Shown here one piece after another: positions 1 to 64,000 of a stretch of 64,000 nucleotides of DNA. Every line of letters starts with the position of its first letter. Position 1 is the stretch's first letter. The position numbers and the translations under genes were made by a program. Source of the DNA: Flavobacteriaceae bacterium PS02337 (lineage in GTDB: Bacteria > Bacteroidota > Bacteroidia > Flavobacteriales > Flavobacteriaceae); NCBI GenBank assembly GCA_029959285.1, contig JASCOE010000002.1, forward strand, positions 124,001 through 188,000, read 5' to 3'. The notes beneath the pieces are model-generated. The model was not told the DNA's origin. It saw nothing but the letters and a program-made list of their open reading frames with translations, and searched no databases.

Positions 1-2757
1 ATTATAATAAAAGGTGCGCAGGTACATAATTTAAAAAATGTAGATGTAGTCATTCCGAGAAATAAACTTGTTGTTATTACAGGACTTTCTGGATCAGGAA
101 AATCGAGTTTAGCTTTTGACACTTTATATGCCGAAGGACAAAGACGTTATGTAGAAAGTTTGTCTTCTTATGCGCGTCAGTTTTTAGGCCGTTTAGACAA
201 GCCAAAAGTAGAATATATTAAAGGTATTGCTCCTGCAATTGCCATTGAACAAAAAGTAAATACGACCAACGCGCGTTCGACTGTAGGAACTTCTACCGAA
301 ATTTACGATTACGTTAAACTTTTATTCGCCAGAATCGGACGCACTTATTCGCCTGTTTCTGGACAAGAGGTAAAAAAAAATACGGTTACTGATGTCATTT
401 CAGATGTAAAAAATCTAGAAATTGACAGCAAATGGCTTTTGCTTGCTCCAATTCATTTAGAAGAAGGCAGACAGCTCGAAGACAAACTTAAAGTGCTTCT
501 GCAACAAGGATTTGCTCGTATTTTGGTTGATAATGAAATGGTTCGTTTAGACGAATTTAATGCTTCAGATTTACATCAATTTGACAATAAAGATATTTTA
601 TTAATTATTGACCGTATTGTTGTAAAAGAGGAAGAAGAATTTTACAATCGTCTTGCTGACGCTGTTCAAACTGCTTTTTTTGAAGGAAAAGGAATTGCTT
701 TTTTACAAGAACTAAATGGCGATAAAAGATTTTCATATTCAAATAAATTTGAATTGGACGGAATTACTTTTTTAGAACCAAATGTTCACCTATTTAGTTT
801 CAACAATCCGTACGGAGCGTGCCCAGTTTGTGAAGGTTACGGAAATATTATCGGAATTGATACTGATCTTGTTGTTCCAAATACTTCGTTGTCTATTTTC
901 GAAAACGCTATTTATCCGTGGCGTGGCGATAGTATGAGTTGGTATAAAGACGAATTGGTAAAACATGCGTATAAATTTGATTTCCCAATTCACAAACCTT
1001 ACTTTGAACTTAGCGACGAACAAAAAGATTTGCTTTGGAATGGAAATCAATATTTTCAGGGTTTAAATGATTTTTTTAGAGAATTAGAAGAAAAAAATTA
1101 TAAGATTCAAAATCGTGTCATGTTATCACGTTATCGTGGAAAAACGAAATGTCACGTTTGTAAAGGAAAGCGTTTGCGCGAAGAAGCTTCTTACGTAAAA
1201 ATAAATGGTAAAACGGTTTCTGATCTAGTCGATTTACCGATTAAACATTTGGTTACTTTCTTTAAAAATATAGAATTAAATGTTTACGAGCGGCAGATTG
1301 CAAAACGATTGATGGTAGAAATCAACAACCGTTTATCGTTTTTGACTGAAGTTGGTTTAGATTATCTTACTTTAAATAGAAATTCTGCCACACTTTCTGG
1401 TGGAGAATCGCAACGTATTAATCTTGCGACTTCTTTAGGAAGCAGCTTAGTTGGTTCGATGTATATTTTAGATGAGCCAAGTATTGGTTTACATCCGAAA
1501 GATTCTGAAAGATTGATTAAAGTTTTACTTTCTCTTCGTGATTTAGGTAATACCGTTATTGTGGTTGAACACGATGAAGATATTATGAAAGCGGCTGATA
1601 TGATTATTGATATCGGTCCAGAAGCGGGAACTTTTGGAGGAAAATTAGTTGCACAAGGAACTTATGATGAAATTCTAAAATCAGATTCTTTAACGGCTAA
1701 ATATTTAAATGGTGATTTAGAAATTACGGTTCCGAAGAAAAGAAGAAAATTCAAAAATCATATCGACGTTGTTGGCGCTCGCGAAAACAACCTAAAAAAT
1801 ATTAATGTTACTTTTCCTTTGGATGTTTTGACTGTTGTTACCGGAGTTTCTGGAAGTGGAAAAAGTACTTTGATTAAGAAGATCTTGTTTCCGGCAATGC
1901 AGAAAAAACTAGAAAGTGCTTCTGAAAAAGCAGGACAGTTTACAGAATTAAAAGGTTCGTTTTCTCAAATAAAACATATTGAATACGTAGACCAAAATCC
2001 GATTGGAAGAAGTTCGCGATCGAATCCTGTTACATACATTAAAGCTTACGATGATATTCGTGATTTGTATGCAAAAGAAAAATTATCCAAAATAAGAGGT
2101 TATCAAGCCAAACATTTTTCTTTTAATGTTGACGGAGGTCGTTGCGAAACTTGTAAAGGAGAAGGCTCTATAAATGTCGAAATGGTCTTTATGGCAGACG
2201 TTTCTTTACCTTGCGAAACTTGCGGAGGAAAACGTTTCAAGAAAGAAATTTTAGAAGTGGCTTTCGATAATAAAAACATTAACGATATTCTAACGATGAC
2301 TATTGATGATGCGATTGCTTTTTTCGAAAAAAATAAACAAGCTAAAATCACGCAAAAATTACAGCCTTTGCAAGATGTTGGTTTAGGATATGTACAATTA
2401 GGACAATCTTCTTCTACTCTTTCTGGCGGTGAAGCGCAACGTATTAAATTGGCTTCATTTTTAGTAAAAGGGGCAACAAAAGACAAGGCATTATTTGTTT
2501 TTGATGAACCCACAACTGGACTTCATTTTCATGATATTAAAAAACTTTTAGCTTCTTTTGATGCTTTAATAGAAAAAGGTCATTCTATAATTGTAATTGA
2601 ACACAATCTCGATTTGATAAAATGCGCCGATTGGATTCTGGATTTAGGTCCTGAAGGCGGAGAAAACGGAGGACATTTATTAGCATCTGGAACTCCTGAA
2701 GATATTATAAAAGTAAAAGAATCTGTTACAGGAGTTTATTTGAAAGACAAATTATAA
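1..2757 (+). CDS. uvrA: Excinuclease ABC subunit A (UvrA), start cut off by the window
   Basis: DNA damage recognition ATPase of nucleotide excision repair; a UvrA dimer loads UvrB at lesions in the cytoplasm. The frame is open from base 1, giving 918 visible residues, so only a few N-terminal codons are missing compared with the usual length of about 940. Seen in order: first Walker A (GLSGSGKSS, residues 28-36), zinc-module cysteines CPVC near 274 and CHVC near 384, ABC signature LSGGESQR near 465, second Walker [10 protein letters not shown] near 615, the CETC...CETC zinc finger near 715-740 and a second signature LSGGEAQR near 807. Both ATPase halves are intact. A strong hairpin follows the stop. 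Identity is secure; only the start is unseen. Confidence 0.97.
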
Positions 2758-2783
2758 TTTCAAAAAACTCATTAAAATAATTA

Positions 2784-2820
2784 AGCCATAAATACAATTG
2801 ATTAGTTTGTATTTATGGCT
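2784..2820. terminator. Bidirectional terminator between uvrA and the convergent small gene
   Basis: A perfect 14-bp stem (AGCCATAAATACAA paired with its complement) has a 9-nt loop. A T-rich run follows on the plus strand and an A-rich run precedes it, so it can end uvrA and also the minus-strand gene at 2845-3144. Confidence 0.85.
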
Positions 2821-2844
2821 TTTATTTTTATTTATTTTTAATGT

Positions 2845-3144
2845 CTAAGCTACCAAACATCTTTCCTCAAAAGGAAAACCATCTTCGTCAATAGCTACTA
2901 AAATCTTTTTCTGTTTTGAAGCCTCAAAAGTAAGATACAGCCACGCAAATGACCACAAACCTAGAGTTAAACAAAAAATCATGAAATTTAAACTGTGGTT
3001 AACCACTTTTCCTCCTTTAGATAAAACTGCAAAAAGCAACTTATCATTTCTTTCTTCCAGCGTAAATCCTTTATGAACTTTGTTTGAAATCATATTAGAA
3101 AATACCTGCATGCTTTGTTCATGGCTGAGATGATTGTCTTTCAT
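2845..3144 (-). CDS. Small membrane protein of unknown function
   Basis: 99 residues. The N-terminal half is soluble and charged, and one hydrophobic stretch near residues 54-72 (FMIFCLTLGLWSFAWLYLTF) looks like a single membrane helix or a tight hairpin. The C-terminal tail is acidic. I do not recognise the family. The gene stands alone: it faces uvrA across a shared terminator, and its own -7 box (TATTTTTG on the minus strand) lies at 3198-3205. The leader between box and start codon is about 50 nt. The ATG at 3144 is the only good start. Confidence 0.7.
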   Translation of the reverse strand: MKDNHLSHEQSMQVFSNMISNKVHKGFTLEERNDKLLFAVLSKGGKVVNHSLNFMIFCLTLGLWSFAWLYLTFEASKQKKILVAIDEDGFPFEERCLVA

Positions 3145-3197
3145 AATTATTTACTCTACAAATTAATTCTAATTACACTTTCATTTGTAATTTCTTG

Positions 3198-3205
3198 CAA
3201 AAATA
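3198..3205 (-). promoter_or_regulatory. Bacteroidota -7 box for the small membrane protein gene
   Basis: TATTTTTG on the minus strand fits the TAnnTTTG consensus. It lies 53 bp upstream of the ATG at 3144. No clear -33 element was located. Confidence 0.5.
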
Positions 3206-3404
3206 TTAAATTCTAAAAAATAAAAAAATACCTACATTTAGTGATTTTGTTAGAAAAAAAACGGCTATTGCAACAAACTACTGCTAATTTTTCATGTTAA
3301 AGTTAATTTTAATTCAATTAATTACAAAATATTCATGTGTTAAAGTTTTAAATTTAATAACTCGTTTTCAATTATTTAACCTTTCATAATTCAAATTATC
3401 CTGA

Positions 3405-5033
3405 TTATAATTTATTGTTATCTTTTAAATTAGATTGTACTGTAGTTGCATTTCCGTCTCGTAAAGCACTATAATGTGGCGACATAATTTCGATTCCGGC
3501 TGCATTAAATGAATCTTGAATATTTTGATGAAGTGACGAATAAATTCTAGGCTGTTTTGTTGGGTGTTTGGTGTAAACATTAATTTGATAAGAAACATAA
3601 AAGTCATCTAAACTTGTTTGAAGTACAAAAGGCTGTGGTTCTTTTTCAATCATTTCTGTTTTTAACGCTGCTTCTATCAATGCCTTATGAATAGCTTCCC
3701 ACGGAACGTCATATCCAATTGATACTGTTGTGTGAACTAATAGTCCGTTGGTTGAATGTTGCGTATTTGATGAATAGTTTGTAGAAGTACTAGATAATAC
3801 TGTAGCATTTGGAATCGTGATATCTTCAAACTTGGGAGTTCTAATTCTAGTTACTAAAGCTGTTTTTTCAATTACTTCTCCACTTACATCTCCAATTTTT
3901 ATGTAATCTCCAATTTTAAACGGTCGCATGTAAGTGATAACCAAACCTGCCACCATATTCGCAATCGCGTTTGAAGAACCAAGCGAAAACAAAATACCAA
4001 CAAATACAGAAACGCCTTTAAAAATAGAAGAATCTGAACCTGGCAAATAAGGAAATATTATGACCAGCATAAAGGCATACATTAATAATCTAATGATGTT
4101 GAATGTTGGCAAAGCCCAATCGCTGTAAAAACCATCGATTTTAATGTTTTCTGATTTAATTTCATAAAAGAAAAATTTTATCACTTTTAGTGCATATTTA
4201 AAAATGATAACAATAACAATTATGGTAATTAAACTCGGCAGAAAATCAATCAAGCCCATTAATACAGATTTTGCTGGAGTTAAAATCCATTGAAGCAATG
4301 TTGTGGTATATTCTTTTGTCGCTGGAAAAATGCTAAACAAAACTGGAAGAGACAGATAGACAATAAAAATTAGAGTTAGAATCTTTATAAATCCAAAAAT
4401 GCGAAGAAATATAAATTGTTGTTTTTCTTGAGATAAAATTTTTATAGAATTGTAACTAACTCCTTTAAAATATCTTGCTTTATTTTTGACAATATATTTC
4501 TTGAGCAAATTAAAAAGTTTTCCTGCTAGAAATAAAACTAAACTAATAATTAGAATTAATAATAACGTATATCCAACACGTTTTGGCAATTGAGAATAAT
4601 TTTCATTTTGATAAATTATAGCATTTCTTATCAACGCTAAATTACGTTTTGCAACAAAAGATATAGATTGGTTTTCTGCCTTTGCATCGGCTTCTAAAAC
4701 AGACATTATAACCAAATCGTTTTTATAAACAATATCTAAAGAAACATCTGAAGGAATTAGAAGTATAGAATCTTTCTCAAAAAAAGACTCATCATAAAGT
4801 CTTTTTATTTTATTAGAAATATAATTTGCTCGCTCTTTAGCAGAAAATGATCCTACTTTATTATATACCAAAAAAAGAGTGTCTTTAAAGGGATTTACAG
4901 GATAACCTTTTAGTTTTTCTACAGAAATTGATTTATCAGGAAGCTGTAATATAGTCGCTCGCGCAAATACAGATAAAGTAATAAAAAATAGAAAGAATGC
5001 TAATAAACTAAGTACTTTTATTTTCATATTCAA
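3405..5033 (-). CDS. MscS-family mechanosensitive ion channel
   Basis: 542 residues, longer than E. coli MscS (286). Residues 1-25 form a signal peptide or first helix, followed by about 125 residues predicted to lie outside the cytoplasm. Several membrane helices follow between about 150 and 365. The conserved channel segment and MscS beta domain lie near residues 345-425 (GSSNAIANMVAGLVITYMRP, then FKIGDYIKIGDVSGEV). The C-terminal part matches the mixed alpha/beta cage. The family releases solutes at hypo-osmotic shock. It has its own -7 box at 5062-5069 and seems monocistronic. Family assignment is secure; gating and ion preference cannot be read from sequence. Confidence 0.9.
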   Translation of the reverse strand: MNMKIKVLSLLAFFLFFITLSVFARATILQLPDKSISVEKLKGYPVNPFKDTLFLVYNKVGSFSAKERANYISNKIKRLYDESFFEKDSILLIPSDVSLDIVYKNDLVIMSVLEADAKAENQSISFVAKRNLALIRNAIIYQNENYSQLPKRVGYTLLLILIISLVLFLAGKLFNLLKKYIVKNKARYFKGVSYNSIKILSQEKQQFIFLRIFGFIKILTLIFIVYLSLPVLFSIFPATKEYTTTLLQWILTPAKSVLMGLIDFLPSLITIIVIVIIFKYALKVIKFFFYEIKSENIKIDGFYSDWALPTFNIIRLLMYAFMLVIIFPYLPGSDSSIFKGVSVFVGILFSLGSSNAIANMVAGLVITYMRPFKIGDYIKIGDVSGEVIEKTALVTRIRTPKFEDITIPNATVLSSTSTNYSSNTQHSTNGLLVHTTVSIGYDVPWEAIHKALIEAALKTEMIEKEPQPFVLQTSLDDFYVSYQINVYTKHPTKQPRIYSSLHQNIQDSFNAAGIEIMSPHYSALRDGNATTVQSNLKDNNKL

Positions 5034-5061
5034 TTAGAAATAAATTAGTTATCCTATCTAA

Positions 5062-5069
5062 CAAATATA
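5062..5069 (-). promoter_or_regulatory. -7 box for the MscS gene
   Basis: TATATTTG on the minus strand matches TAnnTTTG and lies 28 bp upstream of the ATG at 5033. Confidence 0.55.
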
Positions 5070-5122
5070 AAAACAAAAAAGCTACAATTGTAAATTACTT
5101 TTGATTTGGTTCATTAACCGAA

Positions 5123-6592
5123 TTAAAGTTTAATTCCTATCTTTTTAAAAAGAGAATCAATTACATTATTGATTTCTGGTGAAATCTTGAATTTGTAGTT
5201 CAAATAAACATATACGATTGTAACCAAAATCGATTTTAAAGCAATACTAATTAATTGAAAAAACGGAAATTCCCAGAAATAAAACACCAAGAACAAAACA
5301 AAAGTCAAAAGTATCGAATGAATGGTTTGTTTTGTAAATGGATATAAATGCAGTTTTTTAACAACAAAAAGCAATTTTGCAATACTGTATAAAGTAATCG
5401 ATAAAAGCGTTGCAAATGCAGAACCGAAAATTCCGAAAATAGGAATAAAAATCATATTTAAAACTATTGTCAGAACAACTAACATTAATCCTAAATATAA
5501 GACCATTCTGTAATATTTTGTATTGAAAATGATGGCGTTATTGTTTCCTAAAATCAAATCAAAATATTTTGAAAGACCAATCATAAATACAACTGCAATT
5601 CCGCCGCTGTATTCTTTTGGAACTAATTCGTATAATTGATTAATATTCACAAAAATACAAAGCATTACAAATCCGCCGACCATTTGAAGATTGATCGATG
5701 TTTTTTTATAAAGCTGATTTAATTCATCATGTTTATTTTCGTGCATTAATTTAGCCGTAATCGGATAAACGATTTGATGCATCGCGCGGCTTGGAACCGA
5801 AATTACCAAAGCAATATAAGTTGCAACCGAATAAAATGCAATGTTGTCAATAATCATATATTGATTCAATATCATTTTATCTCCATCTAAAAGTAAATTA
5901 GCGACACTTCCCGACAAAATAATATAAAACGAATAAACTAATATATCTTTTGTATTTTTTGGTCTAGCAAGCTGAAAATGTGGTTTCTGAACGCTAAATG
6001 CATAAAACATAGTTACCAAAAATGCTAATAAATACAATATTGCAGTTGCATACACAAATCCTTCAACGCTAAGCACATTAAAATAAACGGCTATTAATAA
6101 GAATAGAGAAAACAATCGTAAACCTATTTCCTTTATAAAATTTCCAAAAACAGAATGCATGTGAACACGCGCCCAAGCATAAAAGATTTCGAAATAAGCC
6201 ATAGTCAACCCAATAAATGGGATTAACCAAATATAAGTTTTAACGATCGCATTCTTTTTTGACAAAAAGAACAAAATTTCATCATAGAAACAAAGTCCGA
6301 TTAATAACAACGGAATTATTAATAGAATGGGAAACAAAACCGTAAAAGATAAAAATTGAGATTTTTCTTCTTCGGTTTTATATTGAGAATAAAATTTTAC
6401 CAATGTATTTTGCATTCCGATAGCAAACAATGGCATTATTACATTTGCACTTGAAGTGATATAGTTCGTTAAACCATAAAAAGTTGCCCCAAGAAAAATG
6501 GGATATAAATAAAGTGTATTGATGGCTCCGATGCCAAAACCAATATAAGTAATTACAGTATTTTTAAAAGATTGATTTAAGACAATACCCAT
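5123..6592 (-). CDS. Polysaccharide flippase (Wzx/MATE-type oligosaccharide transporter)
   Basis: 489 residues, almost entirely hydrophobic, with roughly 12-14 membrane helices evenly spread and short loops, as in polysaccharide biosynthesis proteins of the MOP superfamily. The N-terminal segment (TYIGFGIGAINTLYLYPIFL) and the LLLDGDKMILNQYM region near 230 fit this family. Its likely job is to flip lipid-linked sugar units across the inner membrane. It lies 52 bp after a glycosyltransferase gene on the same strand, which supports a surface glycan role. The substrate cannot be told from sequence. A 7-nt tandem repeat sits in the gap before its start. Confidence 0.85.
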   Translation of the reverse strand: MGIVLNQSFKNTVITYIGFGIGAINTLYLYPIFLGATFYGLTNYITSSANVIMPLFAIGMQNTLVKFYSQYKTEEEKSQFLSFTVLFPILLIIPLLLIGLCFYDEILFFLSKKNAIVKTYIWLIPFIGLTMAYFEIFYAWARVHMHSVFGNFIKEIGLRLFSLFLLIAVYFNVLSVEGFVYATAILYLLAFLVTMFYAFSVQKPHFQLARPKNTKDILVYSFYIILSGSVANLLLDGDKMILNQYMIIDNIAFYSVATYIALVISVPSRAMHQIVYPITAKLMHENKHDELNQLYKKTSINLQMVGGFVMLCIFVNINQLYELVPKEYSGGIAVVFMIGLSKYFDLILGNNNAIIFNTKYYRMVLYLGLMLVVLTIVLNMIFIPIFGIFGSAFATLLSITLYSIAKLLFVVKKLHLYPFTKQTIHSILLTFVLFLVFYFWEFPFFQLISIALKSILVTIVYVYLNYKFKISPEINNVIDSLFKKIGIKL

Positions 6593-6607
6593 GTTTGGAT
6601 TTCTGAA

Positions 6608-6640
6608 TTTAGATTTTAGATTTTAGATTTTAGATTTTTA
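6608..6640. repeat. Tandem ATTTTAG 7-mers
   Basis: About four consecutive copies of the 7-nt unit ATTTTAG fill the gap between the glycosyltransferase stop and the flippase start. The same word recurs in other gaps at 40691-40727 and 54398-54432. Confidence 0.7.
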
Positions 6641-6644
6641 CAAT

Positions 6645-7934
6645 CTATGATTTACTAATCAGCTGTACTAATTGCTTGGTTAGATTTTTTCGGGAATATT
6701 GCTGTAAACCAATTCCATGCGATTGCAATTCTCCTTTCAAAAACTGATTAAAAAAGTCCAAAATTACACTTTTTAGTTTCGCTTTTTCAGAATAATCAAA
6801 AAATACACCTGTATTTGTTTGCGTTACGATATCTGCAAAATCAGAACCTTGCGGTCCAATCGCAATTATTGGGCGGTTAGAAACCATATATTCAAACAAC
6901 TTCCCTGGAATAATACTCTTTGTATCTTCTGAATTAATTTCAATTAAGAGTAAAACCTGAGATTTTCTTTGATGCGCAACGGCTTCTTTATGAGAAACAT
7001 AACCAACTAAATTTAAATAGTCTTTTAATTGGTTTTCTTCTATTGCGTCTAAAACTTCTTGACTTACAGCGCCAATTAATTTAATTTCTAAATGAGATTT
7101 AAACTCTGGAACTTCTTGTAATAATTCAACCAAAACCTCCCATAAAAATGGCGGATTTCTATCAGACAAAAAAGAACCAATATGTGCTAAAGTAAATTTA
7201 CTGTCTAAAGTTTGCTTTTCGACCGTTTCAACATCGTAACCGTTTGTAATTACTGTAATAGGTTTATTAGTAATCGCTTCAAATTCCGTTTTTGTTGTTT
7301 TACTTGTTACAATAATTTCATCTGCGGAATTAAGTACTTTATGTTCTAAATTTTTATGCTTTTTTTCTGCATAAGAAGACAATCGAAGCGCTTTATGATA
7401 ACCAATTGTTGTCCACGGATCGCGAAAATCGGCAAACCATTTTACATTTAATTTTTGTTGCAATTCTAAACCAATTAAATGCAAACTATGCGGCGGACCA
7501 GAAGTAACAATGGTATCAATATTATTTTCTTGAATGTATTTTTCAAGATAAGAAACAGATGGTTTTACCCAAAATACACGCGCATCTGGAATAAAAAGAT
7601 TTCCACGAACCCAAAGAAAAGTTTTATCTAAAAATGTCTGCTTTTTCTTTTGCGGAAAAATTCCAGAACTGATTTTTTTTGTTTTATTTTTCGAAAAAAC
7701 AGAAGCCAATTGATAAGGCTCCCAGATTTTATTCTTAAGAACAATTACCTTATCCGAAATTTCACTTACTAAACCTTCATCAACAATTGGATAAGTTGGA
7801 TTTTCTGGAACATAAACTATTGGCTGCACATCAAATTCTGGCAAATATTTTACAAATTTCAACCAACGCTGTACACCCGGCCCACCAGCAGGTGGAAAAT
7901 AATAGGTAATTATTAAAAGCTTTTTTTGTTCCAA
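6645..7934 (-). CDS. Glycosyltransferase, GT4-like (GT-B fold)
   Basis: 429 residues with no signal peptide. The N-terminal segment KLLIITYYFPPAGGPGVQRW is typical of the acceptor domain of GT-B retaining enzymes. The donor domain begins near residue 245 (LAHIGSFLSDRNP) and contains KLFEYMVSNRPIIAIG near 340, the usual nucleotide-sugar binding region. It probably adds a sugar to a cell-surface glycan, together with the flippase just downstream. The first codon is TTG; no in-frame ATG lies directly upstream, so the start is less certain. It follows a 57-codon gene by 49 bp and may belong to the long minus-strand transcript starting at YfhO. Confidence 0.85.
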   Translation of the reverse strand: MEQKKLLIITYYFPPAGGPGVQRWLKFVKYLPEFDVQPIVYVPENPTYPIVDEGLVSEISDKVIVLKNKIWEPYQLASVFSKNKTKKISSGIFPQKKKQTFLDKTFLWVRGNLFIPDARVFWVKPSVSYLEKYIQENNIDTIVTSGPPHSLHLIGLELQQKLNVKWFADFRDPWTTIGYHKALRLSSYAEKKHKNLEHKVLNSADEIIVTSKTTKTEFEAITNKPITVITNGYDVETVEKQTLDSKFTLAHIGSFLSDRNPPFLWEVLVELLQEVPEFKSHLEIKLIGAVSQEVLDAIEENQLKDYLNLVGYVSHKEAVAHQRKSQVLLLIEINSEDTKSIIPGKLFEYMVSNRPIIAIGPQGSDFADIVTQTNTGVFFDYSEKAKLKSVILDFFNQFLKGELQSHGIGLQQYSRKNLTKQLVQLISKS

Positions 7935-7983
7935 GGAAAATGTATTTACTATTTATAGTAGTGAATTAAAATGATTAAAAAAC

Positions 7984-8157
7984 TCATTGGATTCCAAATG
8001 AAATTTTATTGATTTTCTCTAATGTATAAGAAACTTCTATAAGAATCATCAATCTTTCTAGTCTATCGAGATAAGACAATGATTTCATCTCAATTATTCT
8101 TTCTTTTTCTATATTTTTCAGGTCTGCTTCAATAACAAGACACTTGCTTTTCTTCAT
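7984..8157 (-). CDS. Short hypothetical protein, 57 residues
   Basis: An ATG at 8157 opens a 57-codon frame (MKKSKCLVIEADLKNIEKER...) ending in TGA at 7984. The start lies 5 bp after the stop of the 83-residue membrane protein gene, so translational coupling is plausible. The product is highly charged and predicted helical, with an amphipathic pattern over the middle (SLSYLDRLERLMILIEVSYTL). No family is recognised. The compact position in a same-strand gene series and the sensible amino-acid composition support a real gene, but it could be a chance frame. Confidence 0.5.
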   Translation of the reverse strand: MKKSKCLVIEADLKNIEKERIIEMKSLSYLDRLERLMILIEVSYTLEKINKISFGIQ

Positions 8158-8162
8158 GCCAA

Positions 8163-8414
8163 TTATTTTAAAACAAATTTTCTATACAGTCTAAATAGAA
8201 CATAAAATAACAGAATACAATTTAATAAAATCCAAAAATTATAAAATCCCCAGACAATTTTATACTCCACTTTCATGTTAGAAAAACTAAAATATTCTCC
8301 CTGAATTTCTTGATAAGAATCATCATAGCCCATCATGTAAATGCCACAAAAAACAAATACAAAGAGATCTAGAATGATTAAAAGAAATATTTTAAGAATT
8401 TTTGAGATTGACAT
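8163..8414 (-). CDS. Small two-helix membrane protein of unknown function
   Basis: 83 residues. Helix one spans about residues 5-28 (LKIFLLIILDLFVFVFCGIY) and helix two about 54-77 (VWGFYNFWILLNCILLFYVL), with a short polar loop of acidic and aromatic residues between. The C-terminus is basic (RLYRKFVLK), which fits both ends facing the cytoplasm. Its ATG lies 8 bp downstream of the YfhO stop, so the two are almost surely co-transcribed. No family recognised. Confidence 0.65.
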   Translation of the reverse strand: MSISKILKIFLLIILDLFVFVFCGIYMMGYDDSYQEIQGEYFSFSNMKVEYKIVWGFYNFWILLNCILLFYVLFRLYRKFVLK

Positions 8415-8422
8415 CTAAAAGA

Positions 8423-10870
8423 CTAATTCTTAAATTCGCTTTTATTTGAATTCTTTTTTCTACTCTCAAAATAAATCCCTCCAACTAAAAGCAATAACAT
8501 TCCAATTGTACTTATCAAAGTAATTGTTCCACCAGTTTTAATAACCCGTGGTTCAAATTTGAATTCAATTGTGTGTTTTCCAGCAGGAACTTCCATTGCT
8601 CTTAAAACATAATCAACTGGAAAATGATCTGTTAACTTACCGTCGATGTAAGCATTCCAGCCATTTTTATAATACATTTCAGAGAAAACAGCTAAACCGT
8701 CTTTTTCGTTTTCAGATTTATATTTAATGTAGTTTGGCTTATAAGTAACAACTTTAATTGTTCCAGTAGTATCAAAAGCTTTCTTTAATCTAGCATTTTG
8801 AAATTTACTTTCATGATCGTGAACATTAAAAACAGCAACTTTTTTAGTATCAAGTGTATTTAATGCTTTCATTACATCATCAGGTTTGTTTACCAATTTT
8901 ACTGAACTCACAAACCATGCATTTCCGTTAGCATCTGGATTTTGTGTCGGAATTTGATTTCCTTCTTTATCAACCTGAATTACATACTTAACATTCAACA
9001 TATTAAGCACTTCTAAATTATTTTTAGCAATTTGATAATCATACAATTGCTGCATTCTTCTTGGTCTTACAGCGCTATATCCACCAATTGTTTTATGGAA
9101 ATAAGAAGATCTTCCTTGCAGTTGACCTTGAAGATCAAAAACACGATAAACTGATGTATCTTTTAAAATCTGAGCATCTGCAGGTGTTTCTTGAAAAGGC
9201 GCTGCGATTTGAACAGGGCTTACAAAATCTTTAGCAGAAACATATTTTTTATCCACAAAAAACAAATCAAAAATCATGACAAGTCCGATTATGATTAAAG
9301 TTGTAGTTTGCGAAAATCTGTTTTTAATGAACATCCATAAAACGACAAACGTAACTATGATTAAAAATCCAGATCGCAATAAATCTGCATAATACATTGT
9401 AACTCTGTCTTCTTTTAAAGCATCAACAAAATCTGGCCCGTAACTTTCCATGAAATATTGATCGCTGGCTCCTGAAAAATGGAAGAAACTTTTAGCGATT
9501 AATAAAATAAGAAGCACGCCCAAACCAAAAACTCCTGTTTGAACTAAAGCTTTTTGTTGCAATTTTGGTTCATCTTTCGCTTTAAAGAAAGATTGAAGTC
9601 CCATAACTGCTAAAACTGGAAAACACAATTCTAATATAACCTGAATAGAAGAAACGGCTCTAAATTTATCGTACATCGGAACGTACTCGATGAAAAAGTC
9701 AGTCAATAAAGAGAAATTTTTACCCCAAGAAAGCACTAACGTAAATAACGCTCCTCCTAAAAATACATATTTGATTTTTCTATCGTCGATAAATAAAGCT
9801 AAAACAGCTAAAAAGAAAACCACTACTCCAATATATGCTGGAGCTGAAACGATTGGCTGATCTCCCCAATACGTTGGCATTCCTGAAACAAAATCTTGTG
9901 CTTGACTATCTGGAACACCTTTTTCTAACATGAATTGATACATTCGGCTGTCAGTTCCAACATTTTCATGACTTGAACCTCCAAATATTCTTGGCGCAAT
10001 TAAATTTAAACTTTCAGCAATTCCGTAGCTATATTCAGTAATATAATCGGTTGTCATTGCTGCTGTGGTTTCATTTTTAGATCCGTCTGGATTAAAAGTC
10101 AACTCACTTTTATCTCTAATACTATATTTAGCATATTCGCTTGTTGCCAATAAATTTCCTGCATTGGCTCCAATTGCAAAAATTCCTGCAACGACCAAAG
10201 TTCCGAATGAAATTAAAAGCGGTTTGTATTCTTTATTTTTAATAAAATCGAAAGCAAAATAACCTGAAAGTATCAATAAGAAAATCAATAGATAATAGGT
10301 CATTTGGAAGTGGTTAGCGTTCACTTCTAAAGCTACCGCAAACATGGTGAGTAAACCTCCCCAAATATATTTTTTCTGAAAAACGAGTATGAATCCGGCA
10401 ATAACCAAAGGCATATATGCAATTGCATGCGCTTTAGCATTATGACCAACTCCTAAAATGATGATTAAATAAGTTGAAAAACCAAATGCGATGGCTCCAA
10501 TAAAAGCTTTTAATGGATCTGTTTTTAAAACCAATAACAAACCATAAAAACCTAAGAAATATAAAAATAAGTAATCGGCAGGACGTGGAAGAAATCGTAA
10601 AACATCATCTATTTTTCCAACAAAATCGTACGGGTAATTTGCTCCAAGCTGATACGTTGGCATACCTCCAAAAGCCGAATTTGTCCAGTAAGGTTCTGCT
10701 TTTTCTAATGCTCTAAAGTCATTTTGCTCTTTTGCCATTCCGGTATATTGAGCAATATCCGATTGGTAAATTTGTTTTCCTTGCAGAACAGGGTAAAAAT
10801 AAATTAATGAAACAAGAATAAAGCCCAGTATTACAAGGGCGTGCACGTAGAACTTATTAATTATTTTCAA
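8423..10870 (-). CDS. YfhO-family polytopic membrane protein
   Basis: 815 residues. The N-terminal two thirds hold about a dozen membrane helices with a long extracytoplasmic loop after the first (EPYWTNSAFGGMPTYQLGAN), a pattern of YfhO and GT-C-like glycosyltransferases. The last 250 residues form an extracytoplasmic beta-rich domain (YYKNGWNAYIDGKLTDHFPV) closed by a final helix near 785-805. Bacillus YfhO is needed for sugar decoration of lipoteichoic acid; in Bacteroidota the acceptor is not known. It heads the run YfhO, two small proteins, glycosyltransferase and flippase. Its promoter overlaps the stop codon of the DUF4834 gene. Confidence 0.85.
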   Translation of the reverse strand: MKIINKFYVHALVILGFILVSLIYFYPVLQGKQIYQSDIAQYTGMAKEQNDFRALEKAEPYWTNSAFGGMPTYQLGANYPYDFVGKIDDVLRFLPRPADYLFLYFLGFYGLLLVLKTDPLKAFIGAIAFGFSTYLIIILGVGHNAKAHAIAYMPLVIAGFILVFQKKYIWGGLLTMFAVALEVNANHFQMTYYLLIFLLILSGYFAFDFIKNKEYKPLLISFGTLVVAGIFAIGANAGNLLATSEYAKYSIRDKSELTFNPDGSKNETTAAMTTDYITEYSYGIAESLNLIAPRIFGGSSHENVGTDSRMYQFMLEKGVPDSQAQDFVSGMPTYWGDQPIVSAPAYIGVVVFFLAVLALFIDDRKIKYVFLGGALFTLVLSWGKNFSLLTDFFIEYVPMYDKFRAVSSIQVILELCFPVLAVMGLQSFFKAKDEPKLQQKALVQTGVFGLGVLLILLIAKSFFHFSGASDQYFMESYGPDFVDALKEDRVTMYYADLLRSGFLIIVTFVVLWMFIKNRFSQTTTLIIIGLVMIFDLFFVDKKYVSAKDFVSPVQIAAPFQETPADAQILKDTSVYRVFDLQGQLQGRSSYFHKTIGGYSAVRPRRMQQLYDYQIAKNNLEVLNMLNVKYVIQVDKEGNQIPTQNPDANGNAWFVSSVKLVNKPDDVMKALNTLDTKKVAVFNVHDHESKFQNARLKKAFDTTGTIKVVTYKPNYIKYKSENEKDGLAVFSEMYYKNGWNAYIDGKLTDHFPVDYVLRAMEVPAGKHTIEFKFEPRVIKTGGTITLISTIGMLLLLVGGIYFESRKKNSNKSEFKN

Positions 10871-10914
10871 TTTTGGCTGGTTTGGGTTAAAATGAATCCT
10901 AAATTTTCAGGGCA

Positions 10915-10922
10915 CAAATCTA
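10915..10922 (-). promoter_or_regulatory. -7 box for yfhO inside the end of the upstream gene
   Basis: TAGATTTG on the minus strand matches TAnnTTTG. Its first three bases are the TAG stop codon of the DUF4834 gene. It lies 44 bp upstream of the YfhO ATG. Confidence 0.55.
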
Positions 10923-11216
10923 ATCTATTTCTTCGTAATCAACATACTCTCCCACTTTTTTGGTTTCGCGCGGGTTTTTAGCATTTGCAGTATCAATAAT
11001 TATTTCATCTCTATTGTTACTGTTATTTTGCCAGTTATTACCTTGATTGTATTGATTATACTGTTCCTGTTGTCTTTGGATATTTTCTCCTGCTTTTTCA
11101 AAAGCTTTTTTCACCAAAACTGGAAAAAAGATTCTAGCTAAAAATTTAAAAATGTAATAAAAAGCTATAACCCACATGATGGTTTTAAGTAAACCTGAAA
11201 ATGATGCTTCTTGCAT
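10920..11216 (-). CDS. DUF4834-type small membrane-anchored protein
   Basis: 98 residues starting MQEASFSGLLKTIMWVIAFY. One N-terminal membrane helix (about residues 8-30, with FYYIFKFLARIFFPVLV) is followed by a polar tail rich in Gln and Asn (QYNQYNQGNNWQNNSNN) and an acidic C-terminus ending YVDYEEID. A longer frame exists upstream, but those residues have no sensible composition and would run over the divergent promoter, so I start at the ATG at 11216. It directly precedes yfhO on the same strand. Function unknown. Confidence 0.75.
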   Translation of the reverse strand: MQEASFSGLLKTIMWVIAFYYIFKFLARIFFPVLVKKAFEKAGENIQRQQEQYNQYNQGNNWQNNSNNRDEIIIDTANAKNPRETKKVGEYVDYEEID

Positions 11217-11294
11217 AACTATATAATTTTTTCCAAAATTAATAAATCCATCGCTTAAAAATAAAATATGAATCTTAAATAAATAATAAAATAT

Positions 11295-11302
11295 GTACAT
11301 TT
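11295..11302 (+). promoter_or_regulatory. -7 box for the outer-membrane channel-like gene
   Basis: TACATTTG on the plus strand matches TAnnTTTG, 38 bp upstream of the ATG at 11341. Confidence 0.55.
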
Positions 11303-11340
11303 GAAATGCGTTATCACTTTTTAATCCTATAAAGAAAATT

Positions 11341-12306
11341 ATGTTCAAAATTAAAAACTTACTTGCCCCGGTACTTTTTTTTATTCCACAACTGTTTTTT
11401 GCGCAATATACTGACGTTATTAATTCCAATCGACCAGGCGAAACTATGTCGGCTTACGGAGTTGGTAAATCAGTAATTCAAGCCGAACTTGGTGTCTATG
11501 GCATCAAAGAAAAACACGATTTACTAAATTACGATGCTAGCGGTTTTGGTACCGATTTCTCTCTTAGATATGGCGCTTTTTTAGAACAATTGGAGTTTGT
11601 GCTTGATGTACAATATCAAATGGAAAATTTTGATACGCCTTATACGAGTTATAAGAAAAACAATTTCAGACAAACTGTTCTTGGTGCTAAATATCTGGTT
11701 TATGATCCTTACAAAAATAAAAAAGAAGCAAACATTTACAGCTATAAAGCCAATCATAGCTTTAATTGGCGTGAATTAATTCCTGCCGTTTCTGTTTTTG
11801 CCGGAGCTAATTTTGTTGGTGCAGAGAATCCTTATTATTTTTCTCCAGACGGCGCAATTTCTCCTAAAATTTCCTTGATTACTCAGAACTTATTTGGAGG
11901 CGGAAAATGGGTTTTTGTAACTAATATTATTGCTGATTATATCGGAACTGATTATCCAAGTTACGGATATGTCTTAACTTTGACACACGGATTTAATGAA
12001 AAATGGTCTGGTTTTGTTGAAAATCAAGGCTATAAAAGCGATTTTTACAGCGATGCAATTGTTCGTGGTGGTGCGGCTTACCTTCTTTCTGCCAACATGC
12101 AGGTTGATGCTTCTATAAGTACAAATTTTAAAAACACACCATCTGTATTATACGGAGGAGTTGGAGTTTCATGGCGTTATGACGGTTGGTACAAAAATAA
12201 GCAAGCCGCAAATAAGGCGGATGAAAAAGCCAAAAAGAATACCGACAATGATAAGAACATAGACTATCAAGAAAAAGAAAGAAAACGAAAAGCAAAATAC
12301 GAATAA
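11341..12306 (+). CDS. Outer-membrane channel-like protein (phenol MetA-pathway/transporter family)
   Basis: 321 residues with a clear signal peptide (about 1-21, cleaved near LFFAQ-Y). The mature part is rich in alternating aromatic and polar residues typical of beta strands (DFSLRYGAFLEQLEFVLDVQ, then GYVLTLTHGFNEKWSGFVEN), matching the outer-membrane beta-barrel group often labelled 'transporter' or 'MetA-pathway of phenol degradation'. It begins DVINSNRPGETMSAYGVGKS, a conserved opening of that family. The last 45 residues are a Lys-rich charged tail (KNKQAANKADEKAKKNTDND), unusual for a barrel and perhaps periplasmic. It is divergent from the DUF4834 gene. Substrate unknown. Confidence 0.75.
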   Translation: MFKIKNLLAPVLFFIPQLFFAQYTDVINSNRPGETMSAYGVGKSVIQAELGVYGIKEKHDLLNYDASGFGTDFSLRYGAFLEQLEFVLDVQYQMENFDTPYTSYKKNNFRQTVLGAKYLVYDPYKNKKEANIYSYKANHSFNWRELIPAVSVFAGANFVGAENPYYFSPDGAISPKISLITQNLFGGGKWVFVTNIIADYIGTDYPSYGYVLTLTHGFNEKWSGFVENQGYKSDFYSDAIVRGGAAYLLSANMQVDASISTNFKNTPSVLYGGVGVSWRYDGWYKNKQAANKADEKAKKNTDNDKNIDYQEKERKRKAKYE

Positions 12307-12353
12307 TTTTAAATAACCAAACGCTCTAAAAAGAGACCCTCAATACCAGCTTA

Positions 12354-13472
12354 ATGATTACAATAAAAGAAGCCAAAAGCAAAAAAGAATTAACCGAATA
12401 CATTAAATTTCCTTTTTCTCTGTACAAAGACAGCCCGTATTGGGTTCCGCCAATTATTGCAGATGAATTAGAATCTTTTGATAAAACGAAAAATCCTGCT
12501 TTTGATAATGCTGAAGCTTATTTCTATTTGGCTTACAGAGACAATAAAATTGTTGGGCGTATCACAGCGATCATCAATTGGGCTGAAGTAAACAATCAGC
12601 ATAAGCGAAAAGTGCGTTTTGGTTGGTTTGATGTTATTGATGATGTTGAAGTTACAAAAGCACTTCTTGAAAAAGTATTCGAATTAGGAAGAAAACACAA
12701 TTTAGAGCATGCAGAAGGCCCAATGGGATTTTCGAATTTAGATAAAGTTGGCGTTTTAACAGAAGGATACGATCAAGTTGGAACCATGATTACATGGTAC
12801 AATCACCCATATTATGTAACGCATTTAGAGCAATTAGGATTTCAGGTTGAAAAACAATATATAGAAAGTATATTTCCTTTTTCGAATGTAAAACCTGAAT
12901 TCTTTTTGAAAGCGCAGGCTTTAATTAAAAAACGTTACGAGCTTAGATCGTTAACTTTTACAAAGACAAAAGACATTATGCCTCACGTAGACAAAATGTT
13001 TGATTTGTTTAATGAATCTTACGAAAAACTAGCATCATTTGTTGCTATTTCTGATGTTCAAAAAGAGTATTTTAAAAAGAAATATATCAGTTTTATCAAT
13101 CCAGAATATATTAAGTTCGTAGTTGATAAAGATGATAATTTAGTAGCATTTAGTATTGTAATGCCAAGTTTTACAGAGGCTTTGCAAAAAATTAGAGGAA
13201 AGTTATTCCCCTTTGGTTTTTTACAATTATTGAAAGCTAGAAAACATAGTAAAGATGTTGTTTTTTACCTTATCGGAGTTCATCCTGATTATCAAAATAA
13301 AGGTGTAACTGCTATTATTTTTGATGAATATTATAAAACATTTTCTGAAAAAGGAATTCAAAATTGTATTAGAACTCCAGAATTATTAGAAAATACTGCC
13401 ATTCATTTACTTTGGAAGAATTTTGATCCGAAAATTCATTGTCAGAGAAAAACGTATTTGAAGAATCTTTAG
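12354..13472 (+). CDS. GNAT-fold N-acetyltransferase-like protein
   Basis: 372 residues, soluble, with no signal peptide. The N-terminal part (ITIKEAKSKKELTEYIKFPF...DSPYWVPPII) and the duplicated acetyltransferase-like fold fit a Bacteroidota family sometimes labelled 'GTP cyclohydrolase' without good reason. The C-terminal half holds the acetyl-CoA binding signature region near 310 (YLIGVHPDYQNKGVTAIIFD, equivalent to motif A Q/RxxGxG/A). Substrate unknown. It lies 47 bp after the channel-like gene on the same strand and may be co-transcribed. The family call is firm; a specific reaction is not. Confidence 0.75.
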   Translation: MITIKEAKSKKELTEYIKFPFSLYKDSPYWVPPIIADELESFDKTKNPAFDNAEAYFYLAYRDNKIVGRITAIINWAEVNNQHKRKVRFGWFDVIDDVEVTKALLEKVFELGRKHNLEHAEGPMGFSNLDKVGVLTEGYDQVGTMITWYNHPYYVTHLEQLGFQVEKQYIESIFPFSNVKPEFFLKAQALIKKRYELRSLTFTKTKDIMPHVDKMFDLFNESYEKLASFVAISDVQKEYFKKKYISFINPEYIKFVVDKDDNLVAFSIVMPSFTEALQKIRGKLFPFGFLQLLKARKHSKDVVFYLIGVHPDYQNKGVTAIIFDEYYKTFSEKGIQNCIRTPELLENTAIHLLWKNFDPKIHCQRKTYLKNL

Positions 13473-13476
13473 TTTA

Positions 13477-13510
13477 GTTTTCAGTCGCAGTCTCAGTTTT
13501 CAGTTTTTTA
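13477..13510. repeat. Dispersed GTTTTCAGTCGCAG repeat, copy 1
   Basis: The 14-mer GTTTTCAGTCGCAG is followed by TCTCAGTTTTCAG. The identical 14-mer occurs at 36397-36410, and a one-mismatch copy lies at 62844-62857; all three are in gaps between genes. Confidence 0.6.
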
Positions 13511-13512
13511 CT

Positions 13513-14058
13513 ATGAAAAAGATTGGAGTAATACTTTTGATAATAATTTCATTTTCATTTGTAAAAGACGAAAGTGATCTTTTATATAAAAATTATGCTA
13601 AGGCACTATACCAAGGTGGTACTTTTCAATTTTTCTTAGTGATTAAGATTAAAAACTTAAATACGAATAAAGTTAGAGAGATATGTACGAAAGGTAACTT
13701 TTTGCAAGGTGCAATTCATCGTGAGTATAAAATTCCTTATACTGAAAAAGGATTACTTAAAGCATCTCAAATTGCTTTAAAAAACAAAAGAAGATATTTT
13801 GAATTTAAAAATGATAGTGCAATTGCAAATTTGGGAGTAAAATATTATTCAGTAAATGATTTGAAGAAATTAGAATCTAAAATTAACTTTAATCTACTTG
13901 CTGAAAAAATAAAGAAAAACAAAAAATGGCATTCTTATCTTGATGACAAAGACTTAACAATGTATGCACATGCTCTTTTTAACAGAGGAATTTTAACTGG
14001 AGAAAATAGTTGTATGGGTGGCACATTGATTTATATAGATCCTAGTACAAAATTTTAA
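13513..14058 (+). CDS. Hypothetical exported protein
   Basis: 181 residues with an N-terminal hydrophobic stretch (MKKIGVILLIIISFSFVKDE) that looks like a signal peptide. The rest is rich in Lys and Asn, with no membrane helix. A single Cys-Met-Gly-Gly motif stands near the C-terminus (ENSCMGGTLIY). No family recognised. It starts 41 bp after the GNAT gene, just after a dispersed repeat, and is closed by the terminator at 14073-14106. Confidence 0.65.
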   Translation: MKKIGVILLIIISFSFVKDESDLLYKNYAKALYQGGTFQFFLVIKIKNLNTNKVREICTKGNFLQGAIHREYKIPYTEKGLLKASQIALKNKRRYFEFKNDSAIANLGVKYYSVNDLKKLESKINFNLLAEKIKKNKKWHSYLDDKDLTMYAHALFNRGILTGENSCMGGTLIYIDPSTKF

Positions 14059-14072
14059 AATCTCAAAAATAA

Positions 14073-14106
14073 AAAAATCCATTCGCCCCCAAACGAATGG
14101 ATTTTT
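14073..14106. terminator. Terminator, first of a near-identical pair
   Basis: A 13-bp stem (AAAAATCCATTCG and complement) encloses CCCCCAAA and is flanked by A and T runs. It serves the plus-strand gene before it and the convergent minus-strand lipoprotein gene. The stem sequence is repeated at 14664-14698. Confidence 0.85.
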
Positions 14107-14125
14107 CATTAAATAAAAACTCTAT

Positions 14126-14614
14126 TTACTCTACTTTACAATCTACTTTTACTAAAGTATTTTTTTGATCAAATTTCAATTTAGATTTATCTTTAAACAT
14201 AACTTTATCATTTGATGTAACAACATCGCCGTATCCTTCAATAAAAGTTCCGTCTTTTTGCAGAAAAACAACTTCTCTTACTGATGAAACTCCTTCAGAA
14301 GAAAAAGTATAATCGGCAACTAAAGTATCGCCTTTCATGTTTCCAATCAATGTTCCTTCGTTTTTATCTTTTCCAACCAAATTGTAAATCAGTTTTCCAT
14401 TTACTTCTTGATGAGAATTGACATTGAAACTCATATCTATAATACTTCCGTTAGATTTCCAAGTATAGCATTGGTCTCCCGCAGGTTCTACTATTTCTGC
14501 CTCTTTTGGTGGACTTGGCGTAATTTGTACCGGCTCTGTTGTTGTGGTTTCTTTTTTGCAAGAAGCAAAAATTGACAACGCAAGTACAGCTGTTAGTGTT
14601 AGTACTTTTTTCAT
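14126..14614 (-). CDS. Lipoprotein of unknown function
   Basis: 162 residues. The signal peptide ends in a lipobox (SIFASC, Cys19) and is followed by a Lys/Glu/Thr/Pro linker. The folded part (about 50-162) starts CYTWKSNGSIIDMSFNV and has a beta-rich pattern with a GTLIGNMKGDTLVADYTF segment often seen in small Bacteroidota lipoproteins that resemble heat-shock or lipocalin-like domains. It probably sits in the outer membrane facing the periplasm. It is monocistronic and boxed in by two nearly identical terminators. Confidence 0.7.
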   Translation of the reverse strand: MKKVLTLTAVLALSIFASCKKETTTTEPVQITPSPPKEAEIVEPAGDQCYTWKSNGSIIDMSFNVNSHQEVNGKLIYNLVGKDKNEGTLIGNMKGDTLVADYTFSSEGVSSVREVVFLQKDGTFIEGYGDVVTSNDKVMFKDKSKLKFDQKNTLVKVDCKVE

Positions 14615-14663
14615 AATTCTTTATTTTTATTTTGTGATTTATGATATAAAGTTACCCTAAATA

Positions 14664-14698
14664 AAAAAAATCCATTCGCATAACGAATGGATTTTTTT
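14664..14698. terminator. Terminator, second of a near-identical pair
   Basis: A 15-bp stem with the core AAATCCATTCG and a 5-nt loop (CATAA), ending in a T run on the minus strand. It lies 39 bp after the stop of the alpha-oxoamine synthase gene. Confidence 0.85.
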
Positions 14699-14737
14699 AC
14701 ATAATTCCCACTTAGAGAATTTTATTTTAAAAGTCAA

Positions 14738-15997
14738 TTACGACACGTCAACAGTTGTACGCTCTGCAATTTCTTTATAAGTCCCGTTAACCAATTTCTC
14801 ACGAATTGCTTCGAAAGCCGTTAACGTTTCATCGATATCAGCTAAAGTATGAGAAGCCGTAGGAATCATTCTCAACAAGATAATTCCTTTTGGAATAACT
14901 GGATACACAACGATAGAAAGGAAAATACCGTAGTTTTCTCTTAAATCGTTTACCATTACCATTGCTTCAGGAATACTTCCTTCTAAGTAAACTGGTGTAA
15001 TACAAGTATTTGTATCTCCAATATTAAATCCTTTTTCTTTAAGACCACTTTGTAATGCGTTTACATTTTCCCAAAGTTTATCTTTAATTTCAGAAGATTT
15101 ACGTAATAATTCTAAACGTTTCAAAGAACCAATTGTTTGAATCATTGGTAATGCTTTTGCAAACATTTGAGAACGCAAATTGTATTTTAAATAATCAATA
15201 ACCGATTTATCTGCTGCTACAAAAGCACCGATATTAGCCATAGATTTTGCAAAAGTAGAGAAGTAAACATCGATATCTGCTTGAACTCCCTGCTCCTCAC
15301 CTGCTCCAGCACCCGTTTTACCAAGTGTACCAAAACCGTGAGCGTCATCTACTAATAAACGGAAATTGTATTTTTGTTTTAAAGCAACAATTTCTTTTAA
15401 TTTTCCTTGTTGACCGCGCATTCCGAAAACACCTTCAGTGATAAATAAAATACCACCGCCAGTTTCCTCAGCCATTTTAGTAGCACGCTGCAAGTTTTTC
15501 TCCATACTTTCCAAATCATTGTGTTTGTATGTGAAACGTTTACCCATGTGCAAACGAACACCATCAATGATACAAGCATGTGAATCTACATCATAAACAA
15601 TAATATCATTTTTAGTAACCAAAGCGTCAATAATAGACACCATTCCTTGGTAACCAAAATTCAATAAATAAGCAGATTCTTTCATTACGAAATCAGCCAA
15701 TTCATTTTCTAATTGTTCGTGGTACGTAGTGTGTCCAGACATCATACGAGCTCCCATCGGATAAGCCGCACCAAATTGAATTGCTGCATCTGTATCTGCC
15801 TGACGAACTTCTGGATGATTTGCTAAACCTAAATAATCATTTAAACTCCAGTTTAAAATATTTTTTCCGTGAAAAGTCATTCTAGGACCCAACTCTCCTT
15901 CTAACTTTGGGAAAACATAATAACCTTCTGCTTGAGAAGCCCATTTTCCTAAAGGTCCTTTATTGTCCTGAATTCTTTCGAATAAATCTTTTACCAT
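14738..15997 (-). CDS. Alpha-oxoamine synthase (PLP-dependent; serine palmitoyltransferase / capnine synthase type)
   Basis: 419 residues, the usual family length. These enzymes join an amino acid to an acyl-CoA or acyl-ACP with loss of CO2. Visible: His140 that stacks on PLP (DSHACIIDG), Asp218 and His220 (VDDAHGFGTLG), and the PLP lysine Lys251 in STFAKSMANIGAF. The TFxKS motif is closer to serine palmitoyltransferase (TFSKS) than to glycine C-acetyltransferase (TLGKA). In Flavobacterium relatives this branch includes the cysteate acyltransferase that begins sulfonolipid (capnine) synthesis, so a sphingolipid or sulfonolipid role is likely. Other family members, such as 2-amino-3-ketobutyrate CoA ligase, are less likely. 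Its -7 box is at 16035-16042. Confidence 0.8.
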   Translation of the reverse strand: MVKDLFERIQDNKGPLGKWASQAEGYYVFPKLEGELGPRMTFHGKNILNWSLNDYLGLANHPEVRQADTDAAIQFGAAYPMGARMMSGHTTYHEQLENELADFVMKESAYLLNFGYQGMVSIIDALVTKNDIIVYDVDSHACIIDGVRLHMGKRFTYKHNDLESMEKNLQRATKMAEETGGGILFITEGVFGMRGQQGKLKEIVALKQKYNFRLLVDDAHGFGTLGKTGAGAGEEQGVQADIDVYFSTFAKSMANIGAFVAADKSVIDYLKYNLRSQMFAKALPMIQTIGSLKRLELLRKSSEIKDKLWENVNALQSGLKEKGFNIGDTNTCITPVYLEGSIPEAMVMVNDLRENYGIFLSIVVYPVIPKGIILLRMIPTASHTLADIDETLTAFEAIREKLVNGTYKEIAERTTVDVS

Positions 15998-16034
15998 AAT
16001 ATATTGTAGTAATTTTTTTTACTTAATCAGCGAG

Positions 16035-16042
16035 CAAAAATA
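16035..16042 (-). promoter_or_regulatory. -7 box for the alpha-oxoamine synthase gene
   Basis: TATTTTTG on the minus strand, 37 bp upstream of the ATG at 15997. Confidence 0.55.
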
Positions 16043-16189
16043 ATCATTATTCTTCTAAAATTCAGACACTCATTTATTTTTCTTAAAAAATATTCTACAT
16101 AAAAATTTTAACAAGATTTAACTTTAGTTCATTTTTAAAAAAATCTCCAAAATTACGCTCCAATTTTCTTCAAACATGATTTTTATCAT

Positions 16190-16215
16190 AATAAAAGATA
16201 AAATAGTCTTTTATT
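16190..16215. promoter_or_regulatory. 26-bp dyad operator before nirK (proposed Rrf2/NsrR-like site)
   Basis: Half-sites AATAAAAGATA and AGTCTTTTATT are separated by 4 nt; each differs by one base from the perfect dyad found before the NO reductase gene. The right half overlaps the -7 box at 16212-16219, so binding would block RNA polymerase. The ATG is 38 bp downstream. Confidence 0.65.
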
Positions 16216-16219
16216 TTTG
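16212..16219 (+). promoter_or_regulatory. -7 box for nirK
   Basis: TATTTTTG on the plus strand, 34 bp upstream of the nirK ATG and overlapping the proposed operator by four bases. Confidence 0.55.
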
Positions 16220-16253
16220 ATCTATAAATATATGAAAACAAAACCAAGTAATT

Positions 16254-17699
16254 ATGAAAAGGAATAACAAAATTTGGACAAAAATGAACATGCTGTTGTG
16301 TTCGTTTTTTATACTTCTCTTATTAGGCAGTTGCAAAAAAGAAGAAGCTAAAAATTATGCAGACATTATGACTGAAGGCGAAATGGAAGCCGAGCTTACT
16401 TCACCGCCTCATGTTCCAAAACCAGTTGGAAACAGAACGGCCATGAAATTGAAACTTAACATGGAAATTAAAGAGCAAGAAGGCACAATGACTGATGGCG
16501 TAAAATATACGTATTGGACATTTGGAGGTTCTGTTCCGGGAAGTTTTATCAGAACTCGTGTTGGTGATGAAGTTGAATTTCACTTAAAAAATCATCCTGA
16601 TAATAAATTACCACATAATATTGATTTACATGCTGTAACAGGTCCGGGAGGTGGAGCAACTTCTTCTCTTGTGGCTCCTGGACACGAAAAAGTATTCAGT
16701 TTTAAAGTTATCAATCCTGGATTGTATGTATATCATTGTGCTACAGCTCCTGTGGGAATGCACATTGCGAACGGTATGTATGGTTTGATTTTGGTTGAAC
16801 CTGAAGGCGGACTTCCTCCTGTTGATAAAGAATACTACGTTATGCAAGGAGATTTTTACACTCAAGGTGAATATGGAGCAAAAGGTTTACAGCCATTTGA
16901 TATGAATAAAGCGGTAAAAGAAACACCTGATTATGTTGTTTTTAATGGAAAAGTTGGATCTCTTACAAACGGAAATGAATTGAATGCAAAAGTGGGCGAA
17001 ACCGTTCGTTTGTTTGTTGGGAATGGCGGACCAAATCTAGTTTCTTCTTTCCACGTCATCGGAGAAATATTTGATAGTGTTCATATTGAAGGTGGAAGCA
17101 CAATCAATAAAAATGTGCAAACTACTTTAATTCCTGCTGGTGGTGCTGCAATTGTAGATTTTAAAGTCGAAACTCCTGGAACTTTCATTTTGGTTGACCA
17201 CTCTATTTTCAGAGCTTTTAACAAAGGTGCTTTGGGAATGCTGAAAGTAGAAGGAAAAGAAAACAAAAACATTTATTCTGGAACAATTCAAGAAGGCATT
17301 TATTTGCCTGAAGGAGGAACAATTCAGAAAATGCCTGGAACTTCTGCAGTTAAAACTGAAACTCCAAAAAGAACTATTGCCGAAAAAGTTAAAATTGGTA
17401 AAGAAATTTTCGGAACGACTTGTTTTGCGTGTCACCAATCTGAAGGACAAGGAATTCCGAATACTTTTCCTCCTTTGGCAAAATCAGATTATTTGAATGC
17501 CGATTCGAAACGTGCCATTAAAACAATTTTACACGGTTTAACTGGAGAAGTAACTGTTAACGGCAAAAAATATAACAATGTTATGCCTGCACAAAACTTA
17601 TCTGATGATGAAATCGCAAATGTGCTGACCTACATTTACAGCAGTTGGGGCAATAACAAAACAGAAATAACGCCAGAAATGGTAAAAACGCTAAGATAA
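16254..17699 (+). CDS. nirK: Copper nitrite reductase with fused C-terminal cytochrome c domain
   Basis: 481 residues; reduces nitrite to NO, acting as an envelope lipoprotein (lipobox GSC, Cys27). Two cupredoxin domains span about 60-340. Type 1 copper ligands: His121, Cys162, His170, Met175. Type 2 ligands: His126, His161, His316; catalytic Asp124 and His267 are present. Residues about 375-470 form a class I cytochrome c with CFACH (390-394) and an axial Met in NNVMPAQ (Met444). Plain NirK is about 340-380 residues, so the haem domain is an in-line electron donor, as in known NirK-cytochrome fusions. It heads an operon with the NirV-like and SCO genes (gaps of 16 bp each) under the proposed operator at 16190-16215. 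Confidence 0.95.
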
Positions 17700-17715
17700 C
17701 AGCAAAACTAGCAGC

Positions 17716-18498
17716 ATGAAAAAATTAATTTTCATTCTTTTAATTGTCTTTTTCTCTGTGTTTACTAGTGTCATGAATGCACAGGAAACAGAAATGGTTT
17801 TCATAAAAGAGGGATCTTTTGTCCCTCTTTATGGAGCCGTTTCTAAAAAACCTGTCGAAGTAAAATCATTCTACATGGACGTTTATCCTGTAACAAATAG
17901 AAAGTTTTTAGAATTTGTCAAAAAAAATCCTTCTTACCAAAAATCAAAAATTAAAGGAATTTTTGCCGATAAAAGTTATCTCTCTTATTGGAAAACTGAT
18001 TTTGATTTTGGAAATGCAAAACCAAATTCTCCAGTCACAGGCATTTCTTGGTTTGCTGCTAAAAAATATTGCGAATGCGAAGGAAAACGTTTAGCAACGA
18101 TGGATGAATGGGAATATGTGGCAATGGCTGACACTAAAAAAATTGACGCTAGAACCAAAAAAGAATTCAACCAATACATTTTGTCTTGGTATGAGAAATC
18201 TAGAACATACGAAAATGAAATTGGCAAAACGTTCAAAAATTATTGGGGCGTTTTCGATATGCACGGTTTAGTTTGGGAATGGACTTCTGATTTTAACAGC
18301 ATCTTTTTATCGGGTGAATCCAGAAAAGATAAAAGCACCGATAAAAATCTCTTCTGCGGAAGCGGATCTGTAAACGCAACAGATTTAATGGATTATGCTG
18401 CTTTTATGCGATACGCTTTCCGCGGAAGCTTAAAAGCACAATATTCTACGCGAAATCTTGGCTTTAGATGCGCCAGTACAACAAAACCAAAAATCTAA
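17716..18498 (+). CDS. nirV: NirV-like protein (formylglycine-generating-enzyme fold, exported)
   Basis: 260 residues with a signal peptide (about 1-22, ending MNAQ). The rest is an FGE-sulfatase (SUMF1-type) fold: DVYPVTNRKFLEFV near 56, PVTGISWFAAKKYC near 112, GKRLATMDEWEYVA, DMHGLVWEWTSDF near 200, and RNLGFRCAS at the end. The cysteine pair that makes true FGE catalytic is not seen; the equivalent stretch reads FRGSLKAQYSTRNLGFRC. NirV proteins with this fold lie next to nirK in other denitrifiers and are thought to help the reductase, by an unknown mechanism. The spacing of 16 bp from nirK supports the same role. Confidence is good for the fold, moderate for the name. Confidence 0.8.
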   Translation: MKKLIFILLIVFFSVFTSVMNAQETEMVFIKEGSFVPLYGAVSKKPVEVKSFYMDVYPVTNRKFLEFVKKNPSYQKSKIKGIFADKSYLSYWKTDFDFGNAKPNSPVTGISWFAAKKYCECEGKRLATMDEWEYVAMADTKKIDARTKKEFNQYILSWYEKSRTYENEIGKTFKNYWGVFDMHGLVWEWTSDFNSIFLSGESRKDKSTDKNLFCGSGSVNATDLMDYAAFMRYAFRGSLKAQYSTRNLGFRCASTTKPKI

Positions 18499-18514
18499 TT
18501 TAAATTAGTTTACA

Positions 18515-19111
18515 ATGAAAAAAATAGCAATTGTTTATATCCTTTTATTTACTCTTTACAGTTGTAAAGAATCTGATAAAAAAGAAGTTAAAGCTGAATC
18601 AAAAAAAGAAATCAGCGATTTATCGATTTATAATCTTCCTTCTAAATGGACAAATCAAAACGGAAAAGATATTGAATTAAAAAGTCTAAGAGGCAATGTT
18701 TTAGTAATGGTGATGATTTACACGAGCTGTAAATCGGCTTGTCCAAGATTGGTTGCCGATATGCGCGATATTGAATCAAAATTGGAGAAAAACACGAAAC
18801 AACATGTAAAATTAATTTTAGTCAGTATAGATCCAAAAACGGATACGCCGGAAAGATTAAAATCATTCGCCATTGAAAATAAAATGAATCAAGATCCGTG
18901 GATTTTCCTTCGTTCAACAGAAGAAAATACAAGAGAATTTGCAGCAGTTTTGGCAGTGAATTATAAACAAATTTCTCCGATAGATTTTTCGCATTCTAAC
19001 ATTATTAGCGTTTTTAATCCAGAAGGAGAATTAGTTTTTCAGCAGGAAGGTTTGGGTGTAAATAATGAAAAAACAATAGAAACAATAAATTTGGAAGCAG
19101 GAAAGATATAG
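18515..19111 (+). CDS. SCO1/SenC-type copper chaperone, lipoprotein
   Basis: 198 residues. A lipobox (TLYSC, Cys17) is followed by a thioredoxin-like domain with the copper-binding CxxxC (Cys72-KSA-Cys76 in YTSCKSACP) and the third ligand His160 (DFSHSNI). SCO proteins deliver copper to copper enzymes such as cytochrome oxidase CuA; here the position as third gene after nirK suggests copper loading of NirK or electron transfer to its sites. It sits in the periplasm anchored to a membrane. All expected ligands are present. No clear terminator follows; a repeat-rich gap begins instead. Confidence 0.9.
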   Translation: MKKIAIVYILLFTLYSCKESDKKEVKAESKKEISDLSIYNLPSKWTNQNGKDIELKSLRGNVLVMVMIYTSCKSACPRLVADMRDIESKLEKNTKQHVKLILVSIDPKTDTPERLKSFAIENKMNQDPWIFLRSTEENTREFAAVLAVNYKQISPIDFSHSNIISVFNPEGELVFQQEGLGVNNEKTIETINLEAGKI

Positions 19112-19155
19112 ACACAATTTTTAAGCACATAGAAACATAGATTTTTAACACATAG

Positions 19156-19171
19156 TCCCGAAGCCTCGGGA
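19156..19171. repeat. Dispersed palindrome TCCCGAAGCCTCGGGA, copy 1
   Basis: A 6-bp stem (TCCCGA/TCGGGA) with the 4-nt loop AGCC. The 20-nt stretch TAGTCCCGAAGCCTCGGGAT recurs exactly at 62743-62762. A related palindrome lies at 39422-39439. Confidence 0.75.
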
Positions 19172-19334
19172 TTCATTGATGCAAGTGAAACGCCTTTTTG
19201 CGTTCAGAAAATCTATGTTTATATGCGTTTAAAATAAAAAATTCATAGATAAATAGGTTAAATTAGTAAGAAGCAAGAGTACGATTTTAGGCAGAAATCG
19301 GCTCTTGTTTTTTATTTATATCAAAAGCTAAGTT

Positions 19335-19520
19335 AAGCTTCCGAGAAGCGAAATATTTATAGCAAAATTTTATGCGTTTTTATGTAAAGCTCCAGCGGAG
19401 CGAAATATTTATCAGGTTAGCAAATTATATTCCTAATATGATTCTATTAATATATCGCTCCGCTGGAGCTTTTTATCTTCGTCAAACGTTTTCTATAAAT
19501 ATTTTGCTTCTCCGAAGCTT
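19335..19520. repeat. Large nested inverted repeat (186 bp)
   Basis: Outer arms 19335-19362 and 19493-19520 match at 26 of 28 positions when one is reversed. Inner arms 19386-19403 and 19455-19472 (AAAGCTCCAGCGGAGCGA) match perfectly over 18 bp. Every arm contains a GAAATATTTAT-like or GGAGCG-like word. The layout suggests a foldable element rather than random sequence. Similar cores continue to 19570 (TCCCGCTGGGA). Confidence 0.85.
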
Positions 19521-19585
19521 TACAATATATCATCCCGCTGCTATAAATATTCCGTCCCGCTGGGATTTATTTACCTATGGCAATA

Positions 19586-20791
19586 TCAATTTCGTTTAAT
19601 TATTGAACTCATCATTAAAACCAAACCAAAAACTAAAAGAACACTAAAAATCAAAATACTTTGAAAATATCCTGGAATACTTCCTTCCCCAAAAAACAAA
19701 AACCAGCCTTGCAAAAACAATAAAATTTCCGTCGAAATATATCCAAAAATAAAACACTTCAATCCGATTTTTAATGTTTTAGAATCAGCAGAAAGTATTT
19801 TATTCTGAAGCAAAATCCCTAACAAAAATCCGGTTATAATTCCTAAAGTCGTTAAATGAATAAAGCCGATTACAAAGTTTCGAATTTGATGCGAAACCTC
19901 AGCTAAATTTGGAAAAATCGTCAGCAATTGAATTCCAACTTTCAAAAAAAAAGAACATAATGCTAAACCATAAACTATCTTCGTTATTTGATCTAAACTA
20001 CTTTTAAAATGATTAATTTGAAGTTTTAGCATTTTATAGAAATAAATAAAAGCTGATAATTGAATCAAAACTCCTAAAATATTAATGTAGTTCAAAACAT
20101 TATTTTCCACGAACCAACGAACTGGAAAAGCAAGAGTTAGGAATGTAGCAATAATCATTAAAAAGTAAAAATTCTTAAATTTTACCTCATCAATTTTATT
20201 ATAAAATTGTTTTAAAAACAAAGCCAAAATCGCTAATATAAACCAGCCATTAAATTGAAAATGAAGAAAAAACTGAATCGCAATTTGATAAATCGCACTT
20301 TGTTTTCCTAATGTACTTACAGCTGGTCCAAGGCACCAAACTCCAAAAGTCGATAAAATCATAAATAAAACCGAAACCAATAAAAGTCTTTGCGATGGAG
20401 ATTGATCTCTTGCACAATCTTTCCAAAATAAACGGCAAAAAATATAACTCAGCAAAATATGCGTTGTTGAAAAGATAATCGAAAACAAAGCATAACCTTG
20501 AATAGGAAAAGCAATCACCATTCCGATTACTGAAAATTCGGTTAGCCAAAACAAACGGTTATATATTGGTTTCTGGCTTTTTTCTTTCGGAATAAAAAAA
20601 TGAACTATCAAAACGTAAACGATCATATAAATCCAGCCCAACATGGCAACATGCGAATGCGCATGAAGGAGAAAACTATAATTCAGAAAATCTAAAGGAA
20701 AGAGATACATAAACCGCATTAATAATCCGAAAACGCAGGCAATCAGAAAATTTAAAAAACAACAGAGTATCCAAGTTTTTTGAGAATTCAT
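19586..20791 (-). CDS. Haem-copper-oxidase-like polytopic membrane protein
   Basis: 401 residues with about 11-12 membrane helices and no large soluble part. Helix two carries LLHAHSHVAMLGWIYMIVY (His43, His45, His47), and a later helix carries FFLHFQFNGWF (His177), resembling the haem-binding helices of NorB/CcoN-like subunits in shortened form. The conserved glutamates of NO reductase were not found. Related single-subunit proteins are seen next to denitrification genes in Bacteroidota, often without a name. Its place downstream of ric and the NO reductase gene suggests a part in NO or haem handling. The ric terminator lies between, so it probably has its own promoter. Function unproven. 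Confidence 0.6.
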   Translation of the reverse strand: MNSQKTWILCCFLNFLIACVFGLLMRFMYLFPLDFLNYSFLLHAHSHVAMLGWIYMIVYVLIVHFFIPKEKSQKPIYNRLFWLTEFSVIGMVIAFPIQGYALFSIIFSTTHILLSYIFCRLFWKDCARDQSPSQRLLLVSVLFMILSTFGVWCLGPAVSTLGKQSAIYQIAIQFFLHFQFNGWFILAILALFLKQFYNKIDEVKFKNFYFLMIIATFLTLAFPVRWFVENNVLNYINILGVLIQLSAFIYFYKMLKLQINHFKSSLDQITKIVYGLALCSFFLKVGIQLLTIFPNLAEVSHQIRNFVIGFIHLTTLGIITGFLLGILLQNKILSADSKTLKIGLKCFIFGYISTEILLFLQGWFLFFGEGSIPGYFQSILIFSVLLVFGLVLMMSSIIKRN

Positions 20792-20822
20792 AAATGATAA
20801 ATTTTTAAATCTATAAAAATTA

Positions 20823-20893
20823 TTAAACCATATAAGTAATATAAGAAATTATAAGCTTGGCTAAAATGGACTTATATGGCTTATATGGTTTAA
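20823..20893. repeat. Inverted repeat TTAAACCATATAAG
   Basis: Arms 20823-20836 and 20880-20893 are perfect 14-bp complements, with further TATAAG/CTTATA words inside. It lies in the leader region upstream of the haem-copper-like gene. Confidence 0.75.
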
Positions 20894-20901
20894 AACAAAA
20901 A

Positions 20902-20937
20902 CACCGATAATTATCATGTTTAGATATTTTATCGGTG
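20902..20937 (-). terminator. Terminator of the NO reductase-ric operon
   Basis: A 9-bp core stem (CACCGATAA/TTATCGGTG) is followed on the minus strand by TTTTTGTTTTA, 25 bp after the ric stop. Confidence 0.8.
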
Positions 20938-20962
20938 CTTTTCTAACTATTAAAATTAACCT

Positions 20963-21694
20963 TTATTCTACTTCAACAAAGTCTTTTTCTAAAACAACCG
21001 CTTTTGGAAATAAAATATTATTTTCCAAATGAATGTGTTTGTGCAAATCTGCCTCAAACTCTTTCAACATTGCAAAAGTTACTCTGTAAGTTGTACAAGC
21101 ATCTGCTGGCGGAGTGTAATTATTAGTCAATTCTGCAATTGCTCTAAAACGTTCTCCTTCATTATCGTGTTCATGCATCATCATCGCAATCGGATTTGAA
21201 ACGGTTCCGAAAGAAGGTTGATGTAAAATTCCGTCTGTGTCTTTAGTTTTCACCATTCTTTTTACAAATGGAAACAAAATCAATTCTTCTTTTTTCATGT
21301 GTTGCGATAATTCACCCGCACAACCAATAAATAATTCATTTATTCTAAATAATTCAGGATGATTTGCCCCGTGAACTTTGCACAATTTGTCTAAAAACGG
21401 AAGCAAAACGTTTGTTTTTTCTTCCACATAACGATGATGTGTTTTTTCGATATAATCTGCCAATAAATCTAAAGGCCAAGAATTAAAATCGATACTTCCA
21501 TTGTTTTCAGATTGTGCAACTTGAAGCACATTTTCTAATAAAGTATCGGTATCAATATTTTGTTTTTCGCAAACTTCCGTTACTGTTCGGTTTCCTTTAC
21601 AGCAAAAATCTATTCTGTATTTAGAAAAAACTGCTGCTGTTCTAAAATCTTCAGCAACGAAAGATCCTATTGTTTTGTTTTTTAAATTTTCCAT
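20963..21694 (-). CDS. ric: Di-iron iron-sulfur cluster repair protein (Ric/ScdA/YtfE)
   Basis: 243 residues, cytoplasmic. An N-terminal ScdA/DUF542 domain (about 1-65) carries the vicinal cysteines in DFCCKGNRT (Cys31-Cys32). A hemerythrin-like four-helix domain follows with the expected iron ligands in KTHHRYVEEK, LSQHMKKEEL, MMMHEHDNEG and LHKHIHLENN. The protein repairs Fe-S clusters damaged by NO or peroxide and may release or reduce NO. It starts only 23 bp after the NO reductase stop, so the pair forms one operon for making and surviving NO. All key residues are present. Confidence 0.93.
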   Translation of the reverse strand: MENLKNKTIGSFVAEDFRTAAVFSKYRIDFCCKGNRTVTEVCEKQNIDTDTLLENVLQVAQSENNGSIDFNSWPLDLLADYIEKTHHRYVEEKTNVLLPFLDKLCKVHGANHPELFRINELFIGCAGELSQHMKKEELILFPFVKRMVKTKDTDGILHQPSFGTVSNPIAMMMHEHDNEGERFRAIAELTNNYTPPADACTTYRVTFAMLKEFEADLHKHIHLENNILFPKAVVLEKDFVEVE

Positions 21695-21717
21695 GATAAT
21701 TAATTTTAAATATGTTT

Positions 21718-23952
21718 TTATTTTTTGTTTTTTAATGTCAGTTCAAATACAAACCAAGCCATTGTAATAAACCCTATTCCGAAGATTGAATCTCCAATAG
21801 CACGAAGCCATTTCAGCGTAATCATTTCTGGCTGTTGCATTAATTCTGATGAACGTGCGTACCACATTCCATGATTGATGCTTTCAATTGCTTGCCAAAC
21901 TCCAATTGGAAGAAGACTTAAGATTGCCATTAGAAATAAACCAATATTTAGCGACCAAAAAGTGATTTTGAGCAACTTATTGTTCCAGCTTACATTTCGG
22001 TATAAACTTCTCAATACAAATAAAACTAAGCCAATTCCAAGCATTCCATAAACTCCAAACAATGCGGTATGTCCGTGTAAAGGCGTTGTATTTAAACCTT
22101 GTACATAATAAAGTGCGATTGGCGGATTAATAATGAATCCGAAAATTCCAGCGCCGAGGAAATTCCAAAAAGCAACCGAAATCATAAAATAAATCGGCCA
22201 TTTGTAGTCTGCAATCCATTGTGTAGATTTTGAGATTTTATAGTTTTGATACGCTTCAAATCCGATTAAAGTCAGCGGAACTACTTCTAAAGCGCTAAAT
22301 GTCGCTCCCAAAGCCATAATTGCCGTTGGAGTTCCTGAGAAATATAAGTGATGAAATGTTCCTAAAATTCCTCCAGCCATAAAAATAATTGTTGCGAACA
22401 ATACATTTAAAGTCGCTGTTTTCGTTTTCAATAATCCTAAACGAACGAATAAGAACGCAATTACAACAGTTGCAAATACTTCGAAGAAACCTTCAACCCA
22501 AAGGTGAACAACCCACCATCTCCAATATTCTGCAATTGCTAAATTGGTTTGTCTTCCCCACATTAATCCTGCTCCGTAAAACATTGCAATTGCAGTACAA
22601 GAAACTAAGAACAAAATGATTAAGTTTTTTTCTTCTGTTTTTTTCTTTAAAACTGGAAGTAACGGGCGAATCATTAAAGCCAACCATAAAAACAATCCAA
22701 CTAAAAGAAAAATCTGCCAGAAACGTCCCAAATCAACATATTCGTAACCTTGATGTCCAAACCAGAAGTTTTGAACTAAATTCAGTTTCTGCATTACACC
22801 AAACCATTGTCCTGCCATTGAACCCAAAACAATAATTAATAAAGCGACAAACAAAAAGTTAATTCCAAAACACTGAAATTTAGGATCTTTACCCGAAACT
22901 GCCGGAGCAATATATAATCCCGTTGCAAGCCAAGCTGTTGCAATCCAAAAAATAGCCAATTGTGTGTGCCAAGTTCTTGTTACGGCATAAGGCAGAATCT
23001 GATCAATCGGAATTCCATACAAACCATTTCCTTCCACTCCATAATGCGCTGTTATGATTCCGAAAACCATTTGCAAAACCATCAATAAACTTACAACCCA
23101 GAAATATTTGGTTACCAATCCCATTGATTTCGTTTTGCCTTGCTTAATAATTGGATCTTCTTTTGGAAGCGGAAATTCTTCTTCTTCAGCCGATTTTGCA
23201 TGATAAAAAACTAAAATTCCAACACTCAAAATCAATAAAATAATACTTACTCCAGACCAAGCCAAAAGTTCTGTTGTGGCAGTATTTCCAACCAATTCAT
23301 CTGAAGGCCAATTATGTGTATATGAAATATCAGCATTAGGACGATTTGTAACCGTTGCCCAAGTTGCCCAGAAGAAAAATGCATTCATTTTATGCATTCT
23401 TTCTACATCTTTTATTGAATTTTTCGGAATCGCGTATTCTTCTCTCAATTTATCGAACTTCGGATCATTCGTAAAAAGACCTTTATAATATTCACTTAAA
23501 TTTTCAATCGCTGCCAAACGGTTTTCAGAAATGGTAAGAATTCCTGTTTCTGAATTATAACGATTGGTTCTCAAATCTTTCTGCAATCGAATTTTTAAAG
23601 CCGATTGTTTTTCAGCATCCAATTCCTCATACTTTTTATCAAAATCTTTTTGAGCATAGATATTCAATATAAAAACAGCTTCTCTATGCAGCCAATCTGC
23701 AGTCCAATCTGGAGCAACATAGGCGCCGTGCCCCCAGATCGATCCGACTTCCTGACCTCCTATACTCTGCCAAATATTTTGTCCGTCTTTAATTTCGCTT
23801 TCGCTGAAAACAACTTTACCAGAATCGGTTATAATTTCTTTAGGGACTGGCGGTGCCTGCTGATAGATTTCATAACCATAATAACCAAGCACGGCAAATG
23901 AAATACTCATTACCAATGCAAATACTATCCATAATTTTTTTTCTCTTTTCAT
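21718..23952 (-). CDS. norZ: Quinol-dependent nitric oxide reductase (qNOR)
   Basis: 744 residues, the typical length for single-subunit qNOR. One N-terminal helix and a periplasmic domain of about 200 residues (GQNIWQSIGGQEVGSIWGHG) correspond to the cytochrome c-like part without a CxxCH haem motif. Twelve or so helices of the NorB catalytic core follow, including TRTWHTQLAIFWIATAWLATG (haem His), WWVVHLWVEGFFEVFATV with the conserved glutamates near FeB, TFHHLYFSG with the FeB histidine pair, and PLHGHTALFGVYGM. It reduces NO to N2O with quinol electrons. A perfect operator dyad stands 20 bp upstream of the ATG. It is the second step after NirK. Confidence 0.95.
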   Translation of the reverse strand: MKREKKLWIVFALVMSISFAVLGYYGYEIYQQAPPVPKEIITDSGKVVFSESEIKDGQNIWQSIGGQEVGSIWGHGAYVAPDWTADWLHREAVFILNIYAQKDFDKKYEELDAEKQSALKIRLQKDLRTNRYNSETGILTISENRLAAIENLSEYYKGLFTNDPKFDKLREEYAIPKNSIKDVERMHKMNAFFFWATWATVTNRPNADISYTHNWPSDELVGNTATTELLAWSGVSIILLILSVGILVFYHAKSAEEEEFPLPKEDPIIKQGKTKSMGLVTKYFWVVSLLMVLQMVFGIITAHYGVEGNGLYGIPIDQILPYAVTRTWHTQLAIFWIATAWLATGLYIAPAVSGKDPKFQCFGINFLFVALLIIVLGSMAGQWFGVMQKLNLVQNFWFGHQGYEYVDLGRFWQIFLLVGLFLWLALMIRPLLPVLKKKTEEKNLIILFLVSCTAIAMFYGAGLMWGRQTNLAIAEYWRWWVVHLWVEGFFEVFATVVIAFLFVRLGLLKTKTATLNVLFATIIFMAGGILGTFHHLYFSGTPTAIMALGATFSALEVVPLTLIGFEAYQNYKISKSTQWIADYKWPIYFMISVAFWNFLGAGIFGFIINPPIALYYVQGLNTTPLHGHTALFGVYGMLGIGLVLFVLRSLYRNVSWNNKLLKITFWSLNIGLFLMAILSLLPIGVWQAIESINHGMWYARSSELMQQPEMITLKWLRAIGDSIFGIGFITMAWFVFELTLKNKK

Positions 23953-23972
23953 TTCTCTTGGGGGAAATTTTA

Positions 23973-23998
23973 AATAAAAGACAGATTTGTCTTTTATT
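23973..23998. promoter_or_regulatory. 26-bp perfect dyad operator before the NO reductase gene
   Basis: AATAAAAGACA and TGTCTTTTATT are exact reverse complements separated by GATT. The right edge in transcription direction is 20 bp upstream of the ATG at 23952. Near-copies stand before nirK and the Rrf2 gene. Confidence 0.7.
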
Positions 23999-24009
23999 AG
24001 TTTTTAAAA

Positions 24010-24041
24010 AAACTCCAAACCTATTTTAGCATTTGGAGTTT
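24010..24041 (-). terminator. Terminator after the azurin gene
   Basis: A 10-bp stem (AAACTCCAAA/TTTGGAGTTT) is followed on the minus strand by a T-rich run. It lies 8 bp after the azurin stop and separates that unit from the NO reductase promoter. Confidence 0.85.
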
Positions 24042-24048
24042 ATGTTAT

Positions 24049-24573
24049 TTACTCAACAATTAATACACCTTTCATCATAGCCACGTGACCAGGGAAAGAA
24101 CAAATAAATGGATAAGATCCTTTTTTATCAATTGTAAATTCGATTGTATCTTCTTCTCCGCCTCCTAATAATTTAGTGTGAGCGATAATTGAAGCTTTTT
24201 CAGATGCTGGAATATAATCAGTTGCTTTAGCATCGTTCGCTTTTAAAGCAAAAGCAGACTGATCTGTTCCTTCTTGCAAAATCACTAAATTATGTCCCAT
24301 TGCTTCTTTTGGAATTTGTCCAACGTGTTTCAAAGTCAATTTAATTGGTTTTCCAGCAACAGCTCTCAATTCGTTTGTATTAAACTGCATTTGGTCGTTT
24401 CCTTCAATAACTAATACATTTTCTTCAGTTGATGTTACTGGCGCTGCTTCTCCTTCTGTAGAAGGTTCGGTAGTTTCTGTTTGATCTGCAGGCGCCGTTT
24501 CTTTTTTACCGCAAGAAGTAACTGCTAAAAATCCCATTAGGACTAGTATTGAAAATTTGGTTTTTGTATTCAT
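24049..24573 (-). CDS. Azurin-type blue copper lipoprotein
   Basis: 174 residues. Lipobox VTSC (Cys21), a Thr/Glu/Pro-rich linker to about 50, then a cupredoxin domain. The type 1 copper ligands of azurin are all present: Gly93-His94 (AMGHNLVI), Cys158 and His163 (FICSFPGH) and Met167. Azurins are small periplasmic electron carriers and can feed NirK. The long linker would let a membrane-anchored carrier reach its partners. It follows the Rrf2 gene by 21 bp and is very probably in its operon, which ties its expression to NO. Confidence 0.95.
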   Translation of the reverse strand: MNTKTKFSILVLMGFLAVTSCGKKETAPADQTETTEPSTEGEAAPVTSTEENVLVIEGNDQMQFNTNELRAVAGKPIKLTLKHVGQIPKEAMGHNLVILQEGTDQSAFALKANDAKATDYIPASEKASIIAHTKLLGGGEEDTIEFTIDKKGSYPFICSFPGHVAMMKGVLIVE

Positions 24574-24594
24574 TTTAAAATAATTTATTAAATA

Positions 24595-25044
24595 TTAATC
24601 GTTTATGTTTAATGTTTTTAGAAAGAAATCGCCCGATTTTACATCTGTTGCCAGTTGTTCTAAAGTTGTTTTGGTTAGCATTTCTAAAAGTAAACTTCTA
24701 ATTTTTTTAAATTCGTGATGCACAGGACACGGATGCTGTTCTGAACATTCTTTAAGTCCAATTCCGCACCCACTATAAATTTTATTTCCGTCAATTGCAT
24801 CTACAATCTGAATTAACTTTATGTTTTTTACCGCTTCATTAGAAACTTCAAAACCGCCTCCCACTCCTTTTGCAGAATGTATAATTCCGTTTTTAGTCAA
24901 AATCTGCATGATCTTCGCAGTAAACGGTTCTGGCGAATCTATTTCTTTTGCGACATCTTTTATTCCAACTCTTATCCCTTTAGAAGATTTGGTTGCAATA
25001 AATATTGAAGCTCTTATTCCGTATTCACACGCTTTTGAAAACAT
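24595..25044 (-). CDS. Rrf2-family regulator, NsrR-like
   Basis: 149 residues. A winged helix-turn-helix (about 1-80; KACEYGIRASIFIA and GGFEVSNEAVKNI) is followed by a three-cysteine cluster loop: Cys93, Cys100, Cys106 in SGCGIGLKECSEQHPCPVHH, the arrangement of Fe-S Rrf2 proteins such as NsrR. NsrR represses NO-defence genes and is inactivated when NO attacks its cluster. Gene context (azurin, qNOR, Ric, NirK) and the shared dyad before three of these promoters, its own included, point to NO sensing. I leave the symbol empty because IscR- and RsrR-type members share the fold. Confidence 0.88.
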   Translation of the reverse strand: MFSKACEYGIRASIFIATKSSKGIRVGIKDVAKEIDSPEPFTAKIMQILTKNGIIHSAKGVGGGFEVSNEAVKNIKLIQIVDAIDGNKIYSGCGIGLKECSEQHPCPVHHEFKKIRSLLLEMLTKTTLEQLATDVKSGDFFLKTLNIND

Positions 25045-25065
25045 AGATCTTTTATTAATTCCCTA

Positions 25066-25073
25066 CAAAGATA
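25066..25073 (-). promoter_or_regulatory. -7 box for the Rrf2 gene
   Basis: TATCTTTG on the minus strand, 21 bp upstream of the ATG at 25044. The proposed operator begins 11 bp further upstream. Confidence 0.55.
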
Positions 25074-25084
25074 TAGAGCTTTTG

Positions 25085-25110
25085 CATAAAAGACAAATTT
25101 ATCTTTAATT
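25085..25110. promoter_or_regulatory. 26-bp dyad operator before the Rrf2 gene (autoregulation)
   Basis: Half-sites CATAAAAGACA and TATCTTTAATT around AATT match the perfect dyad at 10 of 11 and 9 of 11 positions. It covers the expected -33 region of the Rrf2 promoter. Confidence 0.55.
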
Positions 25111-25208
25111 AATTTTAAAGTTGAAATTCCTTATTTATAATCAAAATAATTAGTGCCATTGAAATGACTTATTCATCATTCAATTCTTATAAAAACCAAT
25201 TTAAATTT

Positions 25209-25216
25209 TAACTTTG
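25209..25216 (+). promoter_or_regulatory. -7 box for the NYN-domain gene
   Basis: TAACTTTG on the plus strand, 28 bp upstream of the ATG at 25245. Confidence 0.55.
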
Positions 25217-25244
25217 AGAGTATTTAATTTTTAATATTAAAATA

Positions 25245-26027
25245 ATGCCTTTAAGCAATTCAAAAGATTTAAAACTGGCAGTTCTTATTGATGCAGACAA
25301 TGTACCGTACAGCAATGTAAAAGGTATGATGGAAGAAATTGCAAAATTTGGAACACCAACTACGAAAAGGATTTATGCCGATTGGACTAAACCAAATTCA
25401 AATGGCTGGAAAGGTGTTTTATTAGAACATGCTATCACTCCTATTCAACAATATAGTTATACGGTTGGAAAAAATTCTTCAGATTCAGCGCTGATTATTG
25501 ATGCAATGGATTTGCTTTATTCTGGAAAATTAGACGGATTTTGTATCGTTTCTAGCGATAGTGATTTTACCCGTCTTGCGATTAGGCTTCGCGAATCTGG
25601 AATGAAAGTGATTGGAATAGGTGAAAAGAAAACACCAAATTCGTTTATCGTTGCCTGCGACCGATTTATTTATATTGAAGTTTTGGATGGAGCAACTCAA
25701 AAGAAAAAACCAAAAACAGTCGCTGCGGCCGATACCAAAAAACCAATTGAAAAACCTGCTGAAAAAGCGCTTCATAAAGTTGACAAACAAACTATCGAAC
25801 TTATTGAAGCTACAATTGAAGACATTGAAGATGATGACGGTTGGGCATTTCTTGGAGATGTCGGCAATTTGATTGTAAAGAAAAAACCTGAATTTGACCC
25901 TCGAAATTATGGTTATTCTAAACTTACGCCAATGCTGAAATCGTTAACTGATATTCTAGAGATTGATGAAAGAGAGTCGGACAAAAAAGGAATCAAACAC
26001 GTTTATGTACGCTTAAGATTCAACTAA
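25245..26027 (+). CDS. NYN-domain (PIN-like) protein with OST-HTH/LOTUS C-terminus
   Basis: 260 residues, cytoplasmic. Residues about 8-150 are a NYN/LabA-like nuclease fold with the acidic residues expected for metal binding: LIDADN near 14-19, NSSDSALIIDAMDLLY near 77-92 and IVSSDSDFTRLA near 101. A Lys/Pro/Ala linker follows, then an OST-HTH/LOTUS-type RNA-binding segment (about 180-260; DDDGWAFLGDVGNLI, NYGYSKLTPMLKSL). Such proteins are probable RNA-processing or RNA-binding factors; the target is unknown. It may be co-transcribed with the FMN glutamate-synthase-like gene, 36 bp downstream. Confidence 0.85.
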   Translation: MPLSNSKDLKLAVLIDADNVPYSNVKGMMEEIAKFGTPTTKRIYADWTKPNSNGWKGVLLEHAITPIQQYSYTVGKNSSDSALIIDAMDLLYSGKLDGFCIVSSDSDFTRLAIRLRESGMKVIGIGEKKTPNSFIVACDRFIYIEVLDGATQKKKPKTVAAADTKKPIEKPAEKALHKVDKQTIELIEATIEDIEDDDGWAFLGDVGNLIVKKKPEFDPRNYGYSKLTPMLKSLTDILEIDERESDKKGIKHVYVRLRFN

Positions 26028-26063
26028 TTATCGCATTTATTACCTATTTAATTTTTTAAAAAC

Positions 26064-27578
26064 ATGAGAAAAAAATTCTTTATTTACGGATTCTTATTGT
26101 TTCTAATTGTTCTTGCAATTTATTATTACACCGGACGAGCTTATTTACTCGTTTTTGCTATTCCAATTTTGTTGATTGTTGGAGCTTATAATGCTTCGCA
26201 AAAGAAACATGCTATTTTAAGAAACTTCCCGGTTTTGGGTTATTTCAGATATTTATTTGAAATGATTGCGCCTGAAATTCAACAATATTTTATTGAAAGA
26301 TCTACAGACGGAAAACCTTTTTCTAGAAATCAGCGTTCTTTAGTGTATCAAAGAGCCAAAAATATTGATTCAAGCACGCCTTTTGGAACGCAATTAAACT
26401 TAAATACAGAAAACTACGAAGGAATTAAACATTCTATTTTTCCAGCAAAAGTGAATGAAGAATTACCGCGCGTTTTAGTTGGCGGAAAAGATTGCAAACA
26501 ACCTTACTCTGCTTCTTTATTTAATGTTTCGGCGATGAGTTTTGGTTCGTTAAGTGAACATGCCGTTCGCGCGATTAATATTGGTGCTAAAAAAGGAAAC
26601 TTTTACCAAAATACTGGTGAAGGTGGTTTGACAGAATTTCACCTTGTTGGCGGCGGAGATATTACGTGGCAAATTGGAACTGGATATTTTGGATGCCGTG
26701 ATGCAGAAGGAAATTTCAGTCCAGAAAATTTTGCCCAAAAAGCAAATCTTCCAAATGTAAAAATGATTGAGATTAAACTTTCTCAAGGCGCAAAACCTGG
26801 TCACGGAGGTGTTTTGCCAGCTGCGAAAAACACAGAACAGATTGCTAAAATTAGAGGTGTACAACCGCATACAATGATTCTTTCTCCTCCAGGTCATCAT
26901 GCTTTTTCTGATTCTAAAGGATTAATTCATTTTATAAAACAATTGCGTAATCTTTCTAACGGAAAACCAATCGGATTTAAATTGTGTATTGGAAATACTG
27001 CCGAATTTGAAGCCATTTGTCAAGAAATGATCGCAGAAGACATCTATCCGGATTTCATTACCATTGACGGTGCTGAAGGCGGAACTGGAGCTGCGCCATT
27101 AGAATTTGCTGACGGAGTTGGAATGCCATTTGAACCCGCTTTAATTTTCGTAAACAAAACTTTGGTTCGTTTAGGTATTCGTGACAAAATGCGCATTATT
27201 GGAAGCGGAAAAATTATTTCTGGATATTCTATTTTACATGCCATTGCGTTGGGTGCCGATATGTGCAACAGCGCTAGAGGATTTATGTTTTCTCTAGGCT
27301 GTATTCAAGCCTTGCGTTGTCATAATAACGAATGCCCAACTGGAGTTGCGACTCAAAATAAAATGCTGATGAAAGGTTTGGTTGTTACAGACAAATCAGA
27401 TCGAGTGTATCATTTCCATAAAAATACACTTCACTCGGCAAATGAACTTTTAGCGGCAGCAGGAAAAAGCAGTTTTGCAGACGTCGATATTAATATCTTT
27501 ATGCGTGGCGACGAATTTGCCAATTTATCTGATCAGTATTTCCCTGATAATCTGAAAAACGTTACGCAATTCTCATAA
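26064..27578 (+). CDS. FMN-binding glutamate synthase family protein
   Basis: 504 residues. Two N-terminal hydrophobic helices (about 5-50) anchor it to the membrane, followed by a glutamate-synthase central/FMN barrel (about 90-480). Visible: SMSFGSLSEHAVRAINIG, GGGDITWQIGTGYFGCRD, the FMN-phosphate region IIGSGKIISG, and an Fe-S type cysteine group CIQALRCHNNECPTGVATQ near 412-430. It lacks the glutaminase domain and the long C-terminal helix of GltB, so it is a stand-alone barrel; the physiological reaction is not settled for this family. A bidirectional terminator follows. Confidence 0.85.
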   Translation: MRKKFFIYGFLLFLIVLAIYYYTGRAYLLVFAIPILLIVGAYNASQKKHAILRNFPVLGYFRYLFEMIAPEIQQYFIERSTDGKPFSRNQRSLVYQRAKNIDSSTPFGTQLNLNTENYEGIKHSIFPAKVNEELPRVLVGGKDCKQPYSASLFNVSAMSFGSLSEHAVRAINIGAKKGNFYQNTGEGGLTEFHLVGGGDITWQIGTGYFGCRDAEGNFSPENFAQKANLPNVKMIEIKLSQGAKPGHGGVLPAAKNTEQIAKIRGVQPHTMILSPPGHHAFSDSKGLIHFIKQLRNLSNGKPIGFKLCIGNTAEFEAICQEMIAEDIYPDFITIDGAEGGTGAAPLEFADGVGMPFEPALIFVNKTLVRLGIRDKMRIIGSGKIISGYSILHAIALGADMCNSARGFMFSLGCIQALRCHNNECPTGVATQNKMLMKGLVVTDKSDRVYHFHKNTLHSANELLAAAGKSSFADVDINIFMRGDEFANLSDQYFPDNLKNVTQFS

Positions 27579-27581
27579 ACA

Positions 27582-27610
27582 AAAAAGCCTCTTAAAATAA
27601 GAGGCTTTTT
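27582..27610. terminator. Bidirectional terminator
   Basis: A 13-bp stem (AAAAAGCCTCTTA and complement) with loop AAA, between two convergent genes. Confidence 0.9.
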
Positions 27611-27630
27611 CTTTTAAATCTATTTTTCTA

Positions 27631-28062
27631 TTACAATTTTGCTGTTTCTTTATTTTGCTGTGTTGCTCCTTCCAATTCTGCCAATTCTTCTGAACCAACT
27701 AATTTTTGAGCTAAAATAGCATTATTATAAGCTAAGAAATAAACATCAAACTTTACTCCTTCTGCAACAAGTGAAGACGAAATCTGATCGTTTTTAATCA
27801 TTTCTTTCAATAAATCTGGAAACGACTCTTTGTAGGCTAATTTGTTTGCATCGTTTTCTTCTAAATTCGTTTCAATTCTAATTTCAATTTTATTATCATT
27901 TAGAAAAGCTTTTGCTGTTGTACTCGTAATTCCATTTCCTTTTATAGAAGATGTGGTATTGTAAGTACTAACATGTTCTTGAATTTTTTGCTTGGTATTT
28001 TTACAGCTGATAAAAAACAAAGCAAACAGTAAAACAAATGCGATTTGGGTAATTTTTTTCAT
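27631..28062 (-). CDS. Small lipoprotein, paralogue 1 of 2
   Basis: 143 residues. Lipobox FFISC (Cys20), then KNTKQKIQEHVSTYN. The mature part is short and alpha/beta, with a conserved run KIEIRIETNLEENDANK and EGVKFDVYFLAYNN. It is clearly homologous to the next gene upstream (28327-28734): same lipobox context CKNTKQK, same spacing and same core words. It carries a 10-residue longer Gln/Asn/Glu C-terminal tail. Function unknown. It has its own -7 box at 28094-28101. Confidence 0.7.
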   Translation of the reverse strand: MKKITQIAFVLLFALFFISCKNTKQKIQEHVSTYNTTSSIKGNGITSTTAKAFLNDNKIEIRIETNLEENDANKLAYKESFPDLLKEMIKNDQISSSLVAEGVKFDVYFLAYNNAILAQKLVGSEELAELEGATQQNKETAKL

Positions 28063-28093
28063 AAATTATTGGTTTTATAGTTATTTTTTAACT

Positions 28094-28101
28094 CAAACAT
28101 A
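28094..28101 (-). promoter_or_regulatory. -7 box for lipoprotein paralogue 1
   Basis: TATGTTTG on the minus strand, 31 bp upstream of the ATG at 28062. Confidence 0.5.
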
Positions 28102-28326
28102 ATTAATTTATAACATAAAAACAACATTCAATCGTAAAAAACTAGTTCATAATTATTTGAATACAAATCAATTAACTAAAACAAAAGTAATTATTTGTAA
28201 GAATAAAAAGATTGATTTTATATTTAACTTCGAACTATATAAACAAAAAGTCTCTTTAAACTAAACTTAAATAGACTTTAATATGTAAGAATTAAAATGA
28301 TTTATTTTTTTAAGAATTCTGATTTA

Positions 28327-28734
28327 TTATTTCAAAAAATCTTTTAGAGATTCACCAGTTAAAACTTCTTTATCAAAAACAGTATTATCATCAGCTAGAA
28401 AATAAACGTCAAATTGAACTCCTTCTTCAATTAATTGTCTTGGGATTTCATCTTTATCAATCATCAATTTAATTAATTTCGGAAAAGATATAGCTGATGC
28501 CGTTTTATTAGTTTCATTTTGTTCTAAATCAGTTTCAAAACGCAATTCAATTTTATCATCATTAATATAACCTCTTGCCGTAGTAAGGGTTACATTTTCA
28601 GCTCTAAAACTTGGAGCAATAGTTTTGTTGTATGTAACAACGTATTCCTGAAGTTTCTGTTTAGTATTTTTACAGCTTACAACTGTTAATACTATCAAAA
28701 GTGCACAGATTATTTGGCTTATTTTCTTGATCAT
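28327..28734 (-). CDS. Small lipoprotein, paralogue 2 of 2
   Basis: 135 residues. Lipobox TVVSC (Cys21) followed by KNTKQKLQEYVVTYN. The core DDKIELRFETDLEQNETNK and EGVQFDVYFLADDN align with the neighbouring paralogue, so the two arose by tandem duplication and then diverged. It begins 6 bp after the GH88 stop, implying co-transcription with the hydrolase gene. Function unknown; an outer-membrane location is expected from the lipobox. The 264-bp gap between the two paralogues is AT-rich and holds only the -7 box noted. Confidence 0.7.
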   Translation of the reverse strand: MIKKISQIICALLIVLTVVSCKNTKQKLQEYVVTYNKTIAPSFRAENVTLTTARGYINDDKIELRFETDLEQNETNKTASAISFPKLIKLMIDKDEIPRQLIEEGVQFDVYFLADDNTVFDKEVLTGESLKDFLK

Positions 28735-28740
28735 AATTTA

Positions 28741-29919
28741 CTATTTTAATTTTTGAAGTCTTAATAATGCCTCAAGATAGTAATAATCTGCGTAATTTAT
28801 AGAACAATCGATCTCACTTCCTACTGGTTTATGTCCCGTTGAATGCAATAAAAATGCCGAATTCACGTCGTGACTCTGATAATGACCTGAAAGCGAAACA
28901 ATCATTTTTTTGGCTTTTGTCAAATATTCTGTTTTTAAATTCTTGTCTTTTGTATAAGAACTTAATTCTAAAAGTGCAGAAGAAACAATTGCTGCCGCAG
29001 AAGCATCTCTAGGCTCATTTGGAATATTTGGCGCATTAAAATCCCAATACGGAACCAAATCTTCGGTAGTCAATTTATCCAAATAAACTCTCGCCAATTT
29101 ATGCGCAAACTCTAAAAACTTTACATCTTTAGTTTCTCTGTATGTCATTGTAAAACCATAGATAGCCCAAGCCTGACCGCGCGCCCACATACTATCGTCG
29201 CTATAACCTTGCGCTGTTCTTCCTTTTATTTTTTTACCTGTTTCGAAATCGTAAATTATGACATGATAAGAAGTATTATCTGACCTAAAATGATTTACCA
29301 TTGTGGTTTCGGCATGCTTGACAGCAATATCATATAACTTTTTATTTCCGCCATTTTTTGAAGCCCAAAACAAAAGTTCCAAATTCATCATATTGTCGAT
29401 AATTGTATTATGACCGCCCATTTTGTTGTGAGGCCAAGATTGAATTGTTCCCACTTTCGGATTAAAAAGCGTTGCCAAAGTATCGGCAGTTTTTAGAATA
29501 ATTTCCTTGTATTCTGGATTTTTTGTCAATCGATATCCGTTTCCGAAACTATTGAAAACCTGAAAACCTAAATCGTGATCTCCAGCTTTGCTAACTGACA
29601 AAGGCGTTAAAAAACGACTGAATTTATCCGCTTCTTTTTCCCATTTTTTATCTTTTGTTGCTTCATACAAAAACCATAATTCTCCAGGCCAAAATCCGCT
29701 TGTCCAATCTTTATAACCAACAAATTTCCATTCGCTGCTTCCATTTGGGACAGTTCGTGGAGAAGTTCCGTCGTTTGGAATTACTTTTAAAGTTTTTGAA
29801 GCTTGTTCTGCACAGTAATCCAGTTGCTTTTTAATATTAAACGAATTGTCTTTTTGAGAATAGCCTTGGTTTCCTAAAAAAACTAAAGCCGTAATCAGGG
29901 TAAAAAATTTTGCCTTCAT
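28741..29919 (-). CDS. Glycoside hydrolase family 88 (unsaturated glucuronyl/galacturonyl hydrolase)
   Basis: 392 residues with a signal peptide (about 1-21, GNQGYSQ), so it acts in the periplasm or outside. The (alpha/alpha)6 barrel has the family's two active-site aspartates in DHDLGFQVFNSFG near 118 and NTIIDNMMNLELLFWA near 175, plus RGQAWAIYGFTMTYR near 248 and the C-terminal IDCSINYADYYYLEAL. These enzymes remove the unsaturated uronic acid left by polysaccharide lyases. No lyase or SusCD pair is adjacent, so the substrate cannot be assigned. A small lipoprotein follows in the same transcript. Confidence 0.9.
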   Translation of the reverse strand: MKAKFFTLITALVFLGNQGYSQKDNSFNIKKQLDYCAEQASKTLKVIPNDGTSPRTVPNGSSEWKFVGYKDWTSGFWPGELWFLYEATKDKKWEKEADKFSRFLTPLSVSKAGDHDLGFQVFNSFGNGYRLTKNPEYKEIILKTADTLATLFNPKVGTIQSWPHNKMGGHNTIIDNMMNLELLFWASKNGGNKKLYDIAVKHAETTMVNHFRSDNTSYHVIIYDFETGKKIKGRTAQGYSDDSMWARGQAWAIYGFTMTYRETKDVKFLEFAHKLARVYLDKLTTEDLVPYWDFNAPNIPNEPRDASAAAIVSSALLELSSYTKDKNLKTEYLTKAKKMIVSLSGHYQSHDVNSAFLLHSTGHKPVGSEIDCSINYADYYYLEALLRLQKLK

Positions 29920-30042
29920 GTGGTTATTTTGATAGATAGTTAATTGAACTGATAAATTTATGAAATAAAGTAAATGTATTTTGATTTTGTATTTTTGGCT
30001 ACCTTAAAATGTACAATTCGGGTACTTTTTTTCTTTACAATC

Positions 30043-30146
30043 TTGTCATTCCGAGGAACGAGGAATCTCCGTAAGAAGCTCTATAATTAAAATCGCCAAT
30101 CTTTGTCGAGTTTCTCGTGGAGATTCCTCGTTCCTCGGAATGACAA
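30043..30146. repeat. Perfect 28-bp inverted repeat
   Basis: Arms 30043-30070 and 30119-30146 are exact reverse complements over 28 bases (TTGTCATTCCGAGGAACG... and its complement), with a 48-bp spacer. It lies in the 291-bp gap between divergent GH88 and DUF2809 genes. It resembles a dispersed intergenic element more than a terminator, since no T run follows. Confidence 0.9.
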
Positions 30147-30210
30147 ACTTTCTTAAACAAAAAAACAAAAACATTTATATAAATTTGCTTTAACTAAAAC
30201 CATCCTAAAC

Positions 30211-30594
30211 TTGAACAAATCCAGAATCTATTATTTCTTCGTTTTTTTAAGCATTATAATTCTAGGAATTCTTTCCAGAAAAATTTCATTTATTCCTTTA
30301 TATATTGGAGATTTTCTTTACGCTGTAATGATTTATTTTTTGGTTCGAATTTTTCTTCCATCCAAAAAAGCAATTTTGATATTTCTGCTTTCTCTTCTAA
30401 TTTGTTACGCTATTGAATTTCTTCAATTGTACCAAGCCGAATGGATTATTGAACTTAGAAAAACACTTTTTGGAAGGTATGTTTTAGGACAAGGATTTTT
30501 ATGGTCGGATATTCTAGCTTATACTTTTGGTGCTTTTTCTGCTTTCATTCTAGAAAAAATTACTTTAAAAATTTTCAATCGAAAGTCTGCGTAA
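30211..30594 (+). CDS. DUF2809 membrane protein
   Basis: 127 residues with four predicted helices (about 8-22, 28-48, 52-70, 95-115). The segment GIEFLQLY-like (CYAIEFLQLYQAEWI) followed by LGQGFLWSDILAYTFGAFS is characteristic of DUF2809. Function unknown. The first codon is TTG; no ATG occurs before residue 39, so the exact start is unsure. Its last 20 bases overlap the end of the convergent ABC transporter gene. Confidence 0.7.
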   Translation: MNKSRIYYFFVFLSIIILGILSRKISFIPLYIGDFLYAVMIYFLVRIFLPSKKAILIFLLSLLICYAIEFLQLYQAEWIIELRKTLFGRYVLGQGFLWSDILAYTFGAFSAFILEKITLKIFNRKSA

Positions 30595-32353
30595 TTTTAT
30601 CAATATTTAAACTGTTTGCCATTGCCATAAATATTTGATAATATGCTCCTTTATTATCAAACAATTCGTCGTGTGTTCCTTTTTCGACGCATTTGCCTTT
30701 TTCTAAAACAACAATATTTGCAGCATCAACAATTTGAGAAATACTGTGCGAAATAATAATCACAGTTCTGTCTTTTTTAATAGCATCTAAAGACTTTTTA
30801 ATTTGCTCTGTCGCAATTGCGTCTAAACTCGCCGTTGGTTCATCAAGAAAAATTATTGGCGGATTTTTAAGAAAAAGTCTGGCAATTGCAATGCGCTGCT
30901 GTTGACCACCAGAAAGTAAATGCGCATCAGAATCGTAACCTTTTGGCAATTGCATTACTTGTTCATGAATGTAAGCTTGTTTTGCTGCTTCTATAACTTC
31001 TTCTTGTGAAGCTTCTGGATTTCCGTATAAAATATTTTCAGCAATTGTGCCTTTAAAAATATGATTCTTCTGTAAAACCAATCCGATATTTTTACGAAGG
31101 AAATCGGTGTTATAATCCATTAAATCAACTCCATCCAAACAAATTTTTCCCGAAGAAGGAAGATAAAATTTATCCAAAAGATTAATAATCGTGCTTTTTC
31201 CTGCACCACTCAATCCGACTAAAGCTGTAGTTTCGTTTGGTTTTACTGTAAAATTAATATCATAAAGTGCTTTTGTACCGTTTGGATATACAAAATCTAC
31301 ATTTTTAACTTCGATCAATCCGACGATTTTCTCAGGAATATAATCGCCGCTAGTTTCAATTTCATTGTCAGATTCTAAAATATCGAAGAATCCTTCAGAA
31401 TAAATTAATGCATCATTTATCTCATCGTAAATTCGGTGCAATTGTCGAATTGGCGCCGAAACATTATTAAACAACATAATATGAAACATAATTGCACCAA
31501 TTGTCATTTGATTATTCAATACAAAATAGGCTGTCAAAATGATGATAATCACGACTCCTATTTGTTCGACAAAACTTTTAATGCTTTCAAAAATAAAACT
31601 AGTTTTTCTGGTTGCCAACTGATTTTCAGTCATTTCAAACTGAATCTTTTGATGACGATCTGCTTCAGAAGGTTCACGAACAAAAGATTTAATAACGGTT
31701 ATTGATTCGATTAAACTTATAATTCCGTTATTTTTTGTTTCGCGATAATTACGCATTCTTCTTCTGAATCCGCTCAATTTAGTGGCTTGCAACTGACTGA
31801 TGTAAAAGTAAATCGGAATAATACACAAACTGACTAAACCTACATATACATTTGCATAAAACATTATTACTAACGCTACAAAAGCATTTGCAAATAAGGG
31901 AAATATATCAATAAAGAAGTTCTGAACCAATCGTGTTAAACTGCTGATTCCGGCATCGATTCTGGTTTGGAGTTTTCCGCTTTCATTTTCATCAGAAGTA
32001 TAAAACTCCATTCTATAGCTAAGAATTTTTTCTACAATGGTTTGAGAAATATCGCGAGTTATAAAAATACGCAGTTTTTCGCCATAAAATTTTTGCCCAA
32101 ATTGCACGACCGAATTAACCAATTCCTTCGTCAATAAAACAATACTGATTATACCGAGCAAATGAAATCCTTTAGAAAGCGGTTCGTGCGCAACCATTAG
32201 ATTATTAATTGTATCGACAGTATATTTTAAGATTAAAGCGTTGACTTGTGCCGCAAATGAACCAATAAATGTTAGCAGTAAAGTAGCAATTACCATTTTT
32301 CTGTAAGGCTTTACAAATGGCATTATTTTTTTATAAAGTACGGATAATTGCAT
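30575..32353 (-). CDS. ABC exporter (fused membrane and ATPase domains)
   Basis: 592 residues, a half-transporter that should work as a dimer. Six membrane helices lie between about 20 and 320 (ABC type 1 membrane domain). The ATPase domain (about 340-580) has Walker A GLSGAGKST, Q-loop GLVLQKNHIF, signature LLSGGQQQR, Walker B IIFLDEPTA and the switch His in IISHS. It is close to MsbA/multidrug-type exporters; lipid or drug substrates are possible. It is monocistronic. It overlaps the 3' end of the DUF2809 gene tail-to-tail by 20 bp. Confidence 0.9.
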   Translation of the reverse strand: MQLSVLYKKIMPFVKPYRKMVIATLLLTFIGSFAAQVNALILKYTVDTINNLMVAHEPLSKGFHLLGIISIVLLTKELVNSVVQFGQKFYGEKLRIFITRDISQTIVEKILSYRMEFYTSDENESGKLQTRIDAGISSLTRLVQNFFIDIFPLFANAFVALVIMFYANVYVGLVSLCIIPIYFYISQLQATKLSGFRRRMRNYRETKNNGIISLIESITVIKSFVREPSEADRHQKIQFEMTENQLATRKTSFIFESIKSFVEQIGVVIIIILTAYFVLNNQMTIGAIMFHIMLFNNVSAPIRQLHRIYDEINDALIYSEGFFDILESDNEIETSGDYIPEKIVGLIEVKNVDFVYPNGTKALYDINFTVKPNETTALVGLSGAGKSTIINLLDKFYLPSSGKICLDGVDLMDYNTDFLRKNIGLVLQKNHIFKGTIAENILYGNPEASQEEVIEAAKQAYIHEQVMQLPKGYDSDAHLLSGGQQQRIAIARLFLKNPPIIFLDEPTASLDAIATEQIKKSLDAIKKDRTVIIISHSISQIVDAANIVVLEKGKCVEKGTHDELFDNKGAYYQIFMAMANSLNIDKITQTFD

Positions 32354-32392
32354 TTAATTTTATTTTTGACGCTCTATCAAATATAAGAATTC

Positions 32393-32400
32393 TAAATTTG
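32393..32400 (+). promoter_or_regulatory. -7 box for rdgB
   Basis: TAAATTTG on the plus strand, 28 bp upstream of the ATG at 32429. Confidence 0.5.
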
Positions 32401-32428
32401 TGTTGAAATCATTTAAACACATTATTCT

Positions 32429-33007
32429 ATGAAACTCGTTTTCGCTTCAAACAACAAAAATAAAATTGCAGAAATTCAAAGTATGCTTCCTGAAAATATT
32501 AAAATATTGAGTTTGGAAGATATTAATTGTTTGGAAGATATTCCTGAAACTGCTGAAACAATTGAAGGAAACGCGATTTTAAAAGCCGATTATGTCACTC
32601 AAAAGTACGGATATGATTGTTTTGCAGATGATACGGGTTTGGAAGTTTCTGCACTAAACGGCGAACCTGGAGTTTATTCTGCTAGATATGCAGGCGAACA
32701 AAAAAACGCTGATGATAATATGAACAAACTTCTTGATGCCTTAAAAAACAAAGAAGATCGCAGCGCCCAGTTCAAGACCGTTATTACATTAAACCTTGAA
32801 GGAAAACAATATTTATTTACTGGAATCGCTAAAGGAAATATTACATTAGAAAAAACAGGAACAAATGGCTTTGGATATGATCCGATTTTTAAACCAGAAA
32901 ATTACAGCGAAACCTTTGCCGAATTGCCTTTGGAAGTAAAAAATAAAATTGGACATCGTGGAAAAGCAGTTCAGCAACTAATTGATTTTCTGAGCACCAC
33001 AAAATAA
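32429..33007 (+). CDS. rdgB: Non-canonical purine NTP pyrophosphatase (RdgB/HAM1)
   Basis: 192 residues, the usual size. It hydrolyses dITP, XTP and similar to monophosphates, keeping damaged purines out of nucleic acids. The N-terminal signature [18 protein letters not shown] binds the triphosphate; the general base and metal residues are in [14 protein letters not shown] with [10 protein letters not shown], and the substrate pocket in [12 protein letters not shown]. All are present. It starts with ATG after its own -7 box and appears monocistronic. Confidence 0.95.
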
Positions 33008-33182
33008 TTGTTTCAAATACAACATTTTAAGGTTTAAATTTTACATTTTCAGACGTGTTTTTTCAACAAATTATCGATTTCTTACTAAAAATCATTTTAC
33101 AAAAATCGTAACTTTTTGATAATCAAATCATAACAAATACATAATTCTTGAAATTGCATTAGTTTATCTGAATAATTAGCTG

Positions 33183-33190
33183 TAATTTTG
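33183..33190 (+). promoter_or_regulatory. -7 box for the DEAD-box helicase gene; decides its start
   Basis: TAATTTTG on the plus strand, 21 bp upstream of the ATG at 33212. A possible TTG start at 33188 lies inside this box and so cannot be in the transcript. Confidence 0.65.
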
Positions 33191-33211
33191 CACCCTATTT
33201 TAAATACATAT

Positions 33212-35137
33212 ATGAATAAATTTGAACAATTAGGATTGAATGAATCGTTACTGAAGGCGATTTTAGATCTAGGATTTGAAAATCCGTCAGAGGTACAGGA
33301 AAAGGCGATTCCCCTATTATTGGAAAAAGACACAGATATGGTTGCGTTGGCTCAAACAGGGACAGGGAAAACGGCAGCTTTCGGTTTTCCGCTAATTCAA
33401 AAAATTGATGCTGACAATAGAAACACACAAGCATTAGTTTTATCGCCAACACGAGAACTTTGTTTACAGATTACCAACGAACTTAAAAACTACTCAAAAT
33501 ACGAAAAAGGTATTAATGTGGTAGCAGTTTACGGCGGAGCTAGTATTACAGAGCAAGCCAGAGAGATTAAAAGAGGAGCACAAATTATTGTGGCTACTCC
33601 GGGGAGAATGCAAGACATGATTAACAGAGGTTTAGTTAACATTAAAAATATAGATTACTGTATTCTTGATGAGGCAGATGAGATGTTAAACATGGGATTC
33701 TATGATGACATCGTATCTATTTTATCAGATACTCCAGACGAAAAAAGCACATGGTTGTTCTCTGCAACTATGCCGCAAGAGGTTGCTAGAATTGCAAAAC
33801 AATTCATGAGCGAACCATTAGAAATTACTGTAGGAACTAAAAACTCTGGTTCGTCTACAGTTTCTCACGAATTTTATTTAGTTAATGCTCGTGATCGTTA
33901 CGAAGCTTTAAAACGTTTAGCTGATGCTAATCCAGACATTTTCTCTGTAGTTTTCTGTCGTACAAAAAGAGACACACAAGCTATCGCTGAGAAGTTAATT
34001 GAAGATGGATATAGCGCTGCTGCGTTACACGGAGATTTATCTCAAGCGCAACGTGATGGTGTAATGAAATCTTTCCGTGGAAGACAAATTCAGATGCTTG
34101 TTGCTACTGACGTTGCTGCACGTGGTATTGACGTTGATAACGTAACTCACGTTGTTAACTACCAATTACCTGACGAAATCGAAACGTACAACCACCGTTC
34201 TGGTCGTACAGGTAGAGCTGGAAAATTAGGTACTTCTATTGTAATTGTTACAAAAAGTGAATTACGTAAAATTTCTTCAATCGAGAGAATCATCAAACAG
34301 AAATTCGAAGAAAAAACGATTCCTTCTGGAATTGAAATCTGCGAAATTCAGTTATTGCACTTAGCAAACAAAATTAAAGATACTGAGGTTGATCACGAAA
34401 TTGACAACTATTTACCAGCAATCAACAATGTTCTTGAAGATTTATCTAAAGAAGAATTGATTAAGAAAATGGTTTCAGTAGAATTTAACCGTTTCATCGC
34501 TTACTACAAAAAGAATAGAGATATTTCTACTCAATCTTCAGATAGACGCGAAAGAGGTGATTCTGAGCCAAGAGAATTTAGCAATAACGGAGCAGTTCGT
34601 TATTTCGTAAACATTGGCTCTAGAGACAACTTCGACTGGATGTCATTAAAAGATTACTTAAAAGAAACATTAGATTTAGGTCGTGATGATATCTTTAAAG
34701 TAGATGTAAAAGAAGGATTCTCATTCTTCAATACAGATCCACAATTTACAGACAAAGTAATGGATGTTTTAAACAACGTTCAATTAGAAGGTCGTCGTAT
34801 TAATGTTGAGATTTCTAAAAATGACGGAGGCGGAAGACGTGACCATAACAATCGTGGTGGCGGACGTAATTCTGGCGGACCAAGAAGAGAAGGAAACTTT
34901 GCTCCAAGACGCGAAGGCGGATTTAGAAGCGACAGAAACTCTTCAAGAGATGGAGGATCACGCGAAGGCGGATCACGTGAAGGTGGTTTCAGAAGCGATA
35001 GAAATTCAGCTCCAAGAAGAGAAGGTGGTTTTAGAAGTTCTGCTCCAAGAAACGAAAATGGAGGTTCAGATAGAGCTCCAAGACGTTCTGAAAATTTTGG
35101 TGACAGCTCAAGACCAAGAAGAAATAGAAGAGATTAA
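33212..35137 (+). CDS. DEAD-box RNA helicase with Arg/Gly-rich tail (DeaD/CsdA-like)
   Basis: 641 residues from the ATG at 33212. ATP-dependent RNA unwinding in ribosome assembly or mRNA decay. Helicase motifs: Q motif (FENPSEVQEKAI), motif I AQTGTGKT, PTREL, motif II DEAD, motif III SAT, then ARGID and motif VI HRSGRTGRAG. Residues about 475-550 resemble the DbpA-type RNA-binding domain (RYFVNIGSRDNFDWMSLKDY). The last 90 residues are an Arg/Gly/Ser/Asn-rich repeat tail with units like FRSDRNS and RREGGFR, able to bind RNA without sequence preference. A strong terminator follows. DeaD-like naming is by overall layout only. Confidence 0.93.
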   Translation: MNKFEQLGLNESLLKAILDLGFENPSEVQEKAIPLLLEKDTDMVALAQTGTGKTAAFGFPLIQKIDADNRNTQALVLSPTRELCLQITNELKNYSKYEKGINVVAVYGGASITEQAREIKRGAQIIVATPGRMQDMINRGLVNIKNIDYCILDEADEMLNMGFYDDIVSILSDTPDEKSTWLFSATMPQEVARIAKQFMSEPLEITVGTKNSGSSTVSHEFYLVNARDRYEALKRLADANPDIFSVVFCRTKRDTQAIAEKLIEDGYSAAALHGDLSQAQRDGVMKSFRGRQIQMLVATDVAARGIDVDNVTHVVNYQLPDEIETYNHRSGRTGRAGKLGTSIVIVTKSELRKISSIERIIKQKFEEKTIPSGIEICEIQLLHLANKIKDTEVDHEIDNYLPAINNVLEDLSKEELIKKMVSVEFNRFIAYYKKNRDISTQSSDRRERGDSEPREFSNNGAVRYFVNIGSRDNFDWMSLKDYLKETLDLGRDDIFKVDVKEGFSFFNTDPQFTDKVMDVLNNVQLEGRRINVEISKNDGGGRRDHNNRGGGRNSGGPRREGNFAPRREGGFRSDRNSSRDGGSREGGSREGGFRSDRNSAPRREGGFRSSAPRNENGGSDRAPRRSENFGDSSRPRRNRRD

Positions 35138-35158
35138 TAATCCAATTTCTTAAAATAC

Positions 35159-35198
35159 AAAATCCCAAATTCCAGATATACTTGGAATTTGGGATTTT
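35159..35198 (+). terminator. Terminator of the helicase gene
   Basis: A 16-bp stem (AAAATCCCAAATTCCA and complement) with an 8-nt loop followed by a T run, 21 bp after the stop. Confidence 0.92.
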
Positions 35199-35389
35199 TT
35201 TTATGCTAAAAATTTTATTTGCATAAATGACTTTTTTAATCCAAAACGATATAACATAATCTTCTCTCTTCCTTTTTATTCCTTACAAAAAAGGAATCCT
35301 ACAGTCTTTGTTAATTTTCTTATAATTAAATTCCAAGACTGCGAGATATTTAATCCCGATTTACTACTTTTAGTGCTTTAAATCAGGAT

Positions 35390-36163
35390 ATGAAATATTT
35401 CGCAGTTTTCTTTTTTACACTACTAGCCAACTTTGGTTTTGCGCAAGACACGCAGCCAACGGTTCCACAAAGAGTTTCAGGTTATATTATTAATGACAAT
35501 AGCAAACAGCCACTTGCTGGAGTAAATGTCATTAACACCAACAAAGTGCGTGGTGCAAAATCTGATGAAAAAGGATATTTTGAAATTGATGTGCAGGTTA
35601 ATGATACGCTTCACTTTTCTATTTTAGGATTTCAATCGCTAAGAATTAGAGTAACAAATGACTGGGTAAAAAACAAAGTAACTCGTATTCAGCTTACTGA
35701 AAAAGCAATTGCTTTGGAAGAAGTTATTATTGCTCCTTTTACTTTAACAGGATATCTTGAAATTGACTCAAAATTAATTCCAACAAAAGAAAACTATCGT
35801 TACAGTATTTCTGGTCTTACACAAGGTTATGAAGCTGGAGAATATGCTCCAAATGCATTCGGAAAAGTCCTTGGTTCGATTTTTAACCCCGCCGATATGC
35901 TTTATAATTTCTTTGGAAAAAATGGTCGAGAACTGAAGAAACTGAAGGAAATGAAAAAAGACGATACTGTTCGAACACTTTTAGAATCGAAATATGACCG
36001 TGAAACTGTTGCAGTTTTATTAGGAATAAGCAAAGATGAAATTCCTGAAATCATGCATCGTTGCAACTATTCTGATTCTTTTATTCAAACTGCAAACGAT
36101 CTACAGATTATGGACGCTATTAGTGCTTGTTATGAGCAGTATAAAGTATTAAAACGTAATTAA
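35390..36163 (+). CDS. Exported protein with carboxypeptidase-like regulatory domain
   Basis: 257 residues. Signal peptide 1-18 (cleaved after FGFA). A beta-sandwich CarboxypepD_reg-like domain covers about 28-108 (RVSGYIINDNSKQPLAGVNV, then GAKSDEKGYFEIDV), the module also found at the N-terminus of TonB-dependent receptors. No plug or barrel follows; instead a helical domain of about 140 residues ends the protein. Such stand-alone proteins are periplasmic in Bacteroidota, function unknown. Closed by the terminator at 36190-36216. Confidence 0.8.
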   Translation: MKYFAVFFFTLLANFGFAQDTQPTVPQRVSGYIINDNSKQPLAGVNVINTNKVRGAKSDEKGYFEIDVQVNDTLHFSILGFQSLRIRVTNDWVKNKVTRIQLTEKAIALEEVIIAPFTLTGYLEIDSKLIPTKENYRYSISGLTQGYEAGEYAPNAFGKVLGSIFNPADMLYNFFGKNGRELKKLKEMKKDDTVRTLLESKYDRETVAVLLGISKDEIPEIMHRCNYSDSFIQTANDLQIMDAISACYEQYKVLKRN

Positions 36164-36189
36164 AATTCTTCTTTACAAGAAAATATATA

Positions 36190-36216
36190 AATCCTCAATT
36201 TTAAAAATTGGGGATT
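36190..36216 (+). terminator. Terminator after the carboxypeptidase-like gene
   Basis: An 11-bp stem with one G-T pair (AATCCTCAATT/AATTGGGGATT) and a following T8 run. Confidence 0.8.
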
Positions 36217-36285
36217 TTTTTTGACATTTTGGGTTTGAAAAACGTTACATTTACGAAAACACAATATAATCAAAATCAATAAATT

Positions 36286-36396
36286 ATGTCAAAAGGTCAA
36301 GATGCTAAAAAATCAGCAAAAAAAGAACCGTTAAAAACGGCCAAAGAAAACAAAGAAGAAAAAAGAGAAAAGAAAAATACTCCTAAAAGAGATTAA
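36286..36396 (+). CDS. Very small Lys-rich protein (36 residues)
   Basis: ATG at 36286 opens 36 codons (MSKGQDAKKSAKKEPLKTAK...) ending KNTPKRD and TAA. Fourteen or so lysines make it strongly basic, with no hydrophobic core, so it should be disordered and may bind nucleic acid. A T-rich terminator lies upstream and a TACATTTA box (one base off the -7 consensus) stands about 40 bp before the ATG. The clean frame between a terminator and a repeat, and the conserved look of such Lys-rich miniproteins in related species as I recall them, support a real gene. Confidence 0.6.
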   Translation: MSKGQDAKKSAKKEPLKTAKENKEEKREKKNTPKRD

Positions 36397-36455
36397 GTTT
36401 TCAGTCGCAGTTTTCAGTCTCATAGGAAACTGAAAACCGTGACTGAATACTGAGT
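36397..36455. repeat. Dispersed GTTTTCAGTCGCAG repeat, copy 2, hairpin-forming
   Basis: Starts with the exact 14-mer seen at 13477. The flanks AGTCGCAGTTTTCAGT and ACTGAAAACCGTGACT pair at 14 of 16 positions, so the element can fold. Confidence 0.65.
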
Positions 36456-36456
36456 A

Positions 36457-37917
36457 CTATTTAACTGGTATATTCGAAAGAATTTCCAAGACAAATTTCC
36501 AATATTTCTGAGCAGAAGAAACACTTGCTCTTTCGTCTGGAGAATGTGCACCGTGAATTGTTGGTCCAAAAGAAATCATATCCATTTCTGGATAATTTGT
36601 TCCTAAAATTCCACATTCAAGACCTGCGTGACAAGCTACAACTTTTGGTTGCTCACCATTTTGTTTTTCGTAAATATCTTTTAAAATTTCTAAGATTTCA
36701 GAATTTACGTTTGGTGTCCATCCTGGATAAGAACCAGAAAGTTCTACTTCACATCCAACCAATTCAAAAGCCGAACGTAATGAATTAGCCAAATCAAATT
36801 TTGAAGATTCAACTGAAGAACGCGTTAAACATCCAACCAAAATTTCTCCATCTTTAATAACAACACGAGCGATATTATTTGAAGTTTCAACCAAATCTGC
36901 CATATCAGCACTCATTCTGTAAACTCCATTTTGAGCAGCGTAAATCGCTCTGATAATACCTTCTTGAACACCCAAATCCATTACTTTTTCTGGCAAATCG
37001 CCTTTTACGATTTCAATAGATAAATTTGGTTCAGTTGTTTTGTATTCAGCTTTGATGTCTGCAATAATTTCTTGCATATCATATACATATGCTTCATCAA
37101 ACATTTGAGAAATAACTACTTTAGCAACACTTTCTCTCGGAATTGCATTTCTAAGACTTCCTCCATTTACTTCAACAATCTGCAAACCAAAGTTTTCAAA
37201 TGCATCAAACAATAAACGGTTCATGATTTTATTAGCATTCCCTAAACCTTTGTGAATATCCATTCCTGAATGCCCTCCGTTTAGTCCTTTTACAGTAATC
37301 GTGTAACCAACAGAACCTTCTGGAACTTCTTCTTCATGATATGCTCTTGTTGCCGTTACGTCAATTCCGCCAGCACATCCGATATCAATTTCATCATCTT
37401 CTTCAGTATCCAGATTCAATAAAATCTGACCTTGTAAAATGCCGCCTTTAAGATTTAAAGCGCCTGTCATTCCAGTTTCTTCATCAATAGTAAACAAAGC
37501 TTCAATTGCTGGATGCGGAATATCTTTGCTTTCTAAAATAGCCATAATTGTAGCTACTCCTAATCCGTTATCAGCACCCAATGTTGTTCCACGAGCGCGA
37601 ACCCAGTCACCATCCACATACATGTCGATTCCTTGTGTATCGAAATCAAAAACAGTGTCTGCATTTTTTTGATGCACCATATCAAGATGTCCTTGCATTA
37701 CAATCGCTTTACGATTTTCCATTCCTGGAGTTGCAGGTTTTCTGATAATTACATTTCGAATTTCATCTTCGAAAGTTTCTAAACCTAAGCTGTTTCCAAA
37801 GTTTTTCATAAACTCAATTACACGCTCTTCTTTCTTAGACGGACGCGGAACTTCGTTTAAATCTGCAAATTTGTTCCAAAGTACTTTTGGCTCCAGATTT
37901 CTTACTTCTTGACTCAT
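36457..37917 (-). CDS. pepD: Aminoacyl-histidine dipeptidase (PepD, M20 family)
   Basis: 486 residues from the ATG at 37917; a longer start at 37941 lies almost at the predicted transcription start and is rejected. A cytoplasmic zinc peptidase that splits Xaa-His and other dipeptides. Metal and catalytic motifs: MQGHLDMVHQ (His and Asp), TLGADNGLGVA (bridging Asp), IDEETGMTGA (catalytic Glu), LDTEEDDEI, and the C-terminal His in GPTIHGAHSPDE. The lid domain insert (GLNGGHSGMDIHKG) is present. Length fits PepD. The promoter is at 37952-37959. Confidence 0.93.
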   Translation of the reverse strand: MSQEVRNLEPKVLWNKFADLNEVPRPSKKEERVIEFMKNFGNSLGLETFEDEIRNVIIRKPATPGMENRKAIVMQGHLDMVHQKNADTVFDFDTQGIDMYVDGDWVRARGTTLGADNGLGVATIMAILESKDIPHPAIEALFTIDEETGMTGALNLKGGILQGQILLNLDTEEDDEIDIGCAGGIDVTATRAYHEEEVPEGSVGYTITVKGLNGGHSGMDIHKGLGNANKIMNRLLFDAFENFGLQIVEVNGGSLRNAIPRESVAKVVISQMFDEAYVYDMQEIIADIKAEYKTTEPNLSIEIVKGDLPEKVMDLGVQEGIIRAIYAAQNGVYRMSADMADLVETSNNIARVVIKDGEILVGCLTRSSVESSKFDLANSLRSAFELVGCEVELSGSYPGWTPNVNSEILEILKDIYEKQNGEQPKVVACHAGLECGILGTNYPEMDMISFGPTIHGAHSPDERASVSSAQKYWKFVLEILSNIPVK

Positions 37918-37951
37918 TATATTTTGTTTGATGTTTAACAATTAAGAGCCT

Positions 37952-37959
37952 CAAAGTTA
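37952..37959 (-). promoter_or_regulatory. -7 box for pepD
   Basis: TAACTTTG on the minus strand, 34 bp upstream of the ATG at 37917. Confidence 0.6.
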
Positions 37960-38099
37960 CAAAGTTTAAATGCTTTTTTGAGCACAAATTGCATGAATTA
38001 GTATAAAATATAATCGCTAAAAATAAAAAAAACAATTGATTGTTGTTGCCAAGTAGTGACATTTGGTCGGTAATAATAAAAACAGCAAAAATCAATGAG

Positions 38100-38170
38100 G
38101 CGTTCTTATCGGAACGCTTGAATTCAATTGAATTATTTTTTCTACCGACGAAATGTTCCTAGCGGAACAT
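38100..38170. repeat. Cluster of three small palindromes
   Basis: GCGTTC/GAACGC (38100-38117), the perfect palindrome AATTCAATTGAATT (38121-38134), and ATGTTCC-TAGC-GGAACAT (38153-38170). The last, preceded by CCGACGAA, looks like a dispersed intergenic hairpin. Confidence 0.65.
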
Positions 38171-38270
38171 AACTAATAATTATACGTTACATTCTTTCTT
38201 CAGAATAATAAATTTTAAAAAAATAAACCTAACTTCTTAATAATTATTATTTTTATAAAAAACCTAAACC

Positions 38271-39332
38271 GTGAAATCAAAATACATTTTACCTCTATTT
38301 CTTCTTGTTCAAATTATATTTTTAAGAATCCTTCGATATTTTCCAGATTATGTAGAAGGTTTTTACAGTAACAATTTATTTGTTAGAATTTCACATTTTT
38401 TAAGAATCGGAATTGGTAAAATTTCTTTTTCTGTTGGAGATTGTATTTACGCATTGCTACTTTTAGGTATAATAAGCTGGTTTTGGAAAATAAGAAAAAC
38501 ATGGAAAACAGACTGGAAAGATCATCTTTTAAAAATCTTAGGGAAAATTTCTATTTTTTACTTTTTCTTTCACCTACTTTGGGCTTTCAATTATTACAGA
38601 AAACCTCTTTTTGAGAAAATGGAAATCAAAAGAGAATATTCTGATGCAGATCTTTATGCTTTTACAAAAAAGTTAATTACAAAGACTAATAAAATTCAAT
38701 TTCAGATTACAAAAAACAAAACTTCAAAAGTTGTTTTTCCATATTCACAGAAAGCATCTTTTGAAATGATTTTAAACGGTTATGACAATTTAGCAAAAGA
38801 ACATCCTTATTTTAAATATAAGACATTGAGCGTTAAGAAGTCATTATTCAGCGTTCCGCTAACATATATGGGATTTGGCGGTTATTTAAATCCTTTTACT
38901 AACGAAGCACAGATAAATGATTTATTGCCAATGTATAATTTTCCTTTGACGACTTCGCACGAAATGGCGCATCAAATTGGTTTTGCAAGCGAAAGTGAAT
39001 GTAATTTTATAGGCGTTTTGGCTTCGGTTAAAAACGAAAATCTATATTACCAATATTCTGGATATAGTTTTACTTTGCGCTACTGCTTAGGAATTTGGCA
39101 ATATAAAAACGAGAAAGTTTTTAATCAATTGAAGAAAACGGTTAATGTCGGAATTCTAAAAAACTATCAAGAAAGTGAAGATTTCTGGAAAAAATATGAC
39201 ACTTTTATAGATAAGGGATTTCATTTTTTATGGGATAATTTTTTAAAAACTAACAATCAAAAAGACGGGATGGACAGTTACAGTAAGTTTATTGATTTGA
39301 TGATTAATTATTATAAAACGAGAGAATTATAG
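38271..39332 (+). CDS. DUF3810 membrane protein with metallopeptidase-like HExxH
   Basis: 353 residues starting at GTG. Three hydrophobic helices lie in the first 125 residues (about 3-20, 45-65, 85-110); the rest is extracytoplasmic. The motif TSHEMAHQIGF near residue 228 has the HExxH zinc-peptidase form, followed by a Glu-containing ESECNFIG segment that could give the third ligand. This is the DUF3810 layout; enzyme activity is predicted, not proven. No ATG is found close by, so GTG is the best start. Confidence 0.78.
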   Translation: MKSKYILPLFLLVQIIFLRILRYFPDYVEGFYSNNLFVRISHFLRIGIGKISFSVGDCIYALLLLGIISWFWKIRKTWKTDWKDHLLKILGKISIFYFFFHLLWAFNYYRKPLFEKMEIKREYSDADLYAFTKKLITKTNKIQFQITKNKTSKVVFPYSQKASFEMILNGYDNLAKEHPYFKYKTLSVKKSLFSVPLTYMGFGGYLNPFTNEAQINDLLPMYNFPLTTSHEMAHQIGFASESECNFIGVLASVKNENLYYQYSGYSFTLRYCLGIWQYKNEKVFNQLKKTVNVGILKNYQESEDFWKKYDTFIDKGFHFLWDNFLKTNNQKDGMDSYSKFIDLMINYYKTREL

Positions 39333-39342
39333 TTTTTTTTTC

Positions 39343-39439
39343 GCCACAGATTACACGGATTAAAATGATTTTTATATTGCCTTAAAATAAAAAGAATTTG
39401 AAATCTTCTTTAATCATTTTATCCCGATAGCTATCGGGA
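39343..39439. repeat. Dispersed CCACAGATTA element plus palindrome TCCCGATAGCTATCGGGA
   Basis: GCCACAGATTACACGGATTA at the left recurs in altered form at 62651-62720. The perfect 18-bp palindrome TCCCGATAGCTATCGGGA lies at 39422-39439 and shares its TCCCGA/TCGGGA ends with the palindromes at 19156 and 62746. Confidence 0.7.
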
Positions 39440-39499
39440 GTAACAAAAAAATAAGATATCAACTGTAACAAAAATCATTTCACAACTACTAATATAAAT

Positions 39500-39994
39500 A
39501 TGAGTGAAAATCTAGAACAGTCTTTTGTTGCGCAATTGCAAGCAAATCAGAATATAATCCACAAGATTTGTAGATTATATACTGCTGGCGAAGATGCTCA
39601 TAAAGATTTGTTTCAGGAAATTACCATTCAGCTTTGGAAAGCTTATCCAAAATTTAGAGGCGATAGTAAATTTTCGACCTGGACGTACCGTGTTGCGTTA
39701 AATACTGCAATTACCTTATACCGAAAAACCAAAAGAACTATTTCTACCGTAGATTATGAAAATCATCAGCATTTTGTAAAAGATGTTGATTATAATTATG
39801 AAGAAGAAGAACAGATTAAACTGATGTATAAAGCAGTTTATCAATTAAATGACATCGAAAAAGCATTAGTTTTTATGTATTTAGAAGACAAAGATTATCA
39901 AGAAATAGCTGAAACCTTAGGAATCAGCGAAGTGAATGCGCGCGTGAAAATGAACAGAATTAAAGGGAAACTTAAAAAAATATTAAATCCTTAA
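39500..39994 (+). CDS. ECF-type RNA polymerase sigma factor
   Basis: 164 residues. Region 2 spans about 15-85, with DLFQEITIQLWKAYPKFRG and STWTYRVALNTAITLYR for -10 recognition. Region 4 spans about 110-162 with the helix-turn-helix MYLEDKDYQEIAETLGISEV followed by VKMNRIKGKLKK. No region 3, so it belongs to the extracytoplasmic function group. The next gene, 8 bp downstream, encodes a membrane protein and may be its partner. The regulon is unknown. Confidence 0.92.
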   Translation: MSENLEQSFVAQLQANQNIIHKICRLYTAGEDAHKDLFQEITIQLWKAYPKFRGDSKFSTWTYRVALNTAITLYRKTKRTISTVDYENHQHFVKDVDYNYEEEEQIKLMYKAVYQLNDIEKALVFMYLEDKDYQEIAETLGISEVNARVKMNRIKGKLKKILNP

Positions 39995-40002
39995 AAATTA
40001 TT

Positions 40003-40635
40003 ATGAAAGAACTGGATTTACTAAAAAAAGACTGGCAAAAGAACTCAAGTTCTTTTCAACAAATTTCTGAAAATGAGATCTATAAGATGATTCACAAAAA
40101 ATCATCTTCTATTGTAAAATGGATTTTGATTATCAGTATTTTGGAAATTTCGTTTTGGACTTTTTCTAACTTATTTATCAATACTGATGATGTTTTGAGA
40201 AAAATAAATCATCCTGAAATTGTTATGGCTTTAGAGTTCCTAACGTATTTCAACTATGTTGTAGTTTTAATTTTTGTTTATATTTTCTATAAAAATTACA
40301 AAACAATTTCGACTACAATTGCCACAAAATCACTGATGAGTTCGATTTTAAAGACGCGAAAAACGGTACAATATTATGTTTGGTATAATTTAGGAATGAT
40401 TGTAATAACTGCAATTTTGAGCTTTTTTATTGCATTTGTCTACAATCCAGACATGGAATTTCTTAGAGAAAAATTAGCCATGAACGGAAAAGCTATGTTT
40501 GTTACAATCGGAATTTTGTTTCTTGTAATATTAGGTTTCTTCGGATTGTTTTGGTGTTTCTACAGATTAATTTACGGAACTCTTTTACGCAGATTATATG
40601 CAAATTATAAGGAATTGAAAAAGATAGATTTTTGA
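40003..40635 (+). CDS. Membrane protein downstream of ECF sigma factor, possible anti-sigma factor
   Basis: 210 residues. A cytoplasmic N-terminal segment (about 1-38, MKELDLLKKDWQKNSSSFQQ) is followed by four membrane helices (about 38-58, 80-97, 125-148, 165-190) and a basic C-terminus. The zinc HxxxCxxC motif of many anti-sigma factors is absent. The link to sigma regulation rests only on the 8-bp spacing from the sigma gene and the topology. Otherwise unknown. Confidence 0.6.
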   Translation: MKELDLLKKDWQKNSSSFQQISENEIYKMIHKKSSSIVKWILIISILEISFWTFSNLFINTDDVLRKINHPEIVMALEFLTYFNYVVVLIFVYIFYKNYKTISTTIATKSLMSSILKTRKTVQYYVWYNLGMIVITAILSFFIAFVYNPDMEFLREKLAMNGKAMFVTIGILFLVILGFFGLFWCFYRLIYGTLLRRLYANYKELKKIDF

Positions 40636-40670
40636 TCTAAGGTGCTAAGGAACTGAAACTCTAAGATTCT
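40636..40670. repeat. Dispersed CTAAG-rich element
   Basis: TCTAAGGTGCTAAGGAACTG and CTCTAAGATTCT belong to the same family as the arms at 42846-42993 and the fragment at 62733-62745. Confidence 0.5.
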
Positions 40671-40690
40671 ATTTTTTTTTATTGAATGAA

Positions 40691-40727
40691 AAATCTATCT
40701 AAAATCTGATATCTAAAATCTAAAATT
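40691..40727. repeat. TAAAATC 7-mer repeats
   Basis: Degenerate copies of CTAAAATC (the reverse of the ATTTTAG word at 6608) run right up to the PlsC stop codon. Confidence 0.55.
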
Positions 40728-41537
40728 CTAATATTCCCACTGTCTCAATCTGTTAAGTTCTTCTTGCGCTTTGATTTCTTCGGCTGGAATAACTTTTAAG
40801 AATGATGGGTGTTGTTCGATTGCGTATTCTACTTTTTCTACGATTTCGTCGATTGTATCATTTTCATAATCAATATCTAGAGGTTCTTTGATAATGAAAG
40901 ATTGTAGAATTCCTTTTTTCTTCATCCGCAATCCTTTTTTATCAAATGAACGGCGGAAACCGTCTATAACAATTGGAATTACAATTGGTTTGTGTTGTTT
41001 AATGATATGAGCAGTTCCTTTTCGAACTGGTTTAAAAGATTTTGTAGTTCCTTGAGGGAAAGTAATTACCCAGCCATCTGCAAGAGCAATTTTAATATTT
41101 TCAGTATCGTTCGGATTTACTTCACGCTTTTCTGTTACGTCTACGCCTTTAGCACGCCAAGTTCTTTCTACTGTAATTGCTCCAACATAAGCTAAAATTC
41201 TTGGTAATAAACCAGCTTGCATTGTTTCTTTTGCCGCAACGTAATAAATATTCATTTTAGGTTGCCACAAGTAGCCAATATTCTTGATATTGTCTTCACG
41301 CCCAGACAAACTTGCGTTAAACACATGAAACATAGCTACGACGTCTGCAAAATAAGTTTGGTGATTTGAAATAAATAAAACATTAGTATCTGGTAGCGCT
41401 TTAATAATTTCAGATCCTTCAATCTGCAATTCGTTAAAACCTCTATATCTTCTATGCGTCATGGCACCCAAAATACGGATTAACCATTTCTTGATGAATA
41501 ATATATGCCCAAAAGGATTTCGCTTAAACAATCCCAT
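40728..41537 (-). CDS. 1-acyl-sn-glycerol-3-phosphate acyltransferase (PlsC family)
   Basis: 269 residues. Makes phosphatidic acid from lysophosphatidic acid at the inner membrane. The acyltransferase block starts ISNHQTYFADVV (His59, Asp65), later FPQGTTKSFKPVRKGTAHI (the EGTRS-like substrate motif, here QGTTK) and IVIPIVIDGF. The catalytic pair is spaced HX5D rather than the textbook HX4D, and Gln replaces Glu in the second motif; both look like a variant of the family. It has its own -7 box at 41568-41575. A different acyl acceptor is possible. Confidence 0.8.
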   Translation of the reverse strand: MGLFKRNPFGHILFIKKWLIRILGAMTHRRYRGFNELQIEGSEIIKALPDTNVLFISNHQTYFADVVAMFHVFNASLSGREDNIKNIGYLWQPKMNIYYVAAKETMQAGLLPRILAYVGAITVERTWRAKGVDVTEKREVNPNDTENIKIALADGWVITFPQGTTKSFKPVRKGTAHIIKQHKPIVIPIVIDGFRRSFDKKGLRMKKKGILQSFIIKEPLDIDYENDTIDEIVEKVEYAIEQHPSFLKVIPAEEIKAQEELNRLRQWEY

Positions 41538-41567
41538 AACTATTTTATCTCATTTTTTGTTAGGTCG

Positions 41568-41575
41568 CAAACATA
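41568..41575 (-). promoter_or_regulatory. -7 box for the PlsC-family gene
   Basis: TATGTTTG on the minus strand, 30 bp upstream of the ATG at 41537. Confidence 0.55.
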
Positions 41576-41662
41576 CAAAAATTATTCTTTCAGCAACATT
41601 TTAAAACATTTTATCGAATTAACAGTTATCCAAATGAATATCAAATTGTTAAATAAATATTT

Positions 41663-42313
41663 CTAAATTTCATTTTCAAAAGCTGTTTTTAAAACATCTC
41701 TCAATTCACTCAAAATCATTGCCGTTGCTCCCCAAACAACATGATTTTGAATATTAAAAGCCGGAACTAAAATATTTGCTCCATAAGAAGTTGATAATCT
41801 GGCTTCGATAATTATTTCATCATTTAAAAACACAGACAAAGGCAATTCTATAATCGCGGCAACTTCTCGAATATCGGGATAAAATGAAAGTTCTTCTTTT
41901 GCAATTCCTAAAAATGGATGCACTAAAAAATTACTCGGCGGAATATACATTGGAGAAAAATGTTTGATAACTTCTATTTTATCTCTTGTTACGCCGACTT
42001 CTTCATGCGTTTCTCTTAATGCTGTAGTTTCAAAATTTAAATCTTCCTTCTCGAATTTTCCTCCGGGAAAAGCAATTTGAGCCGAATGAACGCCATCGTA
42101 AGCATTTCTTACAATTAAAACCAGATGCGTTTTTTCTTGTTTAGGATAAAACAACATCATTACTCCTGCCATTCTTGCGTTTAATGCTTCGATATCAAGA
42201 TTTTTTAATCCCTCTACACGCTCTTTCGGAGCCATTTTTAAATGTGAAGCCACTGCTGGCAGTTCAACTGGAATTATATTGGGAACATATTTCAAAAAGT
42301 CTTGAAAATTCAT
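41663..42313 (-). CDS. NUDIX hydrolase, CoA pyrophosphatase-like
   Basis: 216 residues from the ATG at 42313. The Nudix box is intact in form GX5EX7REXXEEXG: starting GGKFEKEDLNFETTALRETH and continuing EEVG, near residues 84-108. The preceding segment VHSAQIAFPGGKFE and the upstream motif around LNARMAGVMMLFYP fit the CoA diphosphatase (NudL/YeaB) branch, which cleaves CoA to 4-phosphopantetheine and adenosine 3',5'-bisphosphate. A TTG two codons upstream is a weaker start. It is transcribed divergently from the DUF4268 gene. Confidence 0.85.
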   Translation of the reverse strand: MNFQDFLKYVPNIIPVELPAVASHLKMAPKERVEGLKNLDIEALNARMAGVMMLFYPKQEKTHLVLIVRNAYDGVHSAQIAFPGGKFEKEDLNFETTALRETHEEVGVTRDKIEVIKHFSPMYIPPSNFLVHPFLGIAKEELSFYPDIREVAAIIELPLSVFLNDEIIIEARLSTSYGANILVPAFNIQNHVVWGATAMILSELRDVLKTAFENEI

Positions 42314-42405
42314 AATCAAAGCTTATTTTTGTACTTTCAAATAAAACATAAATATACTCCAGAAAACGCAGTACCGCAAGTTTTCTAAAATTAAAGCCTA
42401 AAAAA

Positions 42406-42843
42406 ATGTACAGCAGAGAAGAATCACAAAGAATTAAAAGAGAATTTTGGGTAGCTTTTGCCGAAAAATATCCTCGTAAATGGGTCCTTTATGATACAAA
42501 AATTAAAGACTTCTCTTTTAAGTTTTTCGTTGATAATAAAAAAGCGCAAGTTTTAATTGATATTGAACAAAGAAGCGATGAAAAACGCATTGCTTATTTT
42601 GAAAAATTGGAAGCTTTAAAAAATATTCTGGAAGAAGAATTTATCAAAGATTTGGTTTTCGAGAAAAGCTATACTTTAGAAAGCGGTAAAACAATTAGCC
42701 GAATTTGGGTTGAAAAAACTGGAGTTGGTTTCAGTAATAAAAACAACTGGGACGCCATTTTTGATTTCTTCAACGAAAAAATGCACGCGCTCGAAATGTT
42801 CTATTTAGAATATGATGAGTTTATTAAGGATATTGAGGTGTAA
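42406..42843 (+). CDS. DUF4268 protein
   Basis: 145 residues, soluble. The N-terminal half, with REFWVAFAEKYPRKWVLYDT and FFVDNKKAQVLIDIEQR, and the aromatic-rich C-terminal half match the DUF4268 domain, a small restriction-endonuclease-like alpha/beta unit often found alone or joined to other domains. Here it is stand-alone. Function unknown. A nested inverted repeat with a terminator begins 2 bp after the stop. Confidence 0.8.
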   Translation: MYSREESQRIKREFWVAFAEKYPRKWVLYDTKIKDFSFKFFVDNKKAQVLIDIEQRSDEKRIAYFEKLEALKNILEEEFIKDLVFEKSYTLESGKTISRIWVEKTGVGFSNKNNWDAIFDFFNEKMHALEMFYLEYDEFIKDIEV

Positions 42844-42845
42844 GC

Positions 42846-42993
42846 TTCTAAGATACTGAGGTTCTAAGTTGCTAAGATTTTACATAGAAAACCCGACAGA
42901 TTTAAAAAATCTGTCGGGTTTATTATTTTTATTTAAGTCTGAAATACTTGATTATCTAAAACCTTAGCAACTTAGAACCTCAGTATCTTAGAA
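42846..42993. repeat. Nested inverted repeat surrounding a terminator
   Basis: Outer arms 42846-42877 and 42962-42993 match as reverse complements at 31 of 32 positions. The hairpin at 42889-42921 lies between them. The whole 148-bp unit sits between convergent genes. Confidence 0.88.
42889..42921. terminator. Bidirectional terminator inside the nested repeat
   Basis: A perfect 15-bp stem (AAACCCGACAGATTT and complement) with a 3-nt loop, ending in a T-rich run. Confidence 0.92.
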
Positions 42994-43001
42994 CCTCATT
43001 T

Positions 43002-43412
43002 TTAAACCGTAATAATATTATAAACAATAATGTGATCGTCATAATTGATGTAAAGCTGTTTTCTGTAATCCTGCTTTTTACGTGTTATAATTGATAATTT
43101 ACATTCTTTTCCATCATTGTCTTTACAGATAAAAGAATACGTAATATCGGTATCATTTTCTTCTCTTTCGATATAATCTTGAATATTAAAAAGCTGAATT
43201 TCTTGAGAATAAACTACAATTCTATGTTTATAGGTATCTAAAACAACCGAAAGATTAACCAAATCAAGATTGGACCATTCGCCCCATTTTCCTCTTTCAT
43301 TTTTTTCTAAAACGCTAAAACCAGAAGTTTTAAAATGATACGTCTGACCTTGCGCTTGTTGAAAACCGAAGGCTAAAAAAAATAAAAATATATAGGTGCG
43401 TAAAGAATTCAT
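43002..43412 (-). CDS. Small exported protein of unknown function
   Basis: 136 residues from ATG at 43412 (MNSLRTYIFLFFLAFGFQQA...). Signal peptide about 1-22 (cleaved after AQG). A longer frame would add residues overlapping the upstream gene and hide the signal peptide, so it is rejected. The mature part is beta-rich (HFKTSGFSVLEKNERGKWGE, HRIVVYSQEIQLFNI) with two cysteines in ICKDNDGKECKLSI. No family recognised. It starts 19 bp after the flavin oxidoreductase gene and is probably the last gene of that operon. Confidence 0.65.
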   Translation of the reverse strand: MNSLRTYIFLFFLAFGFQQAQGQTYHFKTSGFSVLEKNERGKWGEWSNLDLVNLSVVLDTYKHRIVVYSQEIQLFNIQDYIEREENDTDITYSFICKDNDGKECKLSIITRKKQDYRKQLYINYDDHIIVYNIITV

Positions 43413-43431
43413 AAATATTTCTTGCGGATAA

Positions 43432-44376
43432 TTAAAACTCAAAAGTAGTCTTTTCTTTGCATGCGACTTCAAATTCGGCAATCATTTGTTGAATAATTTG
43501 CTCTACAGGTAAAATCTCGTGAATCAGACCTGCTACTTGTCCAATTTCCAATTCTCCTTCTTCCAAATCTCCTTCAAACATTCCTTTTTTAGCTCTTGCA
43601 CGGCCCAAAAGCTGAACTAATTCTTCTTTAGATGGAGATTTTTGATAAAGTTCCTGAACATCTTGATAGAATTTATTCTTTATTAATCGAACTGGAGCTA
43701 ATTCTTTCAAAGTCAATTGCGTATCGCCTTCTTTAGTATTAACTATCGTTTCTTTAAAATTATTGTGTGATGAAGATTCTACAGATGCTGCAAAACGACT
43801 TCCGACCTGAACGCCATCTGCTCCCAAAACCATCGCAGCAAGCATTCCTCTTCCTGTTGCAATTCCTCCCGCAGCAATTAATGGAATCTGGATTTTTTCT
43901 TTCACCATCGGAATCAAAGTTAAAGTTGTGGTTTCTTCACGTCCGTTGTGCCCGCCTGCTTCAAAACCTTCAGCTACAACAGCATCAACACCCGCATCTT
44001 GAGCTTTTAAAGCAAAAACACTGCTGCTCACAACATGCACAACCGTAATTCCTTTTTCTTTCAAAAAAGAAGTCCAAGTTTTAGGATTTCCTGCAGAAGT
44101 AAAAACGATTTTCACGCCTTCTTCTACTACAATATTCATGATTTCTTCAATGTTTGGATACAACATCGGAATATTGACACCAAAAGGTTTATCTGTTGCT
44201 TTTTTGCATTTTTGAATGTGTTCTCGTAAAACTTCTGGATACATCGAACCTGCTCCAATAAGTCCTAAACCTCCTGCATTACTAACTGCAGAAGCCAATT
44301 TATAACCGCTATTCCAAATCATTCCGCCTTGAATGATAGGATATTTTATATTAAAAAGTTGTGTAATCTTATTCAT
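43432..44376 (-). CDS. Nitronate monooxygenase / FabK-like FMN oxidoreductase
   Basis: 314 residues from the ATG at 44376; the upstream in-frame extension is Cys/Phe/Ile-rich and overlaps the preceding gene, so it is not coding. TIM barrel with FMN sites in GGMIWNSGYKLASAVSNAGG, the catalytic His in VAEGFEAGGHNGREE, and the phosphate-binding region IAAGGIATGRGMLAAMVLGA. The family contains nitronate monooxygenases and FabK enoyl-ACP reductases, and motifs alone do not separate them here. It lies 10 bp after the subtilase stop. Confidence 0.83.
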   Translation of the reverse strand: MNKITQLFNIKYPIIQGGMIWNSGYKLASAVSNAGGLGLIGAGSMYPEVLREHIQKCKKATDKPFGVNIPMLYPNIEEIMNIVVEEGVKIVFTSAGNPKTWTSFLKEKGITVVHVVSSSVFALKAQDAGVDAVVAEGFEAGGHNGREETTTLTLIPMVKEKIQIPLIAAGGIATGRGMLAAMVLGADGVQVGSRFAASVESSSHNNFKETIVNTKEGDTQLTLKELAPVRLIKNKFYQDVQELYQKSPSKEELVQLLGRARAKKGMFEGDLEEGELEIGQVAGLIHEILPVEQIIQQMIAEFEVACKEKTTFEF

Positions 44377-44386
44377 TAAAAAAAAA

Positions 44387-45994
44387 TTATTGCTTGATGA
44401 TCTTTCCTGTTTTATGCAGATTATCAGCATCAAAACTATAAAAATAAAGTCCACTTTGTAAAGATTGCAATGAAACAACAGGATTCGAATTGTTAATTTT
44501 TTCTTCTATTAATTTCTGCCCTAAAACAGAGTAAATCGTTACCGAAGCTATATTATTTTCATTTAAAAAAGAAAAAGTAACCGATGTTTTCGCCGGATTT
44601 GGATATACTGAAAAAGACACTTCAGCAATAAAATCATCTACACTTAAAGCGGTTCCAAAATTTGGAATTCCGTAACCGTAATTATTATCAGGCGTTGTAA
44701 ATCTATCCGAAGAAGCCAAAATCATCTGTCTGATTTGTTTATTGGTTTTAGTTGGAAAAGCCTGCCATAAAGAAGCCGCCATTCCCGCCATAATCGGACA
44801 TGAAAAAGAAGTTCCGTTTGCAGTTCCAATAGCCCCAGTTGTACTAGAAACCACGGATGCTGTTCCTTGCGCCATAATTTCTGGCTTTATTCTGCCGTCA
44901 TAACTTGGTCCGATTGAACTAAAAGAAGATCTATCTCTAGTCGCTGTAACTGACCCAACTGTCAATACAGAAACGGCGTCGCCTGGAGAACCAATGTGCT
45001 TTTCTGTTCGAGTTCCTTCATTTCCTGCAGATGCTAAAACTAAAATCCCTTTACTAAAAGCAATTTCAGCCCCGCGAGAAATAAAATTAGTAATTCCGTT
45101 CATATCGCTATAGGTATGATTGTATCGAGGTTCGTCACGATCACCAAAATAGCCTAATGAAGTCGTAATGATATCTACTCCCAAAGCATCCGCTTTTTCT
45201 GCAGCTTCTACCCAAAGCGATTCTTCTAAAGGGTTTTCTAAAGCATCTATTTCGGTAATAAAAAGATAATAGGATGCATTTGGCGCGGTTCCAATCAAAG
45301 AATTTTCTTTGTAACCGCCCATTGTAGAAAGCACCAATGTTCCGTGATCACCTCCTGTGTAAAAATTGGCATTTCTATTTGTGTAATCATAACCACCTAA
45401 AATGCGGTTATTATTTCTAAGATTTTCGAACGGTTGTGCGGTATTTACACCGGGAAATCCTGCGTCTAAAACAGCAATGATTTTTCCCTCGCCAGTATAA
45501 TTCTGCTGATGTAAAACTTGTCCATTTAACATCTGAATTTGATTAGCAGAAGTACCGTAAGCATAATCTATAGTAGTCTCTAATTTTTTATGGGTCTGAT
45601 TTGTTTTGGCTTCTGAAACCTTCTTTCCTGTCGTGTTTAAAGTTTTATCTGCAAACTCTATTTTAGACACAAAAGAAAGCGTTTTTAAGGCATTAATATT
45701 AGCTTGCGTTCCCTGAATGTGAAGTGCATTTAACCATTTCGACTGTGCTTTTACGGTAATTCCTGTACTGGCTGTGATTTGATTTATATATGAAGTTTCT
45801 ACAGGAGCGTCAGTCACGTCCAATGCAATATTTTGAGCTGTTCTTCTATCTAACGCTTTTTGAGAAAGTTCCGTCTGCGGATTTGCTAGAAAAGTCTGTG
45901 AATTGGGCTTACCATTAAAATAAACCCAAGCGTCTTGCTGTGCAAAAACAGCAAATGAAAGAAGAAATAAAAGTAGAGTAAAGTTGCATTTCAT
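44387..45994 (-). CDS. Secreted subtilisin-type serine protease with T9SS sorting domain
   Basis: 535 residues. Signal peptide 1-18; a propeptide-like region to about 165 with VDVT...SKWLNALHI. Catalytic triad of family S8: Asp177 (AVLDAGFPG), His217 (GGDHGTLVLSTMGG) and Ser396 (NGTSFSCPIMAG), with oxyanion Asn325. Residues about 462-535 are a type IX secretion C-terminal domain (SVYPNPAKTSVTF...SLQSGLYFYSF...KIIKQ). It should cross the outer membrane by T9SS and be released or attached to the surface. It follows mnmA by 41 bp and precedes the flavin oxidoreductase gene. Confidence 0.93.
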   Translation of the reverse strand: MKCNFTLLLFLLSFAVFAQQDAWVYFNGKPNSQTFLANPQTELSQKALDRRTAQNIALDVTDAPVETSYINQITASTGITVKAQSKWLNALHIQGTQANINALKTLSFVSKIEFADKTLNTTGKKVSEAKTNQTHKKLETTIDYAYGTSANQIQMLNGQVLHQQNYTGEGKIIAVLDAGFPGVNTAQPFENLRNNNRILGGYDYTNRNANFYTGGDHGTLVLSTMGGYKENSLIGTAPNASYYLFITEIDALENPLEESLWVEAAEKADALGVDIITTSLGYFGDRDEPRYNHTYSDMNGITNFISRGAEIAFSKGILVLASAGNEGTRTEKHIGSPGDAVSVLTVGSVTATRDRSSFSSIGPSYDGRIKPEIMAQGTASVVSSTTGAIGTANGTSFSCPIMAGMAASLWQAFPTKTNKQIRQMILASSDRFTTPDNNYGYGIPNFGTALSVDDFIAEVSFSVYPNPAKTSVTFSFLNENNIASVTIYSVLGQKLIEEKINNSNPVVSLQSLQSGLYFYSFDADNLHKTGKIIKQ

Positions 45995-46035
45995 AGTATA
46001 CCTTTTGAGGAATTTCTTCCAAATAAGGTATAAAT

Positions 46036-47223
46036 TTAAGAAATTACTCCCGAACCAACTAATTCATTTTCTAAATACCAAGCAACAAATTGTCCTTCGG
46101 TAATGGCAGATTGAGCTTCTTCAAACTCTACATACATTCCATCTTCAAACTGATGTAAAACTGCTTTTTGCAAAGGCTGACGGTAACGAATTCGAGCCAT
46201 CACTTCCATTTTTTCTCCAGTATTTAAAGTCATATCTTCTCTAATCCAATGTACTTCAGATTTTCCAACAAAAAGCGCTTTTTTAAACAAACCTGGATGT
46301 AAGCTAGACAAACCTGTATAAATGGTATTGGTTTCAACATCAGTAGCAATTACAAATAACGGATCTGTAGTTCCTCCAACATTCAAACCTTTTCTTTGTC
46401 CAACAGTAAAATAATGAGCACCTTGATGTTTTCCAACTACTTTTCCCATTGTTGGAAGATATTCTAGTTTTTGAGATTCTAGTTTTAATTCTTCTTCTAA
46501 AGAAATTCCAGCTGGTTTTTCAGCTACATAAATGGAATCATTTTTATCAACCTGAACAATTTTACCTTCTTTAGGCTGTAATTTTTGCTGTAAAAACTCT
46601 GGAAGACGAACTTTTCCAATAAAACACAATCCTTGCGAATCTTTCTTTTCGGCAGTAACCAATTCCATCTCAGCAGCAATTTCGCGAACTTCTGGTTTAG
46701 TTAAAGCACCAATTGGAAACAAAGCTTTTGACAATTGTTCTTGCGACAATTGACATAAGAAATACGATTGATCTTTATTTTTATCTGCTCCTGCAATTAA
46801 TTGATAAACAGGTTTTCCGTCCACTTCAATTTCGCTTTTTTGACAATAATGTCCCGTTGCTACATAATCTGCACCAAGGCTTAAAGCGATTTTCATAAAC
46901 ACATCAAATTTGATTTCACGGTTACAAAGCACGTCAGGATTTGGAGTTCTTCCTTTTTCGTATTCGTTAAACATATAGTCAACGATTTTTTCTTTGTATT
47001 CTTCACTTAAATCAACAGTTTGAAACGGTATTCCGAGTTTTTCAGCAACAAGTAAAGCATCGTTACTGTCTTCTAGCCAAGGACATTCGTTAGAAATAGT
47101 AACCGAATCATCGTGCCAATTCTTCATAAAAAGGCCAATAACTTCGTATCCTTGCTGTTGCAATAAATAAGCCGCAACACTAGAATCTACTCCACCTGAA
47201 AGTCCAACAACTACTCGTTTCAT
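46036..47223 (-). CDS. mnmA: tRNA-specific 2-thiouridylase MnmA
   Basis: 395 residues from the ATG at 47223. Puts sulfur on U34 of Lys, Glu and Gln tRNAs. PP-loop GLSGGVDSS near residue 8; catalytic cysteines in [12 protein letters not shown] and [13 protein letters not shown]; tRNA-binding domain and C-terminal barrel ([20 protein letters not shown]) complete. The in-frame ATG at 47283 is upstream of the -7 box at 47250-47257 and so is not used. It may lead the operon mnmA, subtilase, flavin oxidoreductase, small exported protein. Confidence 0.96.
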
Positions 47224-47249
47224 TTTGAAATGTTTAATTTTTAAGGTTG

Positions 47250-47257
47250 CAAAGGTA
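47250..47257 (-). promoter_or_regulatory. -7 box for mnmA; decides its start
   Basis: TACCTTTG on the minus strand, 26 bp upstream of the ATG at 47223. Confidence 0.65.
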
Positions 47258-47364
47258 CGCCAAATAATAGAAAATTTCACCAACGTTTTGATTAGTTTAA
47301 GTAATCCCGCAGTAGATAAAACTTATCGCTTTTTTAAGTACATTTATTTCTCTATTTTAAAAAT

Positions 47365-49242
47365 ATGAAAAAATACATTTACAGCTTATTTTTCCTTTTT
47401 GTGCTAACTAATTTAAGTGCGCAACGATTTGTTTCGTCTATTCCAAATTACGAGGCTTACAAAGCATTTAAAGGAAAACCTTTGTCTGATAAATTCTCAA
47501 ATATCGAATCGGTGAAAGTCATTTATGATCTTCGAAAACAAAAAATGTATTACTTCAACAGCAGTCTTATTTTACTGCATTACGATTTTGTAACGGGATA
47601 TTTAGGCTACAATCATGATCTTGATATTTTTAATAATGAAAACTACAGCGACACAGAAAAAAATAGAGATTTTCTTCTCGGAAATTTAAATCATATAAAA
47701 GGAACTGATAAATGGATTTTTGAACTCGCAGCGTCAGATCACATGCCGATTCCGCTAATTGAAAAGTTTTTCAAACTAGTCAAAAATTCTACTTTTATTG
47801 GTGAAAAATTAAAATTTTATTTGAATAATCCAGAAATGATGAATTGGTTTCAACACGAGCAATTCAAAATTCCATGTGTAAAATCAGATTATATTTTTGG
47901 TGAAATAAAATATCAGGAAGTCGTTCGAGGAAGCAATATTGGAATTCTTAAGAAATACAAAATCAAAGAATTAGAAACTGTAAAACCTAATTCTGATGAA
48001 ATTATTATTTTGGATGGAACACCCGATATTCTTCCGAATGTGCGTGGCATAATTGTCAACGAACTTCAAACGCCTTTAAGTCATTTGGTTCTTTTAGGAA
48101 AAAACAGAAAGATTCCAATTATGGCTTACACAGATATTGAAAAAGACAACAATATCAAAAAACTGCTTTCTAAAAAAGTCGAATTAAAGATTGAAGTGGA
48201 TACTTTTTTCATTAAAGAATCAACTAAAAAAATTCCTGTAAAAACAGCAAGCAAAAAGAAAAAACTAACAATTGACAATACAGTAACCGACTTAGTTAGT
48301 CTTTCACAAATTCCTAAAAAAGGCGTAAATTATATTGGTTCAAAAGCACAAAATATGGCGTATTTAATTGCCATTTCAAAAGAAATTCCGTATAAAACTC
48401 CCGAAGATGCGCATGCAATTCCGTTTTACTTTTACATGCAACACATTCAGAAAAAATCAATTTCTCCTTTAATTACAGAACTTTTGGCTTATCCGCATAA
48501 AGATTCGACGGTTTGGATAAATAAGCAATTGAAAAAAATTAGAGAGGCGATTAAAAAAGAAAACGTTGATCCTGTATTAATTGCGAAACTGAACGAAACT
48601 TTCAAAAATGCAAAATTCAAAAATTTCCGTTTTCGTTCTTCCACAAACGCAGAAGATTTAGATGATTTTAATGGCGCTGGTTTGTACGATTCTAAAACCG
48701 GAATTTTAGGAGACAGCATCAAAACTTTCGAAAAAGCGATAAAACAAGTTTGGGCAAGCGTTTGGAACGAAGCTTCTTATAACGAAAGAGAACTTTTCGG
48801 AATCGATCAGCAAAATATTGCAATGGGCGTGTTAGTGCATCGTTCTTTTCCAGACGAATTAGCAAATGGCGTTATCATTACAAAAAACATTTTTAGAGAA
48901 AATTTTCCTGGAATTACGGTTAACATTCAAAAAGGAGAAAACTCAGTTGTAAAGCCAGAAAAAGGAGAAATTTGCGAACAATTTGTAGCGTATCATTTTA
49001 ATGACGGAAAAGATGAAACTGATTTTGATATCGACTATACTTCCAATTCAAATTTAAATGATAATGAACCTTTATTAAGCCGAAAAGAAATGAGCAATAT
49101 TTTTAATGTCAGTAAAAAAATTGAAACCAAAATGTATCGTTATTGGCGTAAAAACCAATTTCATCCCGTAGATATTGAGTTTAAAATTGTGGGCGAAAAA
49201 AGAGATTTATACATTAAACAAGTACGTCCTTTCAACGATTAG
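47365..49242 (+). CDS. Exported PEP-synthase-like protein, domains in permuted order
   Basis: 625 residues. Signal peptide 1-19 (ending NLSA-Q). Residues about 180-290 hold a phosphohistidine-type swivelling domain with TPLSHLVLLG (His240), and about 320-622 an ATP-grasp domain like the nucleotide-binding part of PEP synthase and PPDK: RSSTNAEDLDDFNGAGLYDS near 424, VLVHRSFPDELANGVIIT, and VDIEFK...LYIKQVRPF at the end. In PEP synthase the ATP-grasp domain comes first and the His domain second, followed by a PEP barrel; here the order is reversed and the barrel is missing. An exported ATP-using enzyme is odd. Function unknown. It ends 4 bp inside the convergent DUF4956 gene. Confidence 0.78.
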   Translation: MKKYIYSLFFLFVLTNLSAQRFVSSIPNYEAYKAFKGKPLSDKFSNIESVKVIYDLRKQKMYYFNSSLILLHYDFVTGYLGYNHDLDIFNNENYSDTEKNRDFLLGNLNHIKGTDKWIFELAASDHMPIPLIEKFFKLVKNSTFIGEKLKFYLNNPEMMNWFQHEQFKIPCVKSDYIFGEIKYQEVVRGSNIGILKKYKIKELETVKPNSDEIIILDGTPDILPNVRGIIVNELQTPLSHLVLLGKNRKIPIMAYTDIEKDNNIKKLLSKKVELKIEVDTFFIKESTKKIPVKTASKKKKLTIDNTVTDLVSLSQIPKKGVNYIGSKAQNMAYLIAISKEIPYKTPEDAHAIPFYFYMQHIQKKSISPLITELLAYPHKDSTVWINKQLKKIREAIKKENVDPVLIAKLNETFKNAKFKNFRFRSSTNAEDLDDFNGAGLYDSKTGILGDSIKTFEKAIKQVWASVWNEASYNERELFGIDQQNIAMGVLVHRSFPDELANGVIITKNIFRENFPGITVNIQKGENSVVKPEKGEICEQFVAYHFNDGKDETDFDIDYTSNSNLNDNEPLLSRKEMSNIFNVSKKIETKMYRYWRKNQFHPVDIEFKIVGEKRDLYIKQVRPFND

Positions 49243-49796
49243 TAGAAAACTAATAAATCTATTTCGTTTGTAGTGGTATTGATTAAGACGATTCTAAAAT
49301 CAAATTCTTCAATTTTAATTTTTTGTTGAATTGATTTTCGAATTACTTCAGCATTTAAAGAAAAGTTGTCATCAAGCGGTAATTTCAAATCTACAGTATT
49401 GAGATATTTTGAAGCTTTTTTGTTGACCATAATGGAAGCGGCAATATAAAATCCGATAATGATGATTTGAAAAAACAACAATAATTCAATCTTTTCAAAT
49501 GGATACATAATATCTAAAATGGAAAGCGTGATTGTTGCAAAAAGAAAGATAATTGCATTTACAGTAAAAGACTGTGTTCTAAATCGAAGTATCGAAAATA
49601 TAGCAAATAAGCCAAAACCAATTCCGACACCGATTTCTATTTTTGTAAAAAGATAGCAAAGCGAAAAAGTACAAAGCCCGACAATAACCATTAACGGATT
49701 TATAGTTGCATTATCTTTTCTATTAGGGAAAAAATACAGAACCAAAATCGAGAAAAACAACAGCAGAAATCGTCCTAAAAGCTCGTTTAAATTCAT
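49239..49796 (-). CDS. DUF4956 membrane protein
   Basis: 185 residues with about four membrane helices in the first 130 residues and a C-terminal soluble alpha/beta part. The stretch GVGIGFGLFAIFSILRFRTQ is the conserved core of DUF4956, a family often found near polyphosphate-polymerase (VTC-like) proteins, though none is adjacent here. Function unknown. It has its own -7 box at 49819-49826. It shares its last 4 bp with the convergent PEP-synthase-like gene. Confidence 0.85.
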   Translation of the reverse strand: MNLNELLGRFLLLFFSILVLYFFPNRKDNATINPLMVIVGLCTFSLCYLFTKIEIGVGIGFGLFAIFSILRFRTQSFTVNAIIFLFATITLSILDIMYPFEKIELLLFFQIIIIGFYIAASIMVNKKASKYLNTVDLKLPLDDNFSLNAEVIRKSIQQKIKIEEFDFRIVLINTTTNEIDLLVFY

Positions 49797-49818
49797 TGGT
49801 TAAAATAAATTGGTTACT

Positions 49819-49826
49819 CAAATGTA
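49819..49826 (-). promoter_or_regulatory. -7 box for the DUF4956 gene
   Basis: TACATTTG on the minus strand, 22 bp upstream of the ATG at 49796. Confidence 0.55.
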
Positions 49827-49883
49827 AACAATTTATGCTTTTCTTATTTTATTTTTAATAAACTAAGAAACGTTATTTTGGTA

Positions 49884-50609
49884 TCATTTTTTAGGAGCAG
49901 ATCCTTTTTCAGAAGCTTTATTTGTATTTTTCGGATCACTCATATTTACTTCTTTCACCAATTTCCCTTTTTGATAAAACTGCCAAATTCCAGCTTTTTT
50001 ACCATTCACAAATTTACCTTTAGAAGCAACAGATTTATCTGAATCATAAAAAACAGCAGCTCCGTTGTATTCATTATTTATAAAGTTTGATTCTTCTAGA
50101 AGCGTTCCATCTTGACCTATTTTTTTATAAGTTCCTTCTTTTAAACCATTTTTATAAGTCATCTCTTCTGCAACTTGCGCATTTGGATAATAAATGGTTC
50201 TTAAGCCTTCTAATTTTCCATTTTTATAATTCTCTACTGTCATTAAAACTTTAGAAGCTTTATGGTAATATTTCCATTCTCCTTCGCGAGATTTTCCAAC
50301 TTCTTTTCCTTCGCTTACTTTATTTTTACTCTGATCATAAAAAATAGTATACGAACTTCCGTCATTTGCACTAAAATCTCTTGTAGCTACAACATCACCT
50401 TTTTTCGTATCATCGAAAAATTTAAAAAGACCAGTTTCTTTTCCGTGATTAAAAGTTCCTTCATAACGAGGACGTTTAGATTCTGCATAAGTTCCTTTCC
50501 AAAGTCCGTCTTTTTTTCCAGCTGCATCGACTTTATTAATATCAGTCTGAGCATTAGAAATTAAGGACACTAAGAATAAAAATGCAAATATGATTTTTTT
50601 AGAGATCAT
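49884..50609 (-). CDS. Exported MORN-repeat (YwqK-type) protein
   Basis: 241 residues. Signal peptide 1-20 (cleaved after SNA). The rest consists of MORN-like repeats, with units such as DGLWKGTY, GEWKYYHKAS, NGKLEGLRTIYYPN, NGLKEGTYKKIG and GIWQFYQKGK, typical of the 'YwqK antitoxin' family label. In this setting there is no toxin next door, and the name should not be taken as function. The C-terminal tail is Lys/Asn/Ser-rich and disordered. It lies downstream of yidC, behind a terminator. Confidence 0.8.
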   Translation of the reverse strand: MISKKIIFAFLFLVSLISNAQTDINKVDAAGKKDGLWKGTYAESKRPRYEGTFNHGKETGLFKFFDDTKKGDVVATRDFSANDGSSYTIFYDQSKNKVSEGKEVGKSREGEWKYYHKASKVLMTVENYKNGKLEGLRTIYYPNAQVAEEMTYKNGLKEGTYKKIGQDGTLLEESNFINNEYNGAAVFYDSDKSVASKGKFVNGKKAGIWQFYQKGKLVKEVNMSDPKNTNKASEKGSAPKK

Positions 50610-50667
50610 AGAAATAGTTTTGTTTTTTAGCTTAAACGAAAATCTAAATTATAAATTATATTGGTAT

Positions 50668-50697
50668 AAAAAAATCCCGATTAAATCGAGATTTTTT
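50668..50697 (-). terminator. Terminator after yidC
   Basis: An A-run/T-run hairpin with core AAATCCCGA/TCGAGATTT (one mismatch), 9 bp after the yidC stop on the minus strand. Confidence 0.75.
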
Positions 50698-50705
50698 TAT
50701 TGAAA

Positions 50706-52622
50706 TTATTTCTTTTTCTTATTCTGAGCTTTTGCCGCTTCTTGTTGTTCCATTACATCTTGAAGACGTTGTTGAAACTTACTTGGCTTTTTAGGCTCTC
50801 TTTGCTTGTTCTCTTGTATTTGAGCGTGAATTTTTTCACTGTCTACAATGTAATTTTTGATGACAAACATAATTCCGATTGTAATTAAGTTTGAAATAAA
50901 GTTATACAAACTCAAACCTGCACCATAACTATTGAAGAAAATTAACATCATTAATGGCGAAACATAAATCATGATTTTCATCATTTTAGCCATATCCGGC
51001 ATACCTTCTTGCTGAGGCGCCGCCATTTGCTGATCTCCTGAAGTCATTTTCATGTAGAAGAAAATTGCAATTGCAGCCAAAATTGGAAACAAACTGATAT
51101 GATCTCCATACAATGGAATAGTAAATGGCAATTTTACAACCGAGTCAAAAGAAGATAAATCGTCAGCCCAAAGGAAACCTTTTTGTCTTAATTCGAACGC
51201 CGCAGGGAAAAACTGGAACGATGCATACATAAAAGGCAACTGAATCAATGCCGGAATACATCCTGCCATTGGGTTTACACCTGCTTTGTTGTATAACTTC
51301 ATTGTTTCCTGTTGTTTCTTCATTGGGTCTTTTTTGAATTTTTCTCCCAACTCAGCAATATCAGGTCGTAAAACTTTCATTTTTGCCTGAGACAAGAATG
51401 ACTTATACGTAATTGGCGACATAGCCAATTTGATAATGATGGTAAAAATAATGATTGCAATTCCTAAAGACAATCCTACTGTAGAACTTAAAAATCCGAA
51501 TAACGGAATAAAAATCCATTTATTAATCCATCCAAAAATTCCCCATCCTAATGGAATAATTTTTTCGAAGTTTTTATCGTATGCTTTTAATGTTTTATAA
51601 TCAGCTGGACCAAAATATAAACTCATTTTATAATCGATCTCACCGTTTGAAAACGCTAAAGGTAAGTTTGCTTTAAATTGTTTTGTAAAAACCGTATCGA
51701 TTTTTTCGTCTTTAACTAAATTATCTGAATGTAATTTTGAAGTTTCAAACGGTTTTTCACTATTTAAAATAGTAGCAAAAAAGTGTTGTTTAAATGCAAC
51801 ATAAGTTACTTTTTCAGGAGTTTCTTCCTTTCCGTCTCCGTTTGCACTTACGTTATTGTATTTTGATTCATTGTATTTGTAATCGATTTGAGCAAAACGA
51901 TTTTCATAAGAAACACTTTTTTCGTTTCTGTATGTTTTTAAATCCCATTGCAAATCAACTGGTTTAGCAGAATTTAAAACTCTGTTCAATCCTTGAGAAC
52001 GAATATCAAAACCAACTAAATAATCGTTTGGTTTTAAGACATATTTATATTCTAAAAATTCATTTGCACCTGCTTTCAAACGCATAGATAAAACTTGGTC
52101 TGCACCAATTTTTTCTAAAGTTGGTTCGAAATACAAATCTTTAGAATTTAAAGATCTATTATCTGTAGTAAGAAGCTGTAGATTTAAACTTGAATTGTTG
52201 TTTTTAATTAACTCAACTAATTGACCTGAACCTTTTTTAAATCTTTCGAATTCTTTTAAAGTAGCTTCAACAATATAACCACCTTTATTAGCGATTTTAA
52301 GTTTAATCTTTTCGTTTTCGATTGTTGTAAAAGCTTCTTTTGCAGAAGGAAGCGTTGCAGAATAAGCAAATCCTCCTAAAGTTTTTTGCAATTGCGCCAA
52401 TTGAAGTGTATCTCCAGGAGTTACAGCAGCCGCTGGTAATGTTGCAGTTTCAGCTTTATCAGCTTTTGCTTGTGCTTCTTGTTTAGCAACTAATTCTTTC
52501 TTGGCTTTTTCAGCAGCAATTTCTTTATCAGAAGGTTGATTTTGGTACATAATCCAAACCAAAATTCCGAATATCAACACAAAACCAATGATCGAATTTA
52601 GATCAAATTTTTTTTCTTCCAT
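50706..52622 (-). CDS. yidC: Membrane protein insertase YidC
   Basis: 638 residues. Inserts and folds inner-membrane proteins, alone or with SecYEG. Helix one at about 10-25 (IIGFVLIFGILVWIMYQ), a periplasmic beta domain to about 350 with an Ala/Lys/Glu linker near 30-70, then the conserved five-helix core (GIFGWINKWIFIPLFGFLSS to KNYIVDSEKIH), including KMKVLRPDIAELGEKFKKDP in the cytoplasmic loop. The C-terminus is Lys/Gln-rich, as in Bacteroidota YidC. It follows pyrG by 78 bp on the same strand and ends at the hairpin at 50668-50697. Confidence 0.96.
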   Translation of the reverse strand: MEEKKFDLNSIIGFVLIFGILVWIMYQNQPSDKEIAAEKAKKELVAKQEAQAKADKAETATLPAAAVTPGDTLQLAQLQKTLGGFAYSATLPSAKEAFTTIENEKIKLKIANKGGYIVEATLKEFERFKKGSGQLVELIKNNNSSLNLQLLTTDNRSLNSKDLYFEPTLEKIGADQVLSMRLKAGANEFLEYKYVLKPNDYLVGFDIRSQGLNRVLNSAKPVDLQWDLKTYRNEKSVSYENRFAQIDYKYNESKYNNVSANGDGKEETPEKVTYVAFKQHFFATILNSEKPFETSKLHSDNLVKDEKIDTVFTKQFKANLPLAFSNGEIDYKMSLYFGPADYKTLKAYDKNFEKIIPLGWGIFGWINKWIFIPLFGFLSSTVGLSLGIAIIIFTIIIKLAMSPITYKSFLSQAKMKVLRPDIAELGEKFKKDPMKKQQETMKLYNKAGVNPMAGCIPALIQLPFMYASFQFFPAAFELRQKGFLWADDLSSFDSVVKLPFTIPLYGDHISLFPILAAIAIFFYMKMTSGDQQMAAPQQEGMPDMAKMMKIMIYVSPLMMLIFFNSYGAGLSLYNFISNLITIGIMFVIKNYIVDSEKIHAQIQENKQREPKKPSKFQQRLQDVMEQQEAAKAQNKKKK

Positions 52623-52700
52623 TATTATTTAAAAAAGTTATTCTTTGAAGCTATTAGTAATGAGTTTATCTCAAAAGTTACAAGTTTCTCAAAATATTAA

Positions 52701-54432
<1,732 letters not shown>

Positions 54433-54585
54433 GGCTTTTTCAAATCAAAAGAAAACCGCTCATTATATTAATCTTTATCTATCTTTTGCCATTTTTTCAA
54501 ACAAGAAAAACAAAATTTTATCCAATTTTATAAAAATCTAACAATATGTATTATGGTTTCGGATATTGAATAAAGTAATAGATTT

Positions 54586-55911
54586 TCATTTTAGTTTGTA
54601 TCTTAAATTATCAAAGAAACGTTCAATTAGTCTTCTTTCTTCAGTAACAATTTCAGCTGTTCCGCTTGCTTCAGCGTGAAAATTTAATTCTACACCATAA
54701 TTTGTTTTTAATCCAAAAGGCAAAATAACATCTACAAGATAGGAGTTAATTTTATTTTGATTGTCAGATAATGTCTGCTGATTTGTTACTAATGAAATTC
54801 TTTTTACTTTCCCCTTTATTGAACCATATTCATTATAAGGATAATTGTTAAGTTTAATAATAACAGCTTGTCCAACTTTTACTTTTCCAGCACCATTTTC
54901 AGGCAAATTGACCTGACCAATCAATTTATTATTATCGGGCATAATTTTAAACAACTCTTGTCCAGATTGGATATAATCATTGTTTTTGACGAAATTTAAA
55001 AAGTCAACTTTCCCTTCAATCGGAGAAACAAAAATATAAGTACGTTCCCATTTTTTTAAGGAATCAATCAAATCATAATAGCTATTATACAAATTAACAA
55101 CGAGTTCTCTTTCTTTTTGAGCTTTTTCAATTGCAATAATCTGAGCTTTATTTTGAGTTTCATTTATTTGATAATTTGTATTACTAATTTCTTTATCAAT
55201 AGCATTGTAATCAAGAATGCTATTTGCTTTTGCAATTATGGAATGCTCAATATCTGCTTTAGAAGTGACCTCTTTTTCAAATAAAATTGAATCTTTTTTA
55301 AAAAGACTCTGTGAGATTTTATATTTGATTTCTTGATTCTTAAAATCACTTTTTAATTGATGAAATTTACTTTTTTGTAATTCGAAAAGTTTTTGATTTA
55401 TTTCTTTTTGAAATTCATACGGCTGTTGAACTGAATAGTCTAAGTATTGATATAGAGAGTTTAAAAAATTAAAATATTTATTATTTATATCTCCCAATGA
55501 TAAATTTTCAGGAAATAAATGACGATGTGCTTTATAATTGATTTTATGAATATTTGTTTCATAAAGCATTTTATCTAATAGTTGAATATCTTTCAAACTT
55601 GCTTCATTTTTTATATAAGCTAGATAAGTACCTTCTTTTACTTTTGTTCCAGATTTATTTTCTATTATAATTATATTTCCAGTAGTTGTAGCTATCAGTT
55701 TAACCGGAGGCTGCTGTGAATTAACAACAATTTGTCCTGATAAAATTGAAGGATATTTTATCAGCCATCCAAATAGAAGTAAAAGTAAAACCAGTCCAAT
55801 AACAATTCCGCTTATTGTCACACCAAATTTAGTTGGCATTCTTTCAATTATTGAAGCAACTTCTTCTGTTCTATTTTCATTTAATGTTTTATGAAATCCT
55901 TTTTTAGCCAT
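54586..55911 (-). CDS. HlyD-family membrane fusion protein of the export cassette
   Basis: 441 residues. A cytoplasmic N-terminus of about 30 residues, one membrane helix (about 31-52, FGVTISGIVIGLVLLLLLFG), a lipoyl/barrel-sandwich half (IATTTGNIIIIENKSGTKVK near 90), a long coiled-coil region (about 110-290) rich in Lys/Glu/Gln, the second half-lipoyl (IFVSPIEGKVDFLNFVKNND) and a beta-barrel domain with VKVGQAVIIKLNNYP. It should bridge the inner-membrane ABC transporter to an outer-membrane channel. Its start overlaps the transporter gene by 8 bp, proof of a shared transcript. No TolC-like gene lies in the window. Confidence 0.92.
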   Translation of the reverse strand: MAKKGFHKTLNENRTEEVASIIERMPTKFGVTISGIVIGLVLLLLLFGWLIKYPSILSGQIVVNSQQPPVKLIATTTGNIIIIENKSGTKVKEGTYLAYIKNEASLKDIQLLDKMLYETNIHKINYKAHRHLFPENLSLGDINNKYFNFLNSLYQYLDYSVQQPYEFQKEINQKLFELQKSKFHQLKSDFKNQEIKYKISQSLFKKDSILFEKEVTSKADIEHSIIAKANSILDYNAIDKEISNTNYQINETQNKAQIIAIEKAQKERELVVNLYNSYYDLIDSLKKWERTYIFVSPIEGKVDFLNFVKNNDYIQSGQELFKIMPDNNKLIGQVNLPENGAGKVKVGQAVIIKLNNYPYNEYGSIKGKVKRISLVTNQQTLSDNQNKINSYLVDVILPFGLKTNYGVELNFHAEASGTAEIVTEERRLIERFFDNLRYKLK

Positions 55912-58090
55912 TTACAGTATCTCCTATTTGTGTTTTAACTAATTGATAATAATGTCCGTTCTCTCTGGACATCAACATATCGTGATTACCAATTTCCGTG
56001 ATGTAGCCATTTTTCAAAACTATTATTTGATCTGCTTTCCGAATAGTACTTAATCTATGCGCAACAACTATCACGGTTTTGTTTTTAAATATTTCTTCTA
56101 ATGCCATAACAATTTTTTGTTCATTTATAACATCTAAAGAATTGGTCGCTTCATCAAAAAATAAATAATCCGGATCTTTATACAAAGCTCTTGCAATTAA
56201 AACTCGTTGCTTTTGCCCACCACTTAAACCTCTTCCGCTTTCCCCCATCATGGTTTGATAACCTTTAGGCATTGCTTCAATTTCAGAAGCTATGTTTGCA
56301 ACAGTTACTGCTTTTTTCAATCTTTCATAATCTATATTTTCATCGTCCAAAACAATATTATTTTGAATAGTATCGCTAAATATTTTGCCATCCTGCATTA
56401 CTGCACCACAGCTTTCCCTCCATTGTTTCAAATTAATATTCTGAATATTTAGATTTCCCATTGACAGTTCGCCATGAGTAGGTTTATATAATCTTAATAT
56501 TAATTTTAATAAAGTAGTTTTTCCGCTTCCGCTATCCCCAACAATTGCAGTAACCTTCCCTTCAGGAATTGCAAGAGAAATATTACTCAAAATATAATCA
56601 CCATTACGACTATACTGAAAACTCACATTTCTTAAGAGTAGACTTTTATCTTCAGGTAATTTTATATTATTATTAATATCATTTTCTTCTTCATTCTCCA
56701 GTTCATGAATTTCATTAAGTCTCAAAAAACTAATTTTTGCATATTGTCCAGAATGAATAAAAGAAATGAATTGCATTACTGGACCATTTAGCATTCCTAT
56801 TATGAATTGAGTAGATATCATTACACCAAAAGTAATATCACCTTTAATTACAGATTTTGCGCAATAAAAAGTAATAATCAAATTGGTCAATTGATTAATG
56901 AATTGTGCTCCCAAATTTTGAGCATTATTAATTCTTAATATTTTTTGATCAATTTTGAATAACTGAACTTGTAAAGCTTCCCACTTCCATCTTTTCTGTT
57001 TTTCATAGTTATTAATTTTAATATCTTGAATGCTTCCAATTGTTTCTACCCAATAACTTTGATTTTTAGTATGCACATCAAAATATTCCCAATCAAGTTT
57101 TTTCCTAAATCTCAGAAAAACGAGTACCCAGCTAATAAATAATATACTTCCTACAATGTAAATCAAGCATAAAATTGGACTGTAAATCAAAAGTATAATT
57201 CCAAAAATAAAAAAGGTTAATACCGAAAAAAGAAAATTAAGGGAGTTATTCATTATAAAATCCCGAATACGCTCGTGATCTTGTGCGCGTTGCAAAATAT
57301 CTCCAATTAATTTTTTTTCGAAAAAGGTTATTGGCAATTTCATTAGTTTGATCAGGTAATCTGAAATTAATGAAATATTAATTCTAGATGTAAGATGAAG
57401 TAAAACCCAATCTCTAAGCATATTACTCAATAAAATACTGACTATAATGGTTATGTTGGCTATTAAAACCAGATCGATAAAATCCAAATCATTTGTCTGG
57501 ATTCCAACATCAATAACAGCTTTTGAAATAAAAGGCAAAAATGCCTGCAAAACTGTTACTATTAGCATTACTACAAATAAGTTAACAAAACTCTTTTTAT
57601 AGGGCGTAAAGTAACCTAAGAAATTTTCTAATGTTTTGCGTCTTTCAATTTTATCATTTATTGATCGCTGTTTAAAATCAGCCATTGGTTCTATAGCTAA
57701 AACTGCACCTGTATTAGATTCTTTTAGCCAGCCGTTTTTAAAATTTTCATGAGAGTATTTTAATAAGCCCTTAGCAGGATCTGAAACAAATACTTGCTTA
57801 TTACTTATTTTATAAACCACTACAAAATGATTATCCTGCCAATGTACTATACAGGGCAATGAAATGATTTTTAAAGTATCAAAATCTATTTTAATACTTT
57901 TGGTACGCAAACTTATTTTTTCGCATGCATCGCTAATATCTAAAAAACTTACACCTTCTCTTGTAATACCACATAAATCACGTAAAAAAGGCAGGCTATA
58001 GAACCTGCCATAAAATTTAGCAATAATTTTTATACAAGATGGACCGCAGTCTTTTGCATCGAGTTGAAATTCGTGAGGAAAATTGAACAT
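55904..58090 (-). CDS. Peptidase-containing ABC transporter (C39 peptidase, bacteriocin-type exporter)
   Basis: 728 residues in three parts. Residues 1-130: C39 cysteine peptidase with Gln9, Cys15 (DAKDCGPSC), His88 (NHFVVVY) and Asp104 (VSDPAKG), all needed to cut leaders after Gly-Gly. Residues about 165-450: six-helix ABC membrane domain. Residues about 480-725: ATPase with Walker A GDSGSGKTT, signature GLSGGQKQR, Walker B YLFFDEATN and the switch His in VAHRLSTI. The substrate is almost surely the double-glycine-leader lipase three genes upstream. All catalytic residues are intact, so the system looks functional. Confidence 0.95.
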   Translation of the reverse strand: MFNFPHEFQLDAKDCGPSCIKIIAKFYGRFYSLPFLRDLCGITREGVSFLDISDACEKISLRTKSIKIDFDTLKIISLPCIVHWQDNHFVVVYKISNKQVFVSDPAKGLLKYSHENFKNGWLKESNTGAVLAIEPMADFKQRSINDKIERRKTLENFLGYFTPYKKSFVNLFVVMLIVTVLQAFLPFISKAVIDVGIQTNDLDFIDLVLIANITIIVSILLSNMLRDWVLLHLTSRINISLISDYLIKLMKLPITFFEKKLIGDILQRAQDHERIRDFIMNNSLNFLFSVLTFFIFGIILLIYSPILCLIYIVGSILFISWVLVFLRFRKKLDWEYFDVHTKNQSYWVETIGSIQDIKINNYEKQKRWKWEALQVQLFKIDQKILRINNAQNLGAQFINQLTNLIITFYCAKSVIKGDITFGVMISTQFIIGMLNGPVMQFISFIHSGQYAKISFLRLNEIHELENEEENDINNNIKLPEDKSLLLRNVSFQYSRNGDYILSNISLAIPEGKVTAIVGDSGSGKTTLLKLILRLYKPTHGELSMGNLNIQNINLKQWRESCGAVMQDGKIFSDTIQNNIVLDDENIDYERLKKAVTVANIASEIEAMPKGYQTMMGESGRGLSGGQKQRVLIARALYKDPDYLFFDEATNSLDVINEQKIVMALEEIFKNKTVIVVAHRLSTIRKADQIIVLKNGYITEIGNHDMLMSRENGHYYQLVKTQIGDTVNG

Positions 58091-58111
58091 TTGTTTTTTT
58101 TTAGATTAGAA

Positions 58112-58618
58112 TTATTTTATTCTTCTTAACAATCTATAATAAACAACTTTTCCAGTTTGAGTGCCGTCATCTAATGTCATCATTAAGTCACCTTTTTTAG
58201 CTATTCCTTCTATGTCTTTAGCAAAAATATTTGTCCCCCATATTTCTAAATAATTTTTAACACTAGGATTATCAATTATTACAAAAGAACCGCTAACCTT
58301 ATAATTAGGTATTTTATTTTTTTGAAAAGCCTCAAAAAGAACATGTAATTCTTGCTTTGAATATTCTTTATTTACAGAGCTCATCATTGAACTTACTTTT
58401 CCATCTTTTGTAAATTGAAACCACTGATAAGGTTGCGGCCATGGATTTACTTTATTAACTGCAAGATTTGGTATGGAAATCATTTTCCAATACCCTAAAA
58501 GTTCCTTTGCTGATGCTGGCCCTCCAGCTGCTGATTTTTTGTTAGTATCTTGAGAAATAGCACTAATTGAAATTAGTAATATGGAAAATAGAAAGAAGCT
58601 TTTTTTAATTTGTGACAT
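58112..58618 (-). CDS. Exported lipocalin-like protein, candidate immunity or accessory factor
   Basis: 168 residues. Signal peptide 1-22 (ending ISAIS-Q). A short Gly/Ala/Ser linker, then about 130 residues beginning ELLGYWKMISIPN, which resembles the opening G-x-W strand of lipocalin-like barrels, and ending GKVVYYRLLRRIK. There is no lipobox, so it should be free in the periplasm or outer leaflet. Its ATG lies 14 bp inside the preceding lipoprotein gene and its stop is 21 bp before the transporter. Role inferred from position only. Confidence 0.65.
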   Translation of the reverse strand: MSQIKKSFFLFSILLISISAISQDTNKKSAAGGPASAKELLGYWKMISIPNLAVNKVNPWPQPYQWFQFTKDGKVSSMMSSVNKEYSKQELHVLFEAFQKNKIPNYKVSGSFVIIDNPSVKNYLEIWGTNIFAKDIEGIAKKGDLMMTLDDGTQTGKVVYYRLLRRIK

Positions 58619-59216
58619 CGTTATACATATTTATTTTTTTACTTATTAATTCAAAAATCTCTCCTTCACTTGTATCGTAACGTATTAAACCTTCTTTTTT
58701 ATCCCAATAAAAAGATTTTATATAGATTAGTGAAACATTTTTTGCATTAACACCATCTTCAAATTGATATACGTCATGATAGCTTTTATCTGTTGTAGAT
58801 ATTCTAAAATTCTCTAATTTTGAATCTTCATTTTTAAGATTTCCCTGTTGATATAATCCAAAAGCATAAAAACCAGGAAAACATTTTTTATCTACTTGAT
58901 CTTTACAAACAGATATTCCTACATCACAATTTCCTTCACTTTTACAATTTTTAAGTTTAAGAATAATATACATTATATGAGGTTGAATTGGTCCAATACC
59001 ATAATAATTACAATTCTCATTTCCATGACCTTCCTTTTTTTCTGAAACAACTAGAGTGTCTAAATTTCCTTCATTACTTTTAAAAATCATAGTTTGTCCA
59101 TTTTCATAAACTGAAAACCATTTTTTTTCTTCATCGGTTAAATTTGTTTCAACACATTTACCACAAGAATTTAAAAACATCAAAAATGAAAATAAAATAA
59201 TTATACTCTTTTTCAT
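58605..59216 (-). CDS. Lipoprotein next to the lipase, candidate immunity protein
   Basis: 203 residues. Signal peptide with lipobox FLNSC (Cys18). The mature part has seven further cysteines, including CGKC directly at the lipid site, ENCNYYGIG, NCKSEGNCDVGISVCK and KKCFP, suggesting several disulfides in a periplasmic domain of mixed beta form. No family recognised. The ATG is 1 bp after the lipase stop, the position where immunity genes often sit next to toxin genes, and a periplasm-facing lipoprotein would meet an exported lipase on its way back. Confidence 0.65.
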   Translation of the reverse strand: MKKSIIILFSFLMFLNSCGKCVETNLTDEEKKWFSVYENGQTMIFKSNEGNLDTLVVSEKKEGHGNENCNYYGIGPIQPHIMYIILKLKNCKSEGNCDVGISVCKDQVDKKCFPGFYAFGLYQQGNLKNEDSKLENFRISTTDKSYHDVYQFEDGVNAKNVSLIYIKSFYWDKKEGLIRYDTSEGEIFELISKKINMYNDVTN

Positions 59217-59217
59217 C

Positions 59218-60570
59218 TTACCTTGGATTTGGAACTACTTTTAAAGCTGCTATCATCGCATCAATACTATGCCCTCCTGAACTAGATCCGTTTTGATTAA
59301 CAATGTGCTTTTGTCCACCTGCTGTATTTAGACCAGGTGTAACCGTTTGTACTATATTTAAAGGATCATTATTCATAATATAAGAATGAGTATCTGACAC
59401 AAAACCAATTCCTAAAATTATTGCTGTTTGATAACTTAATCCAGCTGCGTTAAAAGTTGTAGCACTTTCTCCAGTGGATCTAGCATTAGCTTCCGCCAAA
59501 CCTCCTCCTAAAGAATGTCCCGCAAACGATAATTGATCCCCAAATAGTACTTTTAAAACCTTTGCATTTTCTACAGATTGATAATATTGTAAAGAAATGC
59601 CTTGAGTTTGTAATACATCCGCAGCATAGTCTGCTATTTCAGCCTCCGTTCCTGCTGTAACATAACAGTATTCCATTTTTCCATTTGTACCCATTTTTTC
59701 ATATAACTGTGATTTAAATCCTGATTCTGGGTCATTATATAAAACACCTGCAACTGGTTTTGAAACTGTCCAATTCCCAAAATCCTTGGGGTCTTTAATT
59801 TCATCACCATAAACTGCTTTAGACATAACAGCAGCTTCTAAGGGAGATGGTTTTGCAGCACTGCCATGTATAGGCATTATATACCACGAAGCATTATCTG
59901 TTCCACTACTTCCGCCACTACTTGTTCCTCCACTACTTACATTATTTATAAAAAGCGGTAAATTATTTATTATTTCACCTTGTAATATTGTACTTGGACC
60001 TTTGTAATTATTTTGTACTGTCACATTATTTAAAACTGTTCCTGGTAATTGAAGATTATATTGTTGATTGTTTATTTGTTGCCCTGTAGTAGTTAATTCA
60101 TTATTAATAAAATTAAAAAGTTGGTTATTAGTTATACTTCCATGATTAGCATCTACAAATTGAAAAAAGCGAATAATAGTAAGTGAATCTGTGGTTTGCT
60201 TACCACTATTGTAAGTATCGTACCATCCGCCACCATAACCATTGTTTAAGGTTGATGAATTCAAATTATTTGTACCAGTACTTGAACTAGTGCCCCCATA
60301 ATAAGGTGAACTAGGATAGCTACTTTCTCCAGCACCCGTAACAGAACCACTTCCATAAACACCCCCACCTACAGCATTTGTACCTCCAAATCCTCCGTAA
60401 TTACTTCCTGTAAAACTTGTATCGAATGGATTACCATTAAGCGCAGTTCCATTACCACCACCAGAACCAGTAGTTCCACCTCCACCAGAGCCTCCAATAA
60501 TTTCTCTCATTCCGTCTTTTTCTAACATACCGACGATGTCAGAAAATTTAATCTTTTTAATTGCTTTCAT
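59218..60570 (-). CDS. Lipase-domain protein with double-glycine leader (polymorphic-toxin-like)
   Basis: 450 residues in four parts. Residues 1-27: a leader ending Gly26-Gly27 with Leu16 at -12, Met21 at -7 and Ile24 at -4, the classic pattern cut by C39 peptidases. Residues 28-125: a Gly/Ser/Asn/Tyr-rich low-complexity linker. Residues 126-240: an Asn/Gln-rich segment of unknown fold. Residues 240-450: an alpha/beta-hydrolase with nucleophile Ser353 in FAGHSLGGGLA, followed by ATTFNAAGL, the candidate acid Asp402 (MNNDPLN) and the candidate base His434 (GGHSIDAM). The GHSLGGGL...TFNAAGL...H-D layout is that of phospholipase domains in polymorphic toxins. No usual signal peptide. Predicted cargo of the transporter in this operon. 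Confidence 0.85.
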   Translation of the reverse strand: MKAIKKIKFSDIVGMLEKDGMREIIGGSGGGGTTGSGGGNGTALNGNPFDTSFTGSNYGGFGGTNAVGGGVYGSGSVTGAGESSYPSSPYYGGTSSSTGTNNLNSSTLNNGYGGGWYDTYNSGKQTTDSLTIIRFFQFVDANHGSITNNQLFNFINNELTTTGQQINNQQYNLQLPGTVLNNVTVQNNYKGPSTILQGEIINNLPLFINNVSSGGTSSGGSSGTDNASWYIMPIHGSAAKPSPLEAAVMSKAVYGDEIKDPKDFGNWTVSKPVAGVLYNDPESGFKSQLYEKMGTNGKMEYCYVTAGTEAEIADYAADVLQTQGISLQYYQSVENAKVLKVLFGDQLSFAGHSLGGGLAEANARSTGESATTFNAAGLSYQTAIILGIGFVSDTHSYIMNNDPLNIVQTVTPGLNTAGGQKHIVNQNGSSSGGHSIDAMIAALKVVPNPR

Positions 60571-60647
60571 AAGTTTATTTTATATAGTTAAATACTTCAA
60601 AAATTATTTTAATTAACACAAATAATATTGTTAAAATTTAAAAATGA

Positions 60648-62225
60648 TTATAATTTTATTAATTTCAATGATTTTATATACAGTCCCAGTCTAATTCTTC
60701 CAAATATTAGCTCTTCAAACTCAGTAAAATTTTTATTTAGATCATTAGTTTCAAAATACTGCTTAAGTTCATTAAAAAGCTCAAGAATAGTTTTTTTGCT
60801 TTTTAAAATATCTAAAATGACCAAATCTAAAGAATCAACGTAAGCCATCGAAAATCTATCCTGATCACATTCGGGAATTATTAATGTGTGAAAATTTGTT
60901 TCTGCTTCTTCTAGAATTACAATTTCATTTTCTTTTTTAACTTTTAGCTTTTCAATAAACGAACTCCAATTATATTTACTTTCTACAATTTTATAGTCGC
61001 AATCACTTATTATTATTTTTTTGTAAATAGCTTCAGCATCTTTAAATAAATCTTGCATATAAGAACTTGCCTTACAATCACGTGCGTATAAATAGTCTTT
61101 TGAAAGCAAAACAAAATCTTTTTTGACTACTTTCTTTATTCTAGAATTAAATATTTCAAAATCAATAAATTGACTCTTACTTAAATTATACCCTTTCAAT
61201 TCTTTTTTCAAGTCTCGATTAAAATCAAAACGTAACGATGTAATTGATTCCCTCTCAATTTTTATTTTTTCATCAACTAAATTTTTATAGCGTCTAAACA
61301 AAACCTCTTTATTAGAGTTTTCAAGACTGTAATAATCTTTAAAAAGTGACAGCTTATTTTTTTTGAATAATTCAATTATTTGATAGTAGTATTTGGGATA
61401 ATCAAGTCTCAGTCTATTTGCCATTTGCATACAAACAAAATCATTTCGCTTATAGCTTCCCAAGAGATGTAGATAATGCTTTTCATAAGGTATTTTTCCA
61501 AAATCATCAAACCCTTTATATTGATTATCTCCAATTGTCTCAGACAAAAGAACATTCACTGTTTTATTGTGCTTCTTAACTAAACAATAAAATAGATATT
61601 GTTCAAAAAATATATTAAAATTAGAAACATTTATTCTAGAAAAATTTAAAATATTTTTACCCACAAAATCAAGAGCCTTTTCAGTATATTCTTTAAAGAA
61701 AGAAATATTATTTCCTCCAAATATTCCCGCATTATATGCTAAAATTGGATTTTTAGAATTTCTTTCTTTAATAATTTCGTCTGGGAAGTAATTTAATGAA
61801 GACTCCAATGAAACCATTATATTTTCGTAATAATCTGTTGCGGACTCCATATTCTGAGCAATTAAATCTCCTTTGAGGAGAGAATCTTCAAATTTTTTCC
61901 AAATAAAAACATCTCCATCAACATGTAAAAAAGGTTTTTCTTGTTGTGAATAAGCCGAAATTTTAGGCAAAGCCCAAAGCTGTGGATGATAAATATTTAA
62001 GGAATCAAGATTACATACTACATCATTATAGGGTAGCTCTAAAGTATCGATTAGCATTTTTGCTGAAACACTATCACTATAAAGAATTAATTCTGGATAA
62101 TATTTTTTAAGCTGTAAGGAACTTAAAGCCCAAGACATTAAATTATATTCAGGAGAAAGCCAGCCTGCATTAGAGGTTAACAAGTTTGATTTATTACATG
62201 CCCATGCACTTTGAATTATCCTCAT
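60648..62225 (-). CDS. DUF6734-like glycosyltransferase-like protein with PqqD-like C-terminus
   Basis: 525 residues, cytoplasmic. The first 300 residues resemble a DUF6734/GT-A-like fold: an opening alpha/beta part (MRIIQSAWACNKSNLLTSNA) and the acidic motif HVDGDVFIW (Asp103, Asp105) like the DxD metal site of sugar transferases, then NAGIFGGNN. The last 70 residues (SMAYVDSLDLVILDILKSKK, TILELFNELKQYFE, FEELIFGRIRLGLYI) follow the helix pattern of PqqD-type leader-binding winged helices. Read together: an enzyme recruited to the leader of the next gene's product. Both reads are by eye and unproven. It is first in the operon, 77 bp before the lipase gene. AT-rich throughout. Confidence 0.6.
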   Translation of the reverse strand: MRIIQSAWACNKSNLLTSNAGWLSPEYNLMSWALSSLQLKKYYPELILYSDSVSAKMLIDTLELPYNDVVCNLDSLNIYHPQLWALPKISAYSQQEKPFLHVDGDVFIWKKFEDSLLKGDLIAQNMESATDYYENIMVSLESSLNYFPDEIIKERNSKNPILAYNAGIFGGNNISFFKEYTEKALDFVGKNILNFSRINVSNFNIFFEQYLFYCLVKKHNKTVNVLLSETIGDNQYKGFDDFGKIPYEKHYLHLLGSYKRNDFVCMQMANRLRLDYPKYYYQIIELFKKNKLSLFKDYYSLENSNKEVLFRRYKNLVDEKIKIERESITSLRFDFNRDLKKELKGYNLSKSQFIDFEIFNSRIKKVVKKDFVLLSKDYLYARDCKASSYMQDLFKDAEAIYKKIIISDCDYKIVESKYNWSSFIEKLKVKKENEIVILEEAETNFHTLIIPECDQDRFSMAYVDSLDLVILDILKSKKTILELFNELKQYFETNDLNKNFTEFEELIFGRIRLGLYIKSLKLIKL

Positions 62226-62327
62226 CTTATGAAATTATACGCTACAATACTATAGGCATATTCTTTCATAAACTACCCCTATAAGACAATAAAGTAACAG
62301 AATAAGACTTTATAATAAGTGCTACTT

Positions 62328-62558
62328 TTATGGTTTAGGATATTCCTTCTTAATATTTCGGATCAGCTCTTCTAAACCATTCAATTTCAATTCATAGATT
62401 AATTGTAATTGCTGCCCTAATTCTCCTTTTGGAAATCCTTTATTGTGATACCAAACGACGTAATATTCAGGAAGATTAATTAAATAGCGTCCTTCGTATT
62501 TCCCGAAAGGCATTTTGGTGTGCGCTAATTTTATGAGAAGTTTTTTGTCTTGTTCCAT
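62328..62558 (-). CDS. DUF3820 protein
   Basis: 76 residues, soluble. The sequence TKMPFGKYEGRYLINLPEYY followed by WYHNKGFPKGELGQQLQLIY is the characteristic DUF3820 pattern, a small exonuclease-associated or 'quorum-sensing regulated' family of unknown action. Its own -7 box is at 62622-62629. A short inverted repeat lies in the leader. It is unrelated in function, as far as can be seen, to the export cassette just downstream. Confidence 0.85.
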   Translation of the reverse strand: MEQDKKLLIKLAHTKMPFGKYEGRYLINLPEYYVVWYHNKGFPKGELGQQLQLIYELKLNGLEELIRNIKKEYPKP

Positions 62559-62572
62559 AGTTTAGAAGAAAA

Positions 62573-62613
62573 AAGAAGCAAGAACAAAGACTAATACTTT
62601 CTTCTTGCTTCTT
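62573..62613. repeat. Inverted repeat AAGAAGCAAGAA
   Basis: Arms 62573-62584 and 62602-62613 are perfect 12-bp complements. Another copy of the word lies at 62777-62786. Confidence 0.7.
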
Positions 62614-62621
62614 ATTACATG

Positions 62622-62629
62622 CAAAGCTA
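62622..62629 (-). promoter_or_regulatory. -7 box for the DUF3820 gene
   Basis: TAGCTTTG on the minus strand, 63 bp upstream of the ATG at 62558. Confidence 0.5.
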
Positions 62630-62650
62630 TTATTATTTTTCTTTTTTTCT

Positions 62651-62720
62651 GCCACAGATTAAAAGGATTAAAAAGATTTTTTTCAAACAATCCGTGTAAA
62701 TTCTTTTAATCTGTCATAAA
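62651..62720. repeat. Dispersed CCACAGATTA element, copy 2, self-complementary
   Basis: GCCACAGATTAAAAGGATTA near the left edge recalls the copy at 39343. The right part (TTCTTTTAATCTGTCA) is largely its reverse complement, so it can fold back. Confidence 0.6.
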
Positions 62721-62745
62721 AAAAATTAGAACCTCAGAATCTTAG

Positions 62746-62761
62746 TCCCGAAGCCTCGGGA
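62746..62761. repeat. Dispersed palindrome TCCCGAAGCCTCGGGA, copy 2
   Basis: Identical to 19156-19171, including flanking bases TAG before and T after. Confidence 0.75.
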
Positions 62762-62843
62762 TAGCATCATTAAAAAAAAGAAGCAAGAAAAAAGAACTTA
62801 TCATGATTCTCTCTCCCTGCTTCAAAAATATTATTTAAAAAAA

Positions 62844-62906
62844 GTTTTCAGTCACAGATTTCAGTCATAGTTATTAACTGAGACTGACACTGTAAACTGA
62901 GACTTT
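62844..62906. repeat. Dispersed GTTTTCAGTCACAG repeat, copy 3
   Basis: GTTTTCAGTCACAG has one mismatch to the copies at 13477 and 36397, followed by inverted words such as ACTGAGACTG and AACTGAGACTTTT. It ends at the stop of nagB. Confidence 0.6.
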
Positions 62907-62907
62907 T

Positions 62908-64000
62908 CTAGTAATGCCATCTCACAAATGCTTCCATCGCTGCATAAGTTGCTAAACCTAATTGGTGATATAAAGCTGCTGTTTCGCGGTTTCTGTCTTC
63001 TGCTCTCTGCCAGAACTCTCTTGCGTCTGTTCCTTGAAAAACAACTCCATCTTTTTGAGATTGGTGTTTGAAGATTCCGTGACGTTTTTCTAAAACCTGA
63101 TCTGGACTCATTGGAACTGCCATTTCAACCTCATCAATTCCCCATTCTTGCCAAGCTCCACGGTATAACCATAACCAACAATCGTTCATGAATTCTTTTG
63201 GTTTTAAAACTTTTACAGCTTCAAAAATAGCATCTAAACAAACTTTGTGCGTTCCGTGCGGATCTGCTAAATCTCCAGCTGCATAAATTTGGTGTGGTTT
63301 AATTTTTTCAATTAAATCAACTGTCAGCTGAATATCTTCTGCTCCGATTGGTTTTTTCTCAATTGTTCCTGTTTCATAGAATGGCAATTCCATAAAATGA
63401 ATTTGAGAATCTGGCAAACCAACAAAATGACTTGTTGCTCTCGCCTCACCTTTTCTAATTAAACCTTTAATGTAACGAACCTCTGGAATATCAATTTCGC
63501 TATTCTTTTTATTCTCTAAAAATGATTCTGCTTTTTTGTAAATGTTATCTGCTTCCTCACTTTTGATTCCGAATTTTTCGTTGTAATCAATTACGAATCT
63601 TGCAAAACGCAATGCTTCATCATCTGCAACAGCAATATTTCCAGAAGTTTGGTAAGCAACGTGTACTTCATGTCCTTGCTCTTGCAAACGCATAAAAGTT
63701 CCTCCCATACTGATAATATCATCATCTGGATGCGGACTGAAGATCAATACGCGTTTTTTTGCAGGTTCAGCTCTTTCTGGACGGTTTGAATCGTCAGAAT
63801 TTGGTTTTCCGCCTGGCCAACCTGTAATTGTATTTTGTAATTTATTGAAAATCTTAATATTAATATCGTAAGCTGGACCAGAATCTGCTAACAAATCACT
63901 CATACCGTTTTCGATATAATCTGCATCTGTAAGCATTAAAATTGGTTTTTTAAGATCCAAAGCCAATCCTAAAACTGCTTTACGAGTTAATTTGTCTGTC
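62908..64000 (-). CDS. nagB: Glucosamine-6-phosphate deaminase fused to LmbE/PIG-L domain, start outside window
   Basis: The frame stays open to base 64000, so 363 residues of the C-terminal part are visible. The first visible residues (TDKLTRKAVLGLALDLKKP) are the last part of a NagB-type sugar-phosphate isomerase domain, which converts glucosamine-6-phosphate to fructose-6-phosphate plus ammonia. From about residue 80 a PIG-L/LmbE-like deacetylase-type domain follows, with the zinc motif FSPHPDDDIISMGG, plus AAGDLADPHGTHK, where His completes the site. This two-domain form of about 640 residues is common in Bacteroidota. The NagB catalytic residues lie outside the window. Confidence 0.88.
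   Translation of the reverse strand, partial: TDKLTRKAVLGLALDLKKPILMLTDADYIENGMSDLLADSGPAYDINIKIFNKLQNTITGWPGGKPNSDDSNRPERAEPAKKRVLIFSPHPDDDIISMGGTFMRLQEQGHEVHVAYQTSGNIAVADDEALRFARFVIDYNEKFGIKSEEADNIYKKAESFLENKKNSEIDIPEVRYIKGLIRKGEARATSHFVGLPDSQIHFMELPFYETGTIEKKPIGAEDIQLTVDLIEKIKPHQIYAAGDLADPHGTHKVCLDAIFEAVKVLKPKEFMNDCWLWLYRGAWQEWGIDEVEMAVPMSPDQVLEKRHGIFKHQSQKDGVVFQGTDAREFWQRAEDRNRETAALYHQLGLATYAAMEAFVRWHY

Follow-up and report, generated by a model that had tools for sequence, protein, structure and literature searches.

Polymorphic toxin systems combine a constant N-terminal trafficking region with a variable C-terminal toxin and an adjacent partner, and they exchange their toxins as cassettes. 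In the available portion of their description (Zhang et al. 2012; PMC3482391), RTX toxins are assigned a type I route, and Tox-MPTase2 is a polymorphic toxin domain, listed with TcdB/TcaC. Bacteriocin exporters of the C39/PCAT kind (LahT; PMC6363468, in part) have a C39 peptidase fused to an ABC transporter and act on double-glycine leaders, and in the accessible text on archaeal C39/double-glycine islands (PMC6393860), a bacteriocin-like or quorum-sensing role is proposed. Within the literature searched, with preprints and most subscription journals outside its scope, we recognized nothing resembling a polymorphic toxin with a C39/double-glycine-leader route, and the portions of papers available held no precedent for a C39 exporter moving an enzyme of ∼420 residues.

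We examined a 64,000-nucleotide stretch (the window) of Flavobacteriaceae bacterium PS02337 and consider it quite likely, judging from sequence comparisons, that one of its loci is a polymorphic antibacterial toxin system delivered by a C39 type I exporter of the bacteriocin kind. The locus is an operon of six minus-strand ORFs from 62225 down to 54586. Our ORF coordinates agree with an earlier note on this DNA, as do the intergenic gaps of 77, 1, −14, 21 and −8 bp, and all six frames are open in the window. The features are as follows.

62328..62558, minus strand: small conserved 76-aa gene, the upstream island border; it adjoins the CTP-synthase-like gene in island-free genomes
60648..62225, minus strand: DUF6734 protein, 525 aa, a putative cargo-modifying, glycosyltransferase-like enzyme
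59218..60570, minus strand: predicted toxin cargo, 450 aa, composed of double-glycine leader, constant region and lipase
60490..60570, minus strand: double-glycine leader, 27 residues, with predicted cleavage after IIGG; nearly invariant across homologous cargos
59896..60489, minus strand: constant region, rich in Gly/Ser/Thr/Asn, then a conserved stretch to near NNYKGPS
59218..59895, minus strand: exchangeable C-terminal lipase domain with GHSLGGG nucleophile motif (Ser353), matching PDB 7ubz_B
58605..59216, minus strand: lipoprotein, 203 aa, probably the protein giving cognate immunity to the lipase
58112..58618, minus strand: secreted 168-aa protein without family, an orphan immunity or accessory candidate
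55904..58090, minus strand: C39-peptidase ABC transporter, 728 aa (PF03412, PF00664, PF00005)
54586..55911, minus strand: HlyD-type adaptor, 441 aa (HlyD_3, E 2e-12)
52701..54359, minus strand: CTP-synthase-like gene, the downstream island border

The two border genes, which we take to be DUF3820 (the 76-aa gene) and pyrG (the CTP-synthase-like gene), adjoin each other in all eight of the island-free relatives picked by hand for this comparison. The six-gene operon is an island between these two housekeeping genes. A transporter of the same type (90%–100% identity) is present at the island site in 11 of 399 genomes of the genus, and one further genome carries a decayed island copy; 12 islands at the site were compared. 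Found again at the same site in other genomes, the operon is more than a chance arrangement.

Behind one leader-bearing front, the C-termini of the 12 islands comprise a lipase (three islands), a muramidase (seven), a Tox-MPTase2 metallopeptidase domain (one; E 2.4e-24) and a hydrophobic domain of a further kind (one), and the gene behind the cargo changes together with this domain. Pfam detected the Phage_lysozyme domain in five islands (E 1.1e-13 to 1.7e-08), and BLAST identified it in two more; among five proteins compared with PHROGs, the muramidase of island G057 alone matched (endolysin). The earlier note had centered on the lipase, a reading that we set aside because it fails the check proposed there, that of homologous operons without the lipase: Nine of the 12 islands at the site have none, and in these the leader and N-terminal region are followed by a different domain. 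The real unit is therefore better seen as a locus for polymorphic toxins, and the idea of export is strengthened by this.

DNA homology to the island of F. panici breaks within the cargo gene and returns at the transporter. Between our island and G343, homology is lost at 59978 and regained at 58123; for G057 the corresponding positions are 59987 and 58102. We interpret this break as a cassette swap. Islands G057 and G015 have sister transporters (100/100) with a muramidase and a lipase as cargo, respectively, and displaced cassettes are seen as three homologs of the lipase partner in G265 and as leaderless cassettes in G398. A protein tree gave poor resolution for the transporter, and DNA was used for the tree instead. 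On the tree of the border genes, our genome and G015, both with a lipase, are weak sisters (89/88), and two changes suffice for the lipase label; part of the exchange could thus reflect recombination at the transporter or descent.

Cargo frames are interrupted in four of the 12 islands (G015, G436, G418 and G452), and the G199 island is divided over contig ends, so several of these loci may be nonfunctional or poorly assembled. Together with a split DUF6734 gene and a fused transporter–adaptor ORF in G418, the interrupted frames would fit the view that the island is decaying, or damaged in its cargo, and has no function at present. We regard this explanation as extremely unlikely, given the six open frames in the window and the excess of synonymous change in both the lipase domain (dN 0.115 vs. 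dS 1.03 against G394) and the transporter (dN 0.030 vs. dS 1.07 against G057).

The double-glycine leader proposed earlier stands on its conservation: The segment MKAIKKIKFSDIVGMLEKDGMREIIGG is the best conserved of any part among the aligned related cargos, but its match to TIGR04149, a model of rSAM-modified RiPP precursors, is weak (13.9 bits, below the curated cut-off of 25). Only three of 10 related proteins match this model, at 16.6–20.1 bits, all below the cut-off. The first ∼225 cargo residues are common to the relatives, with 44%–69% identity to our cargo in five alignment rows. For the lipase call, Pfam gave no match to the domain; NCBIfam SA1320 did (E 5e-07, far under its cut-off), and the lipase profile matched PDB 7ubz_B, the structure of a T6SS lipase effector, at E 7.5e-08 over 81 profile positions in the nucleophile region only. 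Relatives of the domain are found in PAAR and XVIPCD proteins, including T6SS- and T4SS-type proteins; a Pfam search found no PAAR-like part in the cargo itself. The solved effector and the effector-type homologs support the antibacterial reading of the lipase.

The lipoprotein gene lies directly behind the lipase in all three lipase islands, and the muramidase island G265 holds three lipoprotein homologs (72%, 55% and 47% identity). These two observations support the protective role assigned to it in the earlier note, and the lipoprotein is probably the cognate immunity protein of the lipase; its profile matched nothing among solved structures (PDB), and neither Pfam nor PDB gave an ankyrin match. 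The secreted 168-aa protein fared less well. Its lipocalin-like label found no family support in Pfam or NCBIfam, and a homolog with 72% identity in the muramidase island G474 shows that it is not lipase-specific. Either of two partner families stands behind each of the seven muramidases. One is LprI-like and follows the muramidases of G057, G418, G265 and G199; the two members scanned matched LprI at E 0.002 and 0.0045, both below the cut-off, and the family profile had no match among solved structures (PDB). Islands G313 and G398 have a domain in common (E 3e-15) along with its small membrane partner (E 3e-07).

These partners also bear on the possibility of a nutritional exoenzyme system, in which a digestive lipase would be served by a dedicated exporter, with the small proteins acting as chaperones or foldases. 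Flavobacteria secrete many hydrolases, and lipases often require helper proteins. We nonetheless find such a system very improbable: The same front bears a muramidase or Tox-MPTase2 in relatives, a change of domain brings a change of partner, additional partner homologs pile up in G265, and the closest solved relative of the lipase is a T6SS effector.

The export parts named earlier (double-glycine leader, C39 transporter and HlyD adaptor) are supported by Pfam matches, leader conservation and intact C39 residues. The transporter matches PF03412 (E 1.7e-33), PF00664 (1e-29) and PF00005 (8.7e-31), and C15, H88 and D104 of its C39 domain, presumably the catalytic residues, are kept in all 13 aligned transporters (ours and 12 others). 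The adaptor is 76%–88% identical to those of other islands at the site and matches TIGR01843 (E 8.1e-32), yet under that model's cut-off. PADLOC matched only the transporter among eight proteins, through its ATPase part. A shared TolC-like channel from outside the window would be needed, as anticipated; with 44 OEP domain matches elsewhere in the genome, none linked to this operon, the lack of a channel near the operon need not be an obstacle.

The transporter might instead serve a small peptide, with the leader-bearing enzyme exported otherwise (T6SS, T9SS or lysis). Leaders of the TIGR04149 type usually belong to short ORFs (among 286 genomes of the order, 29 gave a total of 63 matches, every frame 48–116 aa), T6SS- and T4SS-type proteins occur among the lipase relatives, and in G447 a related DUF6734 lies beside a 99-aa double-glycine precursor with a different C39 transporter; the TANFOR toxins of Bacteroidetes, moreover, are proposed T9SS substrates in the available text (PMC7073777). 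Against this, no second double-glycine precursor was seen within our operon, conservation along the cargo is highest in the leader, and the leader-bearing cargo remains beside this transporter type at the site, making a small-peptide transporter very unlikely in our view.

The first gene of the operon belongs to DUF6734 (PF20508, E 8.4e-111). Its earlier description as glycosyltransferase-like retains a hint from a DGD stretch that is invariant in the alignment, where the C-terminal tail is also conserved, but the family is one of unknown function, and a sequence comparison with PDB gave nothing meaningful. A PqqD-like RRE in the tail found no sequence support, as 11 tails gave no match of this kind in Pfam or PDB. 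A profile search of contigs with the DUF6734 alignment found 10 loci, and relatives occur also in RiPP-like clusters with short peptides and in an eCIS (contractile injection) locus. Cargo modification by DUF6734 or DUF6625, as for a glycocin-like product, is plausible, but island G265 has neither gene. The literature searched, again with preprints and most subscription journals outside its scope, held no paper naming DUF6734.

The constant front, the exchanged toxin and partner, the extra partner homologs, the effector homology and the intact C39 residues are the observations from which we infer how a polymorphic toxin system of this kind would work. The cargo would be synthesized with its 27-residue double-glycine leader, its constant region rich in Gly/Ser/Thr/Asn and, at the C-terminus, an exchangeable toxin, in the window a lipase related to T6SS phospholipase effectors. 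A first step may be glycosylation of the cargo, by DUF6734 or, in some islands, by DUF6625. The C39 domain would cleave the leader after IIGG, and the protein would be carried out via the ABC transporter, the HlyD adaptor and the shared TolC-like channel. Once exported, the toxin would attack the envelope of competitors, with a periplasm-facing lipoprotein protecting the producer. Toxin and protection genes would be exchanged jointly at the fixed site, and leader, transporter and adaptor would stay. More tentatively, and with distinctly less confidence, we suggest that Bacteroidota may have combined two kinds of weapon, with polymorphic enzyme toxins handled as RiPP bacteriocins. The linker of the toxin would be sugar-decorated in the cytoplasm by a dedicated DUF6734 or DUF6625 enzyme, and the decorated enzyme would be trimmed and exported whole by the C39 transporter. 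In that case, given the relatives in RiPP-like clusters and the eCIS locus, DUF6734 would modify weapons in general.

If the main reading holds, polymorphic toxins would gain a new delivery class, and the cargo range of C39 exporters would widen beyond peptides to include enzymes of >400 residues. With its site fixed, its cassettes exchangeable and its partners identified, the system is directly testable, and DUF6734 and DUF6625, both families of unknown function, gain a concrete hypothesis.

Compared with known systems, the locus repeats the architecture of polymorphic toxin systems outlined at the start, from constant front to cassette exchange, and differs in its double-glycine-leader/C39 route, none being given in the available portion of that description (PMC3482391). 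Like TANFOR, it is a predicted Bacteroidetes toxin with swapped C-termini; TANFOR, in the text accessible, has another N-terminal domain, mostly a Sec signal, proposed T9SS export and DNase toxins (PMC7073777). With Tle–Tli of the Enterobacter cloacae T6SS (PMC11470151, in part; PDB 7ubz), it shares a related lipase domain and a lipoprotein partner, whereas Tle–Tli has T6SS delivery and Tli is an ankyrin-repeat protein, and the lipoprotein here is without a solved-structure match. The archaeal islands resemble it in having a C39 peptidase beside several double-glycine-leader proteins and duplicated genes; they are archaeal, and a toxin domain, partner and cassette swap are not described in the sections available (PMC6393860). 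The exporter itself is built like the C39/PCAT bacteriocin exporters, whose substrates, in the portion of the LahT work available (PMC6363468), are peptides; the predicted substrate here is a 450-aa enzyme precursor.

The six-gene operon and the intergenic gaps described in the earlier note were confirmed in the DNA. The ORFs run on the minus strand from 62225 down to 54586 of the window, in this order:

Gene 1, minus strand: DUF6734 protein, 525 aa
Gene 2, minus strand: cargo with a double-glycine (GG) leader, 450 aa
Gene 3, minus strand: lipoprotein, 203 aa
Gene 4, minus strand: secreted protein, 168 aa
Gene 5, minus strand: C39-ABC transporter, 728 aa
Gene 6, minus strand: HlyD adaptor, 441 aa

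The lipocalin-like label for the 168-aa protein was without support. Our genome (5.7 Mb, 56 contigs) shares its genus with genomes matched to named Flavobacterium records, namely G015 (F. chungbukense), G343 (F. panici), G394 (F. cupreum), G452 (sp. UGB4466), G418 (sp. ACN6), and G447 (F. gawalongense).

Searching 399 genomes of the genus with the transporter (E ≤ 1e-230), we found it in 12, our own included. Eleven of these (90%–100% identity, again counting our own) carry the operon as an island in one shared position, flanked by a small conserved gene on one side and a CTP-synthase-like gene on the other, a placement read from two contig ends each in G199 and G452; the G398 transporter (67%–70% related) is sited elsewhere. 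The site in G418 holds a decayed island (locus L089, 5353–10152), with a split DUF6734 gene and a muramidase cargo that has lost its end; this island escaped the transporter search because a single ORF fuses the transporter start to the adaptor. In a hand-picked set of eight genomes without the island, the border genes were always adjacent, separated by nothing larger than small ORFs (≤138 aa).

Together with G418, the 11 islands from the search make 12 at this site, and across them the lipase was not borne out as the defining cargo; it is one of several warheads at the locus. Three islands carry it (ours, G394, and G015, where the frame is interrupted). Phage_lysozyme matches (E 1.1e-13 to 1.7e-08) identify a muramidase in G057, G343, G265, G474, and G199; G418 and, in two pieces, G452 have one as well, assigned solely by BLAST against the G057 cargo. 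G436 has Tox-MPTase2 (E 2.4e-24), its ORF in frame with a preceding leader ORF and one stop between them, and the G313 cargo has a hydrophobic domain with no family match. The first ∼225 cargo residues are common to the islands, at 59%–69% versus ours in four rows and 44% in G436, and are further diverged in G265, G474, G199, and G313. At the DNA level, homology between our island and G343 runs from 62669 to 59978, followed by a gap to 58123, after which transporter and adaptor match; the comparison with G057 has the same kind of gap (59987 to 58102). In the transporter and adaptor DNA tree, muramidase-bearing G057 and lipase-bearing G015 are sisters (100/100), and the lipase label takes three changes over nine labeled rows (shuffled mean 2.7). 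The border-gene tree gives two changes, with our genome and G015 as weak sisters (89/88), so transporter recombination or descent may explain part of the swap pattern.

The partner genes directly behind the cargo vary as well. A lipoprotein family follows the lipase in three of three lipase islands, and three tandem homologs of it (72%, 55%, and 47%) lie in the muramidase island of G265, making it the best-supported candidate for the protection protein proposed earlier. The DNA match to the first homolog extends about 75 bases into the 3′ end of the lipase gene, the remnant that a displaced lipase cassette would leave. Between our genome and G394, dN and dS were 0.115 and 1.03 for the lipase domain and 0.29 and 0.98 for the lipoprotein. 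In G057, G418, and G265, the muramidase is followed by a membrane-anchored family resembling LprI (LprI matches under the cut-off in the two partners scanned), and in G343, G474, and G452 by lipoproteins of a different, unrelated family; G199 has a fragment of the latter, then the LprI-like family. As judged by eye, each partner examined has a signal peptide, a lipobox-like stretch, or a membrane segment at its start, pointing to toxins that would act outside the cytoplasm. A homolog of the secreted 168-aa protein (72%) is present in the muramidase island of G474, and a TPR-like secreted protein in five islands (G394, G436, G265, G474, and G313).

The idea that the C39 exporter would move the leader-bearing cargo holds at the level of sequence. 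C15, H88, and D104 are retained in 13 of 13 aligned transporters. Our genome has 44 OEP domain matches. All 63 TIGR04149 matches in the order (29 of 286 genomes) sit within open frames of 48–116 aa, which makes our long cargo atypical of this kind of leader; since the search misses our own cargo, other long cargos may also escape it. Elsewhere in our genome (L035, C11:852000-870000), a second C39 transporter with HlyD (5409–13161) lies near short GG-leader ORFs, six of them (45–47 aa) on the opposite strand plus two more, and a VKOR-type protein with an additional weak C39-like match.

In G398, an array of GG-leader cargos stands beside the related C39 transporter (L167, G398:C33:10000-29000, 7792–18705). 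It comprises three ORFs with a different GG leader and two leaderless ORFs starting with the same post-leader stretch, interspersed with secreted or membrane proteins; one ORF containing a run of N was left out. Pfam matches were weak, and a hydrophobic domain (E 3e-15) and a small membrane partner (E 3e-07) match those of G313.

The first gene had been labeled glycosyltransferase-like. This label is inferred: the family is DUF6734, and an invariant DGD stretch is the sole suggestive sign. DUF6734 is present in eight of 12 islands (split in G418) and DUF6625 in G313, G474, G394 (Pfam), and G199 (BLAST); the G265 island has neither. Predicted cargo modification may be common, and it is not universal. 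PF20508 occurs in 18 of 199 relatives (one of 42 genera) and nine of 295 class genomes (eight of 155 genera). DUF6734 occurs near short peptides bearing a GG leader, in company with C39 transporters and VKOR proteins, and an Emticicia plasmid with DUF6734 has annotated lantibiotic dehydratase and VKOR genes. At L042, L043, L044, and L046, DUF6734 and a C39 transporter adjoin large proteins, which presumably resemble lantibiotic dehydratases and cyclases. At L099 (7823–13416), a 652-aa variant has a short GG ORF on one side and, on the other, a more distant C39 transporter (31%) and its adaptor. A contractile injection system (eCIS) locus that also encodes a tape-measure protein and eCIS_core proteins (L053, 5931–15374) contains a pair of short DUF6734 proteins next to each other (E 2.9e-21 and 2.2e-24); L054 is laid out similarly.

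We consider this probably a polymorphic toxin locus whose exporter is of the bacteriocin type; its genes would provide for secretion, killing, and immunity and may provide for glycosylation. PAAR and XVIPCD domains mark T6SS and T4SS effectors. Our cargo lipase had no match in Pfam, and 14 records of a plasmid collection match the cargo, none over >41% of the query and all at <60% identity. Two are PAAR-domain proteins (Sphingomonas), one is an XVIPCD protein (X. sacchari), six are Mbeg1-like, and five are of other kinds. Ankyrin-repeat genes adjoin both the one PAAR gene and the XVIPCD gene that were examined (L222 and L223). A profile of three lipase C-termini matched PDB 7ubz_B (E 7.5e-08 over 81 positions; runner-up E 1.2 among seven chains at E up to 10), a T6SS lipase effector from a solved Tle–Tli pair whose immunity protein is an ankyrin lipoprotein (PMC11470151). 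The lipase domain thus also belongs to effector-type proteins, whereas our partner is a non-ankyrin lipoprotein.
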